DNA of 64,000 nucleotides, from contig NZ_VTRT01000007.1 in the NCBI RefSeq assembly GCF_008274585.1, positions 1-64,000 on the forward strand. The letters are read 5' to 3'. Source of the stretch: Pedobacter sp. BS3. GTDB lineage: Bacteria; Bacteroidota; Bacteroidia; Sphingobacteriales; Sphingobacteriaceae. The notes beneath the pieces were generated by a model. It was not told where the DNA came from. It made no database searches and saw only the letters and a list, made by a program, of their open reading frames with translations. This document shows, one piece after another, positions 1 through 64,000 of the stretch. Position numbers and translations under genes: made by a program. The first letter of the stretch is position 1. Every line of letters starts with the position of its first letter.

Positions 1-63
1 CAGTTCATCAATAAACAGAATAACAGACCGCTAAATCATTTAAAATATGCTTTGGCTTTTTAA
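1..63 (+). CDS. C-terminal tail of an unidentified upstream gene
   Basis: An open frame enters from the left edge and ends with TAA at 61-63; the last visible residues are NNRPLNHLKYALAF. Twenty codons are too few to name a family. Its interest is position: it ends about 30 bases before the conserved body of the next, truncated gene, so it may belong to whatever removed that gene's start. A transposase is conceivable but not shown. Confidence 0.35.
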   Translation, partial: QFINKQNNRPLNHLKYALAF

Positions 64-95
64 TCGCACAACACGTTGTAAACAATAAAACCATA

Positions 96-1754
96 TTGAG
101 CGGTGATATAGGAACCGCGAATAATGTTACAGACAACAGTTACCATATCATGGCTATTGCGTATGATGAAAATTCCAGCGTTCACAATCCCATAGATAAT
201 TCTACGGTTATTGACGGTTTTGAGTTTACATCGGGAAATGCTAATTCAGGTTCTGTTACCAATGATGGTCTATATCCGCGGTTTTCGGGCAGTGCAGTAT
301 TTATAACCTCGTGGGGAGAAGAAGTTAATATTACGCCAACCATTAGTAATTGTACCTTTATTAATAACAGAGCGTTTCAAAGCGGGGCAATATATTGTGA
401 TGCTGCCGCTACATCTTCAAACCGGTTAAAAATAAGCGGGTGCCGATTTGAGAATAATTATGCGGAATACGAGGGAGCGGCTATCAATCTATTCAATCTG
501 GCTGATGCGGGTTATGAAGGCGTAAGCGGTTCGTATTCAGCTGAAATTAGCGGATGTACTTTTGTAAATAACAGTGTCAATAATGCTTCGCAGGGTGGAG
601 TAAATGGAGGTATGGGCGCTGCAATCATGGCCTTTGGACAGGGGAGTACCACAATTACAGGCTGCGTATTTGATAATAACCAAAGTACCAATTATGGTTC
701 CGCTATAGCGCTACGGAAAAATGCTACGGTATCAGTAAACAACAGCTTGTTTTATACTACCGAAAATGGCGCTTTTGTGCTGGTATATAACAACCAGTCA
801 AATCTGCAACTGCTTAATTCAACGCTGTATAGTCAGTATGGCGGCGTTTTGCAGGTAGACGGAACTACTGCCTTTGATTTAAGCAATTCTATTCTATGGA
901 CAGATGCCAGCGGAACAAATGTAGTAACAGCGGCCGATGCCAATGGCGAGGTGACCAATTGCCTGATAAACAGTACCTATTCGGCTCCCAATATGTTTAC
1001 AACCAATGTGATAAACCAGAATCCGTTATTTGCCGATATATCTTCTGATAATTATACCTTACAGGCAGGTAGTCCGGCCATCAATGCCGGGAATAATGGC
1101 TTATATGCCGGTTTGGATGCCAGCACCACTGATCTGGCAGGTAATCCGCGGGTATATAATTATGCATCGGCAGGGGTAATAGATATAGGCGCTTACGAAT
1201 ATCAGGATGATACTCCGTTGCCTGTTTCTCTGCTCACGTTTACTGCGAAAGCCGATGGTAACCGGGCTTTGCTGCAATGGCAAACAGCTTCGGAGCAGAA
1301 CAACCGCAAATTTATTGTTTACCGCAGCGGCGATGACGGGAAATTTATTCGGATAGGAGAGAAAGAGGGTGCAGGAACTACAACAATAACCAGTAATTAT
1401 ATTTTCTATGATGCTGCGCCATTATATGGTAACAACTACTACAAGCTGGTACAAGTAGATTTGGATGGTAAGACCACCGAGCTGGGTGTAAAACTATTAA
1501 CGTATAACTTACAACGTATAACCTATAACATTTTTCCCAATCCAACTACGGGTAGTATCCATGCTAACTTCGAAAAGGGTAAGTACAATAATGTAATACT
1601 TACGGATATGACGGGAAGGATATTAACCGAACAGGCGATGGACCACGAGGCTCAAAGCGCTGCTTTTAACCTTTCGGGTTACCCGGCAGGTAATTATTTC
1701 CTGATGTTTGTGGGGAATGGCGTTAAGGTAACTGAAAAAGTGATAAAGAAATAA
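96..1754 (+). CDS. 5'-truncated T9SS-secreted beta-helix (choice-of-anchor Q type) protein
   Basis: The first ~360 residues are a right-handed parallel beta-helix with many 'ISGCxFxNN' rungs, closing with IDIGAYEY, typical of choice-of-anchor Q proteins. A beta-sandwich module follows (PLPVSLLTFTAKADGN, WQTASEQNN), then a type A type IX secretion signal (FPNPTTG to the terminal KVIKK). The product should be exported and surface-anchored. The first possible start is a TTG inside the conserved TILSGDIGT segment; the frame is open back to 24 with no ATG and there is no signal peptide. The N-terminal part is therefore missing, and the copy is probably non-functional. The C-terminal module closely resembles that of the LRR protein at 51462-52784. 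Confidence 0.8.
   Translation: MSGDIGTANNVTDNSYHIMAIAYDENSSVHNPIDNSTVIDGFEFTSGNANSGSVTNDGLYPRFSGSAVFITSWGEEVNITPTISNCTFINNRAFQSGAIYCDAAATSSNRLKISGCRFENNYAEYEGAAINLFNLADAGYEGVSGSYSAEISGCTFVNNSVNNASQGGVNGGMGAAIMAFGQGSTTITGCVFDNNQSTNYGSAIALRKNATVSVNNSLFYTTENGAFVLVYNNQSNLQLLNSTLYSQYGGVLQVDGTTAFDLSNSILWTDASGTNVVTAADANGEVTNCLINSTYSAPNMFTTNVINQNPLFADISSDNYTLQAGSPAINAGNNGLYAGLDASTTDLAGNPRVYNYASAGVIDIGAYEYQDDTPLPVSLLTFTAKADGNRALLQWQTASEQNNRKFIVYRSGDDGKFIRIGEKEGAGTTTITSNYIFYDAAPLYGNNYYKLVQVDLDGKTTELGVKLLTYNLQRITYNIFPNPTTGSIHANFEKGKYNNVILTDMTGRILTEQAMDHEAQSAAFNLSGYPAGNYFLMFVGNGVKVTEKVIKK
1492..1533 (+). repeat. Six in-frame heptanucleotide repeats in a protein linker
   Basis: Six consecutive 7-mers of form AACNTAT (aactatt, aacgtat, aacttac and so on) lie inside the coding sequence. 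They encode the linker KLLTYNLQRITYN between the beta-sandwich and the sorting domain. Same array class as the intergenic heptad arrays elsewhere in the window. Confidence 0.85.
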
Positions 1755-1764
1755 AAAGATTTGC

Positions 1765-1797
1765 AACGCTGTCAGGGTTTTAAACCCTGACAGCGTT
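1765..1797. terminator. Perfect 16-bp palindrome between convergent genes
   Basis: AACGCTGTCAGGGTTT is followed after one base by its exact reverse complement. It lies between the ends of the rightward beta-helix gene and the leftward coiled-coil gene, where a bidirectional terminator is expected. A related palindrome (same AACGCTGTC core) sits at 31624-31656, also between convergent genes. Confidence 0.75.
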
Positions 1798-1808
1798 ATA
1801 TAATCCCA

Positions 1809-2108
1809 TTAATGCCCGGAAGCCTGGTTGATGGCTTGCTGCTCTTTCAGCCCTTCCACATTATTTTTATTGCCGAAATTTTCGGTTTTATCGGCAAAGT
1901 AAGCCTGGATAGCACTTATGGTATCAAGGTTGTCAGAAACGCGTTGATGCATATCGGTCAGGTCTTTTTCCAGACGTTTATCGCCCAGTTCAATGTTATC
2001 AACTTCAATTTTCCCGATCTTCTGAATGATTGCCTGTTGTGAATGCTGCAGATCTTCCAGTTCGCGGACAATTTTTTGCATCAGTTCAAATTTTTTTAAC
2101 GTGTCCAT
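1809..2108 (-). CDS. Small coiled-coil protein, function unknown
   Basis: A 99-residue acidic, helical protein (MDTLKKFELMQKIVRELEDL...) with heptad hydrophobic spacing typical of a coiled coil and no signal peptide or membrane segment. The start at 2108 is preferred because the extra N-terminal residues of the longer frame (MYTNQHNYF) look non-coding. I do not recognise a family. It lies downstream of the methyltransferase gene on the same strand, separated by about 60 bases, and ends at a shared palindromic terminator. Helical character and codon use support a real gene. Confidence 0.65.
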   Translation of the reverse strand: MDTLKKFELMQKIVRELEDLQHSQQAIIQKIGKIEVDNIELGDKRLEKDLTDMHQRVSDNLDTISAIQAYFADKTENFGNKNNVEGLKEQQAINQASGH

Positions 2109-2165
2109 AAAGTAATTATGTTGGTTTGTATACATACAACCAATTACCTTGCCAGAATCAAAAAA

Positions 2166-2951
2166 TCAGTACCTGATTTTAAAATGCTCTTTTGCCTGTC
2201 CTGTTTTAAAGAATACCAGGCCGATCCAGAACAGGTCTACGGTTACGGTTACCTGCGGATGATCTTTGATGCGTTGCCAGGCTTCCATCATACCGGCGCT
2301 CCAGTAAATATCATCAAATATCAGTATGGTATCTTCGTGCACTTTGGGTAAGCTCCAGTTAAAATAGCTCAGTGTGGCATCCTTACGGTGATTACCATCG
2401 ATGAACATGAAGTCTATCCGGTCAAGATCATGAATAATACCGGGAAGGATGGTATCGAAGTTGCCTGTAAGCAGCTCAACATTTGCCGCTGATGCCTGTT
2501 TGAGGGTTTCGCCGGCAATGGCCGAAGTTTGCGGACATCCTTCTATAGAAATGATCCGGGCTTTGGGGGCAGCTTTGGAAAGATACGAGGTGGTAATGCC
2601 CAGGCAGGTACCAAGCTCGATGATGGTTGAAGGATCAGATCTTGCGGCAAGCCGGTAAATCAACTGGGCCAGCTTAGGCGGTTTTAAGGCATGTCTGGCG
2701 ATCTGTTTTACCTGTCTGGTACGGTTTTTATTCACATGCGAACCGGCGCCCAGATCGGTAACGGTAATGCTGCGCTCATCATGCAAAAGCTGGCGTCGTA
2801 ACGCTTCAATTTCGTGGTAAACGGGCTTCGCACCGGTATCGTATATAACCTCATCCACCAATCGGTATACAAACGGCGAATGTACGCCATGACGGGTTTT
2901 GGCCGGGAAATAATGTTGTAAATAATTTCTTACAAATTGCAGGTTAACCAT
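2166..2951 (-). CDS. Class I SAM-dependent methyltransferase (O-methyltransferase-like)
   Basis: A 261-residue protein with a Rossmann methyltransferase core. The SAM-binding motif I is IIELGTCLGITTSYLSKA (about residue 112), followed by the acidic strand ISIEGC and motif IV FMFIDGNHRKDATL. FDDIYWSAGMMEAW is typical of the Methyltransf_24 group, usually acting on small hydroxyl substrates. A TDLGAGSHVNKNRT segment precedes the core. Cytoplasmic; no substrate can be assigned. It is divergent from the SirB1-like gene, with the two starts about 140 bases apart. Confidence 0.85.
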   Translation of the reverse strand: MVNLQFVRNYLQHYFPAKTRHGVHSPFVYRLVDEVIYDTGAKPVYHEIEALRRQLLHDERSITVTDLGAGSHVNKNRTRQVKQIARHALKPPKLAQLIYRLAARSDPSTIIELGTCLGITTSYLSKAAPKARIISIEGCPQTSAIAGETLKQASAANVELLTGNFDTILPGIIHDLDRIDFMFIDGNHRKDATLSYFNWSLPKVHEDTILIFDDIYWSAGMMEAWQRIKDHPQVTVTVDLFWIGLVFFKTGQAKEHFKIRY

Positions 2952-3092
2952 GCGGCGAAGTTACGGCTTTAGATTTTTAGTTTGTTAGGTGTCCGTCTTT
3001 CATTACTCGTTCTTCGACTTCTACTTTCTGCCTTAATAAAAATTAAACAGATTATTGGTAAATTGCAATGCTTGAAAAATGTGGACGATGTT

Positions 3093-3947
3093 ATGGATGT
3101 AAAAGAAATAGAAGCACTGATTAAATTACTGGATGACCCGGATACCGAAATTGCCAGCCATGTGGAAGACCGGCTTTTTACACATGGCAACGAGGTGATC
3201 TCGCATCTTGAAAATGCCTGGGAACAATCTTTTGACAGCGTTTTACAGCAGCGTATTGAGAACCTTATTCATCGCATCCAGTTTCAGAACGTTAAGAACG
3301 ATTTGCAGCTGTGGCAGCTAAGCGGCGCTTTTGACCTGCTACAGGGCGTTATCCTGGTTAATAAATATCACTATCCCGACCTGGATGAGCAGAAGCTGAT
3401 CAACCAGATCGAAGATATGAAGCGTGAGATATGGCTGCAACTGGTGTATGATATGAGCGCTATTGAGAAGGTGAAGCTGATCAATCATGTTTTGTACAAT
3501 ATTTACGGCTTTTCGGGCAATACTACCAATCACCAGGATGCTAAAAATTCTTACCTGAGCCAGGTGCTCGAAACCCGGAAGGGTAACCAGATATTGCTGG
3601 CCACCATTTACTCTGTTATTGCGCAAAAGCTGGATATACCGGTTTATGGTGTTAACCTGCCCCAGCATTTTATTTTAGCTTATGTTGACGAAAGCCAGAA
3701 GGACAATTTCGAAAATGGCGTTATATTCTATATTAATGCCTTTAACCGGGGATTTATCTTTGGACGGCGGGATGTTGATTCGTTCCTGAAGCAGCTAAAT
3801 ATAGCACCTGACAGGCAGTTTTATGAACCTTGCAGCAATTCGGCCATTGTTCAGCGTATTATCCGCAACCTGATCAGTGCGTATGAAAAATCAGGCTCCC
3901 AAGAGCAGGTGAGAGAGCTGGAAGAGCTACTGGAAATATTTTTATAG
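3093..3947 (+). CDS. SirB1/YchA-like protein with transglutaminase-type fold
   Basis: A 284-residue protein of the SirB1 N-terminal/transglutaminase-like family. The central LSQVLETRKGNQILLATIYSVIAQKLDIPVYGVNLPQHFILAY has the family's strand-helix pattern and conserved PxHF. The N-terminal third is helical. The start chosen is ATG at 3093 (MDVKEIEAL); the frame is open further upstream to a TTG, but that stretch is leucine-rich and looks non-coding. The biochemical role of the family is unclear; E. coli SirB1/YchA is also uncharacterised. A palindromic repeat begins immediately after its stop codon. Confidence 0.8.
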   Translation: MDVKEIEALIKLLDDPDTEIASHVEDRLFTHGNEVISHLENAWEQSFDSVLQQRIENLIHRIQFQNVKNDLQLWQLSGAFDLLQGVILVNKYHYPDLDEQKLINQIEDMKREIWLQLVYDMSAIEKVKLINHVLYNIYGFSGNTTNHQDAKNSYLSQVLETRKGNQILLATIYSVIAQKLDIPVYGVNLPQHFILAYVDESQKDNFENGVIFYINAFNRGFIFGRRDVDSFLKQLNIAPDRQFYEPCSNSAIVQRIIRNLISAYEKSGSQEQVRELEELLEIFL

Positions 3948-3984
3948 CCTCACCCCAACTCCGCCAGTTGGCGGAAGAGGGAGT
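3948..3984. repeat. Interspersed palindromic element (CCGCCA/TGGCGG core)
   Basis: CCTCACCCCAACT is followed by the hairpin CCGCCAGTTGGCGG and AAGAGGGAGT. It starts directly after the stop codon of the SirB1-like gene. A near-identical copy follows the rpsN stop at 59555. It belongs with the CTCTCC/GGAGAG elements found inside arg genes. Confidence 0.8.
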
Positions 3985-4081
3985 AACTTTTACATTGTGT
4001 CTTGCTTCTCATTACGGATCTCAGACAATATGCTATGAACCATGAACTATAAGCCATCTTATACCGTAAAACTTATATAAC

Positions 4082-4429
4082 TTAATCCGTTTCCCGGTCA
4101 AGGCTGCCGAAGATCATTTTTATAATAGCCAGTACAATGGCAAACAGCATAGCCGATAAAAAACCATTGGTGTTAAAGCTGTCCATGAACCTGTCAACTA
4201 ACAGCACCATTAAAACAGTAATGATGAACGACATTAGCCCCAGCGTCAGAAAATTGATCGGGAAGGTAAGTATCCGTAATATGGTGCCAATGGTAGCATT
4301 AGCCAGTGCAATTAAAATACCGGCAATAATGGCGCTGCCAAAGCCGTCAACATGTACACCCGGAATCAAGAATGCAGCTACCGAAACGGCAATGCCCATT
4401 AATATAATTTCAATAATAAGTCTTATCAT
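4082..4429 (-). CDS. Phage-holin-family (PF04020-type) small membrane protein
   Basis: A 115-residue, almost wholly hydrophobic protein with four predicted membrane segments. The run GIAVSVAAFLIPGVHVDGFGSAIIAGILIALAN, then ILRILTFPINFLTLGLMSFIITVLMVLLVDRF, is diagnostic of the 'phage holin family' found as a chromosomal gene in many bacteria and unconnected with phage. It ends with a short charged tail (SLDRETD). Function in this family is unknown; the inner membrane location is inferred from sequence. No phage genes are nearby. Confidence 0.85.
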   Translation of the reverse strand: MIRLIIEIILMGIAVSVAAFLIPGVHVDGFGSAIIAGILIALANATIGTILRILTFPINFLTLGLMSFIITVLMVLLVDRFMDSFNTNGFLSAMLFAIVLAIIKMIFGSLDRETD

Positions 4430-4517
4430 GGTACGCAGGTTAATAATTAGTTATCCGCCAAAATACATATATTGAATGAATAAAGGATATTTTGGTAGAT
4501 TTGTTTTCGGGGTGACG

Positions 4518-5342
4518 CTAATTATATAAAATACGTAGCTTATCAGCCAGATTCGGTGCGGTTAACGGATCGGTGTAATTGCCGTCAAAACGCTTTTGCA
4601 CACTGGCCAGCAAGGCCGGGCGTTCAACATATCCATACCGGGCCGGATGCTCAATGATCATCTTCATGCAGATAAGCTTATACACGTATGTGCCCGTTTC
4701 CGGGTTAAGCCTGAGCTTGAAGTAATTATCCTGGTTCTGGCGGTTGATCTGCTTTTTCAGCTTCACATCGCCAAGGTTATAGGCCGCGGCAACCAGTGTC
4801 CAGCTTTTCAGATCGTTGAACATAGAGCGCAGATATTTACAAGCCGCAACGGTCGATTTATGTATGTCCTGCCGTTCGTCTGTTTGTTTATTGACCTTTA
4901 ACCCGAAAATACGTGCCGTGCCTGGCATAAACTGCCAATAACCAGAGGCGCCTTTGGGCGATGTTCCGGAGCGTAATCCGCTTTCAACCAGCGGGATGTA
5001 TTTAAAATCATTGGGAATGCCATACATTTCCAGGATTGGCTCTATTACCGGAAACCATTTTGCCGCCTTGCGGTGTAAAACCATTGTTTGCAGGTTAGAA
5101 TACCGGTGAGCGTTGAGGATTTTTGTCATCCGGTAATCTATTTTTGCATCACCAACAGGTATGTCTTCGTTCGCGAAGTTTAAAGAACTTTCCAGATCAT
5201 TCTGAAAAGATTCAGCGTTAGGTATTGCTGTGCGCTGTTGAGGTATCGCTACCTTTTTGGGTGTATGTATGCTGGCCGCTATACGGGCCGAGAGCGTTAC
5301 GATCAGCATCACAGAACACGCTACCAGGTGTTTCTTAATCAT
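4518..5342 (-). CDS. Lytic murein transglycosylase (SLT domain)
   Basis: A 274-residue protein that begins with an N-terminal signal segment (MIKKHLVACSVMLIVTLSARIAA). The goose-lysozyme-like SLT domain carries the catalytic glutamate in PLVESGLRSGTSPKGASGYWQFMPGTAR and the later motif VAAAYNLGD. It should cleave peptidoglycan glycan strands in the periplasm. It lacks the LysM repeats of full MltD. The start at 5342 is chosen over an upstream ATG because AAGGA lies 5-6 bases before it, a rare clear ribosome binding site here. Confidence 0.9.
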   Translation of the reverse strand: MIKKHLVACSVMLIVTLSARIAASIHTPKKVAIPQQRTAIPNAESFQNDLESSLNFANEDIPVGDAKIDYRMTKILNAHRYSNLQTMVLHRKAAKWFPVIEPILEMYGIPNDFKYIPLVESGLRSGTSPKGASGYWQFMPGTARIFGLKVNKQTDERQDIHKSTVAACKYLRSMFNDLKSWTLVAAAYNLGDVKLKKQINRQNQDNYFKLRLNPETGTYVYKLICMKMIIEHPARYGYVERPALLASVQKRFDGNYTDPLTAPNLADKLRILYN

Positions 5343-5513
5343 GTGATCCTTTCTTGTTTTTAATAAAAAAGTTAGCAAAGATATATAATATGTGCTTAAT
5401 TGCCAAATAGTTACAAAAATGGCCGTTTTTCAACCCGTTAAAACGGTTTTTTGAATGGCGGCTTACAACCTGATAATAAGCAAACTGAAGGGCCAATTGT
5501 TTGTTAATTTTTG

Positions 5514-5521
5514 TACCTTTG
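5514..5521 (+). promoter_or_regulatory. Bacteroidota -7 promoter box (TACCTTTG)
   Basis: TACCTTTG matches the TAnnTTTG -7 consensus exactly, 35 bases upstream of the pseudouridine synthase start. No TTTG lies at the right distance for a -33 box, so only half the promoter is convincing. Confidence 0.5.
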
Positions 5522-5555
5522 TGCCCCTTTACAAGCAAAGGCAAAAAAGCATCGT

Positions 5556-6728
5556 ATGCCACAACAGTCTAACAGGAAAAGTCGTGACGACAAGTCCGGA
5601 AATTCAGGCAGGTCAACATCAGGCCGGTCGCAAAAATCTACCTCAAAAAGAAATTTTAGTGGCGAAAGATCAGCCCGGAGCGGAGACCGTCCGTCTGATA
5701 ACAAACCGGGCAGGCGTAAGCCATATTCAGGCGATTCTACAGAGTGGAGTGATAAAAAAACGTTCAAAAAGCCTTACGGCGAAAGAGGAACATCCGACAG
5801 GAGCAAGCCTTTCGGCGAAAAGCGGTTTTCTGACGACCGGAAATCCCGCACTGGCGATAAGCCGTATGCCGGTAAAAAGCCTTTCGGCGATAGAAAGCCA
5901 TTTGGTAAGCGTACGGCCAATACACACTCCAACCGAAACGAGGAGCCAGGCTGGACCAGCGAGGAAAAATTTCATGTGCCTACCCGCAGTAAGAAAGCGA
6001 AAGAAAGTGATGAGCTGATCCGCCTGAACCGGTATATTTCCAATGCAGGTATCTGTTCACGCCGCAAAGCCGACGAACTGATCGCAGCCGGTGTGATCAC
6101 CGTAAATGGTGAGGTGGTATCGGAGCTGGGGCATAAGGTTAATCCGGCAAAAGATGCTATCCGCTATAATGGCGAGCTGCTGAAACGTGAAAAAATGGTG
6201 TATGTGCTGCTGAATAAACCCAAAGATTATATCACCACTACCGATGATCCGCAGGAGCGTCGAACCGTTATGCAACTGATAGAAAAAGCATCGCGGGAGC
6301 GTATTTATCCCGTCGGCCGTTTAGACCGGAATACTACAGGCCTCTTATTGTTTACCAACGACGGTGACCTGGCCGAGAAGTTGTCGCATCCTAAAAATAA
6401 TATCACCAAGCTGTATCACGTAGAGCTGAATAAAAGCCTTTCGCAAGGCGATCTGAATAAAATAGCATTTGGCCTGGAGCTGGAAGACGGGCCAATTAAA
6501 CCCGACAGTATAGCTTATGTGCAAGGCGGCAGCAAACGCGAAGTAGGCATACAGATACATAGTGGTAAAAATCGTATTGTACGTCGTATATTTGAACATT
6601 TAGGTTACGAAGTGGTTAAGCTGGATCGGGCGGTATATGCTAATTTGACCAAGAAGGATCTGCCACGCGGTAAATGGCGTTATCTTAACGAAAAAGAGAT
6701 CATCCAGCTAAAACATTTGATACATTAG
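5556..6728 (+). CDS. rRNA pseudouridine synthase (RsuA/RluB family) with long basic N-terminal extension
   Basis: A 390-residue protein. The first ~135 residues are a low-complexity basic extension rich in Ser, Arg, Lys and Gly with repeated KPFG/KPYG units. An S4 RNA-binding domain follows (LIRLNRYISNAGICSRRKADELI), then the catalytic domain with the active-site aspartate in YPVGRLDRNTTGLLLF and the closing motif GKNRIVRRIFEHLGYEV. It isomerises a uridine in rRNA. The start is ATG at 5556; upstream codons overlap the promoter box. The extension may add RNA affinity, which is inference. Confidence 0.9.
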   Translation: MPQQSNRKSRDDKSGNSGRSTSGRSQKSTSKRNFSGERSARSGDRPSDNKPGRRKPYSGDSTEWSDKKTFKKPYGERGTSDRSKPFGEKRFSDDRKSRTGDKPYAGKKPFGDRKPFGKRTANTHSNRNEEPGWTSEEKFHVPTRSKKAKESDELIRLNRYISNAGICSRRKADELIAAGVITVNGEVVSELGHKVNPAKDAIRYNGELLKREKMVYVLLNKPKDYITTTDDPQERRTVMQLIEKASRERIYPVGRLDRNTTGLLLFTNDGDLAEKLSHPKNNITKLYHVELNKSLSQGDLNKIAFGLELEDGPIKPDSIAYVQGGSKREVGIQIHSGKNRIVRRIFEHLGYEVVKLDRAVYANLTKKDLPRGKWRYLNEKEIIQLKHLIH

Positions 6729-6756
6729 AAGGTTGAAGGCGTAAGAGGGTAAATGA

Positions 6757-6805
6757 TGACAGTTGACAGATGACAATTGACAGATGATAATTGACAGCTG
6801 ACAGT
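6757..6805. repeat. Seven perfect-period heptanucleotide repeats (TGACARW)
   Basis: Seven consecutive 7-mers of the form TGACAGT/TGACAGA/TGACAAT with no phase slip, between the pseudouridine synthase stop and the lactonase start. The flanks (aggttgaaggcg on the left, agaaggtaaaagac on the right) hold further, weaker 7-nt periodicity. No gene lies in this 247-base gap. Confidence 0.85.
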
Positions 6806-6975
6806 GTCTATGGTTCATAGTTCATGGCGGATAGTTGGAAAGGGACAAGAAGGTAAAAGACGGGAAGAAGGTAGACGGTTTAAGGCATAAAGCAAACAAT
6901 TAATCACATGGTTTATCTTAATACTAATTACTGCGACCTGATACTGATAACGAACAACGAAAGACGAACAACGGA

Positions 6976-8118
6976 ATGAACAGAAACTTTTTCGGCAAGA
7001 AGATTATATTGCTTTTCGCATTTATCAGCACAATGGGAATAACAGAAGCGCAAACCTATAATCTGCTCATTGGCACTTATACCAAATCGGGCAAAAGCGA
7101 AGGTATTTACGTATATACGTTCAATGCCGAAACCGGATTCCTGAATCCTAAAAATAAGGCTACAGGTATCGAAAATCCATCGTACCTGGCGCTTTCACCA
7201 GACCTTACCAAAGTGTATTCTGTTTCGGAGTTCGGTAAAGAACGCAACGGAAGCGTATACGCCTATGATTTTGATGCGGCCACAGGTGGGCTTAAATTTC
7301 TTATTAAAAAACCCTCGATTGGTGCAGGCCCATGCTATATTGCTGTTGATGCCCATGCTAAGTATGTATTTACCGCTAATTATGCCGGAGGCAGCTTAAC
7401 CGCTATTCCGCTTAACAACGATGGTTCATTAAGCGACAGTGTGCAGCTTATTCAGCATACCGGCAAAAGTATCAATCCCACCCGGCAGCAGGAACCGCAT
7501 GTGCATAGTACGGTATTGTCGCCGGATAATAAGTTTGTTTTTGTGTCTGATTTAGGGACTGATAAGATTTATAGTTATCGCCTTTCGGCGGATAATAAGT
7601 CAAAGCCGTTAGCTGCCGCGAATCCTCCGTATGTGCAGGTTAAGGCCGGGAACGGTCCGCGGCATTTGGTGTTTAGCAACAATGGTAAATTTGCCTACCT
7701 GATAACCGAAATGGGAAGCAACGTGATCGCCTTCCGTTATAAAGATGGTATGTTAAAACAATTGCAAAGTACAAGTATGCTGCCCGAAGGTTTTACAGGG
7801 AAAGCAGGAGCGGCAGCCATTCATATCTCACCTGATGGCAAGTTTTTATATGCATCAAACCGGCTTGATTTGAATGAAATTGTGATCTATAAAATCAATA
7901 CCCACACCGGTAAATTAACATACGTTGGCCGGGAATCGTCAAAAGGTACGCACCCGCGTGATTTTGCCATCGACCCAACCGGCAATTTTTTGCTGGTTGC
8001 CAACCAGGATACCAATGACATCTATGTATTCAAACGCAATAAAACCACCGGACTGTTAACCTATAACGGTAATAAGCTGGAAGTTGGCCAACCGGTTTGT
8101 TTGAAGTTTGTACATTAA
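6976..8118 (+). CDS. Secreted lactonase-family seven-bladed beta-propeller (6-phosphogluconolactonase type)
   Basis: A 380-residue protein with a signal peptide (FGKKIILLFAFISTMGITEAQ), then YNLLIGTYTKSGKSEGIYVY, the hallmark start of the lactonase/YbhE propeller. Blades repeat around GAGPCYIAVDAHAKYVFTANY, EPHVHSTVLSPDNKFVFVSD, GPRHLVFSNNGKFAYL and GTHPRDFAIDPTGNFLLVANQ. Relatives hydrolyse 6-phosphogluconolactone, but exported Bacteroidota members probably act on other sugar lactones. The last eight codons are part of the 205-bp unit repeated four times downstream. Confidence 0.88.
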   Translation: MNRNFFGKKIILLFAFISTMGITEAQTYNLLIGTYTKSGKSEGIYVYTFNAETGFLNPKNKATGIENPSYLALSPDLTKVYSVSEFGKERNGSVYAYDFDAATGGLKFLIKKPSIGAGPCYIAVDAHAKYVFTANYAGGSLTAIPLNNDGSLSDSVQLIQHTGKSINPTRQQEPHVHSTVLSPDNKFVFVSDLGTDKIYSYRLSADNKSKPLAAANPPYVQVKAGNGPRHLVFSNNGKFAYLITEMGSNVIAFRYKDGMLKQLQSTSMLPEGFTGKAGAAAIHISPDGKFLYASNRLDLNEIVIYKINTHTGKLTYVGRESSKGTHPRDFAIDPTGNFLLVANQDTNDIYVFKRNKTTGLLTYNGNKLEVGQPVCLKFVH

Positions 8119-8911
8119 ACAATTGCTTGTCGCGATGTGTATGGCGTATGTTCTCACATCATAATCTTGTGTAAGCCAGGTGATAGCGCTCGTTTGTAAC
8201 GAGTGCTTTATTTTGTTGTGATTGTATCACAAACAAGCATTTTTTTGTGGCGTTATAAACACCTGATAAGGCTGCACTCGTTACAAGCGAGCGCAAGCGG
8301 TTTGTTTGAAGTTTGTACATTAAACAATTGCTTGTCGCGATGTGTATGGCGTATGTTCTCACATCATAATCTTGTGTAAGCCAGGTGATAGCGCTCGTTT
8401 GTAACGAGTGCTTTATTTTGTTGTGATTGTATCACAAACAAGCATTTTTTTGTGACGTTATAAACGTCGGATAAGGCTGCACTCGTTGCAAACGAGCGCA
8501 AGCGGTTTGTTTGAAGTTTGTACATTAAACAAATTGTGTGTTGCGATGTGTATGGCGTATGTTCTCACATCATAGTCTTGTGTAAGCCAGGTGATAGCGC
8601 TCGTTTGTAACGAGTGCTTTATTTTGTTGTGATTGTATCACAAACAAGCATTTTTTTGTGACGTTATAAACGTCGGATAAGGCTGCACTCGTTGCAAACG
8701 AGCGCAAGCGGTTTGTTTGAAGTTTGTACATTAAACAAATTGTGTGTTGCGATGTGTATGGCGTATGTTCTCACATCATAGTCTTGTGTAAGCCAGGTGA
8801 TAGCGCTCGTTTGTAACGAGTGCTTTATTTTGTTGTGATTGTATCACAAACAAGCATTTTTTTGTGACGTTATAAACGTCGGATAAGGCTGCACTCGTTG
8901 CAAACGAGCGC
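8093..8911. repeat. Four tandem ~205-bp repeats spanning the lactonase 3' end
   Basis: Units begin at 8093, 8298, 8503 and 8709 (205, 205, 206 and about 203 bp). Each starts CGGTTTGTTTGAAGTTTG, the end of the lactonase gene with its TAA, so copies 2-4 carry a fossil of that gene's tail. Each unit contains a ~21-bp imperfect inverted repeat (GCGCTCGTTTGTAACGAGTG and its partner) enclosing a smaller one (TTGTGAT/ATCACAA). Copies 3 and 4 are nearly identical; copy 1 differs most in its right half. This fills the 827-base gap before aroK; I see no gene in it. Confidence 0.95.
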
Positions 8912-8945
8912 TAACCGGGATAGTCTCAATACGCACTACCCAATA

Positions 8946-9467
8946 CTAACCCAAAGGCTGGGGAGAAGCTCCCAAATGACCTGCAATCCTCTCAGCAGTG
9001 AGGCTCATGCCATCCAGGATATGCTGCGCTTGTGAATAAAATTGTCCGCGGGTGGCCAGCCGTTCGCGTATCAGGTTAACCAGCGCTTCGCCACGCAGGT
9101 TTTGTAAAGCCGGCCGTTCATGTACATTCGGTGTATCGAGACGTGCTGCCAATGCTTCGGGGGACATGGAGATATAAACCGTGGTGCCATGTTCATTCAT
9201 CCAGGTCATGTTATCAAAAAAGCAGGGTAATCCGCCACCGGTTGCTATCACTACGTTTTCGCTAAAAGGATAGGATTGCAGCATATCCCGTTCATACTCA
9301 CGGAATGCCTGTTCGCCAAACCGGTTGAAATATTCGGGTATTGACATTCCGGTGCGATCTTCAAACAGTTTATCCAGGTCGATAAATTCATAATTCAATT
9401 TATTGGCCAGTTTGCGGCCATGCGTAGTTTTTCCGCAACCCATAAATCCTACCAGGAAAATTCTCAT
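8946..9467 (-). CDS. aroK: Shikimate kinase
   Basis: A 173-residue cytoplasmic kinase that phosphorylates shikimate at O3 in chorismate synthesis. The P-loop is GFMGCGKTTHGRKLA. FIDLDKLFEDRTGMSIPEYF carries the shikimate-binding aspartate, VIATGGGLPCF is the glycine-rich Walker-B-like segment, and the lid arginine region is RPALQNL. Length fits the family. Its start overlaps the DinB-like stop by 4 bp, suggesting translational coupling. It ends just after the tandem repeat block. Confidence 0.95.
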   Translation of the reverse strand: MRIFLVGFMGCGKTTHGRKLANKLNYEFIDLDKLFEDRTGMSIPEYFNRFGEQAFREYERDMLQSYPFSENVVIATGGGLPCFFDNMTWMNEHGTTVYISMSPEALAARLDTPNVHERPALQNLRGEALVNLIRERLATRGQFYSQAQHILDGMSLTAERIAGHLGASPQPLG

Positions 9468-9925
9468 AGCAAACCCTCCCGTTTCATAAAGATATAGTCG
9501 GTAACCGGTGGCTGATATCCGCCTTTGCGGAAAATAGAAGCAATTTGTGCCCGGTGATAGGTTGAATGATTGATAACGTGAAATAAAATATCGCCTACAG
9601 CATCCGTAAATTCTTCACCTTGTGAATTGGCATAGCTTACCCTGGTTTCCAGCGGGTAGGTATCCAGGCAATATCGCAATAAGCTGGCATTTTCGGCCTG
9701 AATTTGCCGGAAATTGCTGACAGAATGATGCTGAAACCGTTCGTATTCCTGCGGTTCGTATTGCATACGCTTAACCCAAATGTGTTGTGAGTTTAATACA
9801 TGGCTGAACAGGGCTTCGGCCTGGGGAATAGGTGAGGTCATGCTTTCAAATACCGAGATAATACGTTTATCGGCTATAAAGGTATAGTTTAGTAGATCAT
9901 CAAGTTTATCGCGAAAGCTTTGCAT
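9464..9925 (-). CDS. DinB-family protein
   Basis: A 153-residue four-helix protein of the DinB/YfiT superfamily. Putative metal-binding histidines lie in LFSHVLNSQHIWVKRM near the N-terminus and in DILFHVINHSTYHRAQIASIFRK near the C-terminus, the classic H-x-x-x-H spacing of the family. Relatives are often metal-dependent thiol transferases, but the reaction here is unknown. The start at 9925 (MQSFRDKLDDLL) is preferred over an ATG five codons earlier. It is coupled to aroK by a 4-bp overlap. Confidence 0.85.
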   Translation of the reverse strand: MQSFRDKLDDLLNYTFIADKRIISVFESMTSPIPQAEALFSHVLNSQHIWVKRMQYEPQEYERFQHHSVSNFRQIQAENASLLRYCLDTYPLETRVSYANSQGEEFTDAVGDILFHVINHSTYHRAQIASIFRKGGYQPPVTDYIFMKREGLL

Positions 9926-9978
9926 GATTATTAAAGTCAAAATTAAAAATCTTATAACTGGCTTATATTGGCCTGATC

Positions 9979-10027
9979 CCGGATTTTAAATCCGGAGTTA
10001 TAGCCATCGGGATTACAAATCCCGATG
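9979..10027. terminator. Two hairpins between the DoxX-like gene and the DinB-like gene
   Basis: CCGGATTT/AAATCCGG (9979-9995) and CATCGGGATT/AATCCCGATG (10005-10027) are perfect inverted repeats just downstream of the DoxX-like stop. Either may stop or attenuate transcription before the DinB-aroK pair. Neither is followed by a strong T run. Confidence 0.5.
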
Positions 10028-10041
10028 AGCATTACCCTCAC

Positions 10042-11217
10042 TTAATAATGCTGAAAATACTTATTCTCAAGCTCCTGGTAACCCGGTAAGGTGTGATAAT
10101 GCCACTTATTAATCACCACGCCATTTTTTAATAGCAACAACCCGGGATTAGCCCTTACCATACTTTTTAGCGGAACGGCATCGGCATAGAATATTTCCAT
10201 CATCAACTTATTTTGTCTGGCAAAAGCCTGTGCGTCCTGCGCCGATGCCGATGTGAGCAGCACGGTACGAATATTATAATTTTCGGCGGCATTAATTGCC
10301 AGCGCATTCATATCGCCAATGGCATGAATGTCGGTTGCCTTCAGATCGTATGCAACAATAACCAGGTTATAGTAAGGATTTTCAAGCAGTTCGCTGGTAT
10401 AATCGGTGCCTTGTGCATCGGTAATTTTCAGATCGCTGATCTTCGCGTGATAACCTTCTTTTACCAGCCGGCTTTTCGGTTCGCCGGTAATTAGCCAGTT
10501 CTCGTCCTTCCATATTTCCGTTTTCAGGTATTCTTTATCGGTCATGATTTTCTTTTCACCGGTTTTTTTGTTGACGAGGTTATAGGTGATCTCATATTCA
10601 TCCAGCGGTGCTCCCGGAGGTATTTTCATTTCCTCGGGTAAATTAGCGCCGATCTTATAGGGAAGAAAATCCATCACCGGCAGGTAATTGTAGGTGTAAA
10701 TACCCACTCCAAAGCCGATCATGATAATGAGCAGCAGCACAATTTGCTGTGCTTTCGCGGATGTAATAACCGGTTGTATCCGTTTTCGGTTAACAAACAG
10801 GACAATAATCAATACCAGCAATACCAGGTCTTTGCTGAACGATTGCCAGGGCGTTAACGGAATGGCATCGCCAAAGCAACCACAGGTACGCACCACATCA
10901 AAGGCTGCCGAATAAAAGGTAAGAAATGTGAAGAATATAATGAGCAGCAGTAAGCCCCAGGCTACTTTAATACCCTTAATGCCCAGTATCAGGGCGGCTC
11001 CTAAAATAATTTCGAGGGCGCACAGGCTGATAGCAATTGCAGTAGCAAAATCATTGAGAAACAGCAGGTGAAAAACTTCGAAATATTCCTGCAATTTATA
11101 GCTGAACCCCAGCGGATCGTTGGCTTTGATCAATCCTGAAAAGATAAACAATAATCCAACCAGCCATTTAGCGGCTTCAACCACAAACTTGTTTGCAGAA
11201 ACGGTACGTTTTTCCAT
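10042..11217 (-). CDS. DoxX/MauE-type membrane protein (BT_3928-like)
   Basis: A 391-residue protein. The N-terminal ~190 residues hold four or five membrane helices of the DoxX/MauE type (VVEAAKWLVGLLFIFSGLIKANDPLGF) with the redox-associated motif VRTCGCFGDAIPLTPW, then another helix. The C-terminal half is soluble and thioredoxin-like in outline (LVIVAYDLKATD..., PGLLLLKNGVVINKWHYHTLPGY) but has no CxxC. MauE relatives serve disulfide or methylamine dehydrogenase maturation; here a redox role in the envelope is inferred. It abuts the DUF1599 gene by one base. Confidence 0.85.
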   Translation of the reverse strand: MEKRTVSANKFVVEAAKWLVGLLFIFSGLIKANDPLGFSYKLQEYFEVFHLLFLNDFATAIAISLCALEIILGAALILGIKGIKVAWGLLLLIIFFTFLTFYSAAFDVVRTCGCFGDAIPLTPWQSFSKDLVLLVLIIVLFVNRKRIQPVITSAKAQQIVLLLIIMIGFGVGIYTYNYLPVMDFLPYKIGANLPEEMKIPPGAPLDEYEITYNLVNKKTGEKKIMTDKEYLKTEIWKDENWLITGEPKSRLVKEGYHAKISDLKITDAQGTDYTSELLENPYYNLVIVAYDLKATDIHAIGDMNALAINAAENYNIRTVLLTSASAQDAQAFARQNKLMMEIFYADAVPLKSMVRANPGLLLLKNGVVINKWHYHTLPGYQELENKYFQHY

Positions 11218-11218
11218 A

Positions 11219-11782
11219 TCAGCTTAGTTTAATCAGGGCAAAAACGGCATAATTCAGCATATCCTGGTAGTTTGCTTTTACGCCTTCGGATGCCAGGGTT
11301 TGCCCCTGGTTATCTTCAATCTGCTTCACCCGCAGCAGCTTCATCAGTATCAGATCCGTTAATGAGCTGATACGCATATCACGCCAGGCTTCACCATAAT
11401 CGTGATTTTTAGCGAACATCAGTTCCCTGGTTTCGGCTACTTTTTTATCGAACAAAGGTTCAACTTCTTCAGCGCTCAGTTCCATCTTATCGTTGTCGCT
11501 CAGTTCCAGTTGCATCATGGCAATAGCACAATAATTCACAATGCCTATGTATTCAGATACAATACCCTCGCCAACTTTAGATATTTTTTTCTCTTCGAGT
11601 GTGCGAATACGCTGGGCCTTGATAAATATCTGGTCGGTAATAGAGCTGAGGCGAAGTATGCGCCATGCCGTGCCGTAATCGGTGGTTTTCTTTAAAAATA
11701 AGTCCTTACAGGTTTTAATAACCGAATCGTATTCTGCTGATGTTCTGGCTGACAAGCTTTCTGTGTTTTTTTGGTGAAACAA
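11219..11782 (-). CDS. DUF1599 protein with two tandem copies of the domain
   Basis: A 187-residue protein with an internal duplication: KKTTDYGTAWRILRLSSITDQIFIKAQRIRTLEEK near residue 33 and KNHDYGEAWRDMRISSLTDLILMKLLRVKQIEDN near residue 124. Both carry the DYGxAWR motif of DUF1599 (nucleotide-modification-associated domain 1). The family is widespread in Bacteroidota; its biochemical role is not settled. It is the first gene of a leftward unit with the DoxX-like gene one base downstream. It diverges from folP across about 30 bases. Confidence 0.88.
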   Translation of the reverse strand: MFHQKNTESLSARTSAEYDSVIKTCKDLFLKKTTDYGTAWRILRLSSITDQIFIKAQRIRTLEEKKISKVGEGIVSEYIGIVNYCAIAMMQLELSDNDKMELSAEEVEPLFDKKVAETRELMFAKNHDYGEAWRDMRISSLTDLILMKLLRVKQIEDNQGQTLASEGVKANYQDMLNYAVFALIKLS

Positions 11783-11790
11783 TCAAATTG

Positions 11791-11810
11791 TTAGTACTTT
11801 GCTGTACTAA
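11791..11810. promoter_or_regulatory. Inverted repeat in the DUF1599-folP divergent gap
   Basis: TTAGTAC and GTACTAA are separated by six bases and fill most of the 31-base space between the two start codons. Symmetry and position suit an operator, but no regulator is identified and it could be chance. Confidence 0.3.
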
Positions 11811-11813
11811 TTT

Positions 11814-12695
11814 ATGTGCGATAAAAATACATTTTTTAATTCAAAGACAACGTTAAATGCAGCGGGAAAGCTGATTGATCTTTCCCTGCCCAGGGTAATG
11901 GGAATATTGAACATTACGCCCGATTCTTTTTTTGATGGCGGCAGGCATGATGTTCCCGATAAGGCCCTGCAACAGGTGGGCCGGATGCTGGAAGAGGGGG
12001 CTACCTTTATTGATATTGGCGCTTATTCATCGCGACCGGATGCGGCCGATATTCCGGAGAGTGAGGAATTGCAGCGATTGCTACCGGTAATACAAGCTAT
12101 CGTGAGGGAATTTCCTGAAGCCATTATTTCGGTAGATACCTTCAGGTCGGCGGTTGCCCGTGCTGCTATCGGAGAAGGAGCGCATATTATCAATGATATT
12201 TCGGCTGGTGAGCTGGATAAGGATATGTTTGATACGATGGCGAACCTGAATGTTCCGTACATCATGATGCACATGCGGGGAACGCCCAAAACCATGCAAA
12301 CATTAACGGATTATGACGATCTGGTGGGCGAGATGATCGCCTATTTTAGCGCTAAAGTTCAGCGGTTAAAAGAGCTGGGTGTACCCGATGTGATCATTGA
12401 TCCGGGCTTTGGATTTGCCAAGACCCTGAAAGATAATTACAGGTTGCTTAACGCGATGGAGCAGCTTAAGGTGCTGGAACTGCCGGTACTGGCGGGGCTA
12501 TCCCGAAAATCGATGTTGTATAAGCTGCTCAACATAACACCGCAGGAAGCATTGAACGCAACAACGGCAGCAAATACCATCGCTTTGCTGAAAGGCGCTT
12601 CAATTTTACGGGTGCACGATGTAAAGGAAGCTGTGGAATGTATTCAAATTGTGTCGGTTACAACATCGACGGTATTGCCTTTTACTTCCGGCTAA
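11814..12695 (+). CDS. folP: Dihydropteroate synthase
   Basis: A 293-residue TIM-barrel enzyme that joins p-aminobenzoate to the pterin pyrophosphate in folate synthesis. Signatures: VMGILNITPDSFFDGGRH (pterin/Mg site), DIGAYSSRPDAADI (the loop that reads GGxSTRPG in many species), ISVDTFRSAVARAA, HIINDISAGELD, IIDPGFGFAKT and LAGLSRKSMLYK. All expected active-site segments are present. Its 3' end overlaps by 4 bp the end of the convergent ABC exporter gene. Confidence 0.95.
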   Translation: MCDKNTFFNSKTTLNAAGKLIDLSLPRVMGILNITPDSFFDGGRHDVPDKALQQVGRMLEEGATFIDIGAYSSRPDAADIPESEELQRLLPVIQAIVREFPEAIISVDTFRSAVARAAIGEGAHIINDISAGELDKDMFDTMANLNVPYIMMHMRGTPKTMQTLTDYDDLVGEMIAYFSAKVQRLKELGVPDVIIDPGFGFAKTLKDNYRLLNAMEQLKVLELPVLAGLSRKSMLYKLLNITPQEALNATTAANTIALLKGASILRVHDVKEAVECIQIVSVTTSTVLPFTSG

Positions 12696-14452
12696 CTCGC
12701 CCTTCGTCCATGCAGCAGCTTATCCACCGCATCCTGTAATGAACCGGCACGAACCACTTCGCCTGAATTGACAAAATAAATTTCGTCGGCATTTTCAATG
12801 GTATTTAAGCGATGTGCAATAATCACCAATGTGGTATCTTTTGGTAGCTTGTTCAATATTTTATCCAGCAGCTTTTCGGTCACCGTATCAATATTGGCTG
12901 TTGCTTCGTCTAAAATCAGCACCTCCGGATTACGAAGTACGGCCCGTATAAAGGCAATAACCTGTTTCTGACCAAGGCTGATGCTGTTCGCTCCGGGCAG
13001 CACCTGTGTTTCCAGTCCGTTTTCAAAAAGCGCCAGCAATTCTTCCAGTCCGGTTGCCCGGATAAGCTCGTACAATTGTTCATTGCTGTAATCGCGGTAA
13101 AACTCGTTCCCGTAAAGGATATTATCCTTAATCGTGCCGGTAAATAAGAAAGGTTCCTGTAAGATAAAGCCAATTTTCCGGGTACGTTCAGTATCGCTAT
13201 ATGAACGGATATCCTTACCGTCCAGGAAAACGGTTCCCTGGGTAGGGTCGTACAGGCGGGCCATTAACGAAGCGGTTGTAGTTTTCCCGCCTCCGGTAGG
13301 GCCAACCAGGGCGTAAGTTTTCCCGCGTTCCAGCCTGAGGTTGATGTGGTGTAATATTTCTTTGCCTCCCGGATAGCTGAAATGAACGTCCTTAAATTCA
13401 AGCAGGGCATCAGCCGAACCGGCTTCCGGGTTATCTACAACAGTTAAATTGGTATCAAGCGCCAGTATGAGCGAAATGCGGTCCCATCCGGCCATAGCCA
13501 CCTGGAAGTTTGACCACAGGGCGGCCAACTGCCTCAGCGGATTATAAAAATTGGTGGTATAAGAGAGGTAACTCACCAGTAAACCGATGCTGAACTGTCC
13601 GGCGGCAATCAGGTAGATACCAAATGCGAGCACAATGAGCTGGGCGATGCTGGCGAATAATCCATAAACGGGCATGAAGATATTATTGGCCAGACCGGCG
13701 CTAATAGCCGTGCGGTAATTCTGCCGGTTAGCATCGTTAAACCGTTTGCGGAAATAATCACGGCGGTTAAACGCGATAATAACTTTAAAGTTATCCAGGC
13801 TTTCCTGGATTTCGGCGCTCATGCCGCCCACGCTTTTCAGGTTAACGGCATTCTTTTTCTTCACCCAGGGTGATACAATTCTGGTAAACAGTAAGATAAA
13901 TACGGCGGGAACCAGCGCAGCGGCACCAAGCTCAACGTTAATGACCAGCAGGAAAATCCCGGCGCCGAGCATGGTAAAGATGCTGCCGATAAACTGCATC
14001 AGCGATTGCGAAAAGAACTGGTTGATTTTATCGGTATCGTTATTGACCCGTGAAATGAGGTCGCCGGCCTTATTCTGGTTAAAAAATGCAACCGGCAATT
14101 GTTGCAGCTTATTAAAGATAGCATTACGCAGGGTAAACAGCATGCGTTGTCCCACGCTGCCCATCAGCTTGGTTTGCAGGTAGCCGGTTACCAGCGCCAT
14201 AAGGTACATGGTGAACAGTATGCCCGAAAAAACCAGCACGCCATGATATTGTTTGGTGACCACATACGTATCAATGGTATGACCAATCAGGAAAGGCCCC
14301 AGCAGGTTTAATGCGGCATTCAGGAGTATCGCTATAAAGGCCAGCGTCAGGTTTCTTTTTTCGTGCTGGATAAGCTGGAACAGCTTTTTGAGTGCGGCGT
14401 AAGTTGAAACGTTTTTTTGCTGCTCAAAAAGTTGATTGAGGTTATAATTCAT
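12692..14452 (-). CDS. ABC exporter subunit B (catalytic half, degenerate signature)
   Basis: A 586-residue half-transporter with six membrane helices and an ATPase domain. Walker A is GPTGGGKT, Walker B plus the catalytic glutamate is VLILDEATANID, and the switch histidine is in IIAHRLNTI. The signature is ISLGQKQ instead of LSGGQ. This mix is the pattern of a heterodimeric exporter, the partner being the upstream gene. The start at 14452 overlaps the end of that gene (ATGAATTATAA), implying coupling; a slightly longer start at 14479 is also open. Substrate unknown, probably hydrophobic compounds. Confidence 0.92.
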   Translation of the reverse strand: MNYNLNQLFEQQKNVSTYAALKKLFQLIQHEKRNLTLAFIAILLNAALNLLGPFLIGHTIDTYVVTKQYHGVLVFSGILFTMYLMALVTGYLQTKLMGSVGQRMLFTLRNAIFNKLQQLPVAFFNQNKAGDLISRVNNDTDKINQFFSQSLMQFIGSIFTMLGAGIFLLVINVELGAAALVPAVFILLFTRIVSPWVKKKNAVNLKSVGGMSAEIQESLDNFKVIIAFNRRDYFRKRFNDANRQNYRTAISAGLANNIFMPVYGLFASIAQLIVLAFGIYLIAAGQFSIGLLVSYLSYTTNFYNPLRQLAALWSNFQVAMAGWDRISLILALDTNLTVVDNPEAGSADALLEFKDVHFSYPGGKEILHHINLRLERGKTYALVGPTGGGKTTTASLMARLYDPTQGTVFLDGKDIRSYSDTERTRKIGFILQEPFLFTGTIKDNILYGNEFYRDYSNEQLYELIRATGLEELLALFENGLETQVLPGANSISLGQKQVIAFIRAVLRNPEVLILDEATANIDTVTEKLLDKILNKLPKDTTLVIIAHRLNTIENADEIYFVNSGEVVRAGSLQDAVDKLLHGRRAS

Positions 14453-16172
14453 AGTTGCTGGTGCTTTGTTGTGATTCAAGTATCTGGATATATTCCGGAC
14501 TGTTGGTCAGCAGTTGCTGATGTGTGCCTCTGGCAATCATTTCGCCTTCCATTAGCAGGATAATCTGGTCGTAATGCTCAACCGAAGCAATTTTTTGTGT
14601 AACCGATAACAGGGTCAGGTCAGGATAATTCTTCCGGATATTGGCTAATATTTGTTGTTCGGTATGTGTATCTACACGGGCGGTAAAATCATCCAACAGC
14701 AGGATTGTAGGATTAACAGCCAGTGCCCTGGCCAGCATGATGCGTTGTTTCTGTCCGCCAGAAAGGCTGGAACCACGTTCTGAAACCAGGGTATCTAATT
14801 TTTCGGGCAGGCTTTCAATGAATCCGCCGAGCTCGGCGGTAGCTATGGCTTTTTCCAGCGAGGCATCCGTCACAGTATCGCTAAAGGCGATATTCTCGCG
14901 GATGCTCATGTTGAAAATAATGCTATCCTGGAATACAAAACCAACCTGTTTATAAAAGGTTTCGGCGTGGTACTCGCTAATGGCATGACCATCATACAGA
15001 ATGGTACCGGAATCAGGCTGAACCAACCCGGTGAGCAGGTACAGCAATTGCGTTTTTCCGGCCGCTGTAGGTCCGATAATGGCTGTCCGGGAACCAGGTT
15101 CGACCGAGAAGGAAATATGTTTTAATGCCGGTTTCTGGTGGTAAGTTAATGTCACGTCTTCCAGGCTGATTGCGCCGCTTAACGGTGTGTTCAATGTTCC
15201 GGTGCTTGCTGTTACCGGCGCTTCTATCACATGGCTTATCCGATTATACGAAGCTGTGGCCTGGGCAATCACATTGCTCATAAAACCAATAACCAATATC
15301 GGGAAAATCAGCATGGCCAGGTAACTGTTAAATGCCGCAAAATCGCCCAGGCTCATGTTGCCGTTTATTACAAAATGTCCGCCCAGCAACAGGATAGCCA
15401 AAGCGGCCATGTTGGCTGTAAAAACAATGACCGGTATTAGCCCGGCAAATAGTCGTAAGATGGCTAAACCGAAGCTTTTGGCTTTGGTATTGGCTTCGAG
15501 GAATTTATTGTACTCCAGTTGTTGTGAGTTAATGACGCGGATGAGCGCTGAACCTAAAATACTTTCGTTAATGACCTTGTTAAGCCAGTCTATTACGCCG
15601 CGGCTTTGGATAAATAGCGGTCGTACCTTGCGCAAAACCAGGAAGAATGTTCCCCCGATAATTGGGATAATGGCAATAACTGCCAAAGCCAGTTTCCAGT
15701 TAATGCTGATGAGCAGGATGCTTGCCCCGATAATGATGAACAGCGATGAGGCAATGGAAACAATGGCTTGTGCCACAAACTGCTTGATGGAGTCTACATC
15801 GGCGGTAAGATTGGTTAACAGCTTGGCCGGGTTAGCTTCTTCGATGAAGGCAAAGCTTTGTGCCGATATTTTATCTGAGAGCTGTGTCCGGAGGTCGCGG
15901 GCTACCCGTTCTGAAGCATAGGTTTGGATAATGCTTTGCAGGTAAGTGAACACAAATACCACCACGGCAATGGCAGCAAATTGTATAATGATGCGGTTAA
16001 ACGAAAAATTATCGTGATTGAATGCATCAATGCCGTTCCCGATAATTTTAGGTAGCCATAGGTTTAAGCCGTTACCCAGCAAGGCCAGTAGAATAAGCAA
16101 TGCCAGCAACCCGCTGTAGGGTTTCAGGAGACTAAAAACTCCCGGTTTATTGTTATTTGTTGGTTTGTTCAT
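14442..16172 (-). CDS. ABC exporter subunit A (degenerate catalytic site)
   Basis: A 576-residue half-transporter, six membrane helices plus ATPase. Walker A (GPTAAGKT) and the signature (LSGGQKQR) are intact, but the residue after the Walker B aspartate is Asp instead of Glu (ILLLDDFTARVD) and the switch histidine is replaced by Gln (LLSVTQKIAS). Together with subunit B this gives one canonical and one degenerate ATP site, as in TM287/288 or LmrCD. The start is ATG at 16172 (MNKPTNNN). The TetR-family gene lies just upstream on the same strand and probably regulates it. Confidence 0.92.
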   Translation of the reverse strand: MNKPTNNNKPGVFSLLKPYSGLLALLILLALLGNGLNLWLPKIIGNGIDAFNHDNFSFNRIIIQFAAIAVVVFVFTYLQSIIQTYASERVARDLRTQLSDKISAQSFAFIEEANPAKLLTNLTADVDSIKQFVAQAIVSIASSLFIIIGASILLISINWKLALAVIAIIPIIGGTFFLVLRKVRPLFIQSRGVIDWLNKVINESILGSALIRVINSQQLEYNKFLEANTKAKSFGLAILRLFAGLIPVIVFTANMAALAILLLGGHFVINGNMSLGDFAAFNSYLAMLIFPILVIGFMSNVIAQATASYNRISHVIEAPVTASTGTLNTPLSGAISLEDVTLTYHQKPALKHISFSVEPGSRTAIIGPTAAGKTQLLYLLTGLVQPDSGTILYDGHAISEYHAETFYKQVGFVFQDSIIFNMSIRENIAFSDTVTDASLEKAIATAELGGFIESLPEKLDTLVSERGSSLSGGQKQRIMLARALAVNPTILLLDDFTARVDTHTEQQILANIRKNYPDLTLLSVTQKIASVEHYDQIILLMEGEMIARGTHQQLLTNSPEYIQILESQQSTSNYEL

Positions 16173-16186
16173 GTGTTTGCTTTGTG

Positions 16187-16218
16187 GCCTCACCCCTCTC
16201 TCCAAAGGAGAGGGAGGT
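16187..16218. repeat. Interspersed palindromic element (CTCTCC/GGAGAG core)
   Basis: GCCTCACCCCTCTCTCC, then AAA, then GGAGAGGGAGG. It lies between the regulator and the ABC exporter genes. Same family as the elements embedded in argB, argF' and argC. Confidence 0.8.
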
Positions 16219-16274
16219 AGTTTATGCTCTTTATCTTGTTTCTTGATTCTATGTTCTTGTATCTCTTTTATCGC

Positions 16275-16309
16275 TTTTCACTTTCAACTTTTCACTTTCA
16301 ACTTTCATC
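16275..16309. repeat. Five heptanucleotide repeats over the regulator stop codon
   Basis: Alternating TTTTCAC and TTTCAAC units in strict 7-nt phase. The array covers the last codons and stop of the TetR-type gene, so its C-terminal residues are repeat-encoded. Confidence 0.85.
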
Positions 16310-16897
16310 CGGTTTCAGGCCTTTTAATACAATTTCCAGGGTTTGGTTCATAATATCTTCCGAAAGGGTGAATTTATTTCCGGCCATATTTACGCCTAAC
16401 TGGTGAAACTGTACCAGGCTGTACAATGGCGCAAATGCCACTGACCAGTACACTTCCACCGGGACTTTGACCAATTCTTTTCGCTCAATGGCATGGTGCA
16501 CAAACCGATCCATTTTATCTTTAAACGTTTCATTTACCATACCAATTACTTTTTCGTGAAGTGATGAATGCCGGATTTGCTCTATGAAAATTGCTTTGTC
16601 TTTATGCTCCATAATGTATCTTGAGCGATTCATCCATTGGATGCGCAGCCCTTCGCTGAAAGGCATAGCCGGGTCGAAATTTTTCATGGTTTCTTCGGAC
16701 ATTCGCTGACTTTCTTCTTTGTATAAGCTCAAAATCAGGTCCTCTTTATCTTTGTAATAAATGTAAATGGTGGCCGGCGATACTCCTGCAGCCCTGGCCA
16801 GCTTTTGTATGCTGAATTCGTCCAGGCCCTTTTTTACAATCATATCCAGGGCAGTTTGCCTGAGCTTTATCTCTTTATTACTGTCACGGTTCCTCAT
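16298..16897 (-). CDS. TetR/AcrR-family transcriptional regulator
   Basis: A 199-residue repressor-type protein. The N-terminal helix-turn-helix is LRQTALDMIVKKGLDEFSIQKLARAAGVSPATIYIYYKDKEDL; the remainder is the helical ligand-binding domain (YRPF-like FAPLYSLVQFHQLGV). It precedes the two ABC exporter genes on the same strand, with a palindrome just upstream of its own start that suits a TetR operator. Inference: it represses itself and the exporter, and possibly the divergent MFS gene, and is released by an exported compound. Confidence 0.92.
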   Translation of the reverse strand: MRNRDSNKEIKLRQTALDMIVKKGLDEFSIQKLARAAGVSPATIYIYYKDKEDLILSLYKEESQRMSEETMKNFDPAMPFSEGLRIQWMNRSRYIMEHKDKAIFIEQIRHSSLHEKVIGMVNETFKDKMDRFVHHAIERKELVKVPVEVYWSVAFAPLYSLVQFHQLGVNMAGNKFTLSEDIMNQTLEIVLKGLKPDES

Positions 16898-16912
16898 TCG
16901 CCGATAAATATA

Positions 16913-16926
16913 AATGAATGTTCATT
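16913..16926. promoter_or_regulatory. Probable TetR-type operator (AATGAA-TG-TTCATT)
   Basis: A perfect 6+2+6 inverted repeat 15 bases upstream of the regulator's start and about 90 bases upstream of the divergent MFS start. Length and symmetry match operators of TetR-family repressors. Confidence 0.65.
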
Positions 16927-17017
16927 CTTTTAAAAGGGTCAAGAGAAATTTCTTATAGAAATATTACAGGAATGATAATTGCATAAGAAGTTCTGCAGTA
17001 CCGTTGAAGAATATCTT

Positions 17018-18493
17018 ATGAACTTAAAGCCTAAAGAAGTTTTAACGGATGAGGAGATACAGAAAGGATTGCGGATAGTTATCTGGGACGGCCTGTCTGT
17101 CGAGGTGATGACCGTTTTTACCGGCGGGGCGTTCCTGGTAGCCATGGCTTTGCTGCTGGGAGCTAATAACGTACAGATTGGTTTGCTGGCAACGTTATCG
17201 CTGGTTACCAATATTTCGCAAATGCTTTCGATCTGGCTGGTTCGCAGATTTAATAACCGGCGGGCTATTGCAGTGTATTGTGCTTTTCTGGCACGGATAC
17301 CGCTTATTATTATTGGCGTTAGCGTGTTATGGTTTTCGAATGGCACGCTTAACCTGCTTATCTTCTTCCTGTTTTTTTACTATTTCTTCGGTTCTATTGC
17401 CGGACCAAGCTGGAATTCGTGGATGAAGGATATGGTTCCTGAAAATATGCTGGGTAGTTATTTTTCACGTCGCAGCAGGTACACTCAAACTCTTAATGTG
17501 GTGCTTAGTATCATACTGGCGTTGGTATTAGACTTCATAAAAGAACGTTATAAGCAATACGAGCTTACCACCTATGCCATTTTCTTTATAATAGCCGGTG
17601 TAATTGGCGTTACCGGCGGGTACATCCTGTCAAAGGCTCCTGAACCGATGGCTCACGTATCGAATGCCAATATGTTTACCTTATTCAGACAGCCGCTTAA
17701 AAATGCTAATTTCCGGCGTTTGCTGGTATTTAATTCGGCCTGGGTATTTGCCCTGAATATCGCTACGCCGTTTTTTACGGTTTTCCTGCTGAAGGGCCTG
17801 GGATTACCGCTTTCGTATATAATTATTCTTACTATTGTTAGTCAGTTGTTTAGTATTCTGACCTTACGGATGTGGGGCATTTTCTCCGACCGTTACAGCA
17901 ATAAAAGTATTATCGCGTTAAGCGCACCGCTGTATATTGTATGTATTATAGCCTGGTGCTTTGTGGGCATTTACTCGCAACGGTATGCAAACCTTATTTT
18001 ACTGGCTATCATTTATATGTTTACGGGTATCGCTACTGCGGGCGTCAATCTTTCGCTAACCAATATTGGCCTGAAGCTGGCGCCAAAAGAGGATGCTATT
18101 GTGTATCTTTCGGTAAAAAATATCGTTACAGCGATATTCTCTTCGCTGGGCCCGTTATTGGGCGGCGTTCTGGCCGATTATTTTACCAACCGGAGCCTGC
18201 ATATTTCGGCTCAATGGATTAGTCCGCATATTAATAAAGTATTTCGTTTGGTTGAGCTGCACGAATGGAATTTTCTGTTCCTGATTGGTGCGTTGCTCGC
18301 ACTGTTCTCGCTGGAACTGCTGACACGTGTAAAGGAAGTGGGCGAGGTGGATAAAGATATTGTGAAGCGGATCATGCGCACCAGTATCCGCAGTAACCTG
18401 AAGGAATATTTCCTGATCGGAAACATCATCAGCTGGCACGAGCAGCTTAAGGCCATTTTACGAAAGAAAGGACGGCCTTATACAAAGATCTGA
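17018..18493 (+). CDS. Major facilitator superfamily transporter
   Basis: A 491-residue protein with about 12 membrane helices (for example GGAFLVAMALLLGANNVQIGLL and LIIIGVSVLWFSNGTLNLLIFFLFFYYFF). The loop RRFNNRRAIAVYC resembles the MFS motif between helices 2 and 3. PSWNSWMKDMVPENMLGSYFSRR is typical of a Bacteroidota MFS subgroup of unknown substrate. It is divergent from the TetR-type regulator and shares the intergenic operator. The start is ATG at 17018; the frame extends upstream to a TTG without good coding character. Confidence 0.88.
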   Translation: MNLKPKEVLTDEEIQKGLRIVIWDGLSVEVMTVFTGGAFLVAMALLLGANNVQIGLLATLSLVTNISQMLSIWLVRRFNNRRAIAVYCAFLARIPLIIIGVSVLWFSNGTLNLLIFFLFFYYFFGSIAGPSWNSWMKDMVPENMLGSYFSRRSRYTQTLNVVLSIILALVLDFIKERYKQYELTTYAIFFIIAGVIGVTGGYILSKAPEPMAHVSNANMFTLFRQPLKNANFRRLLVFNSAWVFALNIATPFFTVFLLKGLGLPLSYIIILTIVSQLFSILTLRMWGIFSDRYSNKSIIALSAPLYIVCIIAWCFVGIYSQRYANLILLAIIYMFTGIATAGVNLSLTNIGLKLAPKEDAIVYLSVKNIVTAIFSSLGPLLGGVLADYFTNRSLHISAQWISPHINKVFRLVELHEWNFLFLIGALLALFSLELLTRVKEVGEVDKDIVKRIMRTSIRSNLKEYFLIGNIISWHEQLKAILRKKGRPYTKI

Positions 18494-18528
18494 CAAAGAC
18501 CTTGATACAGGAATTGTCTACGCAATAA

Positions 18529-19785
18529 CTATTTCAGCTTCGCCAACGCTTCCCGAACCCGTGGTATCATGGCTTCAATATCCGCCAGCGAGCATGCGCC
18601 AACCGATGCCCGGAACCAGGTCAGATCATGGCCGGTGCCGAAGGCTGAGAAAGGTACCAAAGCGCCTTTAGCCTCCTTGATCAGGTATGAATTAATATCA
18701 GCCGAATCGTTCAGCACTTTACCATCCGGTGTGGTTTTGCCTTTGATATCGATTTGAACCGTCAGGTAAATAGCGCCCATTGGCTCAATAGCGTTAACCG
18801 GGAAACCTTCCGATTTCAGTTGCTGAAATCCGGTATATAACGCGTCCAGACTTTTACGGATACGCTGTTTAAAATTGTCCAGGAAATTATCCACGGCAGC
18901 AGCATTACGCAAAAAACCGGCCATGGCTACCTGTTCGGCTTTTGGTGCCCAGGCGCCCATGTGCCCTACAATGGCTTTCATGTTATCAATAATATGTGCC
19001 GGACCAAATCCCCAGCCCACACGTACGCCCGTAGCCGCGAAACATTTGGAGCTTCCGTCGATAAACACGACATAGTCCTTCAGCTCCGGACGCAAGCTTA
19101 CCGGGTCGTAATGTTCAAAATCGCCAAAGGTTAATTGCGAATAAATCTGGTCGTATAAAATATAAAGCGGTTTTTCTCCTGCTTTACGCGATTTGTTTTC
19201 TTCAATCACCACATCACAGATAGCTTCCAGGTCAGACTTCCGGAACATGGTTCCCGTTGGGTTCAATGGAGAGCACAAAGCCAGCATGGTTGCCCCCTTA
19301 ACATGCGGCCGGATATCATCAGCCGTAGGCATAAAATTATTATCCGCATGGGTTTGCACCATCACACCACTAGCGGAGGTCAAATCGCAGTAATGGTTAT
19401 TGTTCCAGGATGGCGCCGGAAAGATCACCTTGTCGCCCGGGTCAACCAGCGTGAGGTAAGTACCATAAATTAACGGCCTCGAGCCACCGGATATCAGAAT
19501 CTGGTTAGCGGCATATTCCAGGCCGTAACGTGTTTTCAGAAATTCAGAAACGCTCTGGCGCAGATCCAGCACACCGTCTGCCGGCGGATAATTGGTCTGG
19601 TTGTTATCGTACGATTGCACAATAGCCTGTTTCAGCTCTGCCGGAATAGGGTAAATATTGGAATCGAAATCGCCAATGGTCAGGTTGGCAATGTTTTGTC
19701 CTTGTTTTTTCAGCTCGTTAATTTCGCCTGCAATCTTTATAATTTCAGAACCGGTAAGATTCTGCGCTAATCTGGATATACTCAT
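18529..19785 (-). CDS. PLP-dependent class I/II aminotransferase
   Basis: A 418-residue fold-type I aminotransferase. Key segments: ISGGSRPLIYGTYLTLVDPGD, PSWNNNHYC, LCSPLNPTGTMF (cofactor Asn), YDQIYSQLTF (Asp and Tyr) and the Schiff-base lysine in IDGSSKCFAATGVRVGWGFGP. It resembles aspartate/aromatic aminotransferases. It lies eight bases downstream of argH on the same strand, so it is the last gene of the arginine cluster; it may feed amino groups to that pathway, but its substrate cannot be read from the sequence. Confidence 0.88.
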   Translation of the reverse strand: MSISRLAQNLTGSEIIKIAGEINELKKQGQNIANLTIGDFDSNIYPIPAELKQAIVQSYDNNQTNYPPADGVLDLRQSVSEFLKTRYGLEYAANQILISGGSRPLIYGTYLTLVDPGDKVIFPAPSWNNNHYCDLTSASGVMVQTHADNNFMPTADDIRPHVKGATMLALCSPLNPTGTMFRKSDLEAICDVVIEENKSRKAGEKPLYILYDQIYSQLTFGDFEHYDPVSLRPELKDYVVFIDGSSKCFAATGVRVGWGFGPAHIIDNMKAIVGHMGAWAPKAEQVAMAGFLRNAAAVDNFLDNFKQRIRKSLDALYTGFQQLKSEGFPVNAIEPMGAIYLTVQIDIKGKTTPDGKVLNDSADINSYLIKEAKGALVPFSAFGTGHDLTWFRASVGACSLADIEAMIPRVREALAKLK

Positions 19786-19793
19786 TGTATCTG

Positions 19794-21125
19794 TTATGCT
19801 AATAATTGTTGTACGGCGTTATGCACTTTTTCAAACCCGAACTGGCTGATAACCGTCTGGAACGCAGTTTTAATTTCGGGGTTGCATAAATTGCCGATAC
19901 TTCCTTCGTGTGTATGATTTACGGTTTTTAATGGTTTAAAAGTTCCTTTTTCGATGTTTGCACCAACATTTTTATAGGCCTCGCGGAAAGGTACGCCTTT
20001 CAATACCTCGTTGTTTACTACTTCCACGCTGAACAAGTAAGTGTACTTTTCATCATCCAGGATATTATTTTTTACGCTGATGTTTTGCAGCATGAAGGTT
20101 GCTATTTCAAGGCATTCGTTTAGCGAAGTAAACGCCGGGAACAGGTTTTCTTTCAGCAATTGCAAATCGCGATGATAGCCCGATGGCAGGTTGGTGGTCA
20201 TCAGCGCAATTTCATTGGGCAACGCCTGTATCTTGTTGCACCGCGACCGTATCAGCTCAAAAACGTCCGGGTTTTTTTTATGCGGCATAATGCTCGAACC
20301 GGTTGTCAGCTCGTCCGGGAAACTGATGAACCCGAAATTCTGGTTAATGAACAGGCAAACATCCATTGAAAATTTGGCCAGCGTAGCCGCAACTGATGAC
20401 ATGGCTTGCGCCAGGATACGCTCAGTTTTTCCCCGGCCCATCTGTGCATAAACCACGTTATAATTCAAGGCATCAAATCCCAGCAATTCAGTGGTCATGG
20501 TACGGTTTAAGGGGAACGATGAACCATAACCGGCAGCGGAACCCAATGGATTTTTGTTACATACCTTCCAGGCAGCCAGCATCAGCTCCATATCATCCAC
20601 CAGGCTTTCAGCATAAGCGCCGAACCATAAGCCGAACGACGACGGCATGGCTATCTGCAAATGGGTATAGCCGGGCAACAGCTTATCTTTATGTTCTTCG
20701 CTTAACGCGATAAGCTGCTCAAACAATGCCTCAACATTTTGCACCATCTCTTCAATACGGCTGCGGAAAAACAATTTCAGGTCAACCAAAACCTGGTCAT
20801 TGCGTGAGCGGCCGCTGTGAATCTTTTTACCGGCTTCGCCGATACGCTGGGTAAGCAGCCATTCTACCTGCGAGTGAACGTCTTCCACGCTATCTTCAAT
20901 GGTGAATTGACCGGATTCAATCTCGCGATAGATATTTTTCAACTCCTGTTGTACCAGCTCCAGGTCGCTTTGGGTCATCAGGCCAATACTTTCAAGCATC
21001 CGCGTATGCGCCAGCGAACCCAATACATCAAAGGCGGCCATCTCACGGTCCAATTCACGATCCTGCCCAACGGTAAAGGCTTCTACCTGTTTGTTAACGT
21101 CTGTATTTTTTTGCCAGATCTTCAT
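19794..21125 (-). CDS. argH: Argininosuccinate lyase
   Basis: A 443-residue member of the fumarase/aspartase superfamily that splits argininosuccinate to arginine and fumarate, the last step of the pathway. Seen: SGRSRNDQVLVDLKLF, LPGYTHLQIAMP, NPLGSAAGYGSSFPL and the flexible signature loop GSSIMPHKKNPDVFELIR with the catalytic serine. Length is slightly short for the family but all three conserved regions are intact. Co-directional with the other arginine genes. Confidence 0.96.
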   Translation of the reverse strand: MKIWQKNTDVNKQVEAFTVGQDRELDREMAAFDVLGSLAHTRMLESIGLMTQSDLELVQQELKNIYREIESGQFTIEDSVEDVHSQVEWLLTQRIGEAGKKIHSGRSRNDQVLVDLKLFFRSRIEEMVQNVEALFEQLIALSEEHKDKLLPGYTHLQIAMPSSFGLWFGAYAESLVDDMELMLAAWKVCNKNPLGSAAGYGSSFPLNRTMTTELLGFDALNYNVVYAQMGRGKTERILAQAMSSVAATLAKFSMDVCLFINQNFGFISFPDELTTGSSIMPHKKNPDVFELIRSRCNKIQALPNEIALMTTNLPSGYHRDLQLLKENLFPAFTSLNECLEIATFMLQNISVKNNILDDEKYTYLFSVEVVNNEVLKGVPFREAYKNVGANIEKGTFKPLKTVNHTHEGSIGNLCNPEIKTAFQTVISQFGFEKVHNAVQQLLA

Positions 21126-21215
21126 GAGTTATAGGCTAAAAAGCCAAATTGTTGCAACGATGCCAAAAATACGTTAATAAATTAATTCCCGCAGCCTTGT
21201 TTATACATTGGCAGC

Positions 21216-22286
21216 TCAGGCATTCTTTACGATTTTTTCCAACATCTGCACGTAGAGCGTTATGCCCTCGCGGATTTCATCCACGTAGATAAATTCATCG
21301 GCTATATGCGAACGTCCCGAATCGCCGGGACCAAGCTTTAGCGACGGAATATCCAGCAATGCCTGGTCTGATGTTGTTGGCGAACCGTACGTTGTTCTGC
21401 CCAAAGACAGGCCGGCCTGAACAATCGGGTGATTTTTATCGATGGATGAAGGCTTTAACCGGATGGAACGCGGTTTCACTTCGCACGAAACATGCTGCCG
21501 GATAATATCGAGCACTTCTTCGTTGCGGTAAGCGTCGGTTACACGAACGTCGACAGTAAAGGTACAGGTTGCCGGAACCACATTATGCTGCGAACCGGCG
21601 TTGATAATGGTTACGGTCATCTTCAGCGGGCCAAAAACCTCAGAAACTTTCGGAAACTGGAACGTCCTGAACCATTCGATATCGTTCAATGCTTTATAAA
21701 TGGCGTTTTCTCCTTCTTCTCGGGCCGCATGACCGGCTTTTCCATGTACGGTACAGTCCAGAACCATCAATCCGCGTTCGGCAATGGCCAGATTCATCTG
21801 GGTTGGTTCGCCCACAATGGCAAACTCCAGGGGGCCTAAATCGGGAATTACGAGCTCCAAACCATTGTTTCCGGATATTTCTTCTTCGGCGGTTGTGGCC
21901 AGGCAGAAATTATAGTTTAAATTTTCCTGCGGATAGAAATACAAAAAGGTGGCGATAAGCGAAACGAGGCATCCGCCGGCATCGTTACTGCCGAGGCCGT
22001 ACAAAATTCCATCCTCAACATCAGGTGAAAACGGGTCGCGGGTATAACCCGAATTAGGTTTTACCGTATCGTGATGCGAGTTTAACAGAATGGTTGGTTT
22101 CGATGCATCGAAATATTTGTTATACGCCCAGATATTATTCAGTTTGGTATATGTCCTGACACCGTGCTGCTTTAAAAACAGCTCGATAATCTGTGCGGTT
22201 TGCCGCTCTTCTTTGCTGAACGAAGGTGTTGCTATCAGCTTTTTTAGCAAGCCGATACTTTCATCCGCCAGTTTGTTTAATTCCAT
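21216..22286 (-). CDS. argE: M20-family deacylase of the arginine pathway (ArgE-like)
   Basis: A 356-residue zinc metallopeptidase-fold enzyme. Metal ligands are visible in LLNSHHDTVKPN, GLGSNDAGGCLVS and the catalytic glutamate pair in ATTAEEEISGNN, with IVGEPTQMNLAIAERG following; the small dimerisation domain is in the middle. In this lineage the enzyme should remove the N-acyl group (succinyl or acetyl) from acylcitrulline or acylornithine. It lies between argH and proC on the same strand. The acyl group is inferred from the neighbouring ArgF'-type transcarbamylase. Confidence 0.88.
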   Translation of the reverse strand: MELNKLADESIGLLKKLIATPSFSKEERQTAQIIELFLKQHGVRTYTKLNNIWAYNKYFDASKPTILLNSHHDTVKPNSGYTRDPFSPDVEDGILYGLGSNDAGGCLVSLIATFLYFYPQENLNYNFCLATTAEEEISGNNGLELVIPDLGPLEFAIVGEPTQMNLAIAERGLMVLDCTVHGKAGHAAREEGENAIYKALNDIEWFRTFQFPKVSEVFGPLKMTVTIINAGSQHNVVPATCTFTVDVRVTDAYRNEEVLDIIRQHVSCEVKPRSIRLKPSSIDKNHPIVQAGLSLGRTTYGSPTTSDQALLDIPSLKLGPGDSGRSHIADEFIYVDEIREGITLYVQMLEKIVKNA

Positions 22287-22383
22287 TATTCGATTTAGAT
22301 ATATGATTTAGATTTACGAGTGATACTATCACTCTTCATAAATCCGGTTCACTTTTTATATTTTATGCACATCCATTCATTTT

Positions 22384-22494
22384 CGTCATGCCGGATTTGA
22401 TTTGGCATCTTAATGCGATTAGTATGTGTAATTAGACCATTTGTACAAATTCTTTATCCCTTGCTTTAAGATTCCTGCCTACGCAGGAATGACG
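22384..22494. repeat. REP-like element (CGTCATGCC ... GGAATGACG)
   Basis: A ~111-bp unit opens CGTCATGCCGGATTTGAT and closes ATTCCTGC-CTAC-GCAGGAAT-GACG, with ends that are near inverted repeats. Sequences of this type are dispersed in many bacterial genomes. It separates the proC end from the argE-like start. Confidence 0.7.
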
Positions 22495-22537
22495 TATGAT
22501 GAACGGACCCAGCTTATTAAATTGGTTGTAAAACCTG

Positions 22538-23341
22538 TTAATCATTATACAATCCGCCTGCTTTTTGTGCCGATAACCGGATGCCTTTAATTAAGGCCGA
22601 ACTGAACCCCTGGTGTTCCATTTCGTTTAAACCGGCAATGGTACATCCTTTAGGCGAAGTCACTTTATCAATTTCAGATTCCGGGTGACTTTGATTTAAT
22701 AATAGCAGGTCGGCAGCGCCCTTTGCGGTTTGTACCGCCATTTTCAATGCTTCATCGGCATGAAACCCGATTTCAACGCCGCCCTGCGATGCCGCCCGGA
22801 TGGCACGCAGGAAAAACGCGATGCCGCAGGCACATAAGGCTGTGGCCGATGTCATCAGGCTTTCATTAATGGTAACTACAGCGCCTACAGTTTCAAACAT
22901 GCGGGTAACTTCGTCCATATCGTCTTTGCCGGCATTGTCGGTAGCCATGCACGTCATGGACTGGCCAATGGAAATAGCGGTGTTCGGCATAACACGTACC
23001 ACGCGTACATCGTTACCCAGCTTGGCACGTATATCCTGGCAGCTTACTCCGGAAATGATGGAAATAACCAAATGCTTTTGCGGATTTATAGCTGGTTTAA
23101 TTTGCTCAAATAAAGTATTCAGCTGTTGTGGCAATACAGCCAGTATCACAACAGATGATTCTGTGACAGCCTGCCGGTTATCGCTGGTTACCTGATAGCC
23201 CTGCTCCGCATACGTGTTTAGCGCACTTAAATTTCTGCGGGTTAGCGTAATATCACCGGCGTTAACATAATTGGCCTTTACCAATCCGCTGGCAAGCGCC
23301 AAACCCATATTTCCACTACCCAGAATAGCTATTTTCTTCAT
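22538..23341 (-). CDS. proC: Pyrroline-5-carboxylate reductase
   Basis: A 267-residue NAD(P)H-dependent enzyme making proline. The Rossmann motif is AILGSGNMGLALASGL; later VRVMPNTAISIGQSMT and the C-terminal proC signature region AAQGGVEIGFHADEALKMAVQTAKGAADLLL are clear. Placement among arginine genes is common in Bacteroidota and links proline and arginine (shared glutamate origin). The start is ATG; argB ends 18 bases upstream. Confidence 0.94.
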   Translation of the reverse strand: MKKIAILGSGNMGLALASGLVKANYVNAGDITLTRRNLSALNTYAEQGYQVTSDNRQAVTESSVVILAVLPQQLNTLFEQIKPAINPQKHLVISIISGVSCQDIRAKLGNDVRVVRVMPNTAISIGQSMTCMATDNAGKDDMDEVTRMFETVGAVVTINESLMTSATALCACGIAFFLRAIRAASQGGVEIGFHADEALKMAVQTAKGAADLLLLNQSHPESEIDKVTSPKGCTIAGLNEMEHQGFSSALIKGIRLSAQKAGGLYND

Positions 23342-23359
23342 GTTATTAATTTTTAGCCG

Positions 23360-24190
23360 TTATTTCAGCATTTTGGTGCCAAAAGTATTGTTATCCAACT
23401 GGTCAAGCTCATCGGATTTGCCGATATATACCGCATTAACCCCTTTTCGGATAGCATCAAACGCGTTTTGCAATTTGGGAATCATTCCACCGGCAACTAT
23501 ACCATCGGCTTTTAATTGCTCAAACTGGTCAGCTTTGATTTCATGCACAACCGATGCCTCATCGTTAACATCCCGCAAAACCCCTTTCTTTTCAAAGCAA
23601 TATACCAAATTGGTTTCATATATTGATGACATGGCTACTGCCAGCGCCGATGCAATGGTATCGGCATTGGTATTGAGCAACTGGCTTTCGCCATCGTGTG
23701 TAATGGCCGAAAACACGGGAACGAAATTGCTTTGCAATAATTTGTCCAGAGCGTCTGTGCGTACCGAATGTTCATCCAAATCACCTACAAAACCGTAATC
23801 AATGGAAGCCCCCTCTAAATCTCCCCCTAAGGGAGAGACTTTTTGGATTGGACGTTTTTTTGCCCGGATAATATTCCCGTCGGCTCCGGTTAGCCCGATA
23901 GCATCGCAGCCTTTAGCCTGTAGCTGTGCTACCATATTTTTATTGATGAGTCCGGCGTAAACCATAGTGACTACCCGCAACGTCTCAATATCGGTTATCC
24001 GGCGACCATCCACCATTTTTGCTTCTATTCCCAGCGTTTTGCTTAATTCGGTAGCGATTTTACCGCCACCATGTACCAGGATTTTATTTCCTTTCAGAGC
24101 AGTAAAATCCAGCAGGAACTGGTGCAGGTTTTCGGAGTTATCGATAACATTGCCGCCGATTTTTATAACGTAGAGTGAAGGCTTTTGCAT
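23360..24190 (-). CDS. argB: Acetylglutamate kinase (N-acylglutamate kinase) with an in-frame repeat insertion
   Basis: A 276-residue amino acid kinase. The N-terminal glycine loop is VIKIGGNVID, followed by KILVHGGGKIATELSKTLG, VDGRRITDIETLRVV, AIGLTGADGNII and LNTNADTIASALAVAM, which together define ArgB. Between RPI and IDYGFVGD there are 13 extra residues (KVSPLGGDLEGAS) encoded by a palindromic repeat. The insertion falls in a loop and all catalytic segments are intact, so the enzyme is probably active. Three bases separate it from argF'. In this pathway it may act on the N-succinyl form. Confidence 0.94.
   Translation of the reverse strand: MQKPSLYVIKIGGNVIDNSENLHQFLLDFTALKGNKILVHGGGKIATELSKTLGIEAKMVDGRRITDIETLRVVTMVYAGLINKNMVAQLQAKGCDAIGLTGADGNIIRAKKRPIQKVSPLGGDLEGASIDYGFVGDLDEHSVRTDALDKLLQSNFVPVFSAITHDGESQLLNTNADTIASALAVAMSSIYETNLVYCFEKKGVLRDVNDEASVVHEIKADQFEQLKADGIVAGGMIPKLQNAFDAIRKGVNAVYIGKSDELDQLDNNTFGTKMLK
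23804..23842. repeat. Palindromic element inserted in frame in argB
   Basis: On the coding strand CTCTCCCTTAGGGGGAG is followed by ATTTAGAGGGGGC. It encodes 13 residues in one reading frame with no stop. Same family and same orientation relative to coding as the copies in argF' and argC. Confidence 0.85.
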
Positions 24191-24193
24191 GTT

Positions 24194-25183
24194 TTATTGT
24201 AAATCCGATAATATTTGTTTCAATACGGCCTGTGCTGCCCAAAGCCTGTTACCGGCTTCGTGAATAACCAGCGAGTTCGGGCCATCTAATATTTCAGAGG
24301 ATAATTCCAAATCCCGGCGTACCGGCAGGCAATGCATTACTTTCCCGTTGTTGGTCAGTTTCAGCTTTTCATTGTTCATCATCCAGCCATCGGGATAAGT
24401 TAATACTCTACCATATTCTTTATAGCTCGACCAGTTTTTTACGTAAATATAATCGGCTCCGCTCAGGGCTTCTTCTAAACTGTGGGTAATGGTTGCTCCG
24501 GGTGTAAAGTCAGGATTTAATTCGTATCCCTCAGGTTGGGCAATGGTAAAATCGAGCATGCTTTCCTGTTGGGCACGACACATCCACTCGGCAAATGAGT
24601 TAGGTACGGCCTGCGGCAGGGCTTTTACATGCGGCGCCCAGGCAAGTACAACTTTAGGAAGCCTCACCCCAACCTTCTCCGAAGGAGAGTGAGCTTTCCA
24701 TGTTTCGGTAATGGTCACCAGGTCGGCAAGGCTTTGCAGCGGATGCCGGGTAGCGCTCTCTAAACTTACTACCGGAACGCCGCAATATTTCACAAATTTA
24801 TTGAAGAAGTCTTCGTTGTAATCTTCTTCGCGGTTATGCAGCTTGGGGAATGAGCGCAGGCCGAGAATATCACAATACTGTCCCATTACAGCCGCCGCTT
24901 CGCGGATATGCTCTACAGTAGTTCCGTTCATTACTACGCCATCCTGTGTTTCAAGCGCCCAGCCTTCTTTATCCATGTTCATTACCATCACACTCATGCC
25001 CAGGTTTATAGCAGCTTTTTGGGTACTTAACCGTGTGCGCAAACTGGGGTTTAAGAATACCAGCCCTAAGGTTTTATTTTTCCCCAAATGCTGATGCGCA
25101 TACGGATTGGCTTTTAAATCCAACGCATCCTGAACTAACTTTTTGATGTCTGTTACATCGTGTACGGAAGAGAAGAGTCTCAT
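24194..25183 (-). CDS. argF': N-succinylornithine/N-acetylornithine carbamoyltransferase
   Basis: A 329-residue transcarbamylase of the SOTCase/AOTCase branch, not ordinary ArgF: the carbamoyl-phosphate loop is SLRTRLSTQKAA instead of STRTR. Also seen: RHPLQSLADL, TWAP-type WAPHVKALPQAVPNSFAEW and the C-terminal HCLPVRRDL. These enzymes carbamoylate N-acylornithine to N-acylcitrulline. In GTTVEHIREA the residue that I believe distinguishes acetyl (Glu) from succinyl (Pro) specificity is Val, so acetyl seems less likely. Twelve residues (AHSPSEKVGVRL) come from an inserted palindromic repeat. A heptad array abuts the start codon. Confidence 0.93.
   Translation of the reverse strand: MRLFSSVHDVTDIKKLVQDALDLKANPYAHQHLGKNKTLGLVFLNPSLRTRLSTQKAAINLGMSVMVMNMDKEGWALETQDGVVMNGTTVEHIREAAAVMGQYCDILGLRSFPKLHNREEDYNEDFFNKFVKYCGVPVVSLESATRHPLQSLADLVTITETWKAHSPSEKVGVRLPKVVLAWAPHVKALPQAVPNSFAEWMCRAQQESMLDFTIAQPEGYELNPDFTPGATITHSLEEALSGADYIYVKNWSSYKEYGRVLTYPDGWMMNNEKLKLTNNGKVMHCLPVRRDLELSSEILDGPNSLVIHEAGNRLWAAQAVLKQILSDLQ
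24659..24694. repeat. Palindromic element inserted in frame in argF'
   Basis: On the coding strand CTCTCCTTCGGAGAAGG is followed by TTGGGGTGAGGC. It adds 12 codons between conserved ETWK and PKVVLAWAP. Confidence 0.85.
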
Positions 25184-25218
25184 TTTAAGTTGTAAGTTTT
25201 AAGTTATACGTAATACGT
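25184..25218. repeat. Heptad array, argF' side of four-helix gene A
   Basis: Five 7-mers (TTTAAGT, TGTAAGT, TTTAAGT, then TATACGT and AATACGT) start at the base next to the argF' ATG. The array is nearly complementary to the one on the other side of gene A: TTAAGTTATACGT here against ACGTATCACTTA there. Confidence 0.85.
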
Positions 25219-25226
25219 AGTTTGCA

Positions 25227-25583
25227 CTACTTATTTCTAACTTTAGTAATCAAATTAATGAGCATTGCCTTAATAGTATTTATTGTGTTCTCCAATTCAA
25301 AAAAATCGGTTTCGGAAATGTATTGCAAATCTTTACATAATAGTAAAAAGTAATCTGTTTCATTTGCAGAACCAAGCGAAATGTTTAGGAAATTAGCCAT
25401 ATCGAGCTGAGAGTTCTTCCCACATCCCTCAGCAATATTTGCAGGAATTGAAGCCGCTGATCTTCTAATCTGACTTGTAATTCCGAAAATCTCTTCTTTA
25501 GGGAATTTGGCAGTTATCCGATAAATATCAAGAACAAGCAAGTGCGATTTCTCCCAAACTTTTAGCTCCTTGTAGTTCTGCAT
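25227..25583 (-). CDS. Four-helix-bundle protein A (23S rRNA IVS/Avd-like family)
   Basis: A 118-residue protein: YKELKVWEKSHLLVLDIY, PKEEIFGITSQIRRSAASIP, NIAEGCGKN and the C-terminal IKAMLINLITKVRNK. This is the 'four helix bundle protein' family (TIGR02436), first known from intervening sequences in 23S rRNA and related in fold to the Avd protein of diversity-generating retroelements. Members bind nucleic acid through a basic face; their cellular role is unknown. It sits between argD and argF', unrelated to arginine synthesis, with complementary heptad arrays on both sides. Confidence 0.92.
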   Translation of the reverse strand: MQNYKELKVWEKSHLLVLDIYRITAKFPKEEIFGITSQIRRSAASIPANIAEGCGKNSQLDMANFLNISLGSANETDYFLLLCKDLQYISETDFFELENTINTIKAMLINLITKVRNK

Positions 25584-25601
25584 AATTTCTTACATAGCTT
25601 A

Positions 25602-25636
25602 AAAACGTATCACTTATAACGTATCACTTATAACCT
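25602..25636. repeat. Heptad array, argD side of four-helix gene A
   Basis: Five 7-mers alternating ATCACTT with ATAACGT or close variants. The argD stop codon and last codons lie inside the array. Confidence 0.85.
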
Positions 25637-26753
25637 CTTTAAATGCCTCCAAAAACTCATCTGCATGTTCCTTTGTCAGGTTTAATGCGGGTAGCAGCCG
25701 GATAACGTTTGGCTTGGCTTCGCCGGTAAAGATATGATGTTTGAATAACAGGTTCTTTCTTACCGCCGATTTTTCTGCGGGCAAATCAATGCCGATCATC
25801 AGTCCCCGTCCACGAACTTCATGAATGCCATCCAGTTTTTTCAACTCGCTAATCAGGTAGTTGCCAACTTCGGCGGCATTTTGCATCAGGTTATCGTGCT
25901 CCATAATTTCAAGCACAGCCAACGCTGCTGCACAGGCCAGATGGTTGCCTCCGAATGTGGTACCCAGCATACCATGCCAGGGTTTAAATTTAGGCGCAAT
26001 AGATATTCCGCCAATCGGGAAACCGTTGCCCATTCCCTTTGCCATGGTATAGATATCGGCCTCAACGCCGGCATAATCATGCGAATAAAATGAACCGGTT
26101 CGTCCGTAGCCGCACTGCACGCTATCGGCAATGTAAACAGCATTATATGCATCGCAAAGCGACCGTATTTTTTGCAGGAAACTTTTTGACGCTTCTTTAA
26201 TACCGCCTACGCCCTGGATACCTTCAATAATAATCGCCGCGATTTCGTCGCCTTGTTTTTGAAAAAGCTCTTCCAGAGCAGCTTCATCATTGTGCGGCAA
26301 AAAAATCACATTGCCGGTTTGGTTTACCGGCGCTACAATTTTAGGGTTATCGGTTACAGCAACAGCTAACGACGTCCGTCCGTGGAAAGCGCCGGAAAAA
26401 GCTACAACTTTCTTTCTTCCGTTATAAAACGATGCCAGCTTTAACGCGTTCTCATTAGCTTCTGCCCCTGAATTACACAAGAACAGCTGATAATCCGTTT
26501 TTCCCGAAACCTGACCGAGCTTTTCGGCCAGTTGCTGCTGTAACGGAATTTTCACTGAGTTGGAATAAAAACCAACTTTATTTAACTGCTCAGTAATGCG
26601 TTTTACATAATGCGGGTGGGTGTGCCCGATGGAAATTACAGCATGACCGCCGTAAAGGTCTAAATATTGTTGTCCCTCAGCATCCCAGACATTACTGCCT
26701 GCTGCTTTTACAATTTCTATGTTGTTAAGTGGGTAAACGTCGAATAGATTCAT
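25614..26753 (-). CDS. argD: Acylornithine aminotransferase
   Basis: A 379-residue class III PLP aminotransferase. Seen: GHAVISIGHTHPHYV, LCNSGAEANENALKLA, FSGAFHGRTSLAVAVT, IIIEGIQGVGGI, ADSVQCGYGRTG and the lysine in YTMAKGMGNGFPIGG. It converts N-acylglutamate semialdehyde to N-acylornithine with glutamate as donor. All active-site motifs are present and the length is normal. Its 3' end (EVISDTL) is encoded by a heptad array, and its start is four bases from the end of four-helix gene B. Confidence 0.94.
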   Translation of the reverse strand: MNLFDVYPLNNIEIVKAAGSNVWDAEGQQYLDLYGGHAVISIGHTHPHYVKRITEQLNKVGFYSNSVKIPLQQQLAEKLGQVSGKTDYQLFLCNSGAEANENALKLASFYNGRKKVVAFSGAFHGRTSLAVAVTDNPKIVAPVNQTGNVIFLPHNDEAALEELFQKQGDEIAAIIIEGIQGVGGIKEASKSFLQKIRSLCDAYNAVYIADSVQCGYGRTGSFYSHDYAGVEADIYTMAKGMGNGFPIGGISIAPKFKPWHGMLGTTFGGNHLACAAALAVLEIMEHDNLMQNAAEVGNYLISELKKLDGIHEVRGRGLMIGIDLPAEKSAVRKNLLFKHHIFTGEAKPNVIRLLPALNLTKEHADEFLEAFKEVISDTL

Positions 26754-26757
26754 TTTG

Positions 26758-27168
26758 TTAAGGTTTAAAGGTTGAAGGCGGAAGGTTTGAAGGCACAGCC
26801 TGACTATCCTGCCCTTTCCTTAAAAATTTAATAAACGCAATTAACATTGCTTTAATCTCATTAATGTCTTTATAAACAATCAAATAGTCTTCTTCACTTA
26901 TATATCCTAAGTCCTTAATCAGTATAAACGCATATTCCACTTCTTTTGTCGAACCAAGTGCATTATCAAGATAGTGGGTAAAATCTTTGTCTGTGTTTTT
27001 TCTAGAACCCTCTACAATGTTTAGTGGAATAGAATACGCCGCTCGTCGAATTTGCTGAGTCAATGCAAATTTTTCTTCCGAAGGCATTAAAGGCAATATC
27101 TTTTGATATACCTGCAAGGTAAAAGAATGCGCTTTTTTCCAAATATCTAACTTCTGATAATCTCTCAT
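26758..27168 (-). CDS. Four-helix-bundle protein B (23S rRNA IVS/Avd-like family)
   Basis: A 136-residue family member: DYQKLDIWKKAHSFTLQVY, ALTQQIRRAAYSIPLNIVEG, KDFTHYLDNALGSTKEVEY and IKAMLIAFIKFLRKG. It is clearly diverged from copies A and C, so it is not a recent duplicate of either. The last ~14 residues (AVPSNLPPSTFKP) are translated from the flanking heptad array and replace the usual short basic tail. It lies between argC and argD, four bases before the argD start. Role unknown; nucleic-acid binding is inferred from the family. Confidence 0.92.
   Translation of the reverse strand: MRDYQKLDIWKKAHSFTLQVYQKILPLMPSEEKFALTQQIRRAAYSIPLNIVEGSRKNTDKDFTHYLDNALGSTKEVEYAFILIKDLGYISEEDYLIVYKDINEIKAMLIAFIKFLRKGQDSQAVPSNLPPSTFKP
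26760..26794. repeat. Heptad array, argD side of four-helix gene B
   Basis: Five 7-mers of type GAAGGTT (AAGGTTT, AAAGGTT, GAAGGCG, GAAGGTT, TGAAGGC). It overlaps the 3' end of gene B. Complementary to the array at 27185-27240 (AAGGTTGAAGGCGG type against CCACCTTCAACC). Confidence 0.88.
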
Positions 27169-27184
27169 TGCTTATCGTTCATTT

Positions 27185-27240
27185 GACCTTCTGCCTTTCT
27201 ACCCTCCACCTTCAACCTAAAACCCGACAGCCTTCAGCCT
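27185..27240. repeat. Heptad array, argC side of four-helix gene B
   Basis: Eight 7-mers with a CCT core in constant phase (GACCTTC, TGCCTTT, CTACCCT, CCACCTT and so on). It extends across the argC stop codon into its final codons. Confidence 0.85.
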
Positions 27241-28269
27241 CAGTCCAGCCCGCTCATCCAGTCCAAAGAGCAGATTCATATTCTGAACGGCCTGTCCGCT
27301 GGCGCCCTTTAGCAGGTTATCGGTGATGCTTACAATAAATAACCGGTTACCGTGCTTTTCTAAATATATCAGGCATTTATTGGTGTTCACCACCTGCTTT
27401 AAATCGATATTCTTACGACTTACGTGTGTAAACGGTTCATTAGCGTAATAATCTTCGTACAGGTTTTGGACTTCTTCTAATGACAGGTCGCAGTCGGTGT
27501 ACATGGCGGCCAGAATACCGCGTGTAAAATCGCCGCGTTGCGGAATAATGGTAAGCTTCTGTGCCGCCCGTTCCAGTAAGGAAAGTTCAGACACCGGCAG
27601 AAATCCTGGTTGTAATTGATTTAACGATTCGCTGATTTCCTGCAAATGCTGATGCGTAAATACCTTGTAAACCGATAGGTTATTATTCCTCCAGCTAAAA
27701 TGTGAGGTTGCCGACAGACTTTGTCCCGCTCCGGTAGAACCAGTGGTGGCGTTGATATGAACCTCGCTTTTCAGCAAACCTTTTGCCGCCAATGGCAATA
27801 AACCTAACTGTATACCGGTTGCAAAACAGCCGGGATTAGCAATGTTCTTAGCGGTTTTTATGCTGTCGCGATTAAGCTCAGGTAAACCATAAACAAAAGC
27901 CCCTCCCAGCCTCCCCGAAAGGGAGGAGTTGGCCTTCAATCTAAAATCTTGCGATAAGTCGATAATTTTAATACGTTCAGCAACCGGGTTTGCTTCGAGG
28001 AACTTCCGGGCATCGCCGTGCCCAACACATAAAAATAGTATATCGGCCTCTCCCAAACCCTCTCCAAGGGAGAGGGCTTCGAGCACCTCGTTGCCACAAA
28101 ATTTCAAATCAGTATCGCCAAACAAATCGGTATGCACATCCGATATGAAATTGCCGGCATTACTTTTACTGTGCACAAATGCTATTTCAACATCCGGATG
28201 ATTGACCAGGATACGCAGCATTTCGCCGCCTGTATAACCTGCTCCGCCTATAATTCCCGCCTTTATCAT
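27217..28269 (-). CDS. argC: N-acyl-gamma-glutamyl-phosphate reductase with two in-frame repeat insertions
   Basis: A 350-residue NADPH-dependent reductase making N-acylglutamate semialdehyde. The nucleotide motif is GIIGGAGYTGGEMLRIL, the active-site cysteine is in NIANPGCFATGIQL, and TGSTGAGQSLSATSHF and the C-terminal NLLKGASGQAVQNMNLL are typical. Two palindromic elements add about 12 residues each: EALSLGEGLGEA after the early NEVL and ANSSLSGRLGGA between DFRLK and FVYGLPEL. Both sit in loops, so the protein is probably functional. Its C-terminus runs into a heptad array. Confidence 0.94.
   Translation of the reverse strand: MIKAGIIGGAGYTGGEMLRILVNHPDVEIAFVHSKSNAGNFISDVHTDLFGDTDLKFCGNEVLEALSLGEGLGEADILFLCVGHGDARKFLEANPVAERIKIIDLSQDFRLKANSSLSGRLGGAFVYGLPELNRDSIKTAKNIANPGCFATGIQLGLLPLAAKGLLKSEVHINATTGSTGAGQSLSATSHFSWRNNNLSVYKVFTHQHLQEISESLNQLQPGFLPVSELSLLERAAQKLTIIPQRGDFTRGILAAMYTDCDLSLEEVQNLYEDYYANEPFTHVSRKNIDLKQVVNTNKCLIYLEKHGNRLFIVSITDNLLKGASGQAVQNMNLLFGLDERAGLRLKAVGF
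27898..27933. repeat. Palindromic element inserted in frame in argC (site 1)
   Basis: On the coding strand CCTCCCTTTCGGGGAGG is followed by CTGGGAGGGGC. Twelve codons, no stop, between DFRLK and the conserved FVYGLPELN. Confidence 0.85.
28045..28080. repeat. Palindromic element inserted in frame in argC (site 2)
   Basis: On the coding strand CCTCTCCCTTGGAGAGG is followed by GTTTGGGAGAGGC. Twelve codons between NEVL and DILFLCVGHG. Confidence 0.85.
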
Positions 28270-28318
28270 AAGTTTAAAGTTGAATGTTCAAAGTTTAAAG
28301 TTCAGGGCTCAAATCTGA
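28270..28318. repeat. Heptad array, argC side of four-helix gene C
   Basis: Seven 7-mers of type AAGTTTA, AAGTTGA, ATGTTCA beginning at the base next to the argC ATG and covering the stop codon of gene C. Confidence 0.88.
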
Positions 28319-28661
28319 CTTTCTTAATTAGTGAAATTAACATTGCCTTAATTTCTCCCGCTTCTTTTTCTAATTCCACAAACAATTCGTTATCAATAAA
28401 TTTTAAATCTTTCGACAATAATAATTGATATTCTAACTCATGAACTGAACCCAAAGCTGTTTGTAGAAAATTCGCCAGGTCTTTTTGTGTGTATCTACCG
28501 CATCCTTCGGCAATATTAGTTCCTATGGATGAAGCAGACCGCTTAATTTGACTTGTTAAATTGTAGGTTTCTTCTTTAGGGAAAGACGTAACAACAGCAT
28601 ACATTTTCAATGTAAAATGATGTGCTTTCTGCCATACCAACAGTTCTTTGTAATTTTGCAC
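28302..28661 (-). CDS. Four-helix-bundle protein C (23S rRNA IVS/Avd-like family)
   Basis: A 119-residue family member with a GTG start: QNYKELLVWQKAHHFTLKMY, NLTSQIKRSASSIGTNIAEG, KDLANFLQTALGSVHELEY and IKAMLISLIKKVR. It is closer to A than to B but still well diverged. It lies between argG and argC; its last codons (FEP) and stop are inside one heptad array, and another array separates its start from the argG stop. Same family inference as copies A and B; no link to arginine chemistry. Confidence 0.92.
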   Translation of the reverse strand: MQNYKELLVWQKAHHFTLKMYAVVTSFPKEETYNLTSQIKRSASSIGTNIAEGCGRYTQKDLANFLQTALGSVHELEYQLLLSKDLKFIDNELFVELEKEAGEIKAMLISLIKKVRFEP

Positions 28662-28665
28662 GGTA

Positions 28666-28693
28666 CTTTTAACTTTCCACTTTTAACCTTCAA
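28666..28693. repeat. Heptad array, argG side of four-helix gene C
   Basis: Four 7-mers (CTTTTAA, CTTTCCA, CTTTTAA, CCTTCAA) that include the argG stop codon. Approximately complementary to the array at 28270-28318. Confidence 0.85.
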
Positions 28694-29883
28694 CTCTGCT
28701 CGCTGTTTACCTTATGCCAAATCATTACCTGGTTGCCAAAGATTTTTGAAAATCCTTTCACATCTTCGCCGGTCCAGGCATTGTTCATTTCGCCATAGCT
28801 GCCAAATTTGCTACTCATTAAATCGTGCGGCGATTCAATACCGATAACCTGGAAGCGATAAGGCAACAATTCTACAAATACATTTCCGGTCACCGTACGC
28901 TGGGTAGAGGTTAAGAAGGCCTCAATATCTCTCATAATGGGGTCGTGAAACTGCCCCTCGTGCAGCCAGTTACCGTAAAACGATGCCAGTTGCTCTTTCC
29001 AACTCAGCTGCCATTTGGTTAAAGTATGTTTTTCGAGCGTATGGTGCGCTTTGATGATGATCATCGGTGCAGCTGCCTCAAAACCAACCCGGCCTTTGAT
29101 ACCGATAATGGTATCGCCTACATGAATATCGCGACCAATGCCATACGCTTGTGCAATAGCCTGTAGCTTCTGTATCGCTTTAACAGGAGAAAGTTTCTCA
29201 CTATTAATACCTGTCAGCTCGCCTTTTTCAAATGATAATTCCAGCCTGCGTGGCGCTGTTTCGGTTACCTGTGTTGGCCATGCTTCTTCCGGAAGGGTAT
29301 CATGACTGGTCAGCGTTTCTTTACCGCCAACGGACGTTCCCCATAAACCTTTATTGATAGAATACTTCGCTTTTTCAGCATTATAGTTTACGCCGTGCTT
29401 GTGCAGGTATTCTATCTCCGCTTCTCGCGATAACTTCAAATCGCGGATAGGTGTGATGATCTCAACATTCGGAATAAGGATATTAAAGATCATATCAAAA
29501 CGCACCTGGTCATTACCGGCGCCGGTGCTGCCATGTGCCACGTAATCGGCACCGATCTTTTTTACATAATTGGCAATAGCCGTTGCCTGGCTCACCCGCT
29601 CGGCGCTTACCGATAGCGGATAAGTGGCGTTTTTAAGCACATTGCCAAATACCAGATATTTAATGCAGCTGTTGTAATAATTTTCAGTTTCGTCTACTAC
29701 AGCATGCGAAGCTACGCCCAGGACATAGGCACGTTTCTCAATCTCATTTAGCTCTTCATCAGAAAAGCCACCGGTATTCACAATAACTGTATGCACTTCC
29801 AGCCCGCGATCCTGCGCCAGATAAATGCAACAAAACGAGGTATCCAAACCTCCGCTAAATGCTAAAACAACTTTTTTCTTCAT
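28690..29883 (-). CDS. argG: Argininosuccinate synthase
   Basis: A 397-residue ATP-dependent ligase joining citrulline and aspartate. The pyrophosphatase-type P-loop is LAFSGGLDTSFCCIYL; AHGSTGAGNDQVRFD and KGLWGTSVGGKET are the other family signatures. Full length. Its ATG overlaps the stop of the upstream GNAT gene (TAATG), so the two are translationally coupled at the head of the operon. In the N-acyl pathway it acts after deacylation to free citrulline. Confidence 0.96.
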   Translation of the reverse strand: MKKKVVLAFSGGLDTSFCCIYLAQDRGLEVHTVIVNTGGFSDEELNEIEKRAYVLGVASHAVVDETENYYNSCIKYLVFGNVLKNATYPLSVSAERVSQATAIANYVKKIGADYVAHGSTGAGNDQVRFDMIFNILIPNVEIITPIRDLKLSREAEIEYLHKHGVNYNAEKAKYSINKGLWGTSVGGKETLTSHDTLPEEAWPTQVTETAPRRLELSFEKGELTGINSEKLSPVKAIQKLQAIAQAYGIGRDIHVGDTIIGIKGRVGFEAAAPMIIIKAHHTLEKHTLTKWQLSWKEQLASFYGNWLHEGQFHDPIMRDIEAFLTSTQRTVTGNVFVELLPYRFQVIGIESPHDLMSSKFGSYGEMNNAWTGEDVKGFSKIFGNQVMIWHKVNSEQS

Positions 29884-30566
29884 TATAATTTATGTAAAAA
29901 TCCGGGTAAAACCGATGTAAAAACAACAATCATTTTTGTGGTACGCCTCAATTTCGCCTCGATACGTTCAAGCAGCGACGCTTTACGCGTTACCTTGCTC
30001 ATCTGGTCTTCAGCCTGCTTTTGTTTTTCTTCAGGATCCCAGAGCATGGCTGTGCACAAGCAGTTTTTACGCTCTTTCATGGTCAGGATATCGTAGTTTA
30101 CGCAACTCTGGCAGCCTTTCCAGAAATTTTCATCCTGTGTCAGCTCTGAATAAGTTACGGGCTCATACCCCAGTTCGGAATTGATTTTCATCACCGCCAG
30201 GCCCGTAGTCAGACCGAATATCTTGGCTTTGGGATATTTTTCTCTCGATAAGGCAAATATCCTTTTTTTAATGGCTTTAGCCAAACCGGCCTTGCGGAAT
30301 TCAGGACTTACAATCAAACCTGAATTAGCTACAAACTCACCGTGGCTCCAGGTTTCTATGTAACAAAACCCGGCCCACCGGCCGTCTTTATGCAGGGCTA
30401 TTACAGCCTTGCCTTCCAGCATTTTCTGCGCTACATATTCGGGCGAACGCCTGGCTATACCTGTACCCCGTGCTTTAGCCGACTCTTCCATCTCCTTACA
30501 GATCTGCTCGGCATATACGATATGTTTTTCTGTTGCGGGAATAACAACAAAATCTGATTCTTGCAT
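29883..30566 (-). CDS. GNAT acyltransferase at the head of the arginine operon
   Basis: A 227-residue GNAT-fold protein: AVIALHKDGRWAGFCYIETWSHGEF, then LIVSPEFRKAGLAKAIKKRIFAL, the acyl-CoA-binding region (RxxGxA-like), and a C-terminal cysteine-containing segment (GCQSCVNYD, NCLCTAMLW). Its position as first gene, coupled to argG, suggests it is the N-acylglutamate synthase that starts the pathway, replacing ArgA/ArgJ, neither of which is here. That role is inference; the fold is seen. Confidence 0.82.
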   Translation of the reverse strand: MQESDFVVIPATEKHIVYAEQICKEMEESAKARGTGIARRSPEYVAQKMLEGKAVIALHKDGRWAGFCYIETWSHGEFVANSGLIVSPEFRKAGLAKAIKKRIFALSREKYPKAKIFGLTTGLAVMKINSELGYEPVTYSELTQDENFWKGCQSCVNYDILTMKERKNCLCTAMLWDPEEKQKQAEDQMSKVTRKASLLERIEAKLRRTTKMIVVFTSVLPGFLHKL

Positions 30567-30959
30567 TTTAGTAAAATACCCGGGTTTTAATCGGACTGGA
30601 AAGCTTCTTTTTCAATGCGCCTTCGGGTTAAAATCTATGTTAAAACTACTAAAAGAGACACCGTATTAAACGGTTTGTTTGGAGAGAAAGCCAAAGAATC
30701 AAGCTCTTGGCCTAAAAGATCGTCGGTGTTTAAAAACAAGCTTTTCACTGTTAAACAGGGCATACGCAACGCTGAACAAACATCCGTTTGCGCCTTTGGT
30801 TGCATTTGCAGCTATGTAAACACCTATATTCATCGCTATGTCTTTTGACTTACAGTGAATTAAATTTGATATCAGGCTGCAAAAGTTCGAATAAAATTTG
30901 TTTATTACAATAGTTATTTTTGATTTTATTGTAATTTTTTCAGGTATTCTTATCGCAAC
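30567..30959. other. 393-base divergent intergenic region, no gene recognised
   Basis: It separates the leftward arginine operon from the rightward YdeI-like gene and must hold both promoters. A 77-codon rightward frame here (30615-30848) lacks coding character. TATTTTTG at 30915 and TAAATTTG at 30861 fit the -7 consensus but have no TTTG at the right spacing. No riboswitch was recognised. Confidence 0.6.
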
Positions 30960-31469
30960 ATGGTTAGCTTCACTGCGTTGATTTTACAATTTGCCGAACA
31001 GGGCGAAAAAACCGGCTGGACGTATATTGAAATTCCGGCACATATCGCTGCCGAACTTCTGCCGGGAAATAAAAAATCATTCCGGGTAAAAGGTACGCTG
31101 GATAATCATCCGATCAGGCAGGTGGCTTTAATGCCTATGGGCGAGGGAAATTTTATTATGGCTATTAATGCCACCATGCGCAAGGGCATTAGAAAAGGTA
31201 AAGGCGCCACCTTAGCGGTTTCCCTGGAAGTGGATACTTCCGAAATTGAAATATCTCCGGAACTGTTGGAATGCCTGAAATATGAGCCCGAAGCGCTGGA
31301 TTTTTTTAATTCCCTGACCAAAGGACATCGCAATTATTTCAGCAAATGGATAGAAAGCGCCAAAACCGAAGCCACCAGGGCAAACCGCATCGCAAAAGCG
31401 GTTAATGCCTTAGCAAAAGGCTGGAGTTTCCCCGAAATGATGCGGGCTGCCAAAGCACAAAAGCAGTAA
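30960..31469 (+). CDS. YdeI/OmpD-associated family protein (DUF1905 plus OmdA)
   Basis: A 169-residue protein. The N-terminal DUF1905 barrel is visible in GWTYIEIPAHIAAEL, SFRVKGTLDNHPIRQVALMPMGEGNFIMAIN and IRKGKGATLAVSLEVD. The C-terminal OmdA/YdeI helical part is ALDFFNSLTKGHRNYFSKWIESAKTEATRANRIAKAVNALAKG. Both halves are complete. The family is common but its function is not established; links to outer-membrane homeostasis come from enterobacteria. It is transcribed alone and ends at a palindromic terminator. Confidence 0.88.
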   Translation: MVSFTALILQFAEQGEKTGWTYIEIPAHIAAELLPGNKKSFRVKGTLDNHPIRQVALMPMGEGNFIMAINATMRKGIRKGKGATLAVSLEVDTSEIEISPELLECLKYEPEALDFFNSLTKGHRNYFSKWIESAKTEATRANRIAKAVNALAKGWSFPEMMRAAKAQKQ

Positions 31470-31623
31470 TTACTGTCGAAAAATCTTTTTGAAAAGCAGT
31501 TGCTGTAGTATGTCGGTACCGATAGTCCCGCCATCCGCTATAGCCCTCATTGCATTCGGGGCTGCCGCTGCTGTCGGGTTTAGCTTGATTAGGCCAGTGC
31601 TGCTATTACTTTTCTGAGACGTT

Positions 31624-31656
31624 AACGCAGACAGCGTTCAAAACGCTGTCTGCGTT
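31624..31656. terminator. Perfect 15-bp palindrome between convergent genes
   Basis: AACGCAGACAGCGTT, three bases, then its exact reverse complement, between the YdeI-like gene and the leftward unknown gene. Shares the AACGCTGTC core with the palindrome at 1765-1797. Confidence 0.75.
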
Positions 31657-31660
31657 GTAA

Positions 31661-32482
31661 TCAGACGGAAGGGTATCCATCAGGCAATTTTCCATACACA
31701 TTTTTGTAGGCCTGTACCAACGGGATCAAAGGCTGATACCTGGCATTTTCATATTCTTCTCTGTGTATCTTGTCCAGATCATCCCGGAGGTTTTTAATTT
31801 CCTTATCTCTTTCGATAGTTTCGAGCTGCTTTCGCATTGACTGTTCGGGGCTGTAATCTTCGGGTTTGGTGCTATCAGTATTATCCGAAAGCTGTTTCGG
31901 GTCTATCACATACATTCTTGGGAAATGATACCTCCAATCGCCTTTCAAATCTTTGATCTTTTGAAAAATATATTCATAAAACGGCAGCAGGTTTCCTCTT
32001 TCGCCTATTACGTAAGTTCCCATATAAAAATCCAAATAGTCGTAATCGCCTGCATGTTCAGGAAAATATTCGTTTAAAAAATCAGCTATAAACCCGCCGC
32101 TTCCTCTGAACGAGCCTAAATCATACACTTTGTTATCTGCCCCAATTACTTCATGATTATTAGAAAAAATATCATATACCGTTAAACCCAACACGTACAG
32201 AAACTCTTTGCATTCGGGTATATCTCCTAAATCATCCTGCTGAAACTCATGTATATCTTTCTTCTCAATTCCGGTTTTCTTTGTAAGCCTGTTTATATTT
32301 TCGCTTATGCGGATATACTCCTCGTATTGTTGTTCAGGTGTAGGATGCAGCAATAATACAAATTCTGAATGTTTCCACCCGTCGGGGGCAATTTTATTGT
32401 TTAGCTGCAAAGCATCCCGGAAGATATATTGCAGCATATCCTTACATTCTTTGTCTGTTTTGTATAAAATATCATCTGTCAT
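31661..32482 (-). CDS. Protein of unknown function
   Basis: A 273-residue soluble, acidic protein with no signal peptide or membrane segment. Distinctive stretches are GWKHSEFVLLLHPTPEQQYEEYIRI, DLGSFRGSGGFIADFLNEYF, DYLDFYMGTYVIGERGNLLPFYEYIF and a charged helical region (KQLETIERDKEIKNLRDDLDKI) near the C-terminus. I do not recognise a domain. It stands alone between a palindromic terminator and a 289-base gap holding only low-complexity CTT/AAG-rich sequence. Consistent codon use supports a real gene. Confidence 0.75.
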   Translation of the reverse strand: MTDDILYKTDKECKDMLQYIFRDALQLNNKIAPDGWKHSEFVLLLHPTPEQQYEEYIRISENINRLTKKTGIEKKDIHEFQQDDLGDIPECKEFLYVLGLTVYDIFSNNHEVIGADNKVYDLGSFRGSGGFIADFLNEYFPEHAGDYDYLDFYMGTYVIGERGNLLPFYEYIFQKIKDLKGDWRYHFPRMYVIDPKQLSDNTDSTKPEDYSPEQSMRKQLETIERDKEIKNLRDDLDKIHREEYENARYQPLIPLVQAYKNVYGKLPDGYPSV

Positions 32483-32771
32483 GCTGTTTTTGAATAAAAA
32501 CCAATGCTGTCGGATGAAACAATTATTTACTCAAACTATCGGTTAGTTAAGGATAAGTGTTTTTATGGCTGTATGTTGCGGGCATCAATATCGCTGTTTA
32601 TTTGAATAATTTCATGGGAATATATATAATAATCAGATCATCTTTTAAATCGTTCTGCTATTATCGTTTCTTTACCATCGCTTTAAGCTAATTATTAACA
32701 GATTGCATAATGCAAGGTTTATTGTTATCAAACCTGCTTGGGCTTTAAGCCTTTGGCTTTCCGCTTCAAGC

Positions 32772-33746
32772 TTACTTTCTAACATTAGCCGCCCAATCAC
32801 CCAGAATATGTTGTATCGTATAAATTTTAGCTTCCTCGTCTGTCAATTGATGCGACCAGTTCACCCGGCTCCCGGGTTTAAAACCCGGCCCTGAATTTTT
32901 ATACTCGGCATAAAAAGCCGTGCTTTTATTTGATTCCTTTCCCCAGGGATCCCAGCCTCCGGGTTTAATAAAATCCTCCAGGCTGCAGTATAAATAAACC
33001 ACACGGGCATACGGTCGCCATGGACGACCGAGAAAATACGAGGCCCCACTTTCACCCCTGATATTGCAGTGTAAAAATACATAGCCAAAAGGTGTGTTTT
33101 CGGGCGTAGAAGCTGCGGTAATATATTGTCCGCCTTTTTTACAATAAATGGTACAGCGGTTAAACACAGCAGTAGCCGAACCAAAAATAAAATCGGTGGT
33201 GCCTTCAATATAACAATCTTCATATAGCTGACGTGCGCTGTAAGTATAAAGCGTATCCTGGAAACCCAGAAAACGGCAGTTCTTAAAATAGCAGCGGTCA
33301 GCGGCAACCCAAACGGCTACGGCCTGTCCCACCGGGCCGGACGAATTTTCGAACGTGATATTTTCTGCAGAGAAGTCATCGCCATAAATGAAAAAGCTGG
33401 AAGATCCGGAAGTGCCAATGGTCTCGCTAAAAACATTCTTCCGGGTGGCATAATCGTCATAGGTCAGAATGGTTTTATCGGCACTTTCGCCAATAAACTG
33501 CACCAATTTTTTAGAGCCGGGGAGGATCAGCTTTTCCTTATAAACGCCGTTCTTTATAAAGATAACGGTAGTCTCATGCCTGAAATCGGGCACGGCATTA
33601 ATGGCTTCCTGTACCGTTTTAAAATCGCCGCTGCCATCTTGGGCAACTGTAAAGTGCGGTTGGGTATCTGCCTGCAAGCGCAATATGCCCAATAAAATCA
33701 TAGCAAGCAGCAGAATTGCTTTTCCGGTTATACCTGACATCGTCAT
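32772..33746 (-). CDS. Secreted pectinesterase
   Basis: A 324-residue carbohydrate esterase family 8 enzyme that demethylates pectin. Signal peptide: GKAILLLAMILLGILRLQA. The right-handed beta-helix carries every catalytic segment: GPVGQAVAVWVAADRCYF (Gln), LGFQDTLYTY (Gln and Asp), EGTTDFIFGSATAVF (nucleophile Asp) and YFLGRPWRPYARVVYL (Arg and Trp). Full length. No polysaccharide-utilisation genes adjoin it, so it acts as a stand-alone plant-polymer enzyme in this window. Confidence 0.94.
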   Translation of the reverse strand: MTMSGITGKAILLLAMILLGILRLQADTQPHFTVAQDGSGDFKTVQEAINAVPDFRHETTVIFIKNGVYKEKLILPGSKKLVQFIGESADKTILTYDDYATRKNVFSETIGTSGSSSFFIYGDDFSAENITFENSSGPVGQAVAVWVAADRCYFKNCRFLGFQDTLYTYSARQLYEDCYIEGTTDFIFGSATAVFNRCTIYCKKGGQYITAASTPENTPFGYVFLHCNIRGESGASYFLGRPWRPYARVVYLYCSLEDFIKPGGWDPWGKESNKSTAFYAEYKNSGPGFKPGSRVNWSHQLTDEEAKIYTIQHILGDWAANVRK

Positions 33747-33878
33747 GTTTATGGTGGTTAGCTATATCGTTAACAAACAACAATACAACAGTTTACTAAA
33801 AAAGCCAAGCAATATACCGGAAAATTTGATGCAATCGTTCCCGGCATCGATGCCGTAATACGACCGTTACGTGAATAT

Positions 33879-35273
33879 TTAATCCGTTAGTTTTTGGATC
33901 AATTGCTCCCTGTCCAGTTGCTGCTGCTCGCCGGTTTTCATATTTTTCAGCGTCAGCTTACCCGACTGAATTTCTTCGCTGCCTATCAGGATAACAAACG
34001 GAATTTGCTTGGCATCGGCATAGCTCATTTGCTTTTTCAACTTCGCTGACGCCGGGTACAATTCTGTTGCTATTTGCAGCGAGCGTAACTGTGTAAGCAA
34101 AGGCAGGGCATAGCGCTCGCTTTCCGCATCAAAATTGGTGATCAATACCTTAGTGGTTTCGTTAGCCGATTCAGGGAACAGTTGGAGCTCTTCCATTACA
34201 TCATAGATACGATCGGCGCCAAATGAAATACCCACGCCTGTCAGCCCTTTGAGCCCGAACATCCCCGTAAGGTCATCATAACGGCCACCACCGCCAATGC
34301 TGCCAATAGAAACACCATTAGCTTTTACCTCGAAGATGGCCCCGGTATAATAGTTCAGTCCGCGGGCAAGGGTAATATCTAATTGGATTTGAGATTTGAG
34401 ATTTGAGATTTGAGATGTGAGGTCTTTCAGGTATTTAAAAATAGTTTCAATTTCTGCGATGCCTTTCAGCCCGGTTGCTGATACGGCCAGTACTGCTTTT
34501 AACGAAGCTATTTTTTCTTCGTTTGTGCCTTCCAGCAGGATAACCGGTTTCAGCTTTTCGATGTCAGAAGCAGTAAAGCCACGTTCAAGCAGCTCATTAA
34601 TTACGCCATCCAGCCCGATTTTATCCAGCTTGTCAATGGCCACGGTCATATCCACAATGAGTTCCGGCTTGCCGATAATTTCTGCTATACCCGATAATAT
34701 TTTGCGGTTATTGATCTTGATGGTAACATCGGTCAATCCCAGGTTGCACAGGGCCTCATCGTAAATCAAAATGAACTCCGCTTCGTTCAGCAGGCTGTCT
34801 GAACCAACCACGTCGGCATCGCACTGGTAAAATTCGCGGTAACGTCCTTTTTGCGGACGGTCGGCCCGCCAAACCGGCTGTACCTGGAAACGTTTGAACG
34901 GAAACGCGATATCGTTCTGGTGCATCACTACATAACGGGCAAAAGGTACGGTGAGGTCATAGCGAAGCGCCTTTTCTGAAATATAGGAGGTTAGTTTTGC
35001 ACTGCCGTTTTCATCAGTAAAATCAACATCCTTTTTCCGGGCAGCATTCAGAAAATTCCCTGAGTTCAGTATCTTAAAAATCAGCTTATCGCCTTCATCA
35101 CCGTATTTGCCGGTCAGGGTATCCAGGTTTTCCATGCTTGGCGTCTGTATCTCCTGGTAGCCGTATTTCCTGAACACTGTTTTAATGGTGTCAAAAATAT
35201 AATTGCGTTTTACCATCTCAACCGGTGAAAAATCGCGTGTGCCTTTTGGAACAGAAGTCTTAATGCTCGCCAT
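33879..35273 (-). CDS. hisS: Histidyl-tRNA synthetase carrying an internal heptad-repeat segment
   Basis: A 464-residue class II synthetase. Motif 1 region: [18 protein letters not shown]; motif 2: [20 protein letters not shown]; histidine-specific loops: [14 protein letters not shown] and [16 protein letters not shown]. The anticodon-binding domain is at the C-terminus. Just before [14 protein letters not shown], about 12 residues ([11 protein letters not shown]) are encoded by a 7-nt tandem repeat, a spot where other HisS have a short loop. The start at 35273 (MASIKTS) is chosen because an upstream -7 box overlaps the longer option. Confidence 0.94.
34387..34421. repeat. Five heptads (ATTTGAG) inside hisS
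   Basis: Four exact ATTTGAG copies plus ATGTGAG in one phase on the plus strand, within the coding region of an essential gene. Three heptads equal seven codons, so only changes of three units would keep the frame. Confidence 0.9.
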
Positions 35274-35277
35274 GCGG

Positions 35278-35285
35278 CAAAGGTA
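35278..35285 (-). promoter_or_regulatory. -7 promoter box for hisS (TACCTTTG), near-leaderless start
   Basis: On the minus strand TACCTTTG matches the -7 consensus and ends only four bases before the chosen ATG, so the mRNA would start at or next to the start codon. No clear -33 TTTG is visible. Confidence 0.45.
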
Positions 35286-35316
35286 CAAAAACGGTGAAAT
35301 GGTTTTTATGTAAAGT

Positions 35317-35718
35317 TCACGGGAGGTAAATCTTGTTTTTCAATGGTATTGGATATTGAGAAGCGGATGAAGTTCCCTCTCTTTTAAATAAAGCATATCT
35401 CTCTGCCAATTCGGTCAGCTCAGTGGTAGCTGTCCGTTTAGATATTTGATTCAGCTCCTGATACTCCTTATTCGTAATCTTACCTTTCTTTTTTGCATAC
35501 AATACCGCTTTCACTTGTCTTTCATTCAGTCCAAGCGATTGTAAGTATTCCCTATGATAAATGTCTTTCCTGAACTCTACCCAAAAGTCTGAACCCTCAA
35601 CAAGGTAAGTTGGTTTTGGAAGTCCTTCAGCTACGCACAATTCAGTCATTTTACTGATACCCCGCCCCCATGATTCTACATAAATGCCCGTTGTCATCAG
35701 ATAAATTACCTTCTTCAA
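35317..35718 (-). pseudogene. Remnant of an AlbA_2/HATPase_c_4 ATP-binding protein
   Basis: The 133 codons match only the C-terminal part of the 'ATP-binding protein, RecG-like/AlbA_2' family: TGIYVESWGRGISKM (end of the ATPase domain), then LGLNERQVKAVLYAKKKGKITNKEYQELNQISKRTATTEL, the winged-helix part. The DNA-binding AlbA_2 domain and most of the ATPase domain are missing. Upstream DNA is taken by the fluoride promoter region. I read it as a decayed fragment. Confidence 0.75.
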
Positions 35719-35778
35719 GACGTTCGGGCATGACTCAAATTTGCGAAAAATATGGACATTATGTCCGACCGCCGAAAT

Positions 35779-35808
35779 TTTGTTTATTACATTTATTCCT
35801 TATCTTAG
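35779..35808 (+). promoter_or_regulatory. Promoter of the fluoride-resistance operon
   Basis: TTTG at 35779-35782, an 18-base spacer, then TATCTTAG (one mismatch to TAnnTTTG). Transcription would begin close to the first base of the riboswitch, which supports both calls. Confidence 0.6.
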
Positions 35809-35813
35809 CCCTA

Positions 35814-35864
35814 CGGAAATGGTGTCTTCCGATTTAACCGCCCTAAAAAGCTGATGGCGCCTGC
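35814..35864 (+). promoter_or_regulatory. Fluoride riboswitch (crcB motif)
   Basis: P1 is CGGAA (35814) with TTCCG (35827). The conserved ATGGTGTC is followed by AACCGC and GCTGATGGCGCCTGC. The pseudoknot GGTGTC (35821-35826) with GGCGCC (35856-35861) pairs fully, allowing two G-U pairs. This is the published crcB aptamer layout. It heads an operon containing crcB, a CLC-F antiporter and enolase, the genes it is known to control, and should raise their expression when fluoride binds. Confidence 0.92.
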
Positions 35865-35867
35865 AAA

Positions 35868-35893
35868 CAGAATGAGCAATGTTGCTTGTTCTG
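35868..35893 (+). promoter_or_regulatory. Hairpin directly after the fluoride aptamer
   Basis: CAGAATGAGCAA pairs with TTGCTTGTTCTG (two G-U pairs). Its position suits an expression platform, but no T run follows, so it is not a classic terminator. The rest of the 135-base leader to the first gene shows nothing else I can name. Confidence 0.45.
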
Positions 35894-36028
35894 AAAATTA
35901 TTTGCAGGTGAATCAGAAAGAATCAAACTTCAGTGTAGATTTTGCCGTGCGGCTTTTAGCTGTGTCCGGTTTTCTTACTGCCTTTTTCTGTCAATTGCAA
36001 ATAAACACATGATTTAAATGGTATTGAC

Positions 36029-36808
36029 ATGAAATTAGCTCTTTTTAGCGATATCCATGGAAACCTGCCGGCACTGGAAGCCGTATTGGCAGATATTGAG
36101 GCACATCACCCCGATGATATATATTGTTTGGGTGACCTGGTGAACTTTGCTCCCTGGACAAACGAGGTTATCAATGTACTGCGGGAACGCAATATCCCGG
36201 TAATTATGGGCAACCACGATGAGGGCATAGGCCATAACAAAACGTCCTTTGCATTTTCTTTCAGGTCCGAAGAAGAACGGCAGGCCGGCTTGCAGGCCAT
36301 TGCCGTTACCAATAAGCAGATAAGTGCGGAAAACAGGGAATACCTGAGAACTTTACCCCGTAATATGCGATTGGAAACGGGCGATTCAATCCCTTATATC
36401 CGCATGCTGATGACACACGCCAGTCCCGAAAGCATTAACCAGTATATCCAGGAGGATTTTAATGAGCCGGAGCTGCTGGCCATGATGGACAGCTACAATG
36501 CGGATATCATGTTGATGGGGCACACCCACCGTCCTTATCATCGCCTGTTGTTTACCGAACAGAACAATGAAAAAATATACAAGCATGCCATTAATGCAGG
36601 TTCCGTTGGAAAGCCGAAAGACGGCGACATGCGTGCCGCCTGGTGCTTGCTGGAAATAACAGAAAACAGCTCCCTATATGATGCGGACAGCATACAAGCG
36701 CATATCCACCGGGTAAATTATGATTGGTACAGAACCATACAAGCGATAATAGAAAGTGAAATCCCGGATTTATATGCCGAATTACTGATTGGTAGTAGTG
36801 CTATATGA
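36029..36808 (+). CDS. Calcineurin-like metallophosphoesterase (YfcE/MJ0936 type)
   Basis: A 259-residue phosphodiesterase fold with all metal motifs: FSDIHGNLPALEAVL, CLGDLVNFAPWTNEVI, IMGNHDEGIGHN, LMTHASPES and LMGHTHRPYHR, then NAGSVGKPKDGD. It is the first gene behind the fluoride riboswitch. Fluoride inhibits many metal-phosphate enzymes, so an induced spare phosphoesterase is plausible, but its substrate is unknown. About 40 bases separate it from the enolase gene. Confidence 0.9.
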   Translation: MKLALFSDIHGNLPALEAVLADIEAHHPDDIYCLGDLVNFAPWTNEVINVLRERNIPVIMGNHDEGIGHNKTSFAFSFRSEEERQAGLQAIAVTNKQISAENREYLRTLPRNMRLETGDSIPYIRMLMTHASPESINQYIQEDFNEPELLAMMDSYNADIMLMGHTHRPYHRLLFTEQNNEKIYKHAINAGSVGKPKDGDMRAAWCLLEITENSSLYDADSIQAHIHRVNYDWYRTIQAIIESEIPDLYAELLIGSSAI

Positions 36809-36848
36809 TTAATAACCGAAACATTTTAAGATATAATTGCAGTAAACT

Positions 36849-38126
36849 ATGAAAATAAAAGAATTAAAAGCAAGAGAAGTCCTGGATTCACGCGGTAATC
36901 CAACGGTAGAAGCAGAAATCGAGCTGGCAGATGGCTCAAAAGGCAGAGGAATTTCGCCATCGGGCGCCAGTACCGGCGAGAAGGAAGCCGTTGAACTGAG
37001 AGATAACGATGCCAAACGCTACGGAGGCAAGGGAGTGGAGAAAGCCGTTTCGCAGCTCAACAACGAAGTAGCCCGTAGTATCGGCAATGCAGACTTTGAT
37101 TCACAGGCCGCATTTGACCATTTTTTAATTGATTTAGACGGCACTACGAATAAAGAGCGTTTAGGGGCAAACGCTATCCTGGCGGCATCCATTGCTTTTG
37201 CAAGGGCAACGGCCGATGCTAAGAAAATACCCCTCTACCGGCAACTGGTAGAGCGGGAACAGTATATCATACCCGTACCCTGTATGAACGTAATCAATGG
37301 TGGCCGGCATGCCGATAATAACCTGGATTTCCAGGAATTTATGATAGCCCCGCATCATGCGCCGTCCTTTAAGGAAAGTATCCGCATGGGCGAAGAGGTG
37401 TTTCACACCCTGAAAAACCTGCTGAAAAGTAAAGGCTATTTCACCGGTGTAGGCGATGAAGGCGGTTTTGCGCCCAATCTTAATTCTAACGAAGAAGCTA
37501 TAGAAGTTATCCTGGAAGCCATTCATCAGGCAGGTTATACACCGGGCACACACATTTCTATATGCATTGACCCCGCAACCAGCGAAATGTGGCAAAATGG
37601 CAGATACGTTTTCTATAAGAGCAGCCAGAAACAGGTAAGTTCCGAAGAATTGATTATGCTGTGGGATAAATGGATTAAACAATATCCTATCGTACTGCTG
37701 GAAGACGGCTTGGGTGAGAACGACTGGCATGGCTGGAAGGAAATGACCATTGCTTTAGGCAGCAAAGTAGAACTGGTGGGCGATGATATTTTCTGTACCA
37801 ATCCGAAAATCATTGCCGAAGGTATCAGGCAGGGTATCGGCAACAGCGTGCTGATAAAGCTGAACCAGATTGGAACTATTACCGAAACGCTCGACGCCGT
37901 TAAGCTGGCACAGGAAAATAATTATAATTGTTTTATCTCGCATCGCAGCGGTGAAACTGAGGACACCATCATTGCCGACCTGGTAGTGGCAACCAATGCC
38001 GGGCATATTAAAACCGGTAGCGGATGCCGGTCTGAGCGGGTAGCTAAATTTAACCAGCTAATCCGTATTGAAGAAGAGCTGGGCGGCAAGGCATTCTTTG
38101 CCGGATTAAATACGTTTAAAATATAG
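36849..38126 (+). CDS. eno: Enolase encoded in a fluoride-resistance operon
   Basis: A 425-residue full-length enolase: ARNPTVE-type REVLDSRGNPTVEAEI, SGASTGEKEAVELRD, GVGDEGGFAPNLNS, the signature ILIKLNQIGTITETLDAVKLA and ISHRSGETEDT. It converts 2-phosphoglycerate to phosphoenolpyruvate and is a classic target of fluoride, which binds with Mg and phosphate. Its place behind a fluoride riboswitch points to a stress-induced copy; the housekeeping copy would lie elsewhere (inference). A REP-like element separates it from the CLC gene. Confidence 0.95.
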   Translation: MKIKELKAREVLDSRGNPTVEAEIELADGSKGRGISPSGASTGEKEAVELRDNDAKRYGGKGVEKAVSQLNNEVARSIGNADFDSQAAFDHFLIDLDGTTNKERLGANAILAASIAFARATADAKKIPLYRQLVEREQYIIPVPCMNVINGGRHADNNLDFQEFMIAPHHAPSFKESIRMGEEVFHTLKNLLKSKGYFTGVGDEGGFAPNLNSNEEAIEVILEAIHQAGYTPGTHISICIDPATSEMWQNGRYVFYKSSQKQVSSEELIMLWDKWIKQYPIVLLEDGLGENDWHGWKEMTIALGSKVELVGDDIFCTNPKIIAEGIRQGIGNSVLIKLNQIGTITETLDAVKLAQENNYNCFISHRSGETEDTIIADLVVATNAGHIKTGSGCRSERVAKFNQLIRIEEELGGKAFFAGLNTFKI

Positions 38127-38152
38127 TTAATGTAGTTCGATGGAATACCTAA

Positions 38153-38253
38153 AAGATTGCCTCTTCCGAATAGCGCAGAAAAAATAATGATGACCCTGTT
38201 TTCGTCATTGCGAACTGAAGAGGTTGCAATGGTGGGCGGAGTGAAGCAATCTT
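38153..38253. repeat. REP-like element inside the fluoride operon
   Basis: A 101-bp unit opening AAGATTGCCTCTTCC and closing GTGAAGCAATCTT, with inverted ends and an internal CGTCATTGCGAAC. This 'cgtcattgcga ... gaagcaatct' type is widely dispersed in bacterial genomes. It fills the eno-clcF gap. Confidence 0.75.
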
Positions 38254-38318
38254 AATATAGAATGTTAAAAATCAATAAATTACAGTCAAACTTACATTAA
38301 ATTGCACAAAAACAAATA

Positions 38319-39719
38319 ATGAGCTCGCATAGTAAAATAACATTTAAAGAACACCACATTATTATTAAGCACCTGTTACGCTGGACGATACTCGTTGTTC
38401 CCGTTTCGCTGGTCATTGGCAGCATGATTGCCTTTTTCCTGTGGTTGCTTAACACAGCTATCCATTTCCGTTTCAATCATAACTGGCTGTTATTTTTGCT
38501 GCCCCTGGCCGGATTGCTCATTCATTTTATTTACCAGTGGATAGGAAAATCGGCAGAAAAGGGCAACAATCTGATAATGGAGCAGATACATCAGGAAGGC
38601 GGCGGCGTGCCTAAACGCATGGCGCCCATTATCCTGCTCACTACCGTGATGACGCATTTGTTTGGCGGTTCTGCCGGTCGTGAAGGTACAGCCGTACAAA
38701 TTGGAGGCAGTATTGCCGCCATGTTTGGCGATTGGTTTAAACTGAAAGGACTGGATATGCGCATGTTGCTGACAGCCGGTGTAGCAGCCGGGTTCGGCGC
38801 AGTGTTCGGAACGCCGCTAACAGGCGCCATTTTTGCCATGGAGGTGCTAACTATCGGGCGTATACAATACGATGCCTTGTTGCCGGCCTTGATAGCCGCG
38901 GTTATTGGCGACATGACCGTAGCAGCATGGAATGTTCAGCATACGCATTACCATATCGATAACCTGGTGCATGTACCGTTTGTGATGTCGGATTTATTTC
39001 ATACCGATGTACTGCTGCTCGGCAAAGTGATTATCGCATCAGCCGCTTTCGGACTGGCCAGTTTTCTTTTCGCCGGTATGGTGCATGAAATCAAAACCAT
39101 CTGTATTAGCATCTTTAAACACTCGTGGATGATACCGGTGTTTGGCGGTTTGGTGATTATCGGCCTGTTTTTCCTGCAGGGTAAACCCGATTATCTCAGC
39201 CTGGGCGTAGATGCCGAATACCCGGGAGCGATAACCGTACCCTCGGCATTTCATACAGGAGGTGCAGATACCTGGAGCTGGCTCTGGAAAACCATTTATA
39301 CCACCATTACACTGGGAACCGGTTTTAAGGGTGGCGAGGTTACCCCACTGTTTTACATTGGTGCTACCTTGGGTAATACCCTGTCAGGTATATTAAACGC
39401 CCCGGTAAGCTTGTTTGCCGCGTTAGGTTTTATAGCCGTATTTGCCGGGGCAACCAACACACCGCTAGCCTGTACCGTGATGGGCATTGAGCTGTTTGGC
39501 GGTGAACATACTCTGTTGTTTGCTATAGCCTGCTTTACTGCCTATTTTTTTAGCGGACATTCTGGTATTTACAGCGCTCAGCGAATAGCAATCCCTAAAA
39601 TATTTGATGACCATGTTGCCGATGATGCATCCCTCTCCGAAGCGATGAAGCGTCGTGGATACATCCATCAGAAGTTAAGAAAATACAAATTACCATTTAA
39701 GAAAAAGGAAAATGGATAA
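38319..39719 (+). CDS. clcF: CLC-F type fluoride/proton antiporter
   Basis: A 466-residue membrane protein of the CLC family, about ten helices. Diagnostic: GGSAGREGTAVQIGGSIAAMFGDW with the gating Glu, GAVFGTPLTGAIFAMEV and TLGTGFKGGEVTPLFYIGATLG. The first selectivity segment reads GGGVPKRMAP, unlike the GSGIP of chloride transporters, as in fluoride-exporting CLCs. It should expel cytoplasmic fluoride. The DUF190 gene overlaps its end by 8 bp. Confidence 0.9.
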   Translation: MSSHSKITFKEHHIIIKHLLRWTILVVPVSLVIGSMIAFFLWLLNTAIHFRFNHNWLLFLLPLAGLLIHFIYQWIGKSAEKGNNLIMEQIHQEGGGVPKRMAPIILLTTVMTHLFGGSAGREGTAVQIGGSIAAMFGDWFKLKGLDMRMLLTAGVAAGFGAVFGTPLTGAIFAMEVLTIGRIQYDALLPALIAAVIGDMTVAAWNVQHTHYHIDNLVHVPFVMSDLFHTDVLLLGKVIIASAAFGLASFLFAGMVHEIKTICISIFKHSWMIPVFGGLVIIGLFFLQGKPDYLSLGVDAEYPGAITVPSAFHTGGADTWSWLWKTIYTTITLGTGFKGGEVTPLFYIGATLGNTLSGILNAPVSLFAALGFIAVFAGATNTPLACTVMGIELFGGEHTLLFAIACFTAYFFSGHSGIYSAQRIAIPKIFDDHVADDASLSEAMKRRGYIHQKLRKYKLPFKKKENG

Positions 39720-40083
39720 GCCGGTAATTATTGAGAAAACATTGGGTAAGCTCCAGATTTATGTTAAGCCTATGGAAAAGATACAGGCTACGGGATTTAT
39801 TCACCGGCTTAAATCAAGACAATTGTACCGTGAGCTGGTTAAATATGCCAAACATGACCACCTGATGAATGCTTCGGTTTATCAAACCCATCACGGTTAT
39901 TCCATGCATGGCAAAATCAACACTGGAAATGTAGAATTGGCTAACCAGGATTTATTTGTGTGTGTAGAGCTTATTGACGAAAAACAAAAACTGGAAGCAT
40001 TTTGTCAGAAACATGCAGGCCTCCTGAAAGGAAGAATGCTGGTATTCAAACCGGTAGAGTTTTGGGAGGTTAAGTTTAACTAA
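39712..40083 (+). CDS. DUF190 family protein
   Basis: A 123-residue soluble protein with a ferredoxin-like PII/DUF190 pattern: LQIYVKPMEKIQATGFIHRLKSRQLYRELVKYAKHDHLMNASVYQTHHGYSMHG, then LFVCVELIDEKQKLEAFCQKH. DUF190 genes are frequent neighbours of crcB; a sensory or regulatory role like PII proteins has been suggested but is not shown. It overlaps clcF by 8 bp and precedes crcB, so it belongs to the fluoride operon. Confidence 0.88.
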   Translation: MDKPVIIEKTLGKLQIYVKPMEKIQATGFIHRLKSRQLYRELVKYAKHDHLMNASVYQTHHGYSMHGKINTGNVELANQDLFVCVELIDEKQKLEAFCQKHAGLLKGRMLVFKPVEFWEVKFN

Positions 40084-40158
40084 ACTGTAGAGCCGATTAA
40101 CTGTAAGTTATGATACATGTAATTTATCTTTATCGTGATGATTCTAAACCAGGTGGGT

Positions 40159-40193
40159 ACTTTAAACCTTTAACTTTATACTTTTAACTTTCA
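40159..40193. repeat. Five heptads (ACTTTWA) running into the crcB start codon
   Basis: ACTTTAA, ACCTTTA, ACTTTAT, ACTTTTA, ACTTTCA in exact phase; the last base is the A of the crcB ATG. The repeat supplies the whole translation-initiation region. Confidence 0.88.
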
Positions 40194-40567
40194 TGCGACC
40201 CTTACTCATTATATTTTTAGGTGGTGGTTTAGGCTCCGTTTTACGGTACCTGGTAAACCGGTGGGTAACCGGTTTAATAGCCTCTGTTTTTCCCTACGGA
40301 ACGTTTCTGGTAAACATTACCGCCTGTTTTCTTATTGGCTTTTTAGTTTTTTTTAGCGACCGGCTGGGGGCAGGTTCGCTAAACTGGCGCTTATTCCTGA
40401 TAACAGGACTTTGCGGCGGTTACAGCACATTTTCATCCTTTACATTCGAAAACGTACAGTTAATAAGCGACCATCAGCTGTTTACCATGTTGCTGTACAC
40501 CGTGAGCAGTATTGCACTGGGATTTTTAGCAACCTATATGGGCATATTGGTTGCACGTAACATTTAA
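40193..40567 (+). CDS. crcB: Fluoride channel CrcB/Fluc
   Basis: A 124-residue four-helix membrane protein: FLGGGLGSVLRYLVNRW, YGTFLVNITACFLIGFLV, GLCGGYSTFSSFTFENV (the channel-lining GGxSTFSSF motif) and a last hydrophobic helix. It forms dual-topology dimers that let fluoride out of the cell. Presence together with a CLC-F gene means two independent fluoride export routes in one operon. Confidence 0.95.
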   Translation: MRPLLIIFLGGGLGSVLRYLVNRWVTGLIASVFPYGTFLVNITACFLIGFLVFFSDRLGAGSLNWRLFLITGLCGGYSTFSSFTFENVQLISDHQLFTMLLYTVSSIALGFLATYMGILVARNI

Positions 40568-40578
40568 AAATAGAACGT

Positions 40579-41022
40579 ATGAAGTACGACAGGATTTTAA
40601 TAGTTGCCGATGACAGTCCGCCATCACTAAAAGCTGTTCAGTACGGCTATGATTTGGCAGCGCAGTTGCATGCGAAAGTAGGATTAATAGGAGTTACCGA
40701 CCAGGCTTTGGCCGAAGGAAATGTAGATGCGGGGGTATTTCCCGACCAGGCGGCTCATCTTCTGAAAAAGCACATGGAAGAGTTTCTGCACCAGGTTGTC
40801 AGGGATTACTCCAATGGTGTTGAAACCGAGATTTTTGCACCGGAAGGCGAGGTGAAAGCCACCGTTCTGCAAATGGCCAAAGTTTGGGACGCACAGCTTA
40901 TTGTGGCAGGCACACACGGGCGAAAAGGGCTTAACCGCCTGCTAATGGGTAGTATGGCCGAAGGTATTTTGCGGGATTCGCATGTGCCGGTGTTTATCGT
41001 CCCGATTGATAAAGAACATTAA
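40579..41022 (+). CDS. Universal stress protein (UspA family)
   Basis: A 147-residue Rossmann-like protein: RILIVADDSPPSLKAVQYGYDLAAQL, IVAGTHGRKGLNRLLMGSMAEGILRDSHVPVFIV. The last contains the ATP-binding GxxGxxxxxxGSxxxxxl pattern. It begins 11 bases after crcB and is presumably co-transcribed in the fluoride operon. Exact role unknown; UspA proteins generally support survival under stress. Confidence 0.92.
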   Translation: MKYDRILIVADDSPPSLKAVQYGYDLAAQLHAKVGLIGVTDQALAEGNVDAGVFPDQAAHLLKKHMEEFLHQVVRDYSNGVETEIFAPEGEVKATVLQMAKVWDAQLIVAGTHGRKGLNRLLMGSMAEGILRDSHVPVFIVPIDKEH

Positions 41023-41027
41023 CAATT

Positions 41028-41237
41028 GTGCAAATCAGGTTCTTCATTCTGCTGGGAACAGGCCTGGGTATAGTTGCCGGAATAATGGCATATCTTATTG
41101 CGTATAACGAGCTCCAGCATCATTTTAAAGGCAGGCGTGTGTTCACAGAATCCGTTAAGAGCGCTGTTGTTGCATTTATTTTCTTTTTTGTGCTAACCAT
41201 TGCGATTTACTATGCGATTTATAAAAGTAATCTTTAA
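41028..41237 (+). CDS. Small two-helix membrane protein at the end of the fluoride operon
   Basis: A 69-residue protein with a GTG start six bases after the UspA stop. Two hydrophobic segments ([22 protein letters not shown] and AVVAFIFFFVLTIAIYYAIY) flank a basic loop (HHFKGRRVFTESVK). No family recognised. Tight spacing suggests it is the last fluoride-operon gene; that it takes part in resistance is inference. Confidence 0.7.
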   Translation: MQIRFFILLGTGLGIVAGIMAYLIAYNELQHHFKGRRVFTESVKSAVVAFIFFFVLTIAIYYAIYKSNL

Positions 41238-41365
41238 AAAGCAGCTGATTTGCCTTGTGACAACTATTGTTATATAGCTTAATTATTATGAAACTTTATG
41301 TCGTTTGTGATGTTGAAGAAACAACTGTTATTTAGCCGATCCGGCATAGTAATGTTTTACAAAAA

Positions 41366-42481
41366 ATGAGCTCACCCCAGCAAATCACAGAGAAGTTACT
41401 GGAAAAAACAGGTATTGTCATTAATGGAGACCATCCCTGGGATCCGCAGGTGCATCATCCCGGATTTTATGATCGTATTTTTAGTAAAGGTTCCCTGGGC
41501 CTGGGCGAAGCATATATGGACGGATGGTGGGATTGTAATGCCCTGGATGAGTTTTTTACACGTATATTGTATCACCAGTTAGACAAGAACGTGCCGTTTA
41601 ACTGGTCAGCTTTCTGGTATGCTCTAAAGGCGAAATTCATCAACCGGCAAACCCGTTCCCGGTCAAAAGAAGTGGCCCTGAAACATTACGATATTGGTAA
41701 TGACCTGTACCGGAAAATGCTGGATAAGCGAATGGTTTATTCGTGCGGTTACTGGAAAAATGCACAAACCTTAGACGAAGCCCAGGAAGCAAAGCTGGAT
41801 TTGATTTGCCGGAAACTAAAACTTGAGCCCGGTATGCGTTTGTTAGATATTGGTTGCGGCTGGGGCGGACTCGTTAATTTTGCGGTTACTCATTACGGCG
41901 TTTCGGCGGTAGGGATAACACTATCTGAACAACAGGCCATTATTGCCCGGCAGGTCAACAGCAGTTTACCCGTTGATATACATATACAGGATTACCGGGA
42001 TTTGCATGAAAAGTTTGACCGGATTGTTTCGGTAGGCATGTTTGAGCATGTTGGCTATAAAAACTACCGCACGTTGATGAAAACAGTGTCTGAAAATCTT
42101 AGCGATGATGGAATTTTTCTACTGCATAGCATCGGTGGTAATGAATCGGTAAACGCAACCGATCCGTGGATAAACAAATACATATTTCCAAATGGCATGC
42201 TACCCTCTATAGCACAAGTTGCCGGGGCAATTGAGGGGCTATTCATCATGGAAGACTGGCATAATTTCGGTACATATTACGATCGTACCTGTATGGCCTG
42301 GTTGAAAAATTTCGAACAACACTGGCCGGAACTGAGCAGTCATTACGGCGATACATTTTACCGGATGTGGAAATATTATTTATGTGTCAGCGCTTCCGCG
42401 TTCCGGTCGCGAAGAAATAACCTGTGGCAAATCGTACTTACCAAACCGGTTCGAAAAGTAGGTTATGATTCTGTACGATAA
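41366..42481 (+). CDS. cfa: Cyclopropane-fatty-acyl-phospholipid synthase
   Basis: A 371-residue SAM-dependent enzyme that adds a methylene bridge to unsaturated phospholipid acyl chains. KGSLGLGEAYMDGWWDC opens the family, HYDIGNDLYRKMLDKRMVYSCGYW is the substrate loop, LLDIGCGWGGLVNFA binds SAM, and IVSVGMFEHVGYKNY and the C-terminal helices follow. Full length. It stands about 130 bases after the fluoride operon and may have its own promoter; membrane remodelling would suit stress but that is inference. Confidence 0.94.
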   Translation: MSSPQQITEKLLEKTGIVINGDHPWDPQVHHPGFYDRIFSKGSLGLGEAYMDGWWDCNALDEFFTRILYHQLDKNVPFNWSAFWYALKAKFINRQTRSRSKEVALKHYDIGNDLYRKMLDKRMVYSCGYWKNAQTLDEAQEAKLDLICRKLKLEPGMRLLDIGCGWGGLVNFAVTHYGVSAVGITLSEQQAIIARQVNSSLPVDIHIQDYRDLHEKFDRIVSVGMFEHVGYKNYRTLMKTVSENLSDDGIFLLHSIGGNESVNATDPWINKYIFPNGMLPSIAQVAGAIEGLFIMEDWHNFGTYYDRTCMAWLKNFEQHWPELSSHYGDTFYRMWKYYLCVSASAFRSRRNNLWQIVLTKPVRKVGYDSVR

Positions 42482-42520
42482 TTGGATTTAGATTTTAAAG
42501 CCCCGATGGTTAGTGATTCG

Positions 42521-42555
42521 TCCATTATCAACTGTCCATTGTCAACTATCAAATC
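42521..42555. repeat. Five heptads (TCCATTA/TCAACTG alternating)
   Basis: Five 7-mers in one phase downstream of cfa, separated by about 30 bases of non-repetitive sequence from a longer array. Confidence 0.8.
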
Positions 42556-42586
42556 GCTTCCGAACTTTTCCAGCTTTCGGACTAAA

Positions 42587-42663
42587 CCCTCCGCCTTCCG
42601 CCCTTTAACCTAAAAAACGTACCACGTAAAACCTACAACTTATAACCTTCCACCTTTCAACTA
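42587..42663. repeat. Eleven heptads ending in a stop codon
   Basis: Eleven 7-mers (CCCTCCG, CCTTCCG, CCCTTTA, ACCTAAA and so on to TCAACTA) without phase slip. The last overlaps the stop codon of the leftward coiled-coil gene. Confidence 0.85.
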
Positions 42664-43272
42664 TCTTATTCCCCGGCTCATGTATTCATCCAGCTTATTG
42701 CGTTCGTCCTGCAGTTCACGGGCAAGTTTTTTCTCCTTTTCGTTGGCCCGGATCTTATGGTTTTGGTATTCTTCCGATAGCTCCTCAAAAAGTTTGATCC
42801 GGTAACGGGCTTCTTTTCTATGACGTGCCCCCTGGAAAACAAAAAAAGCCAGCACAGCTGCCAGGGCAAAAACCAGTAGCCACATAATGGTGCTATAAGT
42901 GCCTTTATTAATAGGTATGCCCAGGAATTTAATTTCGTTTACCATCGCGTTTGATTCGGCAAGCGTTTTATCCTTATTGGCCATGTTGTTTTTCAAATCG
43001 GCTATCACCTGTTGCTGTTCGTTCAGCTTATTTTGTAACTGGGCAGCATGGGCTCTTGCTTTACTTAAGGTGTCTGAAAAGTTTTTCCAGAGAGCGGCTA
43101 ACCGCGATTGATTAATGACCTTGTAACCCTGGTAATTGTTCGATTTGGATAGCATGTACAGGTACTGGCCCCGCAAGGTATTGTCTTTCACAGCTGTGGT
43201 GTCCTGCGCCATTGCCACCGAAACGGCAGACAGCCATCCCAAAAACATGCACGAAATAAATAATAGTTTCAT
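42661..43272 (-). CDS. Membrane-anchored coiled-coil protein, function unknown
   Basis: A 203-residue protein. Signal peptide MKLLFISCMFLGWLSAVSVAMAQ, a periplasmic helical region with coiled-coil character (SKARAHAAQLQNKLNEQQQVIADLKNNM), one membrane helix (TIMWLLVFALAAVLAFFVFQ) and a basic, charged cytoplasmic coiled coil to the end. The gene is conserved-looking but I recognise no catalytic domain. It is transcribed alone and diverges from the prephenate dehydrogenase gene. Confidence 0.8.
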   Translation of the reverse strand: MKLLFISCMFLGWLSAVSVAMAQDTTAVKDNTLRGQYLYMLSKSNNYQGYKVINQSRLAALWKNFSDTLSKARAHAAQLQNKLNEQQQVIADLKNNMANKDKTLAESNAMVNEIKFLGIPINKGTYSTIMWLLVFALAAVLAFFVFQGARHRKEARYRIKLFEELSEEYQNHKIRANEKEKKLARELQDERNKLDEYMSRGIR

Positions 43273-43453
43273 CTGTTATTTTATATTTTTAATGGTTAGA
43301 TGGAACCTTTGATGATTAAAATAAATATTTATCTTGACGTCTAATATTTATTTTAATCATGTCGGGCTCATAGTTTAGTATTCTGGTTCCACTTATCTAA
43401 ACAGCATACGTATAAATTTATTGTGTTTTACCGTGGGATATTAATTGCATAGC

Positions 43454-43461
43454 TATCTTTA
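43454..43461 (+). promoter_or_regulatory. -7 promoter box for tyrA (TATCTTTA)
   Basis: One mismatch to TAnnTTTG, ending four bases before the chosen ATG, the same near-leaderless arrangement as hisS. No clear -33 box. Confidence 0.35.
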
Positions 43462-43465
43462 CAGC

Positions 43466-44722
43466 ATGAACATAGGTATCATTGGTTTAGGCGATATGGG
43501 GAAGCTTTATGCCAAAGCTTTTGCCAAAGCCGGTTACAGGGTAATGGGTTGCGATGTTCCGCAGCTGCGTGAAAGCCTTTCTGCCGAGCTATCTCCTTTC
43601 GGGATAGAAGTGGCCGAAGACGGTATCCAGGTTTCCCGGTCGTCAGATTTTATCATTTATTCGGTAGAAGCCGAGAAGATAAAAGATGTAGTGGCAGCTT
43701 ATGGTCATGCTACCAAATATGGCGCTATTGTTGGCGGACAGACCTCGGTCAAACATCCCGAAATCGAGGCTTTCGAAACCTATTTGCCAAAAGATGTCAA
43801 TATTGTAACCTGTCATTCATTACATGGGCCTGGTTTCTCAACAGCGGGGCAGCAGCTTATTGTTATCCGGCATCGAGCTACAGACGACGCCTATAAAAAA
43901 GCGCTTAACATATATGAAGCGCTTGGCTCAAACATTGCCGAGATACCGGATTACCATGTGCACGATAAAATTGTTGCCGATACGCAGGCTCTTACACACA
44001 TGGGTTTTGAAAGTATGGGTACGGCCTGGAAAAACGCTAAATTTTTTCCCTGGGATAACGATTCGTACAATAATGGCGGTATTGATAACGTGAAAATTCT
44101 GACTACCTTACGGATATTTGCCTATAAGGCACACGTATATGCCGGGCTTGCTATCCTCAATCCGTATGCCCGTAAGCAGGTTAAGCGTTATGCCGAATCT
44201 GAGTCGGAGTTATTTAAGCTGATGATACAGGAAAACGCCAAAGCCTTTCGCGAACGTATTTACCGGGCAAAAGAGTTTGTTTTTCATGAGAGCTGTGAGC
44301 TGCTGATGTTGGACGACAGTATTATGAAAACCTATAAGCTGTCGGAAGGTTCCGGCGTACGCAAACCCAATTCGCATTTAAGTTTGCTGGCGATGGTTGA
44401 TGCCTGGTACCATTTAGGTGTTAACCCTTACGATAACCTGGTGGGGCAAACACCACCTTTCCGGCTGCGGTTGGGTATTGCCGAGTACCTGTTTAAAAAC
44501 GAGGACTTGCTGGAAGAATCGCTGGAAACCGCTTTGTTTGATAAAACGATCCGGGGCGATGACCTGGAATTTCACTCGGCGGTACGGGAATGGGCTTCCA
44601 TTATCGGCTACGGCGACCTGGTTGGTTACAAAGCCCATTTTGAAGATACCAAGGCTTTCTTTGAAGATAAATTGCAGGACGGACTGAAGCAAAGTGCCGA
44701 ACTGATCAAGCGGCTGGGATAG
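43466..44722 (+). CDS. tyrA: Prephenate dehydrogenase of the fungal TYR1 type
   Basis: A 418-residue NAD(P)-dependent enzyme converting prephenate toward tyrosine. The Rossmann motif is IGIIGLGDMGKLYAKAFAKAG; RSSDFIIYSVEAEKI, AIVGGQTSVKHPEIEAFE, CHSLHGPG, HDKIVADTQALTHMGFESMG and PNSHLSLLAMVDAWYHLGVNPYD follow. Length and these segments match yeast Tyr1p along its whole length as I remember that sequence, unlike the ~280-residue bacterial TyrA. The start is ATG at 43466; a frame from 43445 overlaps the -7 box. Confidence 0.88.
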   Translation: MNIGIIGLGDMGKLYAKAFAKAGYRVMGCDVPQLRESLSAELSPFGIEVAEDGIQVSRSSDFIIYSVEAEKIKDVVAAYGHATKYGAIVGGQTSVKHPEIEAFETYLPKDVNIVTCHSLHGPGFSTAGQQLIVIRHRATDDAYKKALNIYEALGSNIAEIPDYHVHDKIVADTQALTHMGFESMGTAWKNAKFFPWDNDSYNNGGIDNVKILTTLRIFAYKAHVYAGLAILNPYARKQVKRYAESESELFKLMIQENAKAFRERIYRAKEFVFHESCELLMLDDSIMKTYKLSEGSGVRKPNSHLSLLAMVDAWYHLGVNPYDNLVGQTPPFRLRLGIAEYLFKNEDLLEESLETALFDKTIRGDDLEFHSAVREWASIIGYGDLVGYKAHFEDTKAFFEDKLQDGLKQSAELIKRLG

Positions 44723-44741
44723 CGGTTCTATTCCGGCTAAA

Positions 44742-46115
44742 TTATAAGGTTCTGCTTTTCATCTTAGCCAGTTCATTGCTAAAACGTGTAACATATTCTT
44801 TGGGTAATAACTTCTTCTTAGCGGTTCTGATAGCGATTTTTTGTGCAACTTCGGCTTTTGTATAAAGTTGCAGGCGATAATATAAATGCGCCTGGGTATC
44901 GTAATAAGCCGGACTCGGGTTGATAGCTATTGCCCGTTCAACCCAGGATAAGGCTTTATTTAGATAAACGGGATTTGTGGTACCGGTCTGGTAAAAGTCC
45001 CAGGCTATGTTATTTAGTTTTGAGGCATAGCCGGTTGGAGTAGTAATTCTTGACGGGCTGTAAACTAAAGTTCGGTTGGCGGTATCGCTAACGGATGCCT
45101 GAATTTTCTTTCGTGCTGCCTTTGCCGAATCCAATTCCCGTTGGTGAAAACGTTTTGCTGAGTCTAAGCTGATGTTGAGATAATAACGACTGACAAAATC
45201 CACGCCCCGGGCCAAAAAGTTGGCGGTGTCTTTAGTGCCTTTAAAGTAGGCAAGTAGCTGGCTTTGACCTGCGCCTCTGCCGGCTTCCAGGTTTTTTCCA
45301 TAAGCGCCTTTCGCGAAGCTTGCAATTTGATAGGCCAGGCGAATATTGCAGGTAGCTATAGCTTTGGCCATAGAGTTTGTGATAATCCGGGAGTTGATAT
45401 TGGTGCGACTGACTGAAGGCAATGATTTATAAATGCTGTCTTTTAGTTTACGGTTCAAGGTAGCCAGTTTATAAGCACTGCTATCAATAGCTGGCCCGGC
45501 CTCCAGGATAAATACCACTTCATCAAATGAGTTGAGATCATCAATTTTTAATTGCTTTACATATTCTTCAATCAAATTGGCATTATCTAAATATCCCAGG
45601 CGCTTCCTTTCAGTGATATAGGTTTTAAGGAAAGTTCGCGACCGGTCACCTTTACGGTACAGGCTGTCGTAAGCAGAAAGATTTTTACCGCTTTCCCATA
45701 TATTGAGCGCATAATTTGCAGCTGCTACATATCGTTGCGCAGACGAAGAATAGCCTGTTGTACGATAAATAGGTGTGCCGTTAGTATCCAGGTAAAGGAA
45801 GCAAGGCAATGTGTAAATTTTATAATGTGCAGCCAGCTTAGAGGTTTCTGCATTGTTCCAGGTCAGCCGCTGGTAAATAAACTCGCTGATTAAAACCTGC
45901 TGAACGGATTTATCGTGAAAAACAGACAATATCTTCCTGCTTTGTTCATTGCTTGCCATTACCGGTACATCAAACATTAGCAGTACCGGCTTATGTTCTT
46001 GTCTGGCCTTATTTAATAACGAAGCAAGGAGTGCGTTATTAGCCGGAACTTGTGCGTATAAATATCCTGATAAAGTAAGCGCTGTCGCTACAAGCGAAAA
46101 GAAGATCCTTTTCAT
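44742..46115 (-). CDS. Secreted thioredoxin-fold protein
   Basis: A 457-residue protein with a signal peptide (MKRIFFSLVATALTLSGYLYAQ). The N-terminal domain is thioredoxin-like: ARQEHKPVLLMFDVPVMASNEQSRKIL, LISEFIYQRLTWNNAETSKLAAHYKIYTLPCFLYLDTNG. The CxxC site is absent (DVPVMAS). The rest is helical, ending in a TPR-like region (KALSWVERAIAINPSPAYYDTQAHLYYRLQLYTKAEVAQKIAI). Periplasmic; function unknown, not an oxidoreductase by sequence. The start at 46115 gives the signal peptide; the longer frame reads through the MITE. Confidence 0.82.
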   Translation of the reverse strand: MKRIFFSLVATALTLSGYLYAQVPANNALLASLLNKARQEHKPVLLMFDVPVMASNEQSRKILSVFHDKSVQQVLISEFIYQRLTWNNAETSKLAAHYKIYTLPCFLYLDTNGTPIYRTTGYSSSAQRYVAAANYALNIWESGKNLSAYDSLYRKGDRSRTFLKTYITERKRLGYLDNANLIEEYVKQLKIDDLNSFDEVVFILEAGPAIDSSAYKLATLNRKLKDSIYKSLPSVSRTNINSRIITNSMAKAIATCNIRLAYQIASFAKGAYGKNLEAGRGAGQSQLLAYFKGTKDTANFLARGVDFVSRYYLNISLDSAKRFHQRELDSAKAARKKIQASVSDTANRTLVYSPSRITTPTGYASKLNNIAWDFYQTGTTNPVYLNKALSWVERAIAINPSPAYYDTQAHLYYRLQLYTKAEVAQKIAIRTAKKKLLPKEYVTRFSNELAKMKSRTL

Positions 46116-46188
46116 GGTTTGATAAGATGTTAGGTTTAAAGATTTTGCTTTAAATATAAATCTTTTTAATTGGATAACAGGAACAAAC

Positions 46189-46301
46189 GGGTGCATTTCA
46201 AATTGTCGCATTACTTGCTTCGTGTGGTTGGTGGGGACACCGCCCACGGCTTCCGCCCCGGTTGGTGTCCCCACCAACCGGCGACAATTTGAATTGCACC
46301 C
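46189..46301. mobile_element. 113-bp MITE with 21-bp inverted ends and 8-bp target duplication
   Basis: Ends GGGTGCATTTCAAATTGTCG... and its near-perfect inverse (20 of 21 match). A nested 16-bp perfect inverted repeat is at 46226-46241 and 46264-46279. GAACAAAC is present directly before (46181-46188) and after (46302-46309). It carries no gene and must be moved by a transposase elsewhere. It lies between two divergent genes and may carry part of their promoters. Confidence 0.92.
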
Positions 46302-46381
46302 GAACAAACTGTGCCGGTATTTTTAATTGCAAGGTTACATTCTGTGCTCGAGGTGTATTAACTGGAAATAACCAATTAGTG

Positions 46382-47221
46382 ATGAAAAAACGTAAGGTAA
46401 TTTTATGGGGATGTATGGGCATGCTGCTCTATGCATGCAGTAATGGCAATAAATCGGCCGAGAGTATTAATATGGCTTTAGATACGATGGCTATGCCCGG
46501 CGATGATTCGGTAAAGCTGGTTAAAACGGCCGGTATGGATTTTAAGGTATCCGATGTTAATAAAACCAGTATGGAGCTGTCGGGTATTGTTCGTCAGAAC
46601 GGGGGGCTGGTAACGCATAAGCGGATAGAAACGGTAGAGAATGGCAGTAAACATATCCGCTTGTCAGCAGATTCGTTATTGGTAATCAGTTCATCGTTTA
46701 AACGGGCGGAAATGACCGTTCGGATTCCGTCAGAGCAGTTGGAAGATTTTATGTACCGGGTTGGTTCGCTGGCTAAGGTAATATGGTCGAGTAACCTGGA
46801 TGTAGACGATAAAGGCCTGGATTACCTGTCGTCAAAACTAAAACAAAAGAATTATTCGGCTTTACCTTTAAAACCCGGAGCAGTAAATAAAGCCAGCGAT
46901 GCGGTAACAGCTATTGATAAACAGAACGAAAATGTAGACTTGTTAATAGCCAACAAACGTATCGATGCCGCGGTGCAGTACAGTACGCTTCAGCTCAATT
47001 TCTCTGAAAATGCGCTTGTTCATAAGGAAACCATAGCCAACACCGACCTTTCTGATTATAACCTGCCGTTTCTCAGTCGCGTAGGGCAGGCTTTTGTAAG
47101 CGGCCTGAATTTGTTCGAAACCTTTATTGTAGCCTGTGTGCACCTGTGGTTATTCATTATAACCGGCATACTGGTATGGTTTATCATCCGGAAGTACAAA
47201 GGCAAAGGAGCGGCGGTGTAA
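46382..47221 (+). CDS. DUF4349 lipoprotein
   Basis: A 279-residue protein. Lipoprotein signal with lipobox LYAC (MKKRKVILWGCMGMLLYACSNGN), then the DUF4349 domain: AEMTVRIPSEQLEDFMYRVGSLAKVIWSSNLDVDD..., a coiled-coil stretch, and a C-terminal membrane helix (LWLFIITGILVWFIIRKYK). Typical length and layout for the family, whose function is unknown. The start at 46382 excludes MITE sequence that is open upstream. Confidence 0.88.
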   Translation: MKKRKVILWGCMGMLLYACSNGNKSAESINMALDTMAMPGDDSVKLVKTAGMDFKVSDVNKTSMELSGIVRQNGGLVTHKRIETVENGSKHIRLSADSLLVISSSFKRAEMTVRIPSEQLEDFMYRVGSLAKVIWSSNLDVDDKGLDYLSSKLKQKNYSALPLKPGAVNKASDAVTAIDKQNENVDLLIANKRIDAAVQYSTLQLNFSENALVHKETIANTDLSDYNLPFLSRVGQAFVSGLNLFETFIVACVHLWLFIITGILVWFIIRKYKGKGAAV

Positions 47222-47238
47222 TAGGATAGACAAAAGCA

Positions 47239-49167
47239 TTAGCGCAGAATTACGACCCATCCGGAAATGGTCTTTTCATTTCTTTCTTTAAGGTCAATGG
47301 TGTAGTAATATATTCCTGCCGGCAGATCTTTACCTCCGTTTTTACCATCCCAGGCATCCGGGTATCCAACACTTCTAAAGGCAACATTACCATAACGGTT
47401 ATAAACTGTTAATACTGAATGGGGATAAGTGTTTAACGCGGCGATATTCCAGGTATCGTTGATACCATCTCCATTGGGAGAAAACGTATTCGGAATTTCA
47501 AGCGACTGGTACACCCGTATAAAAACCTGGTCTTCATTCATCGGGCAACCATCGCTGGTAAAGGCTTTTAATGTATAGGTGATATCGTGTAGAGGTGTGG
47601 CAATGGGAGTGAGACTGTGCGGGTTGTCCAGGAAGTCGGACGGTTCCCATACAATATAGTAATCGGAGTTCCGGTTAACGGTACCTTTTAAATAGACCGG
47701 GTGCTTTTGCACTGTTATTTGGTCATCGCCGGCATTAACCTCTATTTTTGGAGATACCTTGAGGGTTACCTTGGCTGAAGCCTGGCAGCCGCTGGCACTG
47801 GTTACCAGCACGGTATATGTAGTTGTGGTTAGAGGCTTGGCTACAGGGTTCTGAGTGTTGGGATCTGAAAGCCCCGTAGCCGGCGACCACTGGTACATTA
47901 TTCCACCGCTTGCATTGAGCGTGGTGCTTTCGCCCTCGCATAGCATGATATCCTGGCCGGCATCGGCATGAGGCAATGGATTTACGGTTACCTTGGTCGT
48001 CCTGTTATAGGTACAGAGGCCGTTATTGATAGTAACGGAATAAGTTCCGGCCTGGTTTAATTGAATATGGGGAATAGCAGGTTTTTGCTCAGTTGAAGTC
48101 CAGCCATTGGGGCCGGTCCACTTAAAAAAACCGGTGGCTTCGAGGTTAAGCTGCAAGGTGCTTCCTTCACAAACGGGAAGTGTTTCTGCTGCAATAACAG
48201 GGGGCGGATCTACAGTTACGCTTATCGGATCGGAAGCTACGCGGCAGGAGGGCGAGTTGAAATTAGCGGTTTCTGCAACCAGCATGCGGTAATAGTAGGC
48301 GCCTGCCGGAACGTTGACAAATGAAGCGGTATAAGCAGGATGAGTGGCACTGTTTCCGGGAATATCCATCCAGTTTATTCCGTCATCACTTTGCTGCCAT
48401 TGGTAGCGGGGTGAGGTATAAAAGGTAGAAACATCTGCTGTAGTAAATTCAAGGGATCTTGTATCTCCTTCGCACAGGTGTGTGCTGTTTGAACCGGTAC
48501 CGGTAATAACAGGATTTAATGTGGGGCCGGCCGGCCGGAAGGTAATATCGTCAAGCGCCAGGTCATTGCCCGGAATGGAGCCCCCGGGTGCATTGTTTTT
48601 TATAGCCAGCACAATATCAGGCTGTCCCGGCTGTGTTGTAAAGGTAACACTGTATTTTTTCCATTCGGGAGTTGCCGTTTTCTCAATATCACCTGTGTTT
48701 ATATTCTTTAAAACAGTGCCATTGGGTGTTTCAATGGTAAAAGTAACATTGGGGTATAAGTTGTCTTTTTTGTTGATATTAATTATCCAGGCGGCAAATT
48801 CGTAAGTAGTATTGGGGCAGAGGCCGGTCACGGTTTGCCGGTAAAAATCTTTGCCGGCCACAGGATCGGAGTTTACAACCATCATATATCCGTTGGTATC
48901 TCCGGGAGTATGATCTTCGGGTAAAATATGCCAGGCGCTGCTAAAGCAGTTTGGCGATCGTGTTGCGATAATATAATTTCCATCGTTAGGACAATCGGTA
49001 TAAATCCGCTGATAGCCTGTGCTGGCGGTAAAGTTTGGGCCGGTGGCTGCCGAACCGAAATCGATATTAACTACCGGATCGCCAAAGCTTCCTCCTGCAG
49101 GTTGTGAAAAACTAAGAAATGGCAGCAGTATGAAAAAAAGTATAGCCAATAATTCTCCTGCCTTCAT
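47239..49167 (-). CDS. Gliding-motility type (T9SS type B) secreted multidomain protein
   Basis: A 642-residue exported protein. Signal peptide MKAGELLAILFFILLPFLSFSQ. An N-terminal carbohydrate-binding-like sandwich (TGLCPNTTYEFAAWIININ ... LALDDITFRP), then Ig/PKD-like repeats (LCEGDTRSLEF, VCEGSTLQLNLE, LCEGESTTLNASGG) and the CHU_C terminal domain: IPNTFSPNGDGINDTWNI, LTVYNRYGNVAF, DLPAGIYYYTIDL. The last is the type B signal for type IX secretion. The start at 49167 gives the signal peptide. Confidence 0.92.
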   Translation of the reverse strand: MKAGELLAILFFILLPFLSFSQPAGGSFGDPVVNIDFGSAATGPNFTASTGYQRIYTDCPNDGNYIIATRSPNCFSSAWHILPEDHTPGDTNGYMMVVNSDPVAGKDFYRQTVTGLCPNTTYEFAAWIININKKDNLYPNVTFTIETPNGTVLKNINTGDIEKTATPEWKKYSVTFTTQPGQPDIVLAIKNNAPGGSIPGNDLALDDITFRPAGPTLNPVITGTGSNSTHLCEGDTRSLEFTTADVSTFYTSPRYQWQQSDDGINWMDIPGNSATHPAYTASFVNVPAGAYYYRMLVAETANFNSPSCRVASDPISVTVDPPPVIAAETLPVCEGSTLQLNLEATGFFKWTGPNGWTSTEQKPAIPHIQLNQAGTYSVTINNGLCTYNRTTKVTVNPLPHADAGQDIMLCEGESTTLNASGGIMYQWSPATGLSDPNTQNPVAKPLTTTTYTVLVTSASGCQASAKVTLKVSPKIEVNAGDDQITVQKHPVYLKGTVNRNSDYYIVWEPSDFLDNPHSLTPIATPLHDITYTLKAFTSDGCPMNEDQVFIRVYQSLEIPNTFSPNGDGINDTWNIAALNTYPHSVLTVYNRYGNVAFRSVGYPDAWDGKNGGKDLPAGIYYYTIDLKERNEKTISGWVVILR

Positions 49168-49286
49168 GCAAGTATCCTGCTGTTTAAATGTGGCGCAATA
49201 TGATTCTTTTTTATCAAACAAACAATCCGGGGTACACAACAAAAATCTGTTATTGCTTATTTACTTTCTGCTTTGAGTCTTCAGCC

Positions 49287-49988
49287 TTAGCTGTTTTCCG
49301 GCGAATCCAAATTGCTTTTGTATAAATGGCCCAGTGGAAGTTTGATATCGGCTATAAAAACATGGTCGACGGTATAGGATTGCATAAAAGCTTTGTTTAT
49401 GGCGTATGAACGGTGTACCTGTACCATAAACGGCTTGTCCAATTTGGTTAAAAACGATTTCAGAAACTCCCGGACGATATATGTTTTTTTATCGAGGGTA
49501 TGTATTTCAGTATACATATTATCCGCCTTTAAATAAACAATCTGGTGGTAGTTTATAACTGTCTTTTTAGTGCCCTGTTTTACCATAATGGTTTCTGACG
49601 GACTCCCCGAGAAATATTTATGCAGCACTACTTCTATATTGCTGTATATGGCGCTCTCATTAAAAGGTTTGGTGATATAGGCGGCAGGTTCGGTGGTTTT
49701 GGCCCGGTTTACAGTGGCCATATCGGCATTGGCGGTAATGTAAATAAACGGTATCTTATAAAGATGGTTAATGTGAGAGGCTAAGTCTATACCATCGTTT
49801 TGGGAGTAATTTAGGCCAATGTCCAATAGCACGAGGTTGGGCAAATGTTTTTCCATGAGCGCAATCGCTTCCTGATAACGATGTGCGACCCCTGCCACCT
49901 GATAGCCCAAGCGTATAATCATCCGCCTTAATTCTTCGGCAATAATGGATTCATCTTCTACAATTAATATCCTTACCTCACTGTTCAT
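49287..49988 (-). CDS. LytTR-family response regulator
   Basis: A 233-residue regulator. Receiver domain: ILIVEDESIIAEELRRMI, phosphoacceptor Asp in LVLLDIGLNYSQNDGID, IYITANADM and the lysine in AYITKPFNES. The LytTR DNA-binding domain has VYLKADNMYTEIHTLDKKTYIVREFLKSF and VQVHRSYAINKAF. It overlaps the upstream kinase gene by 4 bp, so they form a two-component pair. Target genes unknown. Confidence 0.94.
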   Translation of the reverse strand: MNSEVRILIVEDESIIAEELRRMIIRLGYQVAGVAHRYQEAIALMEKHLPNLVLLDIGLNYSQNDGIDLASHINHLYKIPFIYITANADMATVNRAKTTEPAAYITKPFNESAIYSNIEVVLHKYFSGSPSETIMVKQGTKKTVINYHQIVYLKADNMYTEIHTLDKKTYIVREFLKSFLTKLDKPFMVQVHRSYAINKAFMQSYTVDHVFIADIKLPLGHLYKSNLDSPENS

Positions 49989-51175
49989 ACGGTAAAAGTA
50001 ATAATGGTTTCAAGTCCATTTTCAGATTTGCGTTCCAATTTGGCATCAATCTGTTTGCACAGTACATCAATCAGCAAAAAACCGAGCCCGCTATGCTCAA
50101 GCGTGTCTATGTTCAGCCCATCGCCGTTATCTTTAATGGAGAGTATATATGCCTTTCCCGATTTTTTCCCGATAATTTCCAACAGGGCCGGTTGGTTGGG
50201 TTTAAAGGCATATTTAACAGCGTTTGAAATAACTTCGGCTATAATCAATCCTAATGGAATAGCGTAGGTTAAATCGGCTTTATGTGGTGCTATCGCTATT
50301 TTTTTAACTAACGCTGTCTGCTTGTTTTGGTGCATATTCAGCAAAAGCTCCACCAGTTCATCCACATAGCTATCCAAATCGATATACTCGAAATCGTTTT
50401 TGGCATACAGCTTATTATGTACGGTTGACATGGCCACCACACGAGCTTTTATATCCCTGATAATGGCAATGGTTTCGGGCAGTTGCTTGTCGTTTTCCTG
50501 AATGCCCAACATACTTACTATCACTTGCAGGTTGTTTTTAACACGGTGGTGGATTTCTTTAATAAGGATGTCTTTTTGTTCGATATTATGCGTGAGCTCA
50601 CGTTGATAATCCAACGCACTTTGTTTAAAGGAAAGCAGACCAATGATGATGAGTAGCACCATCATGAGCGTATAGGTAATTTCCAGACGCAAAGCTTCGT
50701 TTTTGTCAACAGGGACGATCGGATGCAACAGCGAATGGCTGTCGGCAATATGCCAAAACAAGAGGATGGATACCGTGATGAACGTAAAGAGGGCAAGCAG
50801 GCGGCCATCGGTATAAATGGCAAAGAAAAACACCAAAAACACCAGGTATAGCCCTTCAGCATTGAGGGAATGCGGAATGGTAAACGGCCCCGTTAACATA
50901 ATGGCAATGAGCAGGCCGCTGAAAAGTGCTTTGGCAAGCTGTATTTTGTGCCAGTAGTTGAGGTAAAGCACCAAAATTACCAGTAAATCGGACACAACAC
51001 CATGTACAATTAACCATGTACTTCTTAATTGGAAAGTGAAAATATGCTCAAGTATTTGGGATAGTACCGAGAAAAAACAAATGGTGTTTACCAAGCGTAC
51101 CGAATGTTTTTCGTACGGGGCGAGGGCGGCAGCATCCGTTCCCAAATCCAGTATCTTTTTAATCCATTTCAGCAT
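49985..51175 (-). CDS. Membrane sensor histidine kinase (HisKA_2 type)
   Basis: A 396-residue kinase. Five or six membrane helices in the first ~190 residues without a large periplasmic domain, then the HisKA_2 dimerisation box with the phosphorylated His in LIKEIHHRVKNNLQVIVSML. The ATPase domain has EVISNAVKYAFKPNQPALLEI (N box) and LSIKDNGDGLN (G box). Coupled by a 4-bp overlap to the LytTR regulator. The signal sensed is unknown; the membrane part resembles a 7TM-type sensor only loosely. Confidence 0.92.
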   Translation of the reverse strand: MLKWIKKILDLGTDAAALAPYEKHSVRLVNTICFFSVLSQILEHIFTFQLRSTWLIVHGVVSDLLVILVLYLNYWHKIQLAKALFSGLLIAIMLTGPFTIPHSLNAEGLYLVFLVFFFAIYTDGRLLALFTFITVSILLFWHIADSHSLLHPIVPVDKNEALRLEITYTLMMVLLIIIGLLSFKQSALDYQRELTHNIEQKDILIKEIHHRVKNNLQVIVSMLGIQENDKQLPETIAIIRDIKARVVAMSTVHNKLYAKNDFEYIDLDSYVDELVELLLNMHQNKQTALVKKIAIAPHKADLTYAIPLGLIIAEVISNAVKYAFKPNQPALLEIIGKKSGKAYILSIKDNGDGLNIDTLEHSGLGFLLIDVLCKQIDAKLERKSENGLETIITFTV

Positions 51176-51322
51176 AAATATTTGCAGGCTTGACCTTTAC
51201 AAGTTATACATTTTTTTGTGGCCTGTATGGTTGATGTACCAAATTGTATGTTAACAGGGCAAAAATGTATGTGAGTTTTGCTTTTCGTCTATCGTTCTTC
51301 GCTTATCATTGTTCGTTTGTCA

Positions 51323-51341
51323 GACTGAGCTTGTCGAAGTC
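51323..51341. repeat. Dispersed GACTGAGCTTGTCGAAGTC motif
   Basis: A sequence seen interspersed in many bacterial genomes, here in the 286-base gap between the kinase and the LRR gene. The rest of the gap shows repeated TTCACATACAAA and TTCGTCT-like pieces but no gene. Confidence 0.5.
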
Positions 51342-51461
51342 CTTTTCACATACAAATACCGTGTATTCACATACAAAACCATTGAATACCTTAGCATTGC
51401 ATTTTGGGGCTGTTTACTTTTGGGCTTAAGTCTTTAATAATTAATCAAAGTTCTAAATACA

Positions 51462-52784
51462 ATGAAAAAAATTTATGCCTCGCTACATAGTACAACAACC
51501 GAACCGGGCATCACAGCAGTATCAGGAAGAAAAATAAAATTTATGCCCCCAAAACTTTACTTTTTCTGTCTATTATTTTTATTGGCACCGGGTTTTGCGA
51601 ATGCTCAGGAGACCGTGACCATACCCGATGAGAATTTCAAAAACTATCTGGTAGCCAATACCGACATCAATAAAAATGAAGATGAAGAAATACAGGTTTC
51701 TGAAGCGGAAGCATTTACCGGAACAATTGATTGTTCCGGTAAAGGTATTGCCGACCTTACCGGTATAGAAGCGTTTGTGAATATTACACAATTAAATTGT
51801 TCTATAAATCAGCTGACAAATCTGAATGTAACCCAGAATAAGGCTTTGGAAAATTTAAATTGTGTCAATAACCAGCTGACAAATCTGGATATAACCCAAA
51901 ATACGGCATTACAAGTTTTACTTTGTGATGGTAACCAGTTGACAAACCTGAATGTAAGCCAGAATACCGCTTTGACAGAATTAAGATGTAGCAGTAACCA
52001 ACTGATAAATCTGGATGTAAGCCAAAATACGGCATTACAAATTTTACTTTGTTACAATAACGAATTAACAAAGCTGAATGTTAAAAACGGGAACAATACA
52101 ATATTGCAACACATGCAGGCACAAAACAATCCAAACCTAAGCTGCATACAGGTAGATGATGTTGCCTATGCAAATTCAGGCTCAAGAATATACAATTGGC
52201 AAAAAGGAACGGGAGACTATAACACAGATTGCTACGTTACGTTGCCCGTAACCCTTGTAAACTTTACAGCCAAAACCGATGGTAACCACGCCAAACTGCA
52301 ATGGCAAACTGCATCAGAGCAGAACAACAAAGGCTTTGAGGTTTATCGTAGTGGCGATGATGATACTTTTGTAAAGATAGGCGAAGTAGGCAGTCAAACA
52401 CCTTCCGCCCTCCAACCCTCCGCCTTTTACACCTTTACAGACAAAAATCCCCTAAACGGCACAAACTATTACAAATTAGTGCAAATAGACAACAATGGTA
52501 AGACAACGGAATTGGGCATTCGGCAGGTAACCTTAAACCTTACGCCTTCTACCTTAAACCTCCACCCCAACCCCACCACAAACCAAGTTACGGTTAACTG
52601 GGACGATGCTTCGGTTAGCTCAATCAAACTGGTGGATGTAAGCGGTAAAATATTGCAGGTTATACAGCCACACTTATCGGCTACATCTATAACCATATCA
52701 TTGGCAAACTACCCTGCCGGAACTTATGTGTTACGTATTGAAGGTAATATGGATGTAGAAATCAGAAAAATAGTGAAGTTGTAA
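51462..52784 (+). CDS. T9SS-secreted leucine-rich-repeat protein
   Basis: A 440-residue protein. The signal peptide (MPPKLYFFCLLFLLAPGFANAQ) starts at residue 28, so translation may begin at 51543. Five 21-residue LRRs follow, each with NQLTNLNVxQNxALxxLxC (63-nt DNA repeats), then a beta-sandwich (LPVTLVNFTAKTDGNHAKLQ, WQTASEQNNKGFEVYRSGDD) and a type A sorting domain (LHPNPTTNQVTVNW to IRKIVKL). Surface-exposed; probably adhesive or ligand-binding. Heptad arrays encode two linker stretches (52400-52427, 52530-52564). Confidence 0.9.
   Translation: MKKIYASLHSTTTEPGITAVSGRKIKFMPPKLYFFCLLFLLAPGFANAQETVTIPDENFKNYLVANTDINKNEDEEIQVSEAEAFTGTIDCSGKGIADLTGIEAFVNITQLNCSINQLTNLNVTQNKALENLNCVNNQLTNLDITQNTALQVLLCDGNQLTNLNVSQNTALTELRCSSNQLINLDVSQNTALQILLCYNNELTKLNVKNGNNTILQHMQAQNNPNLSCIQVDDVAYANSGSRIYNWQKGTGDYNTDCYVTLPVTLVNFTAKTDGNHAKLQWQTASEQNNKGFEVYRSGDDDTFVKIGEVGSQTPSALQPSAFYTFTDKNPLNGTNYYKLVQIDNNGKTTELGIRQVTLNLTPSTLNLHPNPTTNQVTVNWDDASVSSIKLVDVSGKILQVIQPHLSATSITISLANYPAGTYVLRIEGNMDVEIRKIVKL
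52530..52564. repeat. Five in-frame heptads (ACCTTAA) before the sorting domain
   Basis: ACCTTAA, ACCTTAC, GCCTTCT, ACCTTAA, ACCTCCA in one phase, encoding TLNLTPSTLNL. They sit at the same protein position as the array at 1492-1533 in the other T9SS protein. Confidence 0.85.
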
Positions 52785-52800
52785 GGCGGGTAGGGGGTAA

Positions 52801-52846
52801 AACTTTGTCAACTTTCTGTACAGCTTGCCAGAAAGTTGACAAAGTT
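52801..52846. terminator. 18-bp perfect inverted repeat after the LRR gene
   Basis: AACTTTGTCAACTTTCTG, a 10-base loop, then the exact reverse complement, 17 bases after the stop. Strong hairpin; it probably isolates the LRR gene from the ribosomal operon. Confidence 0.75.
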
Positions 52847-52965
52847 AAGTCCTAAAACTACCCCTTCGTACCAGCGTTATGAATAAATACGAACCTTCTG
52901 AAGTTTAATCTGCAACAGACAAGAGAACTTCGGAAGTCTTGATTGTTTTGCGTTTTAAGGCTTTT

Positions 52966-53000
52966 CCTTTTACCTCATTCGCTTCTACTTTTTACCTTCA
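52966..53000. repeat. Five heptads upstream of the ribosomal operon
   Basis: CCTTTTA, CCTCATT, CGCTTCT, ACTTTTT, ACCTTCA in constant phase. Apart from this array, the hairpin and the promoter, the 376-base gap before rplC shows no gene. Confidence 0.65.
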
Positions 53001-53052
53001 TTGCCGCATCAAAAAGGCTCTATAATATTTCTTCAAAAAATAACTCGCTAAG

Positions 53053-53073
53053 TGTTTGATAATTAATCAAACA
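53053..53073. promoter_or_regulatory. Palindrome overlapping the -33 box of the S10 operon
   Basis: TGTTTGAT, five bases, ATCAAACA: perfect 8-bp arms that contain the -33 TTTG. Could be an operator for a regulator of the ribosomal operon; no regulator is identified. Confidence 0.45.
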
Positions 53074-53085
53074 TTCCTATCTTTG
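53055..53085 (+). promoter_or_regulatory. Consensus Bacteroidota promoter of the S10-spc operon
   Basis: TTTG (53055-53058), 19-base spacer, TATCTTTG (53078-53085). Both boxes match the Bacteroidota primary sigma consensus exactly and the spacing is ideal. The predicted transcript has a ~70-base leader before rplC. Confidence 0.85.
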
Positions 53086-53160
53086 CCGTCCCTTTCGAGG
53101 GGTTTACTATGTCTTGAGCGAAGCCCTACTGCTTCGATGGACAAAAATGAATTAAAGAAA

Positions 53161-53778
53161 ATGTCAGGAATTATTGGAAAAAAAGTAGGAATGACCAGCA
53201 TCTTCAACGCGGAGGGAAAGAATATTCCCTGCACGGTGATCGAGGCTGGCCCATGCGTAGTTACGCATGTTCGTACCGTCGAGAAAGACGGTTACGAGGC
53301 AGTTCAGCTGGGTTTTGATGAGAAAAAAGAGAAAAACACCACTGCTGCATTAAAGGGACATTTCTCAAAAGCCAATACAACGCCAAAGCGCAAGCTGGTG
53401 GAGTTTAAAACTTTTGAGGATAAAAAACAACTGGGTGATACCGTTACGGTTGAGATCTTTGCCGAAGGCGACTTTGTAGATGTAGTAGGTACATCAAAAG
53501 GTAAAGGCTTTCAGGGCGTTGTAAAACGTCATGGTTTTGGCGGTGTTGGTATGCAAACCCACGGTCAGCACAACAGGCTGCGGGCTCCCGGTTCACTGGG
53601 TGCATCGTCATGGCCTTCACGCGTATTTAAAGGCATGCGTATGGCAGGCCGTACCGGTGGCGACCGCGTTAAAGTTCAGAATCTGGAAGTTCTGAAAGTT
53701 TATCCCGAGCAAAATTTATTAGTAGTTAGCGGCTCGATTCCAGGAGCCAAGGGTTCGTTCGTAATCGTTGATAAGTAA
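53161..53778 (+). CDS. rplC: 50S ribosomal protein L3
   Basis: 205 residues: [22 protein letters not shown] at the start, [13 protein letters not shown] and [23 protein letters not shown] in the central loop, GAKGSFVIV at the end. It binds 23S rRNA near the peptidyl-transferase centre and starts 50S assembly. The start at 53161 is set by the conserved N-terminus; the frame is open upstream through the promoter. It is the first gene here: rpsJ (S10), which normally precedes it, is absent. Confidence 0.97.
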
Positions 53779-53782
53779 GAAG

Positions 53783-54412
53783 ATGGAAGTTAACGTAGTA
53801 AACATTTCAGGTAAAGAAACAGGTGCCAAGGTGCAGCTTCCTGATGCGATCTTCGGTGTAGAGCCCAACGATCATGCGATCTATTTAGATGTGAAACAAT
53901 ATCTGGCCAATCAGCGTCAGGGTACTCACAAAGCTAAGCAGCGTAACGAGATTGCCGGTTCAACCCGCAAATTACATAAGCAAAAAGGTACAGGCGGTGC
54001 ACGTGCCGGTAACATCAAATCGCCATTATTTAATGGTGGTGGCCGTGTTTTCGGTCCTCAACCCCGCGATTACAGCTTTAAACTGAACAAAAAGTTAAAG
54101 TCTTTAGCTCGTAAATCAGCCTTATCTTACAAAGCAAAAGATAACAACATTGTAGTTTTAGAAGATTTCAGCTTTGATTCTGTTAAAACCAAAAACTACG
54201 CCAAGCTAATTGCCGATTTAAAGGTGGCTGGCGAAAAAACATTGTTGGTATTACCCGCTGCAAATAATAATATCTATTTATCAAGCAGAAATATTAAGAA
54301 AGCGAAAGTGGTAACAGCATCGCAGTTAAATACATACGATGTGCTGAATGCCGGTAAACTTTTGCTGACTACAGAAACTGTTAAAACTTTGGAGGAGGCA
54401 TTTGCCGGCTAA
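53783..54412 (+). CDS. rplD: 50S ribosomal protein L4
   Basis: 209 residues. The rRNA-binding loop is [36 protein letters not shown], extended into the exit tunnel in known structures; [13 protein letters not shown] closes the protein. The start at 53783 (MEVNVVN) lies four bases after the rplC stop. In E. coli L4 also represses its operon by binding the leader; whether that holds with this short leader is unknown. Confidence 0.97.
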
Positions 54413-54413
54413 G

Positions 54414-54704
54414 ATGGAAATTTTAAAGAAACCTATTTTAACAGAAAAAGCATCGATTTTAACAGAAAAGTTAAACCGCTATGCTTTTAAAGTAGATCAC
54501 AGAGCCAACAAACTGCAGATCAAATCTGCAATTGAAAAAATGTATGGTGTAAACATTCAGGCAATAAACACCATCGTGGTATCTGGTAAAGCAAAATCAC
54601 GTTATACAAAAGCAGGATTTGTATCGGGTCAAACCCCTAAATACAAGAAAGCCATTGTAACGTTGAAAGATGGTGAAACTATTGACTTTTACAGCAATAT
54701 ATAA
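54414..54704 (+). CDS. rplW: 50S ribosomal protein L23
   Basis: 96 residues: MEILKKPILTEKASILTEKLNRYAFKVDHRANKLQIKSAIEKMYGV, then the loop SGKAKSRYTKAGFVSG and KKAIVTLKDGETIDF. It lies at the peptide exit site, the docking point for trigger factor and SRP. The start at 54414 is directly after the rplD stop (TAAGATG), favoured by the conserved N-terminus over a frame four codons longer. Confidence 0.97.
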   Translation: MEILKKPILTEKASILTEKLNRYAFKVDHRANKLQIKSAIEKMYGVNIQAINTIVVSGKAKSRYTKAGFVSGQTPKYKKAIVTLKDGETIDFYSNI

Positions 54705-54710
54705 TTAGAA

Positions 54711-55535
54711 ATGGCAGTTAAAAGATTTAAACCGGTTACCCCTGGTACTCGTTTCCGCGTAGGAGGCGATTATTCGGATGTTACAACCAATGTTCCCGAA
54801 AAATCATTGGTAGTATCTATCAAGAAGTCAGGCGGTAGAAATAATACCGGTAAAATGACTATGCGTTACATCGGTGGGGGACACAAAAAATCATACCGAT
54901 TGATAGATTTTAAACGCGATAAAAAAGATATCCCCGCAACTGTTGCCACAATTGAATACGATCCGAACCGTACAGCCCGTATTGCACTGGTGCATTATGC
55001 CGACGGTGAAAAGCGGTACATTATCGCTCCGGAAGGATTAAAGGTTGGCCAAACCATTGTTTCCGGCGACCTGGTAGCTCCCGAAGTTGGAAATGCCCTG
55101 CCGTTGAGAAATATCCCTCTTGGATCTGTTATTCATAACATTGAGCTGAACCCCGGTCAGGGTGCTTCTATTGCACGCAGCGCCGGTACTTATGCCCAGC
55201 TTTCTGCCCGCGACGGTAAGTATGCCATTATTAAGATGCCTTCCGGTGAAACCCGGATGATCCTGGCAAGCTGCATGGCTACCATCGGAACAGTATCTAA
55301 TTCTGAGAAAGCAAACGAAGTATTAGGTAAAGCCGGTAGAAAACGCTGGTTAGGCGTTCGTCCAAGAGTGCGTGGTGTTGCCATGAACCCGGTAGATCAC
55401 CCGATGGGTGGTGGCGAAGGCCGCGCTTCAGGAGGTCACCCACGTTCACGTAAGGGATTACTGGCCAAAGGTTACAAAACCCGCGACAAGAAGAAAACAT
55501 CTGATCGTTACATCATTGAGAGAAGGAAAAAATAA
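54711..55535 (+). CDS. rplB: 50S ribosomal protein L2
   Basis: 274 residues: [16 protein letters not shown] at the N-terminus, [22 protein letters not shown], then the universally conserved C-terminal loop [25 protein letters not shown] with the histidine important for peptidyl transfer. The stop codon overlaps the rpsS start (TAATG), giving coupled translation. Confidence 0.98.
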
Positions 55536-55801
55536 TGGCTCGTTCAATTAAAAAAGGACCTTATATTGACCACAACCTGCTTAAAAAGGTTGATACAATG
55601 AATGAAGGCAACAAAAAGTCTGTCATTAAAACCTGGTCACGCAGATCAATGATCTCTCCGGATTTCGTTGGTCATACATTTGCAGTACATAACGGTAACA
55701 AGTTTATCCCGGTATATGTAACTGAAAATATGGTTGGTCACAAGTTGGGAGAATTTGCTCCAACCAGGACATTTAGAGGTCACGCTGAAAAGAAAAAATA
55801 A
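55535..55801 (+). CDS. rpsS: 30S ribosomal protein S19
   Basis: 88 residues: [66 protein letters not shown]. It binds the head of 16S rRNA with S13. Complete and of normal length; rplV follows after three bases. Confidence 0.98.
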
Positions 55802-55804
55802 GCA

Positions 55805-56167
55805 ATGGAAGCAATAGCAAAATTAAATAATTGCCCTACATCTCCGCGTAAAATGAGGTTAGTTGTTGACCTTATCCGTGGAGAGCGTGTAGAAAAAGCG
55901 CTATACATTTTAAAGTATACCAATAAAGAAGCGGCACAACGAGTTGAGAAACTCCTGTTGTCTGCCATCAAAAACTGGGAAGCCAAAAATGAAGGACAAC
56001 GTCCTGAAGACAGTGGCTTATTTGTAAAAACCGTTTTTGTTGATGGCGGTCGCCAGTTAAAGCGCTTAAGACCAGCTCCGCAAGGTCGTGGTTACAGAAT
56101 CCGCAAGCGTTCTAACCACGTAACTTTGGTAGTTGATAGTAAAAATGTAGAATCTCAAGCTAATTAA
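55805..56167 (+). CDS. rplV: 50S ribosomal protein L22
   Basis: 120 residues: [31 protein letters not shown] and the extended hairpin loop [33 protein letters not shown] that lines the peptide exit tunnel (the site of macrolide-resistance changes in other bacteria). The loop looks wild-type. rpsC begins six bases after it behind a GGAGA sequence. Confidence 0.98.
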
Positions 56168-56173
56168 GGAGAA

Positions 56174-56965
56174 ATGGGACAAAAAGCACATCCAATAGGT
56201 AACAGATTAGGAATCATCAAAGGTTGGGATTCTAACTGGTTCGGTGGCAACAACTACTCCGATAAATTAGTTGAAGATGAAAAAATAAGGAAATACTTAG
56301 CTGCACGTATAACCAAAGGCGGTATCTCTAAAGTAGTTATCGAGCGTACATTAAAACGTATAACCGTTACCATTCACACTGCCCGTCCGGGTATTGTAAT
56401 TGGTAAAGGCGGTCAGGAAGTAGACAAGGTAAAAGAAGAGTTAAAGAAACTGACCAGGAAAGACGTTCAGATCAATATCTTCGAAATCAAACGTCCTGAG
56501 CTTGACGCTCAATTGGTTGGCGAAGGTATTGCCAAGCAATTAGAGGCCCGTATTTCTTTCCGTCGTGCGATGAAAACAGCCATTGCATCAACCATGCGTA
56601 TGGGTGCAGAAGGAATTAAAGTAATGTGTTCCGGACGTTTGGGCGGCGCTGAAATGGCCCGTACCGAGCAATATAAAGAAGGACGCATTCCGTTACACAC
56701 CTTCCGTGCCGATATTGATTACGCATTGTCAGAAGCATACACTACCTATGGTAAAATTGGTATCAAGGTGTGGATCTGCAAAGGCGAAGTTTATGGCAAA
56801 CGTGATCTTTCTCCGAACATTGGCCAGACATCTAATGTAAAAGGTCGTGGTGAAGGTGCTGCCTCATTTGGTGGCGGCGAGCGTCGTGGCGGAGACAGAA
56901 GAGGCGGAGAAGGTCGTGGCGAACGTCGTGGTGGCGGTCGTGGCGGTTTCAAAGGAAAGAAATAA
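56174..56965 (+). CDS. rpsC: 30S ribosomal protein S3 with a Gly/Arg-rich tail
   Basis: 263 residues. [23 protein letters not shown], the KH domain with [19 protein letters not shown], and [19 protein letters not shown] are typical; it lies at the mRNA entry channel and has helicase function with S4 and S5. After the usual end near residue 220 there are about 40 residues of GERRGG/GGRGG repeats, likely disordered and RNA-binding. Tails of this kind occur in other Bacteroidota S3 proteins, by memory. Confidence 0.97.
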
Positions 56966-57007
56966 TTTAAGTTAAGGATATCGTTTTAACGATTAATAGA
57001 TACGAAC

Positions 57008-57430
57008 ATGTTACAGCCAAAGAGAACGAAGTTCAGAAAAATGCAGAAAGGCCGCATGAAGGGCCTGGCCACCCGCGGTGCTGACCTTGCATTTGGTTCT
57101 TTCGGAATAAAATCATTAGAACCGGCCTGGATCACCAGCCGTCAGATAGAAGCTGCACGTATTGCCGTAACACGTTTCATGAAACGTGAAGGCCAGGTGT
57201 GGATCCGCATTTTCCCGGACAAACCGGTTACCAAAAAACCTGCCGAAGTACGGATGGGTAAAGGTAAAGGTGCTCCCGAGTATTGGGTAGCGGTAGTGCG
57301 TCCCGGAAGAATGATTTTTGAGGCCGAAGGTGTGCCTTTAGAAGTAGCTAAGGAAGCATTGCGCCTGGCAGCTCAGAAATTACCGGTACAAACAAAATTT
57401 GTAGTACGTAGAGATTACGTAGAAGCATAA
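57008..57430 (+). CDS. rplP: 50S ribosomal protein L16
   Basis: 140 residues: [87 protein letters not shown]. It binds between the A-site tRNA and 5S region and its conserved GKGKG loop is intact. Downstream, where rpmC usually follows at once, lies an 86-base heptad-repeat insertion. Confidence 0.98.
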
Positions 57431-57436
57431 AGAGGA

Positions 57437-57511
57437 GTGATAGGTGTTAGGTGATATGTTATAGGTGCACAACTTAAACTTAAAACTTAAAACCTACAAC
57501 TTAAAACTTAG
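57437..57511. repeat. Heptad array between rplP and rpmC with two opposed halves
   Basis: Ten 7-mers plus a partial one. The first five are of type GTGATAG/GTGTTAG, the last five of type CTTAAAA/CCTACAA, which are partly complementary. It resembles the flanks of a four-helix-bundle cassette with the gene missing. Confidence 0.85.
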
Positions 57512-57516
57512 AAAAG

Positions 57517-57750
57517 ATGAAGACCTCAGAAATTTTAGAGCTATCAACAGACGAGATTGTATCCCGCATCAGCGAAGAAAAAGCCAATCTCACCAGATTA
57601 AAATTTGCGCATGCCGTATCTGCTATCGAGAATCCTTCCCGCATTAGCAAGGTTAGAAAAGACATCGCACGTTTAAATACAGAATTGACTAAGCGCAAAG
57701 CGGAAGCTAAGGCTTCTGCCGAGTCAGAGTCCGCTTCTGAAACAGAATAA
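57517..57750 (+). CDS. rpmC: 50S ribosomal protein L29 with an acidic tail
   Basis: 77 residues: [61 protein letters not shown] is the two-helix L29 fold at the tunnel exit. The C-terminal ~15 residues ([16 protein letters not shown]) are an acidic low-complexity tail beyond the usual ~63-65 residues. Start set by conserved MKxxE. Confidence 0.96.
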
Positions 57751-57761
57751 TAACAGTCGAA

Positions 57762-58016
57762 ATGGAAAGACAATTAAGAAAAACACGTATCGGGCTGGTT
57801 GTAAGCAATAAGATGGATAAATCCATTGTAGTTGCTGTAGAGCGTAAAGTGAAACACCCGATCTATGGTAAGTTCGTAAAGAAAACTACCAAATTTATGG
57901 CTCATGACGAGAAAAACGAGTGTGGTATCGGTGATACTGTACAAATCATGGAAACTCGTCCGCTGAGTAAGACAAAAAACTGGAGGTTGGTTGAAATTTT
58001 AGAAAGGGCTAAGTAA
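57762..58016 (+). CDS. rpsQ: 30S ribosomal protein S17
   Basis: 84 residues: [77 protein letters not shown]. An OB-fold primary 16S rRNA-binding protein in the 30S body. Complete; rplN starts one base after its stop. Confidence 0.98.
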
Positions 58017-58017
58017 C

Positions 58018-58386
58018 ATGGTACAACAGGAATCAAGACTGAATGTAGCTGATAACAGCGGCGCTAAAGAGGTTTTAGTGATCCGTGTGTTAGGCGGTAC
58101 CGGAAAGCGTTATGCTTCCCTGGGCGATAAGATCGTTGTAACCGTTAAAAGTGCGCTTCCATCTGGTAACATCAAAAAAGGAACTGTATCTAAGGCAGTT
58201 GTAGTACGCACCAAAAAAGAAGTTAGACGTAAAGACGGCTCATATATCCGTTTTGACGATAACGCGGCCGTGTTGCTGAACAACCAGGATGAGCCACGTG
58301 GTACCCGTATTTTCGGGCCTGTAGCGAGAGAGTTGCGTGAAAAGCAGTTCATGAAAATTGTATCATTAGCACCGGAGGTATTGTAA
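58018..58386 (+). CDS. rplN: 50S ribosomal protein L14
   Basis: 122 residues: [79 protein letters not shown] and [28 protein letters not shown]. It forms intersubunit bridges at the 50S face. Normal length; rplX begins one base later. Confidence 0.98.
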
Positions 58387-58387
58387 A

Positions 58388-58732
58388 ATGGCAAATAGTA
58401 AACAAGCAAAACCTGCTAAATTGAAGATCCGTAAAGGCGATTTAGTACAAATCATATCAGGCGACTCTAAAGGTAAGCAGGGAAAAGTATTGGAAGTTAT
58501 CATTAAAGATAACCGTGCCCTTGTAGAAGGTGCTAATATTGTTTCCCGGCATACTAAGCCAAATGCTGCCAATCCAAACGGAGGTATCATTAAAAAAGAA
58601 GCTCCTATCCATATATCAAACTTAATGCTTATTGATGCAAAATCAGGCAAGCCCACACGTGTAGGCAGAAAGCTGAATGCTGATGGCAAACTGGTTCGGG
58701 TAGCTAAAAAATCAGGGGAGGAAATTAAGTAA
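58388..58732 (+). CDS. rplX: 50S ribosomal protein L24
   Basis: 114 residues with the KOW motif [40 protein letters not shown] and [19 protein letters not shown]. An assembly initiator that binds the 5' end of 23S rRNA. Its stop overlaps the rplE start by one base (TAATG). Confidence 0.98.
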
Positions 58733-59292
58733 TGACTTACGTACCAAGATTAAAAACAAAATATCAAAGCGATATACGTGCTGCGCTGAAAGATAAGTTT
58801 CAGTATAAAAGCGTAATGCAGGTTCCAAAGCTGCAAAAAATAGCTATTAACCAGGGCGTTGGTGCAGCTTCGACCGATAAAAAGTTAATTGAGAACGCTA
58901 TTAACGAGCTCACTACCATTACCGGTCAGCAGGCTGTTGCAGCTAAATCTAAAAAGGATATCTCGAACTTCAAATTACGTAAAGGTATGCCTATTGGTGT
59001 GCGTGTAACGTTGCGTGATAACAATATGTACGAGTTCCTGGATCGGTTAATTGCTGTGGCTTTACCGCGTATCCGCGATTTCAAAGGCATTAACGATAAA
59101 GGCTTTGACGGACACGGAAACTATACATTAGGAATTTCCGAGCAGATCATCTTCCCCGAGATCAATATTGACAAGATCAATAAGATCATGGGTATGGATA
59201 TTACATTTGTAACTTCTGCCAAAACAGATGTTGAAGCATTAGAGTTACTGAAGCAATTTGGTTTACCATTTAAAAATCAGAATAATGGCTAA
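58732..59292 (+). CDS. rplE: 50S ribosomal protein L5
   Basis: 186 residues: [69 protein letters not shown] and [20 protein letters not shown]. It binds 5S rRNA and contacts P-site tRNA. It overlaps rpsN by 8 bp, implying coupled translation. Confidence 0.98.
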
Positions 59293-59554
59293 AGAAGGTA
59301 TCAAGGCACGTGAAGTAAAGCGTGCGAAATTAGTTGCCAAATACGCACAAAAAAGAGAAGCTTTAAAGGCTGCAGGTGAATATGAAGCATTAGACAAATT
59401 GCCTAAAAACGCTTCTCCGGTACGTTTGCACAACCGTTGTAAATTAACCGGTCGTCCACGCGGATATATGCGCCAGTTCGGTATTTCACGTGTAACTTTT
59501 CGTGAAATGGCCCTTGCCGGCAAAATCCCCGGAGTAAAGAAAGCAAGCTGGTAG
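59285..59554 (+). CDS. rpsN: 30S ribosomal protein S14 (zinc-independent form)
   Basis: 89 residues: [89 protein letters not shown]. It is the long type without the CxxC zinc pairs. The start at 59285 (MAKEG) is set by the conserved N-terminus. Two palindromic elements lie directly behind it, separating it from rpsH by 161 bases. Confidence 0.97.
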
Positions 59555-59592
59555 ACCTCACTTCGGCTCCGCCAGTTGGCGGAAGAGGGAGT
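59555..59592. repeat. Palindromic element after the rpsN stop codon
   Basis: ACCTCACTTCGGCT, then CCGCCAGTTGGCGG and AAGAGGGAGT. Near-identical to 3948-3984 and likewise directly following a stop codon. Confidence 0.85.
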
Positions 59593-59627
59593 TGTGTAGT
59601 CCCGATTTGAAACAGAATATAAAAAAA

Positions 59628-59660
59628 GTCCTCTCCTTTGGAGAGGATTTAGGAGAGGCT
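59628..59660. repeat. Second palindromic element between rpsN and rpsH
   Basis: GTCCTCTCCTTTGGAGAGG followed by ATTTAGGAGAGGCT. It matches the arg-gene elements in core and right arm and is inverted relative to the copy at 59555. Confidence 0.82.
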
Positions 59661-59671
59661 AATATTAACCG

Positions 59672-59719
59672 ATGGCAGGTCCTGCAAAAGGAAACCACCA
59701 TCATAAAACAATAAAATGA
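59672..59719 (+). CDS. 15-codon His-rich ORF coupled to rpsH
   Basis: ATG GCA GGT ... ends TGA, reading [15 protein letters not shown]. Its stop overlaps the rpsH start (ATGA). Too short to judge by composition; the exact 4-bp overlap and the position between a repeat insertion and rpsH suggest it may be translated and drive re-initiation on rpsH. Could equally be chance. Confidence 0.35.
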
Positions 59720-60117
59720 ATACAGATCCAATAGCAGATTATCTTACAAGAGTAAGGAATGCCATTAAGGCCAACCACAGGGTTGTAGAAATTCCTGCAT
59801 CAAACCTCAAAAAGGAAATTACCAAAGTACTTTTTGACAAAGGTTACATCACGAACTACAAGTTTGAAGATGGTGTGAACGTACAAGGCGTAATTAAGAT
59901 CGCTTTGAAATATCATCCGATAACAAAAGTTCCTGCTATTCGCACATTAACCCGTGTGAGTAAACCAGGTTTGAGAAAGTATGCAGGTGTTGAGAAAATG
60001 CCACGAGTATTAAACGGTTTAGGGATCGCTATCCTGTCTACTTCTAAAGGTGTTATGACCGATAAAGAAGCCAGAAACCTGAATATCGGCGGCGAAGTTT
60101 TGTGTTACGTATATTAA
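59716..60117 (+). CDS. rpsH: 30S ribosomal protein S8
   Basis: 133 residues: [99 protein letters not shown] core 16S rRNA-binding protein; in E. coli it also represses the spc operon. Complete. Its start overlaps a 15-codon ORF, and it is separated from rpsN by inserted repeats. Confidence 0.98.
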
Positions 60118-60135
60118 TAACAGGAGAACTTAGTA

Positions 60136-60693
60136 ATGTCAAGAGTAGGAAAAGCGCCGATAGCTATACCAGGTGGAGTAACTATCAACATATCTAACGA
60201 TAATCTGGTTACTGTGAAAGGCCCTAAAGGCGAATTGTCACAGCGTATAGACGGCGATATCACCGTTAGCCAGCAAGACGGACAATTGCTGGTAAGCCGT
60301 CCGTCAGATCAGAAACGTCATAAGGCCCTTCATGGCCTTTACCGTGCCTTATTATTTAACATGGTAAAAGGTGTTACCGAAGGATATAAAACCGAGCAGG
60401 AGTTAGTGGGTGTGGGTTACCGTGCCACCAACCAGGGAAATACGCTGGATTTGGTTTTAGGATATTCTCACCACTACGTGTTTGAGTTACCCAAAGAAAT
60501 TAAGGTAACCACTACTGCCGAAAAAGGTAAAAACCCAACAATTATTTTAGAAAGTATTGACAAGCAATTGCTTGGTCAGGTTGCTGCCAAAATACGTTCT
60601 TTACGTGCTCCTGAGCCGTATAAGGGTAAAGGTGTTAAATTTGTTGGTGAAGAGTTAAGAAGAAAAGCAGGTAAATCAGCATCTAAAAAATAA
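60136..60693 (+). CDS. rplF: 50S ribosomal protein L6
   Basis: 185 residues: [71 protein letters not shown] and the C-terminal [27 protein letters not shown]. It lies near the sarcin-ricin loop. The KGKGV signature is intact and the length normal. Confidence 0.98.
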
Positions 60694-60698
60694 TCATC

Positions 60699-61049
60699 AT
60701 GGCAAGTAAATTATCTCGCAGAGAGCGAATTAAAAAAGGTATCAGAAAGAGATTAGCCGGATCTGCTGAGCGTCCACGGTTATCAGTTTTCAGAAGCAAT
60801 AAAGGAATATATGCCCAGATTATAGATGATGTTCAAGGCAAAACCTTAGTATCAGCATCGTCTGCATCGAAAGATTTTGCCGGCAAAGGCACAAAGATCG
60901 AGCAATCTAAAGAAGTTGGAAAGCTTGTTGCTGCCAAGGCCCTTGCTGCTGGTATAAAAGACGTTGTTTTTGATAGAAACGGTTATTTGTATCACGGACG
61001 TGTAAAGTCACTGGCTGAAGGTGCACGTGAAGCTGGTTTAAATTTTTAA
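60699..61049 (+). CDS. rplR: 50S ribosomal protein L18
   Basis: 116 residues: [98 protein letters not shown]. It binds 5S rRNA with L5. Complete. A 45-base spacer precedes rpsE. Confidence 0.98.
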
Positions 61050-61094
61050 CGATTCACAGATTACATCGGTGCAATCACACATACACTAAAGAAA

Positions 61095-61613
61095 ATGTCA
61101 ACAATTAATATAAAGAGAGTAAAGTCCAGCGAAATTGAATTGAAAGATCGCCTGGTAAGTATTCAGCGTGTTGCCAAAGTTACTAAAGGGGGCCGTACAT
61201 TCAGCTTTTCTGCCATCGTAGTGGTAGGCGATGAAAATGGTGTGGTAGGTTATGGTCTTGGTAAAGCAAAAGAGGTAACCGAAGCCATTGCAAAAGGTGT
61301 TGATGATGCCAAAAAGAACCTGGTAAAGGTTCCGATCATTAATGGTACAGTGCCTCATGAGCAATATGGTAAATTTTCAGGAGGTTTCGTATTTGTAAAA
61401 CCTGCTGCTAACGGTACCGGTGTTATTGCCGGCGGTGCCATGCGTGCTGTGCTTGAAAGCGCAGGTATTCACAACGTATTGGCTAAATCAAAAGGTTCGT
61501 CAAACCCGCATAACGTGGTAAAAGCTACGGTTGCCGCCTTATCACAATTACGTGATGCCTACACTGTAGCTCAACACCGTGGTGTGGATTTAGGTAAAGT
61601 TTTTAACGGATAA
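61095..61613 (+). CDS. rpsE: 30S ribosomal protein S5
   Basis: 172 residues: [51 protein letters not shown] (double-stranded RNA-binding domain), then [43 protein letters not shown]. It shapes mRNA entry and decoding fidelity. Complete; rpmD follows after four bases. Confidence 0.98.
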
Positions 61614-61617
61614 TATC

Positions 61618-61797
61618 ATGGCTAAGATCAGAATAACACAAACTAAAAGCGTTATCGACAGAAGCGAACGCCAGAAGAAAACCATGCAGGCTCTGGGTTT
61701 AAGAAAAATAAACCAGTCTGTAGAAGTAGAAGCTACCCCGGCTATTATCGGGATGGTAAGAAAAGTTAATCATTTAGTAGCAGTAGAAAGCATTTAA
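61618..61797 (+). CDS. rpmD: 50S ribosomal protein L30
   Basis: 59 residues, reading [20 protein letters not shown] and then [39 protein letters not shown]. The pattern TKSxIDR...TLxALGLRKxxxxV is the L30 signature. It fits exactly between rpsE and rplO, the universal position. Confidence 0.97.
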
Positions 61798-61799
61798 TC

Positions 61800-62246
61800 A
61801 TGAACTTAAGTAACTTAAAACCTGCAGCAGGTTCAACTAAAAATAGCAAACGCATTGGTCGTGGTACCGGTTCTGGTCGGGGTGGTACTTCAACACGCGG
61901 ACATAAAGGTGCTGGTTCCCGTTCAGGTACAACAACCAAGGTTGGTTTTGAAGGAGGGCAGATGCCGCTTCAAAGACGTATTCCTAAGGTTGGTTTCAAA
62001 AACATTAACCGTGTTGAATACGTAGGAATTAACCTGGATGTGTTGCAAAGCTTGTCAGAAAAATTTAACTTACAGGCCATTGATTTCGATATCTTAAAAT
62101 CTCACGGATTGGTTTCGAAAAATGATTTGGTGAAGATACTGGGAAGAGGCGAACTTAAAAGCAAACTGGAAGTTAAAGCCCATGCATTTTCAGCTGCCGC
62201 ACAAAAATCAATCGAAGCGGCCGGTGGTGCAATTGTTAAATTGTAA
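61800..62246 (+). CDS. rplO: 50S ribosomal protein L15
   Basis: 148 residues: MNLSNLKPAAGSTKNSKRIGRGTGSGRGGTSTRGHKGAGSRSG, FEGGQMPLQRRIPKVGFKN and the C-terminal KVKAHAFSAAAQKSIEAAGG-type end. A late assembly protein of the 50S. Starts two bases after rpmD; secY follows after three. Confidence 0.98.
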   Translation: MNLSNLKPAAGSTKNSKRIGRGTGSGRGGTSTRGHKGAGSRSGTTTKVGFEGGQMPLQRRIPKVGFKNINRVEYVGINLDVLQSLSEKFNLQAIDFDILKSHGLVSKNDLVKILGRGELKSKLEVKAHAFSAAAQKSIEAAGGAIVKL

Positions 62247-62249
62247 TTA

Positions 62250-63587
62250 ATGAAGAAGCTGTTCACAACGTTATCCAATATTTGGAAAATCGAGGATTTA
62301 AGAGTGCGTATTTTAAACACACTCTTATTTCTTTTAATTTACAGGATAGGCTCATTCGTAGTGCTGCCTGGTGTAGATGCTAATGTGTTACACAATCAGA
62401 AAGCCAAAGAAGGCTTACTCGGGTTGTTGAATATGTTTGCGGGTGGATCATTCTCCCGTGCATCTATTTTTGCACTGGGAGTAATGCCTTACATTTCGGC
62501 ATCTATCGTAGTGCAGCTATTGGGAATAGCCGTTCCACAGTTCCAGAAAATGCAGAAAGAAGGTGAGAGCGGCCAAAAGAAGCTCAACCAGATTACGCGT
62601 TATCTGACTGTAATTATTACAGCTTTACAGGCAGTAGCCTACGTACGCTCTCAAATTACACCTGATGCTAAAATAATGGGCGAGCCATTGTTTACTATAT
62701 CATCAACGTTGATCTTAACAGCGGGTACATTGTTTGTAATGTGGCTGGGTGAGAAGATCACTGATAAAGGTATTGGCAATGGTATCTCACTGATCATCAT
62801 GGTTGGTATTATTGCTTCATTGCCCAGTGGTTTGATCCAGGAATTTGCTTCGCGTATGGAAGGCAACGGAGGATTGATCCCATTCCTGGTAGAATTGATC
62901 GCCTTATTCTTTGTGGTAATATTTACCATTTTAATTGTACAGGGAACACGTAAGATACCGGTACAGTATGCCAAAAAAATTGTTGGTAACAAACAGTATG
63001 GTGGCGTACGTCAGTATATACCTTTAAAAGTAAATGCTGCCGGTGTAATGCCTATCATCTTTGCACAGGCCATCATGTTTATCCCGGCTACACTGGCGCA
63101 ATTTTTCCCGTCTATGCAGGGATCATTCTTAACCCAGCTCAGCAATTACACTTCGGTAGCGTATAATGTTACGTTTGCTATCATGATCATAGCGTTCACG
63201 TTCTTTTATACAGCTATTACGGTAAACCCGGTTCAGATGTCTGATGACATGAAAAAGAATGGTGGTTTCATTCCGGGTATTAAACCAGGTAAAACCACCG
63301 GCGATTTCATTGATGCTGTTATCTCAAAAATAACATTACCAGGATCTATATTTCTGGCTATTATCGCCATACTGCCTTCGTTTGCAAGCAAGTTAGGTGT
63401 AAACAGCCAATTCGCACATTTCTACGGCGGCACTTCATTGCTGATCCTGGTTGGTGTGGTGTTAGATACGCTTCAGCAGATAGAAAGCCATTTACTGATG
63501 CGCCATTACGACGGGTTAATGAAATCGGGCAGGGTGAAAGGTCGTAGTACGCCTATGGCTGCCAACACTGCCGGTCCGGGAATCTAA
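62250..63587 (+). CDS. secY: Preprotein translocase channel SecY
   Basis: 445 residues, ten membrane helices. RVRILNTLLFLLIYRIGSFVVLPGVDA, the plug region GGSFSRASIFALGVMPYISASIVVQLL, IGNGISLIIMVGIIASLP and the cytoplasmic loop RKIPVQYAKKIVGNKQYGGVRQYIPLKVNAAGVMPIIFA are all present. It forms the SecYEG channel for protein export. Standard last-but-one place in the spc operon; map begins seven bases later. Confidence 0.98.
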   Translation: MKKLFTTLSNIWKIEDLRVRILNTLLFLLIYRIGSFVVLPGVDANVLHNQKAKEGLLGLLNMFAGGSFSRASIFALGVMPYISASIVVQLLGIAVPQFQKMQKEGESGQKKLNQITRYLTVIITALQAVAYVRSQITPDAKIMGEPLFTISSTLILTAGTLFVMWLGEKITDKGIGNGISLIIMVGIIASLPSGLIQEFASRMEGNGGLIPFLVELIALFFVVIFTILIVQGTRKIPVQYAKKIVGNKQYGGVRQYIPLKVNAAGVMPIIFAQAIMFIPATLAQFFPSMQGSFLTQLSNYTSVAYNVTFAIMIIAFTFFYTAITVNPVQMSDDMKKNGGFIPGIKPGKTTGDFIDAVISKITLPGSIFLAIIAILPSFASKLGVNSQFAHFYGGTSLLILVGVVLDTLQQIESHLLMRHYDGLMKSGRVKGRSTPMAANTAGPGI

Positions 63588-63594
63588 AGATATA

Positions 63595-64000
63595 ATGGGT
63601 AAAATTCTTTATAAGTCTGCCGAAGAGATAGAGCTTATAAGACAGAGTTCTTTGCTGGTATCTGAAACACTTGCTGAAATAGCTAAAGTTATTGACGCAG
63701 GTGTTAAAACGATAACACTAAACAATCTGGCCGAAACGTATATCCGTGATCACGGTGGTATTCCGGCATTTTTAAACTATAACGGATTTCCGTATTCACT
63801 GTGCATTTCGTTAAACGATCAGGTAGTACACGGCTTTCCGGGAGATTACGAACTGAAAGACGGCGATATTGTATCGGTGGATTGCGGCGTAATACTCAAC
63901 AAGTTTGTGGGTGATTCTGCTTATACATTTGCCATAGGCGAAGTAGCACCTGAAACACTGCGGCTGATGGAAGTAACCAAAGAGTGTTTAACGCTTGGTG
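63595..64000 (+). CDS. map: Methionine aminopeptidase type I (3' end outside the window)
   Basis: The first 135 codons are visible: GKILYKSAEEIELIRQSSLLVSETL, IPAFLNYNGFPYSLCISLNDQVVHGFPGDYELKDGDIVSVDCGVILNKFVGDSAYTF. The His in VVHGFP and the metal-binding Asp residues in VDCG and GDSAYTF are in place. It removes initiator methionine from new proteins. Partial at the right edge; infA, rpmJ and rpsM would be expected next. Confidence 0.96.
   Translation, partial: MGKILYKSAEEIELIRQSSLLVSETLAEIAKVIDAGVKTITLNNLAETYIRDHGGIPAFLNYNGFPYSLCISLNDQVVHGFPGDYELKDGDIVSVDCGVILNKFVGDSAYTFAIGEVAPETLRLMEVTKECLTLG

Follow-up and report, generated by a model that had tools for sequence, protein, structure and literature searches.

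Three units in the arg cluster

The arg cluster in the window (the whole stretch of 64,000 nucleotides that was analysed) holds three genes of the IVP/S23p family ("four helix bundle protein"), whose function, to our knowledge, is not known. All three are on the strand of the arg genes, that of unit A having argD on one side and an argF-type carbamoyltransferase gene on the other. Each gene has an array of period 7 nt on both sides, as the first-pass annotation had noticed: its coordinates and sequences for the three units are correct, and lag 7 is the best of lags 5-9 in 6 of 6 arms. The parts are as follows.

25184..25226, no strand: unit A left array, G-rich, heptad words of the AAGTTAT/ACGTAAT type
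25227..25583, minus strand: unit A IVP gene, 118 aa (PF05635 139 bits, TIGR02436 134 bits)
25596..25643, no strand: unit A right array, C-rich, complementary to the unit A left array
26754..26800, no strand: unit B left array, GGTTGAAGG type (lag-7 scan)
26758..27168, minus strand: unit B IVP gene (136 aa; PF05635 122 bits), flanked by argC and argD
27182..27248, no strand: unit B right array, CCTTCAACC type (lag-7 scan)
28262..28313, no strand: unit C left array, AAGTTTA type (Tandem Repeats Finder and lag-7 scan)
28302..28661, minus strand: unit C IVP gene (119 aa; PF05635 131 bits), flanked by argG and argC
28656..28708, no strand: unit C right array, ACTTTTAACTT type (Tandem Repeats Finder and lag-7 scan)

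The three proteins are family members by both models, the PF05635 scores standing against a curated cut-off of 33.8 bits and those for TIGR02436 (134, 113 and 129 bits for A, B and C) against one of 24. The outer parts of the right arrays of A, B and C overlap the 3' ends of argD, argC and argG, respectively, and the left array of unit B encodes the C-terminus of its own IVP. Tandem Repeats Finder reports 4 of the 6 arrays, those of unit A at 25186-25205 (left) and 25604-25634 (right) and those of unit C at 28270-28302/28313 (left) and 28665-28695 (right); both arrays of unit B are below its threshold and are seen only by the lag-7 scan. Against Rfam, a single element in the window, a fluoride riboswitch, exceeds its gathering score.

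Pairing of the arms

The first-pass annotation had claimed that the two arrays of a pair are reverse-complementary, and this holds: the arms of A, B and C reach local complementarity scores of 18, 19 and 17, equalled by 2, 0 and 0 of 2000 dinucleotide-preserving shuffles of both arms, against 8-14 for arms of different window units. The family-gene scan for period and pairing that it proposed gave the same picture when run genome-wide. The source genome has 12 IVP genes. With 17 of 28 lag-7 matches as the criterion, arrays stand on both sides of 8 of them, compared with 2 of 383 control genes; for 10 of the 12 units, the right arm that best fits the left arm is the unit's own. L006 and L007 are exceptions in this flank test; their arrays are visible otherwise, but are partly clipped by the fixed flank length.

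The pattern reaches beyond Bacteroidota, with units in many phyla. Over 151 distinct units (match of at least 300 nt, E <=1e-10, flanks of at least 110 nt, duplicates removed), the arm complementarity sums to 2789, the best of 5000 re-pairing permutations being 1620, so that the outcome named beforehand as refuting, a complementarity no better than between re-paired arrays, did not occur. Own right arms are ranked first by only 47 of the 151 left arms: what the two arms of a unit match in is the class of word more than the exact letters. This permutation was used instead of a cross-pair control on 27 relatives (cross maximum 71; no unit above its 99% level), which was spoilt by homologous neighbour genes present in both orientations. 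The other refuting outcome, family genes without arrays, did not occur as a rule either: beyond this genome, most members of the family carry an array on one side or both, and a minority have none at the threshold used.

Among 92 units with arrays in both arms the period is 7/7 in 74, 8/8 in 10, 6/6 in 1 and unequal in 7, and a few units (L041/L234, L254) have direct instead of inverted arms. Omitted before counting were L013 and L014 (each the latter half of a split gene), L019 and L043 (truncated), L112 (short) and L248 (a guessed place without IVP); L234, L237 and L279, for example, repeat L041, L040 and L171, some array-presence counts retaining such duplicates, and some sets of relatives are best matches rather than a random sample. 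Conservation along the heptad is barely above a uniform null (phase variance 0.0291; null mean 0.0263, null maximum 0.0295), so no recognition core is evident and none is claimed. The idea of five heptads per pentamer, in a TRAP-like ring, was dropped because array lengths are inflated by the detection window.

IVP genes occur in 41 of 61 genomes of the source organism's family, and dN/dS of 0.04-0.09 in the 5 usable pairs of 8 indicates purifying selection (the other 3 were left out, their synonymous distance being zero or incomputable or the wrong gene having been taken).

RNA folding and rRNA intervening sequences

The likeness to 23S rRNA intervening sequences (IVS) that the first-pass annotation had remarked upon is real. 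The IVS of Coxiella and Leptospira carry an ORF of the same S23p/IVP family in the loop between complementary ends. That of Coxiella, as described in PMC4990558, has a terminal stem of 28 bp, and the heptamer GACAGAT is repeated in tandem adjoining and ahead of an ORF of the same kind. The arg units differ in lying between protein genes (argG, argC, argD, argF-type) and not in an rRNA gene; such units are several per genome, with words that vary by site, arrays on both sides and many gene-less scattered arrays accompanying them.

According to the same paper, RNase III excises the rRNA IVS within the terminal stem (PMC4990558), and one may suppose likewise that the arms pair in the polycistronic RNA, that RNase III cuts the stem and frees the IVP messenger from the arg transcript, and that selection on RNA pairing maintains the complementarity. 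In keeping with this, all window units are on the arg-gene strand, the minimum-energy fold of each of the three brings its left arm onto its right arm, and A (z -3.16) and B (z -3.40) fold better than all of 100 shuffles; unit C does not (z -0.79, 20 of 100 shuffles equally good). Among arm mismatches in 102 units with an arm score of 16 or more, the G-U type is not in excess (137, against 163 of the A-C type, p=0.15), and we rejected RNA pairing as the force behind the complementarity. Moreover, 81 of 117 units lie between two same-strand genes (background 111 of 184) and 36 do not, and excision would leave unexplained both the scattered single arrays and their scarcity in IVP-free genomes. 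Processing out of the polycistronic RNA, the second suggestion of the first-pass annotation, is possible and, as there is no G-U excess, not favoured, and we regard it as unlikely.

Repeat words follow the protein

The sharing of repeat words (S>=16) rises with protein identity, from 4-5% of pairs below 50% identity to 14% of 1310 pairs at 50-60%, 49% of 174 at 60-70% and 80% of 50 at 70% or more; over all pairs, word similarity and protein identity correlate weakly (Spearman 0.09). Of 86 pairs at least 60% identical for which no shared neighbour gene was found, 37 share words, some of them labelled as different phyla, it being understood that L065 alone supplies at least 7 of the pairs and that pairs and genomes are phylogenetically non-independent. 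These comparisons indicate that arms and gene are inherited together.

The arg junctions tell a similar story. In a set of 30 argC loci (7 without adjacent argD omitted, 18 further argC matches lying outside the sample), arrays of period 7 or 8 are present in 14 of 16 argC|argD junctions with IVP (13 by period 7 alone) and in 0 of 7 without it. The arms there sum to 395, more than in all 20,000 permutations (best 366), with the own right arm first in only 4 of 23. This site is occupied alternately by one or the other of two types of IVP, each with its class of words, regardless of host genus: ten IVPs at the site in other genomes are 60-70% identical to L170, whereas L162, of the same genus as L170, is 57% identical to it. 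The proposal that the arrays are the ends of a mobile unit is strengthened by these junctions and by the words that related IVPs share at unrelated sites.

One could argue that the arrays came first, heptads arising by replication slippage and hairpin-templated correction, and that IVP genes merely sit or insert there. According to a survey (Mrazek 2007, as cited in PMC4679880), most genomes have heptads as their most frequent long simple repeats, with slippage as the explanation; the period differs among units (6, 7, 8) but agrees between arms, which is what copying would produce; and 3 of 29 argG|argC gaps without IVP contain an array. We nevertheless find this origin very improbable in view of the IVP-free argC|argD junctions, the control genes, the related words beside related IVPs at unrelated sites and the near absence of an array excess in sampled IVP-free genomes, to which we come now.

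Arrays without the gene

In 464 kb of the source genome, lag 7 yields 74 segments, and each of the remaining lags in the range 4-13 yields 3-24. The following, all in the window, match arms of resident units.

6735..6840, no strand: scattered array without IVP, matching arms of own-genome IVP unit L009 (score 37)
6931..6983, no strand: scattered array, matching arms of IVP unit L001 (score 21)
16221..16323, no strand: a pair of scattered arrays next to each other, matching units L012 (22) and C (24)
40153..40200, no strand: scattered array just before an ORF start, matching unit C (20)
42507..42672, no strand: cluster of scattered arrays, matching L009 (21) and unit A (24)
57421..57525, no strand: cluster of scattered arrays, matching unit A (17 and 25)

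In this genome the words of the scattered arrays are closest to those of the resident units, a fit reached by 0 of 2000 draws. Most are single arms, with hairpins in 2 of 48 clusters (above the cross-pair 95% level); that they might generally be two-arm hairpins was rejected here, self-complementarity being no higher than for cross pairs. In other genomes two-arm hairpins are 15 of 27 (G084), 6 of 10 (G057), 4 of 11 (G073) and 1 of 8 (G013).

Across sampled genomes, the excess of scattered arrays is positive in 9 of 10 with IVP and about zero in 8 without (no match at 1e-10; p=0.0014). The rule has exceptions: the IVP-free G054 has an excess of 1.40 per 10 kb, more than the IVP genomes G051 (0.98) and G021 (1.34), G072 has 2 IVPs without scattered arrays, and Maribacter G079, with 9 IVPs, shows 3 arrays across 22.5 kb of intergenic sequence and no word match. 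Of three within-genus contrasts two (g4, g13) agree with the link and one (g3) does not. The scattered arrays match resident-unit words with 0 (G057), 5 (G073) and 4 (acidobacterial G084) of 2000 draws as good, and weakly in G061 (100 of 2000); units used out of IVPs present were 10/10 in G057, 4/5 in G073, 6/9 in G061, 5/8 in G084 and 5/9 in G079, the five distinct units of G084 having entered as six because L107 and L301 are one gene. Against same-family control units (46, one of which, L019, is from another family), 0 of 2000 draws were as good for G000 and G057.

The arrays might instead be landing sites of a translational or transcriptional regulator, with IVP as that regulator. They have a set polarity at gene ends (near 3' ends 24 G-type and 9 C-type, near 5' ends 15 C-type and 7 G-type), and in one Beggiatoaceae genome, as reported in PMC4679880, most TAACTGA arrays are just before start codons. 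However, array presence differs between relatives at one site, the neighbours of IVP units are diverse, ranging from arg to cas and secretion genes, and arms that flanked a lost centre would give the same polarity. We hold host regulation to be the least probable of the explanations weighed.

Candidate enzymes

The predicted fold of IVP is a four-helix bundle, that of Avd from diversity-generating retroelements (VIA-align Z 15.7 to 8ub7 and 15.5 to 4dwl; the remaining Foldseek and VIA matches, to helical bundles of a widespread kind, were left aside). Sequence similarity to Avd is weak (NF033474, 24.6-33.2 bits, below the cut-off of 80), and with Pfam the window IVPs match PF05635, plus a sub-threshold bAvd for unit C only, so that IVP is no HUH Y1 transposase. 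As Avd is described in PMC10053308 as essential to retrohoming, the fold and the weak matches could mean that another enzyme moves the arrays, either a reverse transcriptase with IVP as an Avd-like helper or a RAYT-like Y1 transposase. At E 1e-8, a threshold outside which weaker matches and other enzyme families fall, the source genome has no RVT_1 match, in which it differs from a diversity-generating system, and one Y1 match. G061 has arrays with neither class and G057 has them without Y1, both at E 1e-8, whereas G044 has 3 Y1 and 16 RVT_1 matches, yet no IVP and no array excess. The phyletic pattern does not fit either partner; we rejected both as candidates and think such an enzyme quite improbable.

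Discussion

On balance, we lean towards reading units A, B and C as copies of a unit present in many phyla, an IVP gene ended by inverted arrays, usually of 7 nt. To judge from sequence comparison, its organisation is REP/RAYT-like without a transposase. REP/RAYT systems are defined, in PMC2817692, by a gene flanked by inverted dispersed repeats, by coevolution of the two and by an abundance that tracks the gene. Here too the gene lies between two inverted copies of a dispersed repeat (direct in few units), repeat abundance tracks it in the 18 genomes (exceptions G072, G079 and partly G054), and coevolution is indicated by the way shared words increase with protein identity and recur where the sites are unrelated. 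The differences are that IVP is a four-helix bundle and RAYT an HUH tyrosine transposase, that the repeats are tandem heptads and not palindromes, and that the scattered copies in the source genome are mostly single arms.

We also incline, with similar reserve, to the view that gene and arms make up a unit that spreads, its protein recognising the arrays that belong to it, both recognition and movement being inferred. IVP, probably a pentamer with the Avd fold, would recognise its arrays in DNA or RNA; recognition would drive or permit copying of the unit and the seeding of single arrays and of hairpins that lack the gene, by analogy with the part proposed for RAYT transposases in the spread of REPs. 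We do not know IVP to act as a nuclease or a polymerase, and catalysis would then have to come from an unrecognised activity of the protein or from a host enzyme. The first-pass interpretation as a whole is supported in part, in its mobile-unit ends and its rRNA IVS likeness, RNA processing being the less probable side of it.

Related background includes the cyanobacterial STRR repeats and heptads in tRNA-Leu introns, and heptad repeats have been reported for years without an owner. The tie to IVP genes gives each IVP a candidate target sequence, which makes both the function of IVP and the origin of heptads testable. The orphan heptamers (TAACTGA) of Beggiatoaceae, Cyanobacteria and Bacteroidetes are likewise intergenic 7-nt arrays in partly the same phyla; the paper that describes them (PMC4679880) uses none of the terms 23S, four helix or intervening. 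If IVP does recognise and spread arrays, bacteria would have a REP/RAYT-like system without a transposase, and rRNA IVS would be a special case of it. IVP genes within arg or cas clusters may also be passengers and not parts of the pathway. We put forward, as a tentative possibility, the wider idea that IVP founds such a class across bacteria, with no known transposase, in which a pentameric four-helix protein reading its own heptads would alone bring about the copying of arrays into further intergenic regions, for instance by directing replication or repair; the orphan heptads of Bacteroidota, Acidobacteriota, Cyanobacteria and others, together with rRNA IVS, would then all be its products.

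Carriage by phages or plasmids was considered and set aside (one phage record, a partial match, and 39 plasmid records, mostly cyanobacterial). The gene-less scattered arrays and the pattern outside Bacteroidota had gone unnoticed in the first-pass annotation. Lag-7 arrays are also present beside four cyanobacterial plasmid IVPs.

Inverted heptad arrays around IVP genes

The arg cluster of the window, as delimited by plain ORF calls, comprises the following genes:

28690-29883, minus strand, argG
27217-28269, minus strand, argC
25614-26753, minus strand, argD
24194-25183, minus strand, carbamoyltransferase gene of the N-acetylornithine/ornithine kind
23360-24190, minus strand, argB

Three of its gaps are occupied by small genes whose scores for both PF05635 (23S_rRNA_IVP) and TIGR02436 (four helix bundle protein) are far over cut-off, hereafter IVP genes: C fills the argG-argC gap, B the argC-argD gap, and A the gap from argD to the carbamoyltransferase gene. 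Each of them (3/3) has an array of 7-nt period on both sides, and the first-pass annotation's claim that the two arrays (the arms of the unit) are reverse complementary is borne out by arm scores of 18 for A, 19 for B and 17 for C, matched by 2, 0 and 0 of 2000 dinucleotide shuffles respectively, with arms from different window units scoring 8-14 against each other. A different kind of intragenic repeat was noticed by eye in the same cluster, namely CCCTCCC...GGGAGGG-type palindromic inserts within the argF-type gene and argC (24660-24695, 27900-27930 and 28050-28080).

The Pedobacter genome (4.81 Mb in 27 contigs) encodes 12 IVP genes (14 matches, two genes being split). Arrays were called in flanks of fixed length at 17 of 28 lag-7 matches, an ad hoc threshold applied identically to controls, and were found on both sides of 8/12 IVP genes vs 2/383 control genes. 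Since 65/383 controls nevertheless have an array on at least one side, it is the two inverted arrays, and not the mere proximity of an array, that mark IVP genes. The left arm best fits its own right arm in 10 of the 12 units; in the two failing ones (L006 and L007) arrays are visible and are clipped by the fixed flank. A 464-kb sample of this genome holds 74 lag-7 segments; at every other lag between 4 and 13 the number is 3 to 24. Of the 74, 62 are mostly intergenic and 12 mostly coding. One in-frame GATTTGA array lies in hisS (window 34368-34436), so that heptad arrays are evidently able to sit within coding sequence.

The annotation had asked for a scan of family genes elsewhere, and most of those sampled have an array in at least one flank (Table).

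Table. IVP loci with heptad arrays, by sample (same threshold throughout)
Relatives: at least one flank 22/27; both flanks 18/27
Bacteroidota-group loci from named genomes: at least one flank 34/41; both 18/41
Other loci from named genomes: at least one flank 33/38; both 16/38
Class-wide and cyanobacterial-plasmid loci: at least one flank 14/23; both 12; period 8 instead or additionally in 8
Further loci: at least one flank 44/50; both 31

Lags 5, 6, 8, 9 and 10 yield 0 to 5 per group in the sets of 41 and 38 loci. The phyla and groups represented include, as labelled, Acidobacteria, Chloroflexota, Planctomycetota, Poribacteria, Desulfobacterales and a Methylobacillus. Within-unit arm scores of 151 distinct units sum to 2789, above any of 5000 random re-pairings (average 1507, maximum 1620), so the within-pair complementarity also holds outside the window. 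The own right arm is ranked first for only 47 of the 151 left arms (in the top five for 87), and the arms thus match by word class (the word being the repeat sequence of an array) more than letter for letter. Where a unit has two arrays, their periods agree in 85/92 cases (7/7 in 74, 8/8 in 10, 6/6 in 1), and 72 of these units have a G-rich 5' arm with a C-rich 3' arm, vs 4 with the opposite arrangement. Units of some families (L236, L238, L242, L247 and L252) have period 8 instead of 7, mostly in both arms, and in a few (L041/L234, L254) the arms are direct instead of inverted. The last of these, on a Pseudanabaena plasmid, is an IVP gene (1501-1860) with long heptad arrays, between cas6 and cas4; the 18 genes of this family that have been noted in cas loci (PMC3936711) may therefore be passengers.

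Arrays belong to the unit and not to the place

The junction of argC and argD allows sites with and without an IVP gene to be compared. Among 30 of 48 argC matches taken, argD adjoins argC in 23. An IVP gene, intact or broken, is present at 16 of these 23 junctions, 14 of them with period-7 or period-8 arrays; the 7 junctions lacking it are 15-83 nt long and have arrays in 0/7. A scattered array (one without an IVP gene) occurs in 3/29 IVP-free gaps between argG and argC. Presence of arrays thus follows the unit rather than the site. Two types of IVP occupy the argC-argD junction, with two word classes (AAGTTAT-like and AAAGGTG-like), and their distribution does not respect host genus: one IVP, L170, shares 60-70% identity with ten IVPs of the same junction in other genomes and 57% with L162, found at this junction in its own genus. 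Either one type has therefore taken the place of the other while the site stayed the same, or the operon segment has been transferred from host to host. The own right arm comes first for 4/23 left arms at this site, a low rank because units of the same word class fit each other; the score sum of 395 nevertheless exceeds all 20,000 permutations (best 366). A second recurrent IVP site seems, to judge by eye from flanks in several genera (L021, L023, L028, L033), to lie before an acetyl-CoA acetyltransferase-like gene.

Word similarity was measured between the left arm of one unit and the right arm of another, a comparison immune to inflation by same-side homology of neighbouring genes. Scores of at least 16 are reached by 4-5% of pairs below 50% IVP identity, 14% at 50-60%, 49% of 174 at 60-70%, and 80% of 50 at 70% or more; without the pairs both in arg clusters, the last two become 40% of 101 and 76% of 21. 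At 60% identity or more and with no shared neighbour gene found, 37/86 pairs share words, vs a base rate of 4.5%. Word-sharing pairs labelled as crossing phyla include Methylobacillus, Actinobacteria, Deltaproteobacteria and Nitrospinota, as well as a Dadabacterium with a Trichormus plasmid, with the caveat that metagenome bins may be mislabelled and that pairs are non-independent (L065 enters at least 7 of the 86). Over all pairs, the rank correlation of word similarity with identity is only 0.09. To judge by these sequence comparisons, the arm words follow the protein. Purifying selection acts on IVP itself: dN/dS is 0.04-0.09 in 5 of 8 pairs, the other 3 being unusable.

Scattered arrays and resident IVPs

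We surveyed 18 genomes of the family, one per species and 80-400 kb each, a genome being scored as IVP-free when it had no match at 1e-10. The intergenic excess of lag 7 over other lags, per 10 kb of intergenic DNA, is -1.1 to 1.4 in the 8 IVP-free genomes, and is positive, reaching 8.0, in 9/10 genomes with IVP (Mann-Whitney p=0.0014, Spearman 0.79; phylogeny is taken into account in the within-genus contrasts only). The ranges overlap, G054 (no IVP) reaching 1.40 vs 0.98 in G051 and 1.34 in G021, both with IVP, and G072, with 2 IVPs, has no array excess in its sampled DNA. Within genus g4, array density per 10 kb is 0.56 without IVP vs 7.07 and 4.71 with it; within g13, 0 vs 5.20 and 3.65; within g3, 0 vs 0.

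The words point the same way. In the Pedobacter genome, 42/59 scattered arrays score at least 16 against arms of the 12 resident units, vs an average of 24 and a maximum of 40 for 12 foreign units (2000 draws); the mean match of 19.66 was never attained with control units, all but one of which came from the same family (maximum 17.58). In G057, 12/13 scattered arrays match resident units at 18 or more, vs 2.4 (0 of 2000 draws). Such a match was equalled in 5 of 2000 draws for G073 and 4 for the acidobacterial G084; it is weak in G061 (100 of 2000, 5 arrays) and absent in Maribacter G079 (9 IVPs, only 3 arrays in the sample). When five genomes were compared with one another, the arrays fitted their own units best in each, by a small margin in G061 and the Pedobacter genome. 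By the measure of their words, scattered arrays go with the IVPs resident in the genome. In the Pedobacter genome and G013 they are mostly single arms, hairpins beyond the 95% cross level being found in 2/48 and 1/8 clusters respectively; gene-less hairpins are frequent in G084 (15/27), G057 (6/10) and G073 (4/11). On the sense strand, 3' ends of genes carry G-type rather than C-type arrays (24 vs 9) and 5' ends C-type rather than G-type (15 vs 7), which is the polarity of a unit's arms.

What the arms may be for

The annotation had likened the units to rRNA intervening sequences and proposed that they are either mobile or processed out of the polycistronic RNA. The rRNA insertion of Coxiella, of the same family, is described as having a 28-bp terminal stem, as being cleaved in vitro by RNase III, and as carrying tandem heptamers, two or three depending on the strain, ahead of its ORF (PMC4990558); in CPR bacteria, IVP genes have been noted within insertions in rRNA (PMC11270868). 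In the predicted folds of A, B and C (3/3), the left arm pairs with the right one. Comparison with shuffles upheld the fold for A and B, stabler than all 100, and failed to do so for C, with 20/100 as good. Both neighbouring genes are on the same strand as the unit in 81/117 cases, vs 111/184 background triples. G-U mismatches are not in excess (137 vs 163 A-C in 102 units), which counts against RNA pairing having shaped the arms, and processing leaves the scattered arrays unexplained. We consider it likely enough that RNase III would cut where a unit is transcribed, by analogy with rRNA (PMC4990558).

We infer instead that the IVP protein may recognise its own arrays, and that this recognition would drive or permit their spread. 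RAYT transposases and REPs were recognised by a gene always lying between two inverted repeats, by gene-repeat coevolution and by repeat abundance tracking the gene (PMC2817692), and IVP units show this same organisation. Earlier descriptions of heptamer arrays assign them to no owner (PMC4679880); searches of an open-access library, from which most subscription-journal papers are missing, brought up no paper on a general tie between such arrays and IVP genes, which is weak evidence of absence.

The predicted IVP model (pLDDT 97) matches the solved IVP structures 2gsc (Z 21.4) and 2rld (Z 18.2), followed by Avd of diversity-generating retroelements (8ub7, Z 15.7). To our knowledge, the protein offers no nameable catalytic clue. 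Its likeness to Avd had already been noted (PMC10053308) and would suit a helper of a retroelement, a role not supported in the Pedobacter genome, which is without RVT_1 match at 1e-8. Nor do G057, G061 and G044 accord with a Y1 transposase in the part of the partner. S23p of Xanthomonas has been described as a toroid-forming homopentamer (as cited in PMC4990558).

Other features of the window

A 206-bp tandem repeat is present in four copies (98% matches) at 8089-8911, and a fluoride riboswitch (Rfam RF01734, 43.8 bits) at 35806-35870, ahead of an ORF at 36029. Imperfect tandem repeats of 63 nt lie within a gene at 51783-52081, which perhaps encodes, at a guess, a leucine-rich-type repeat protein.
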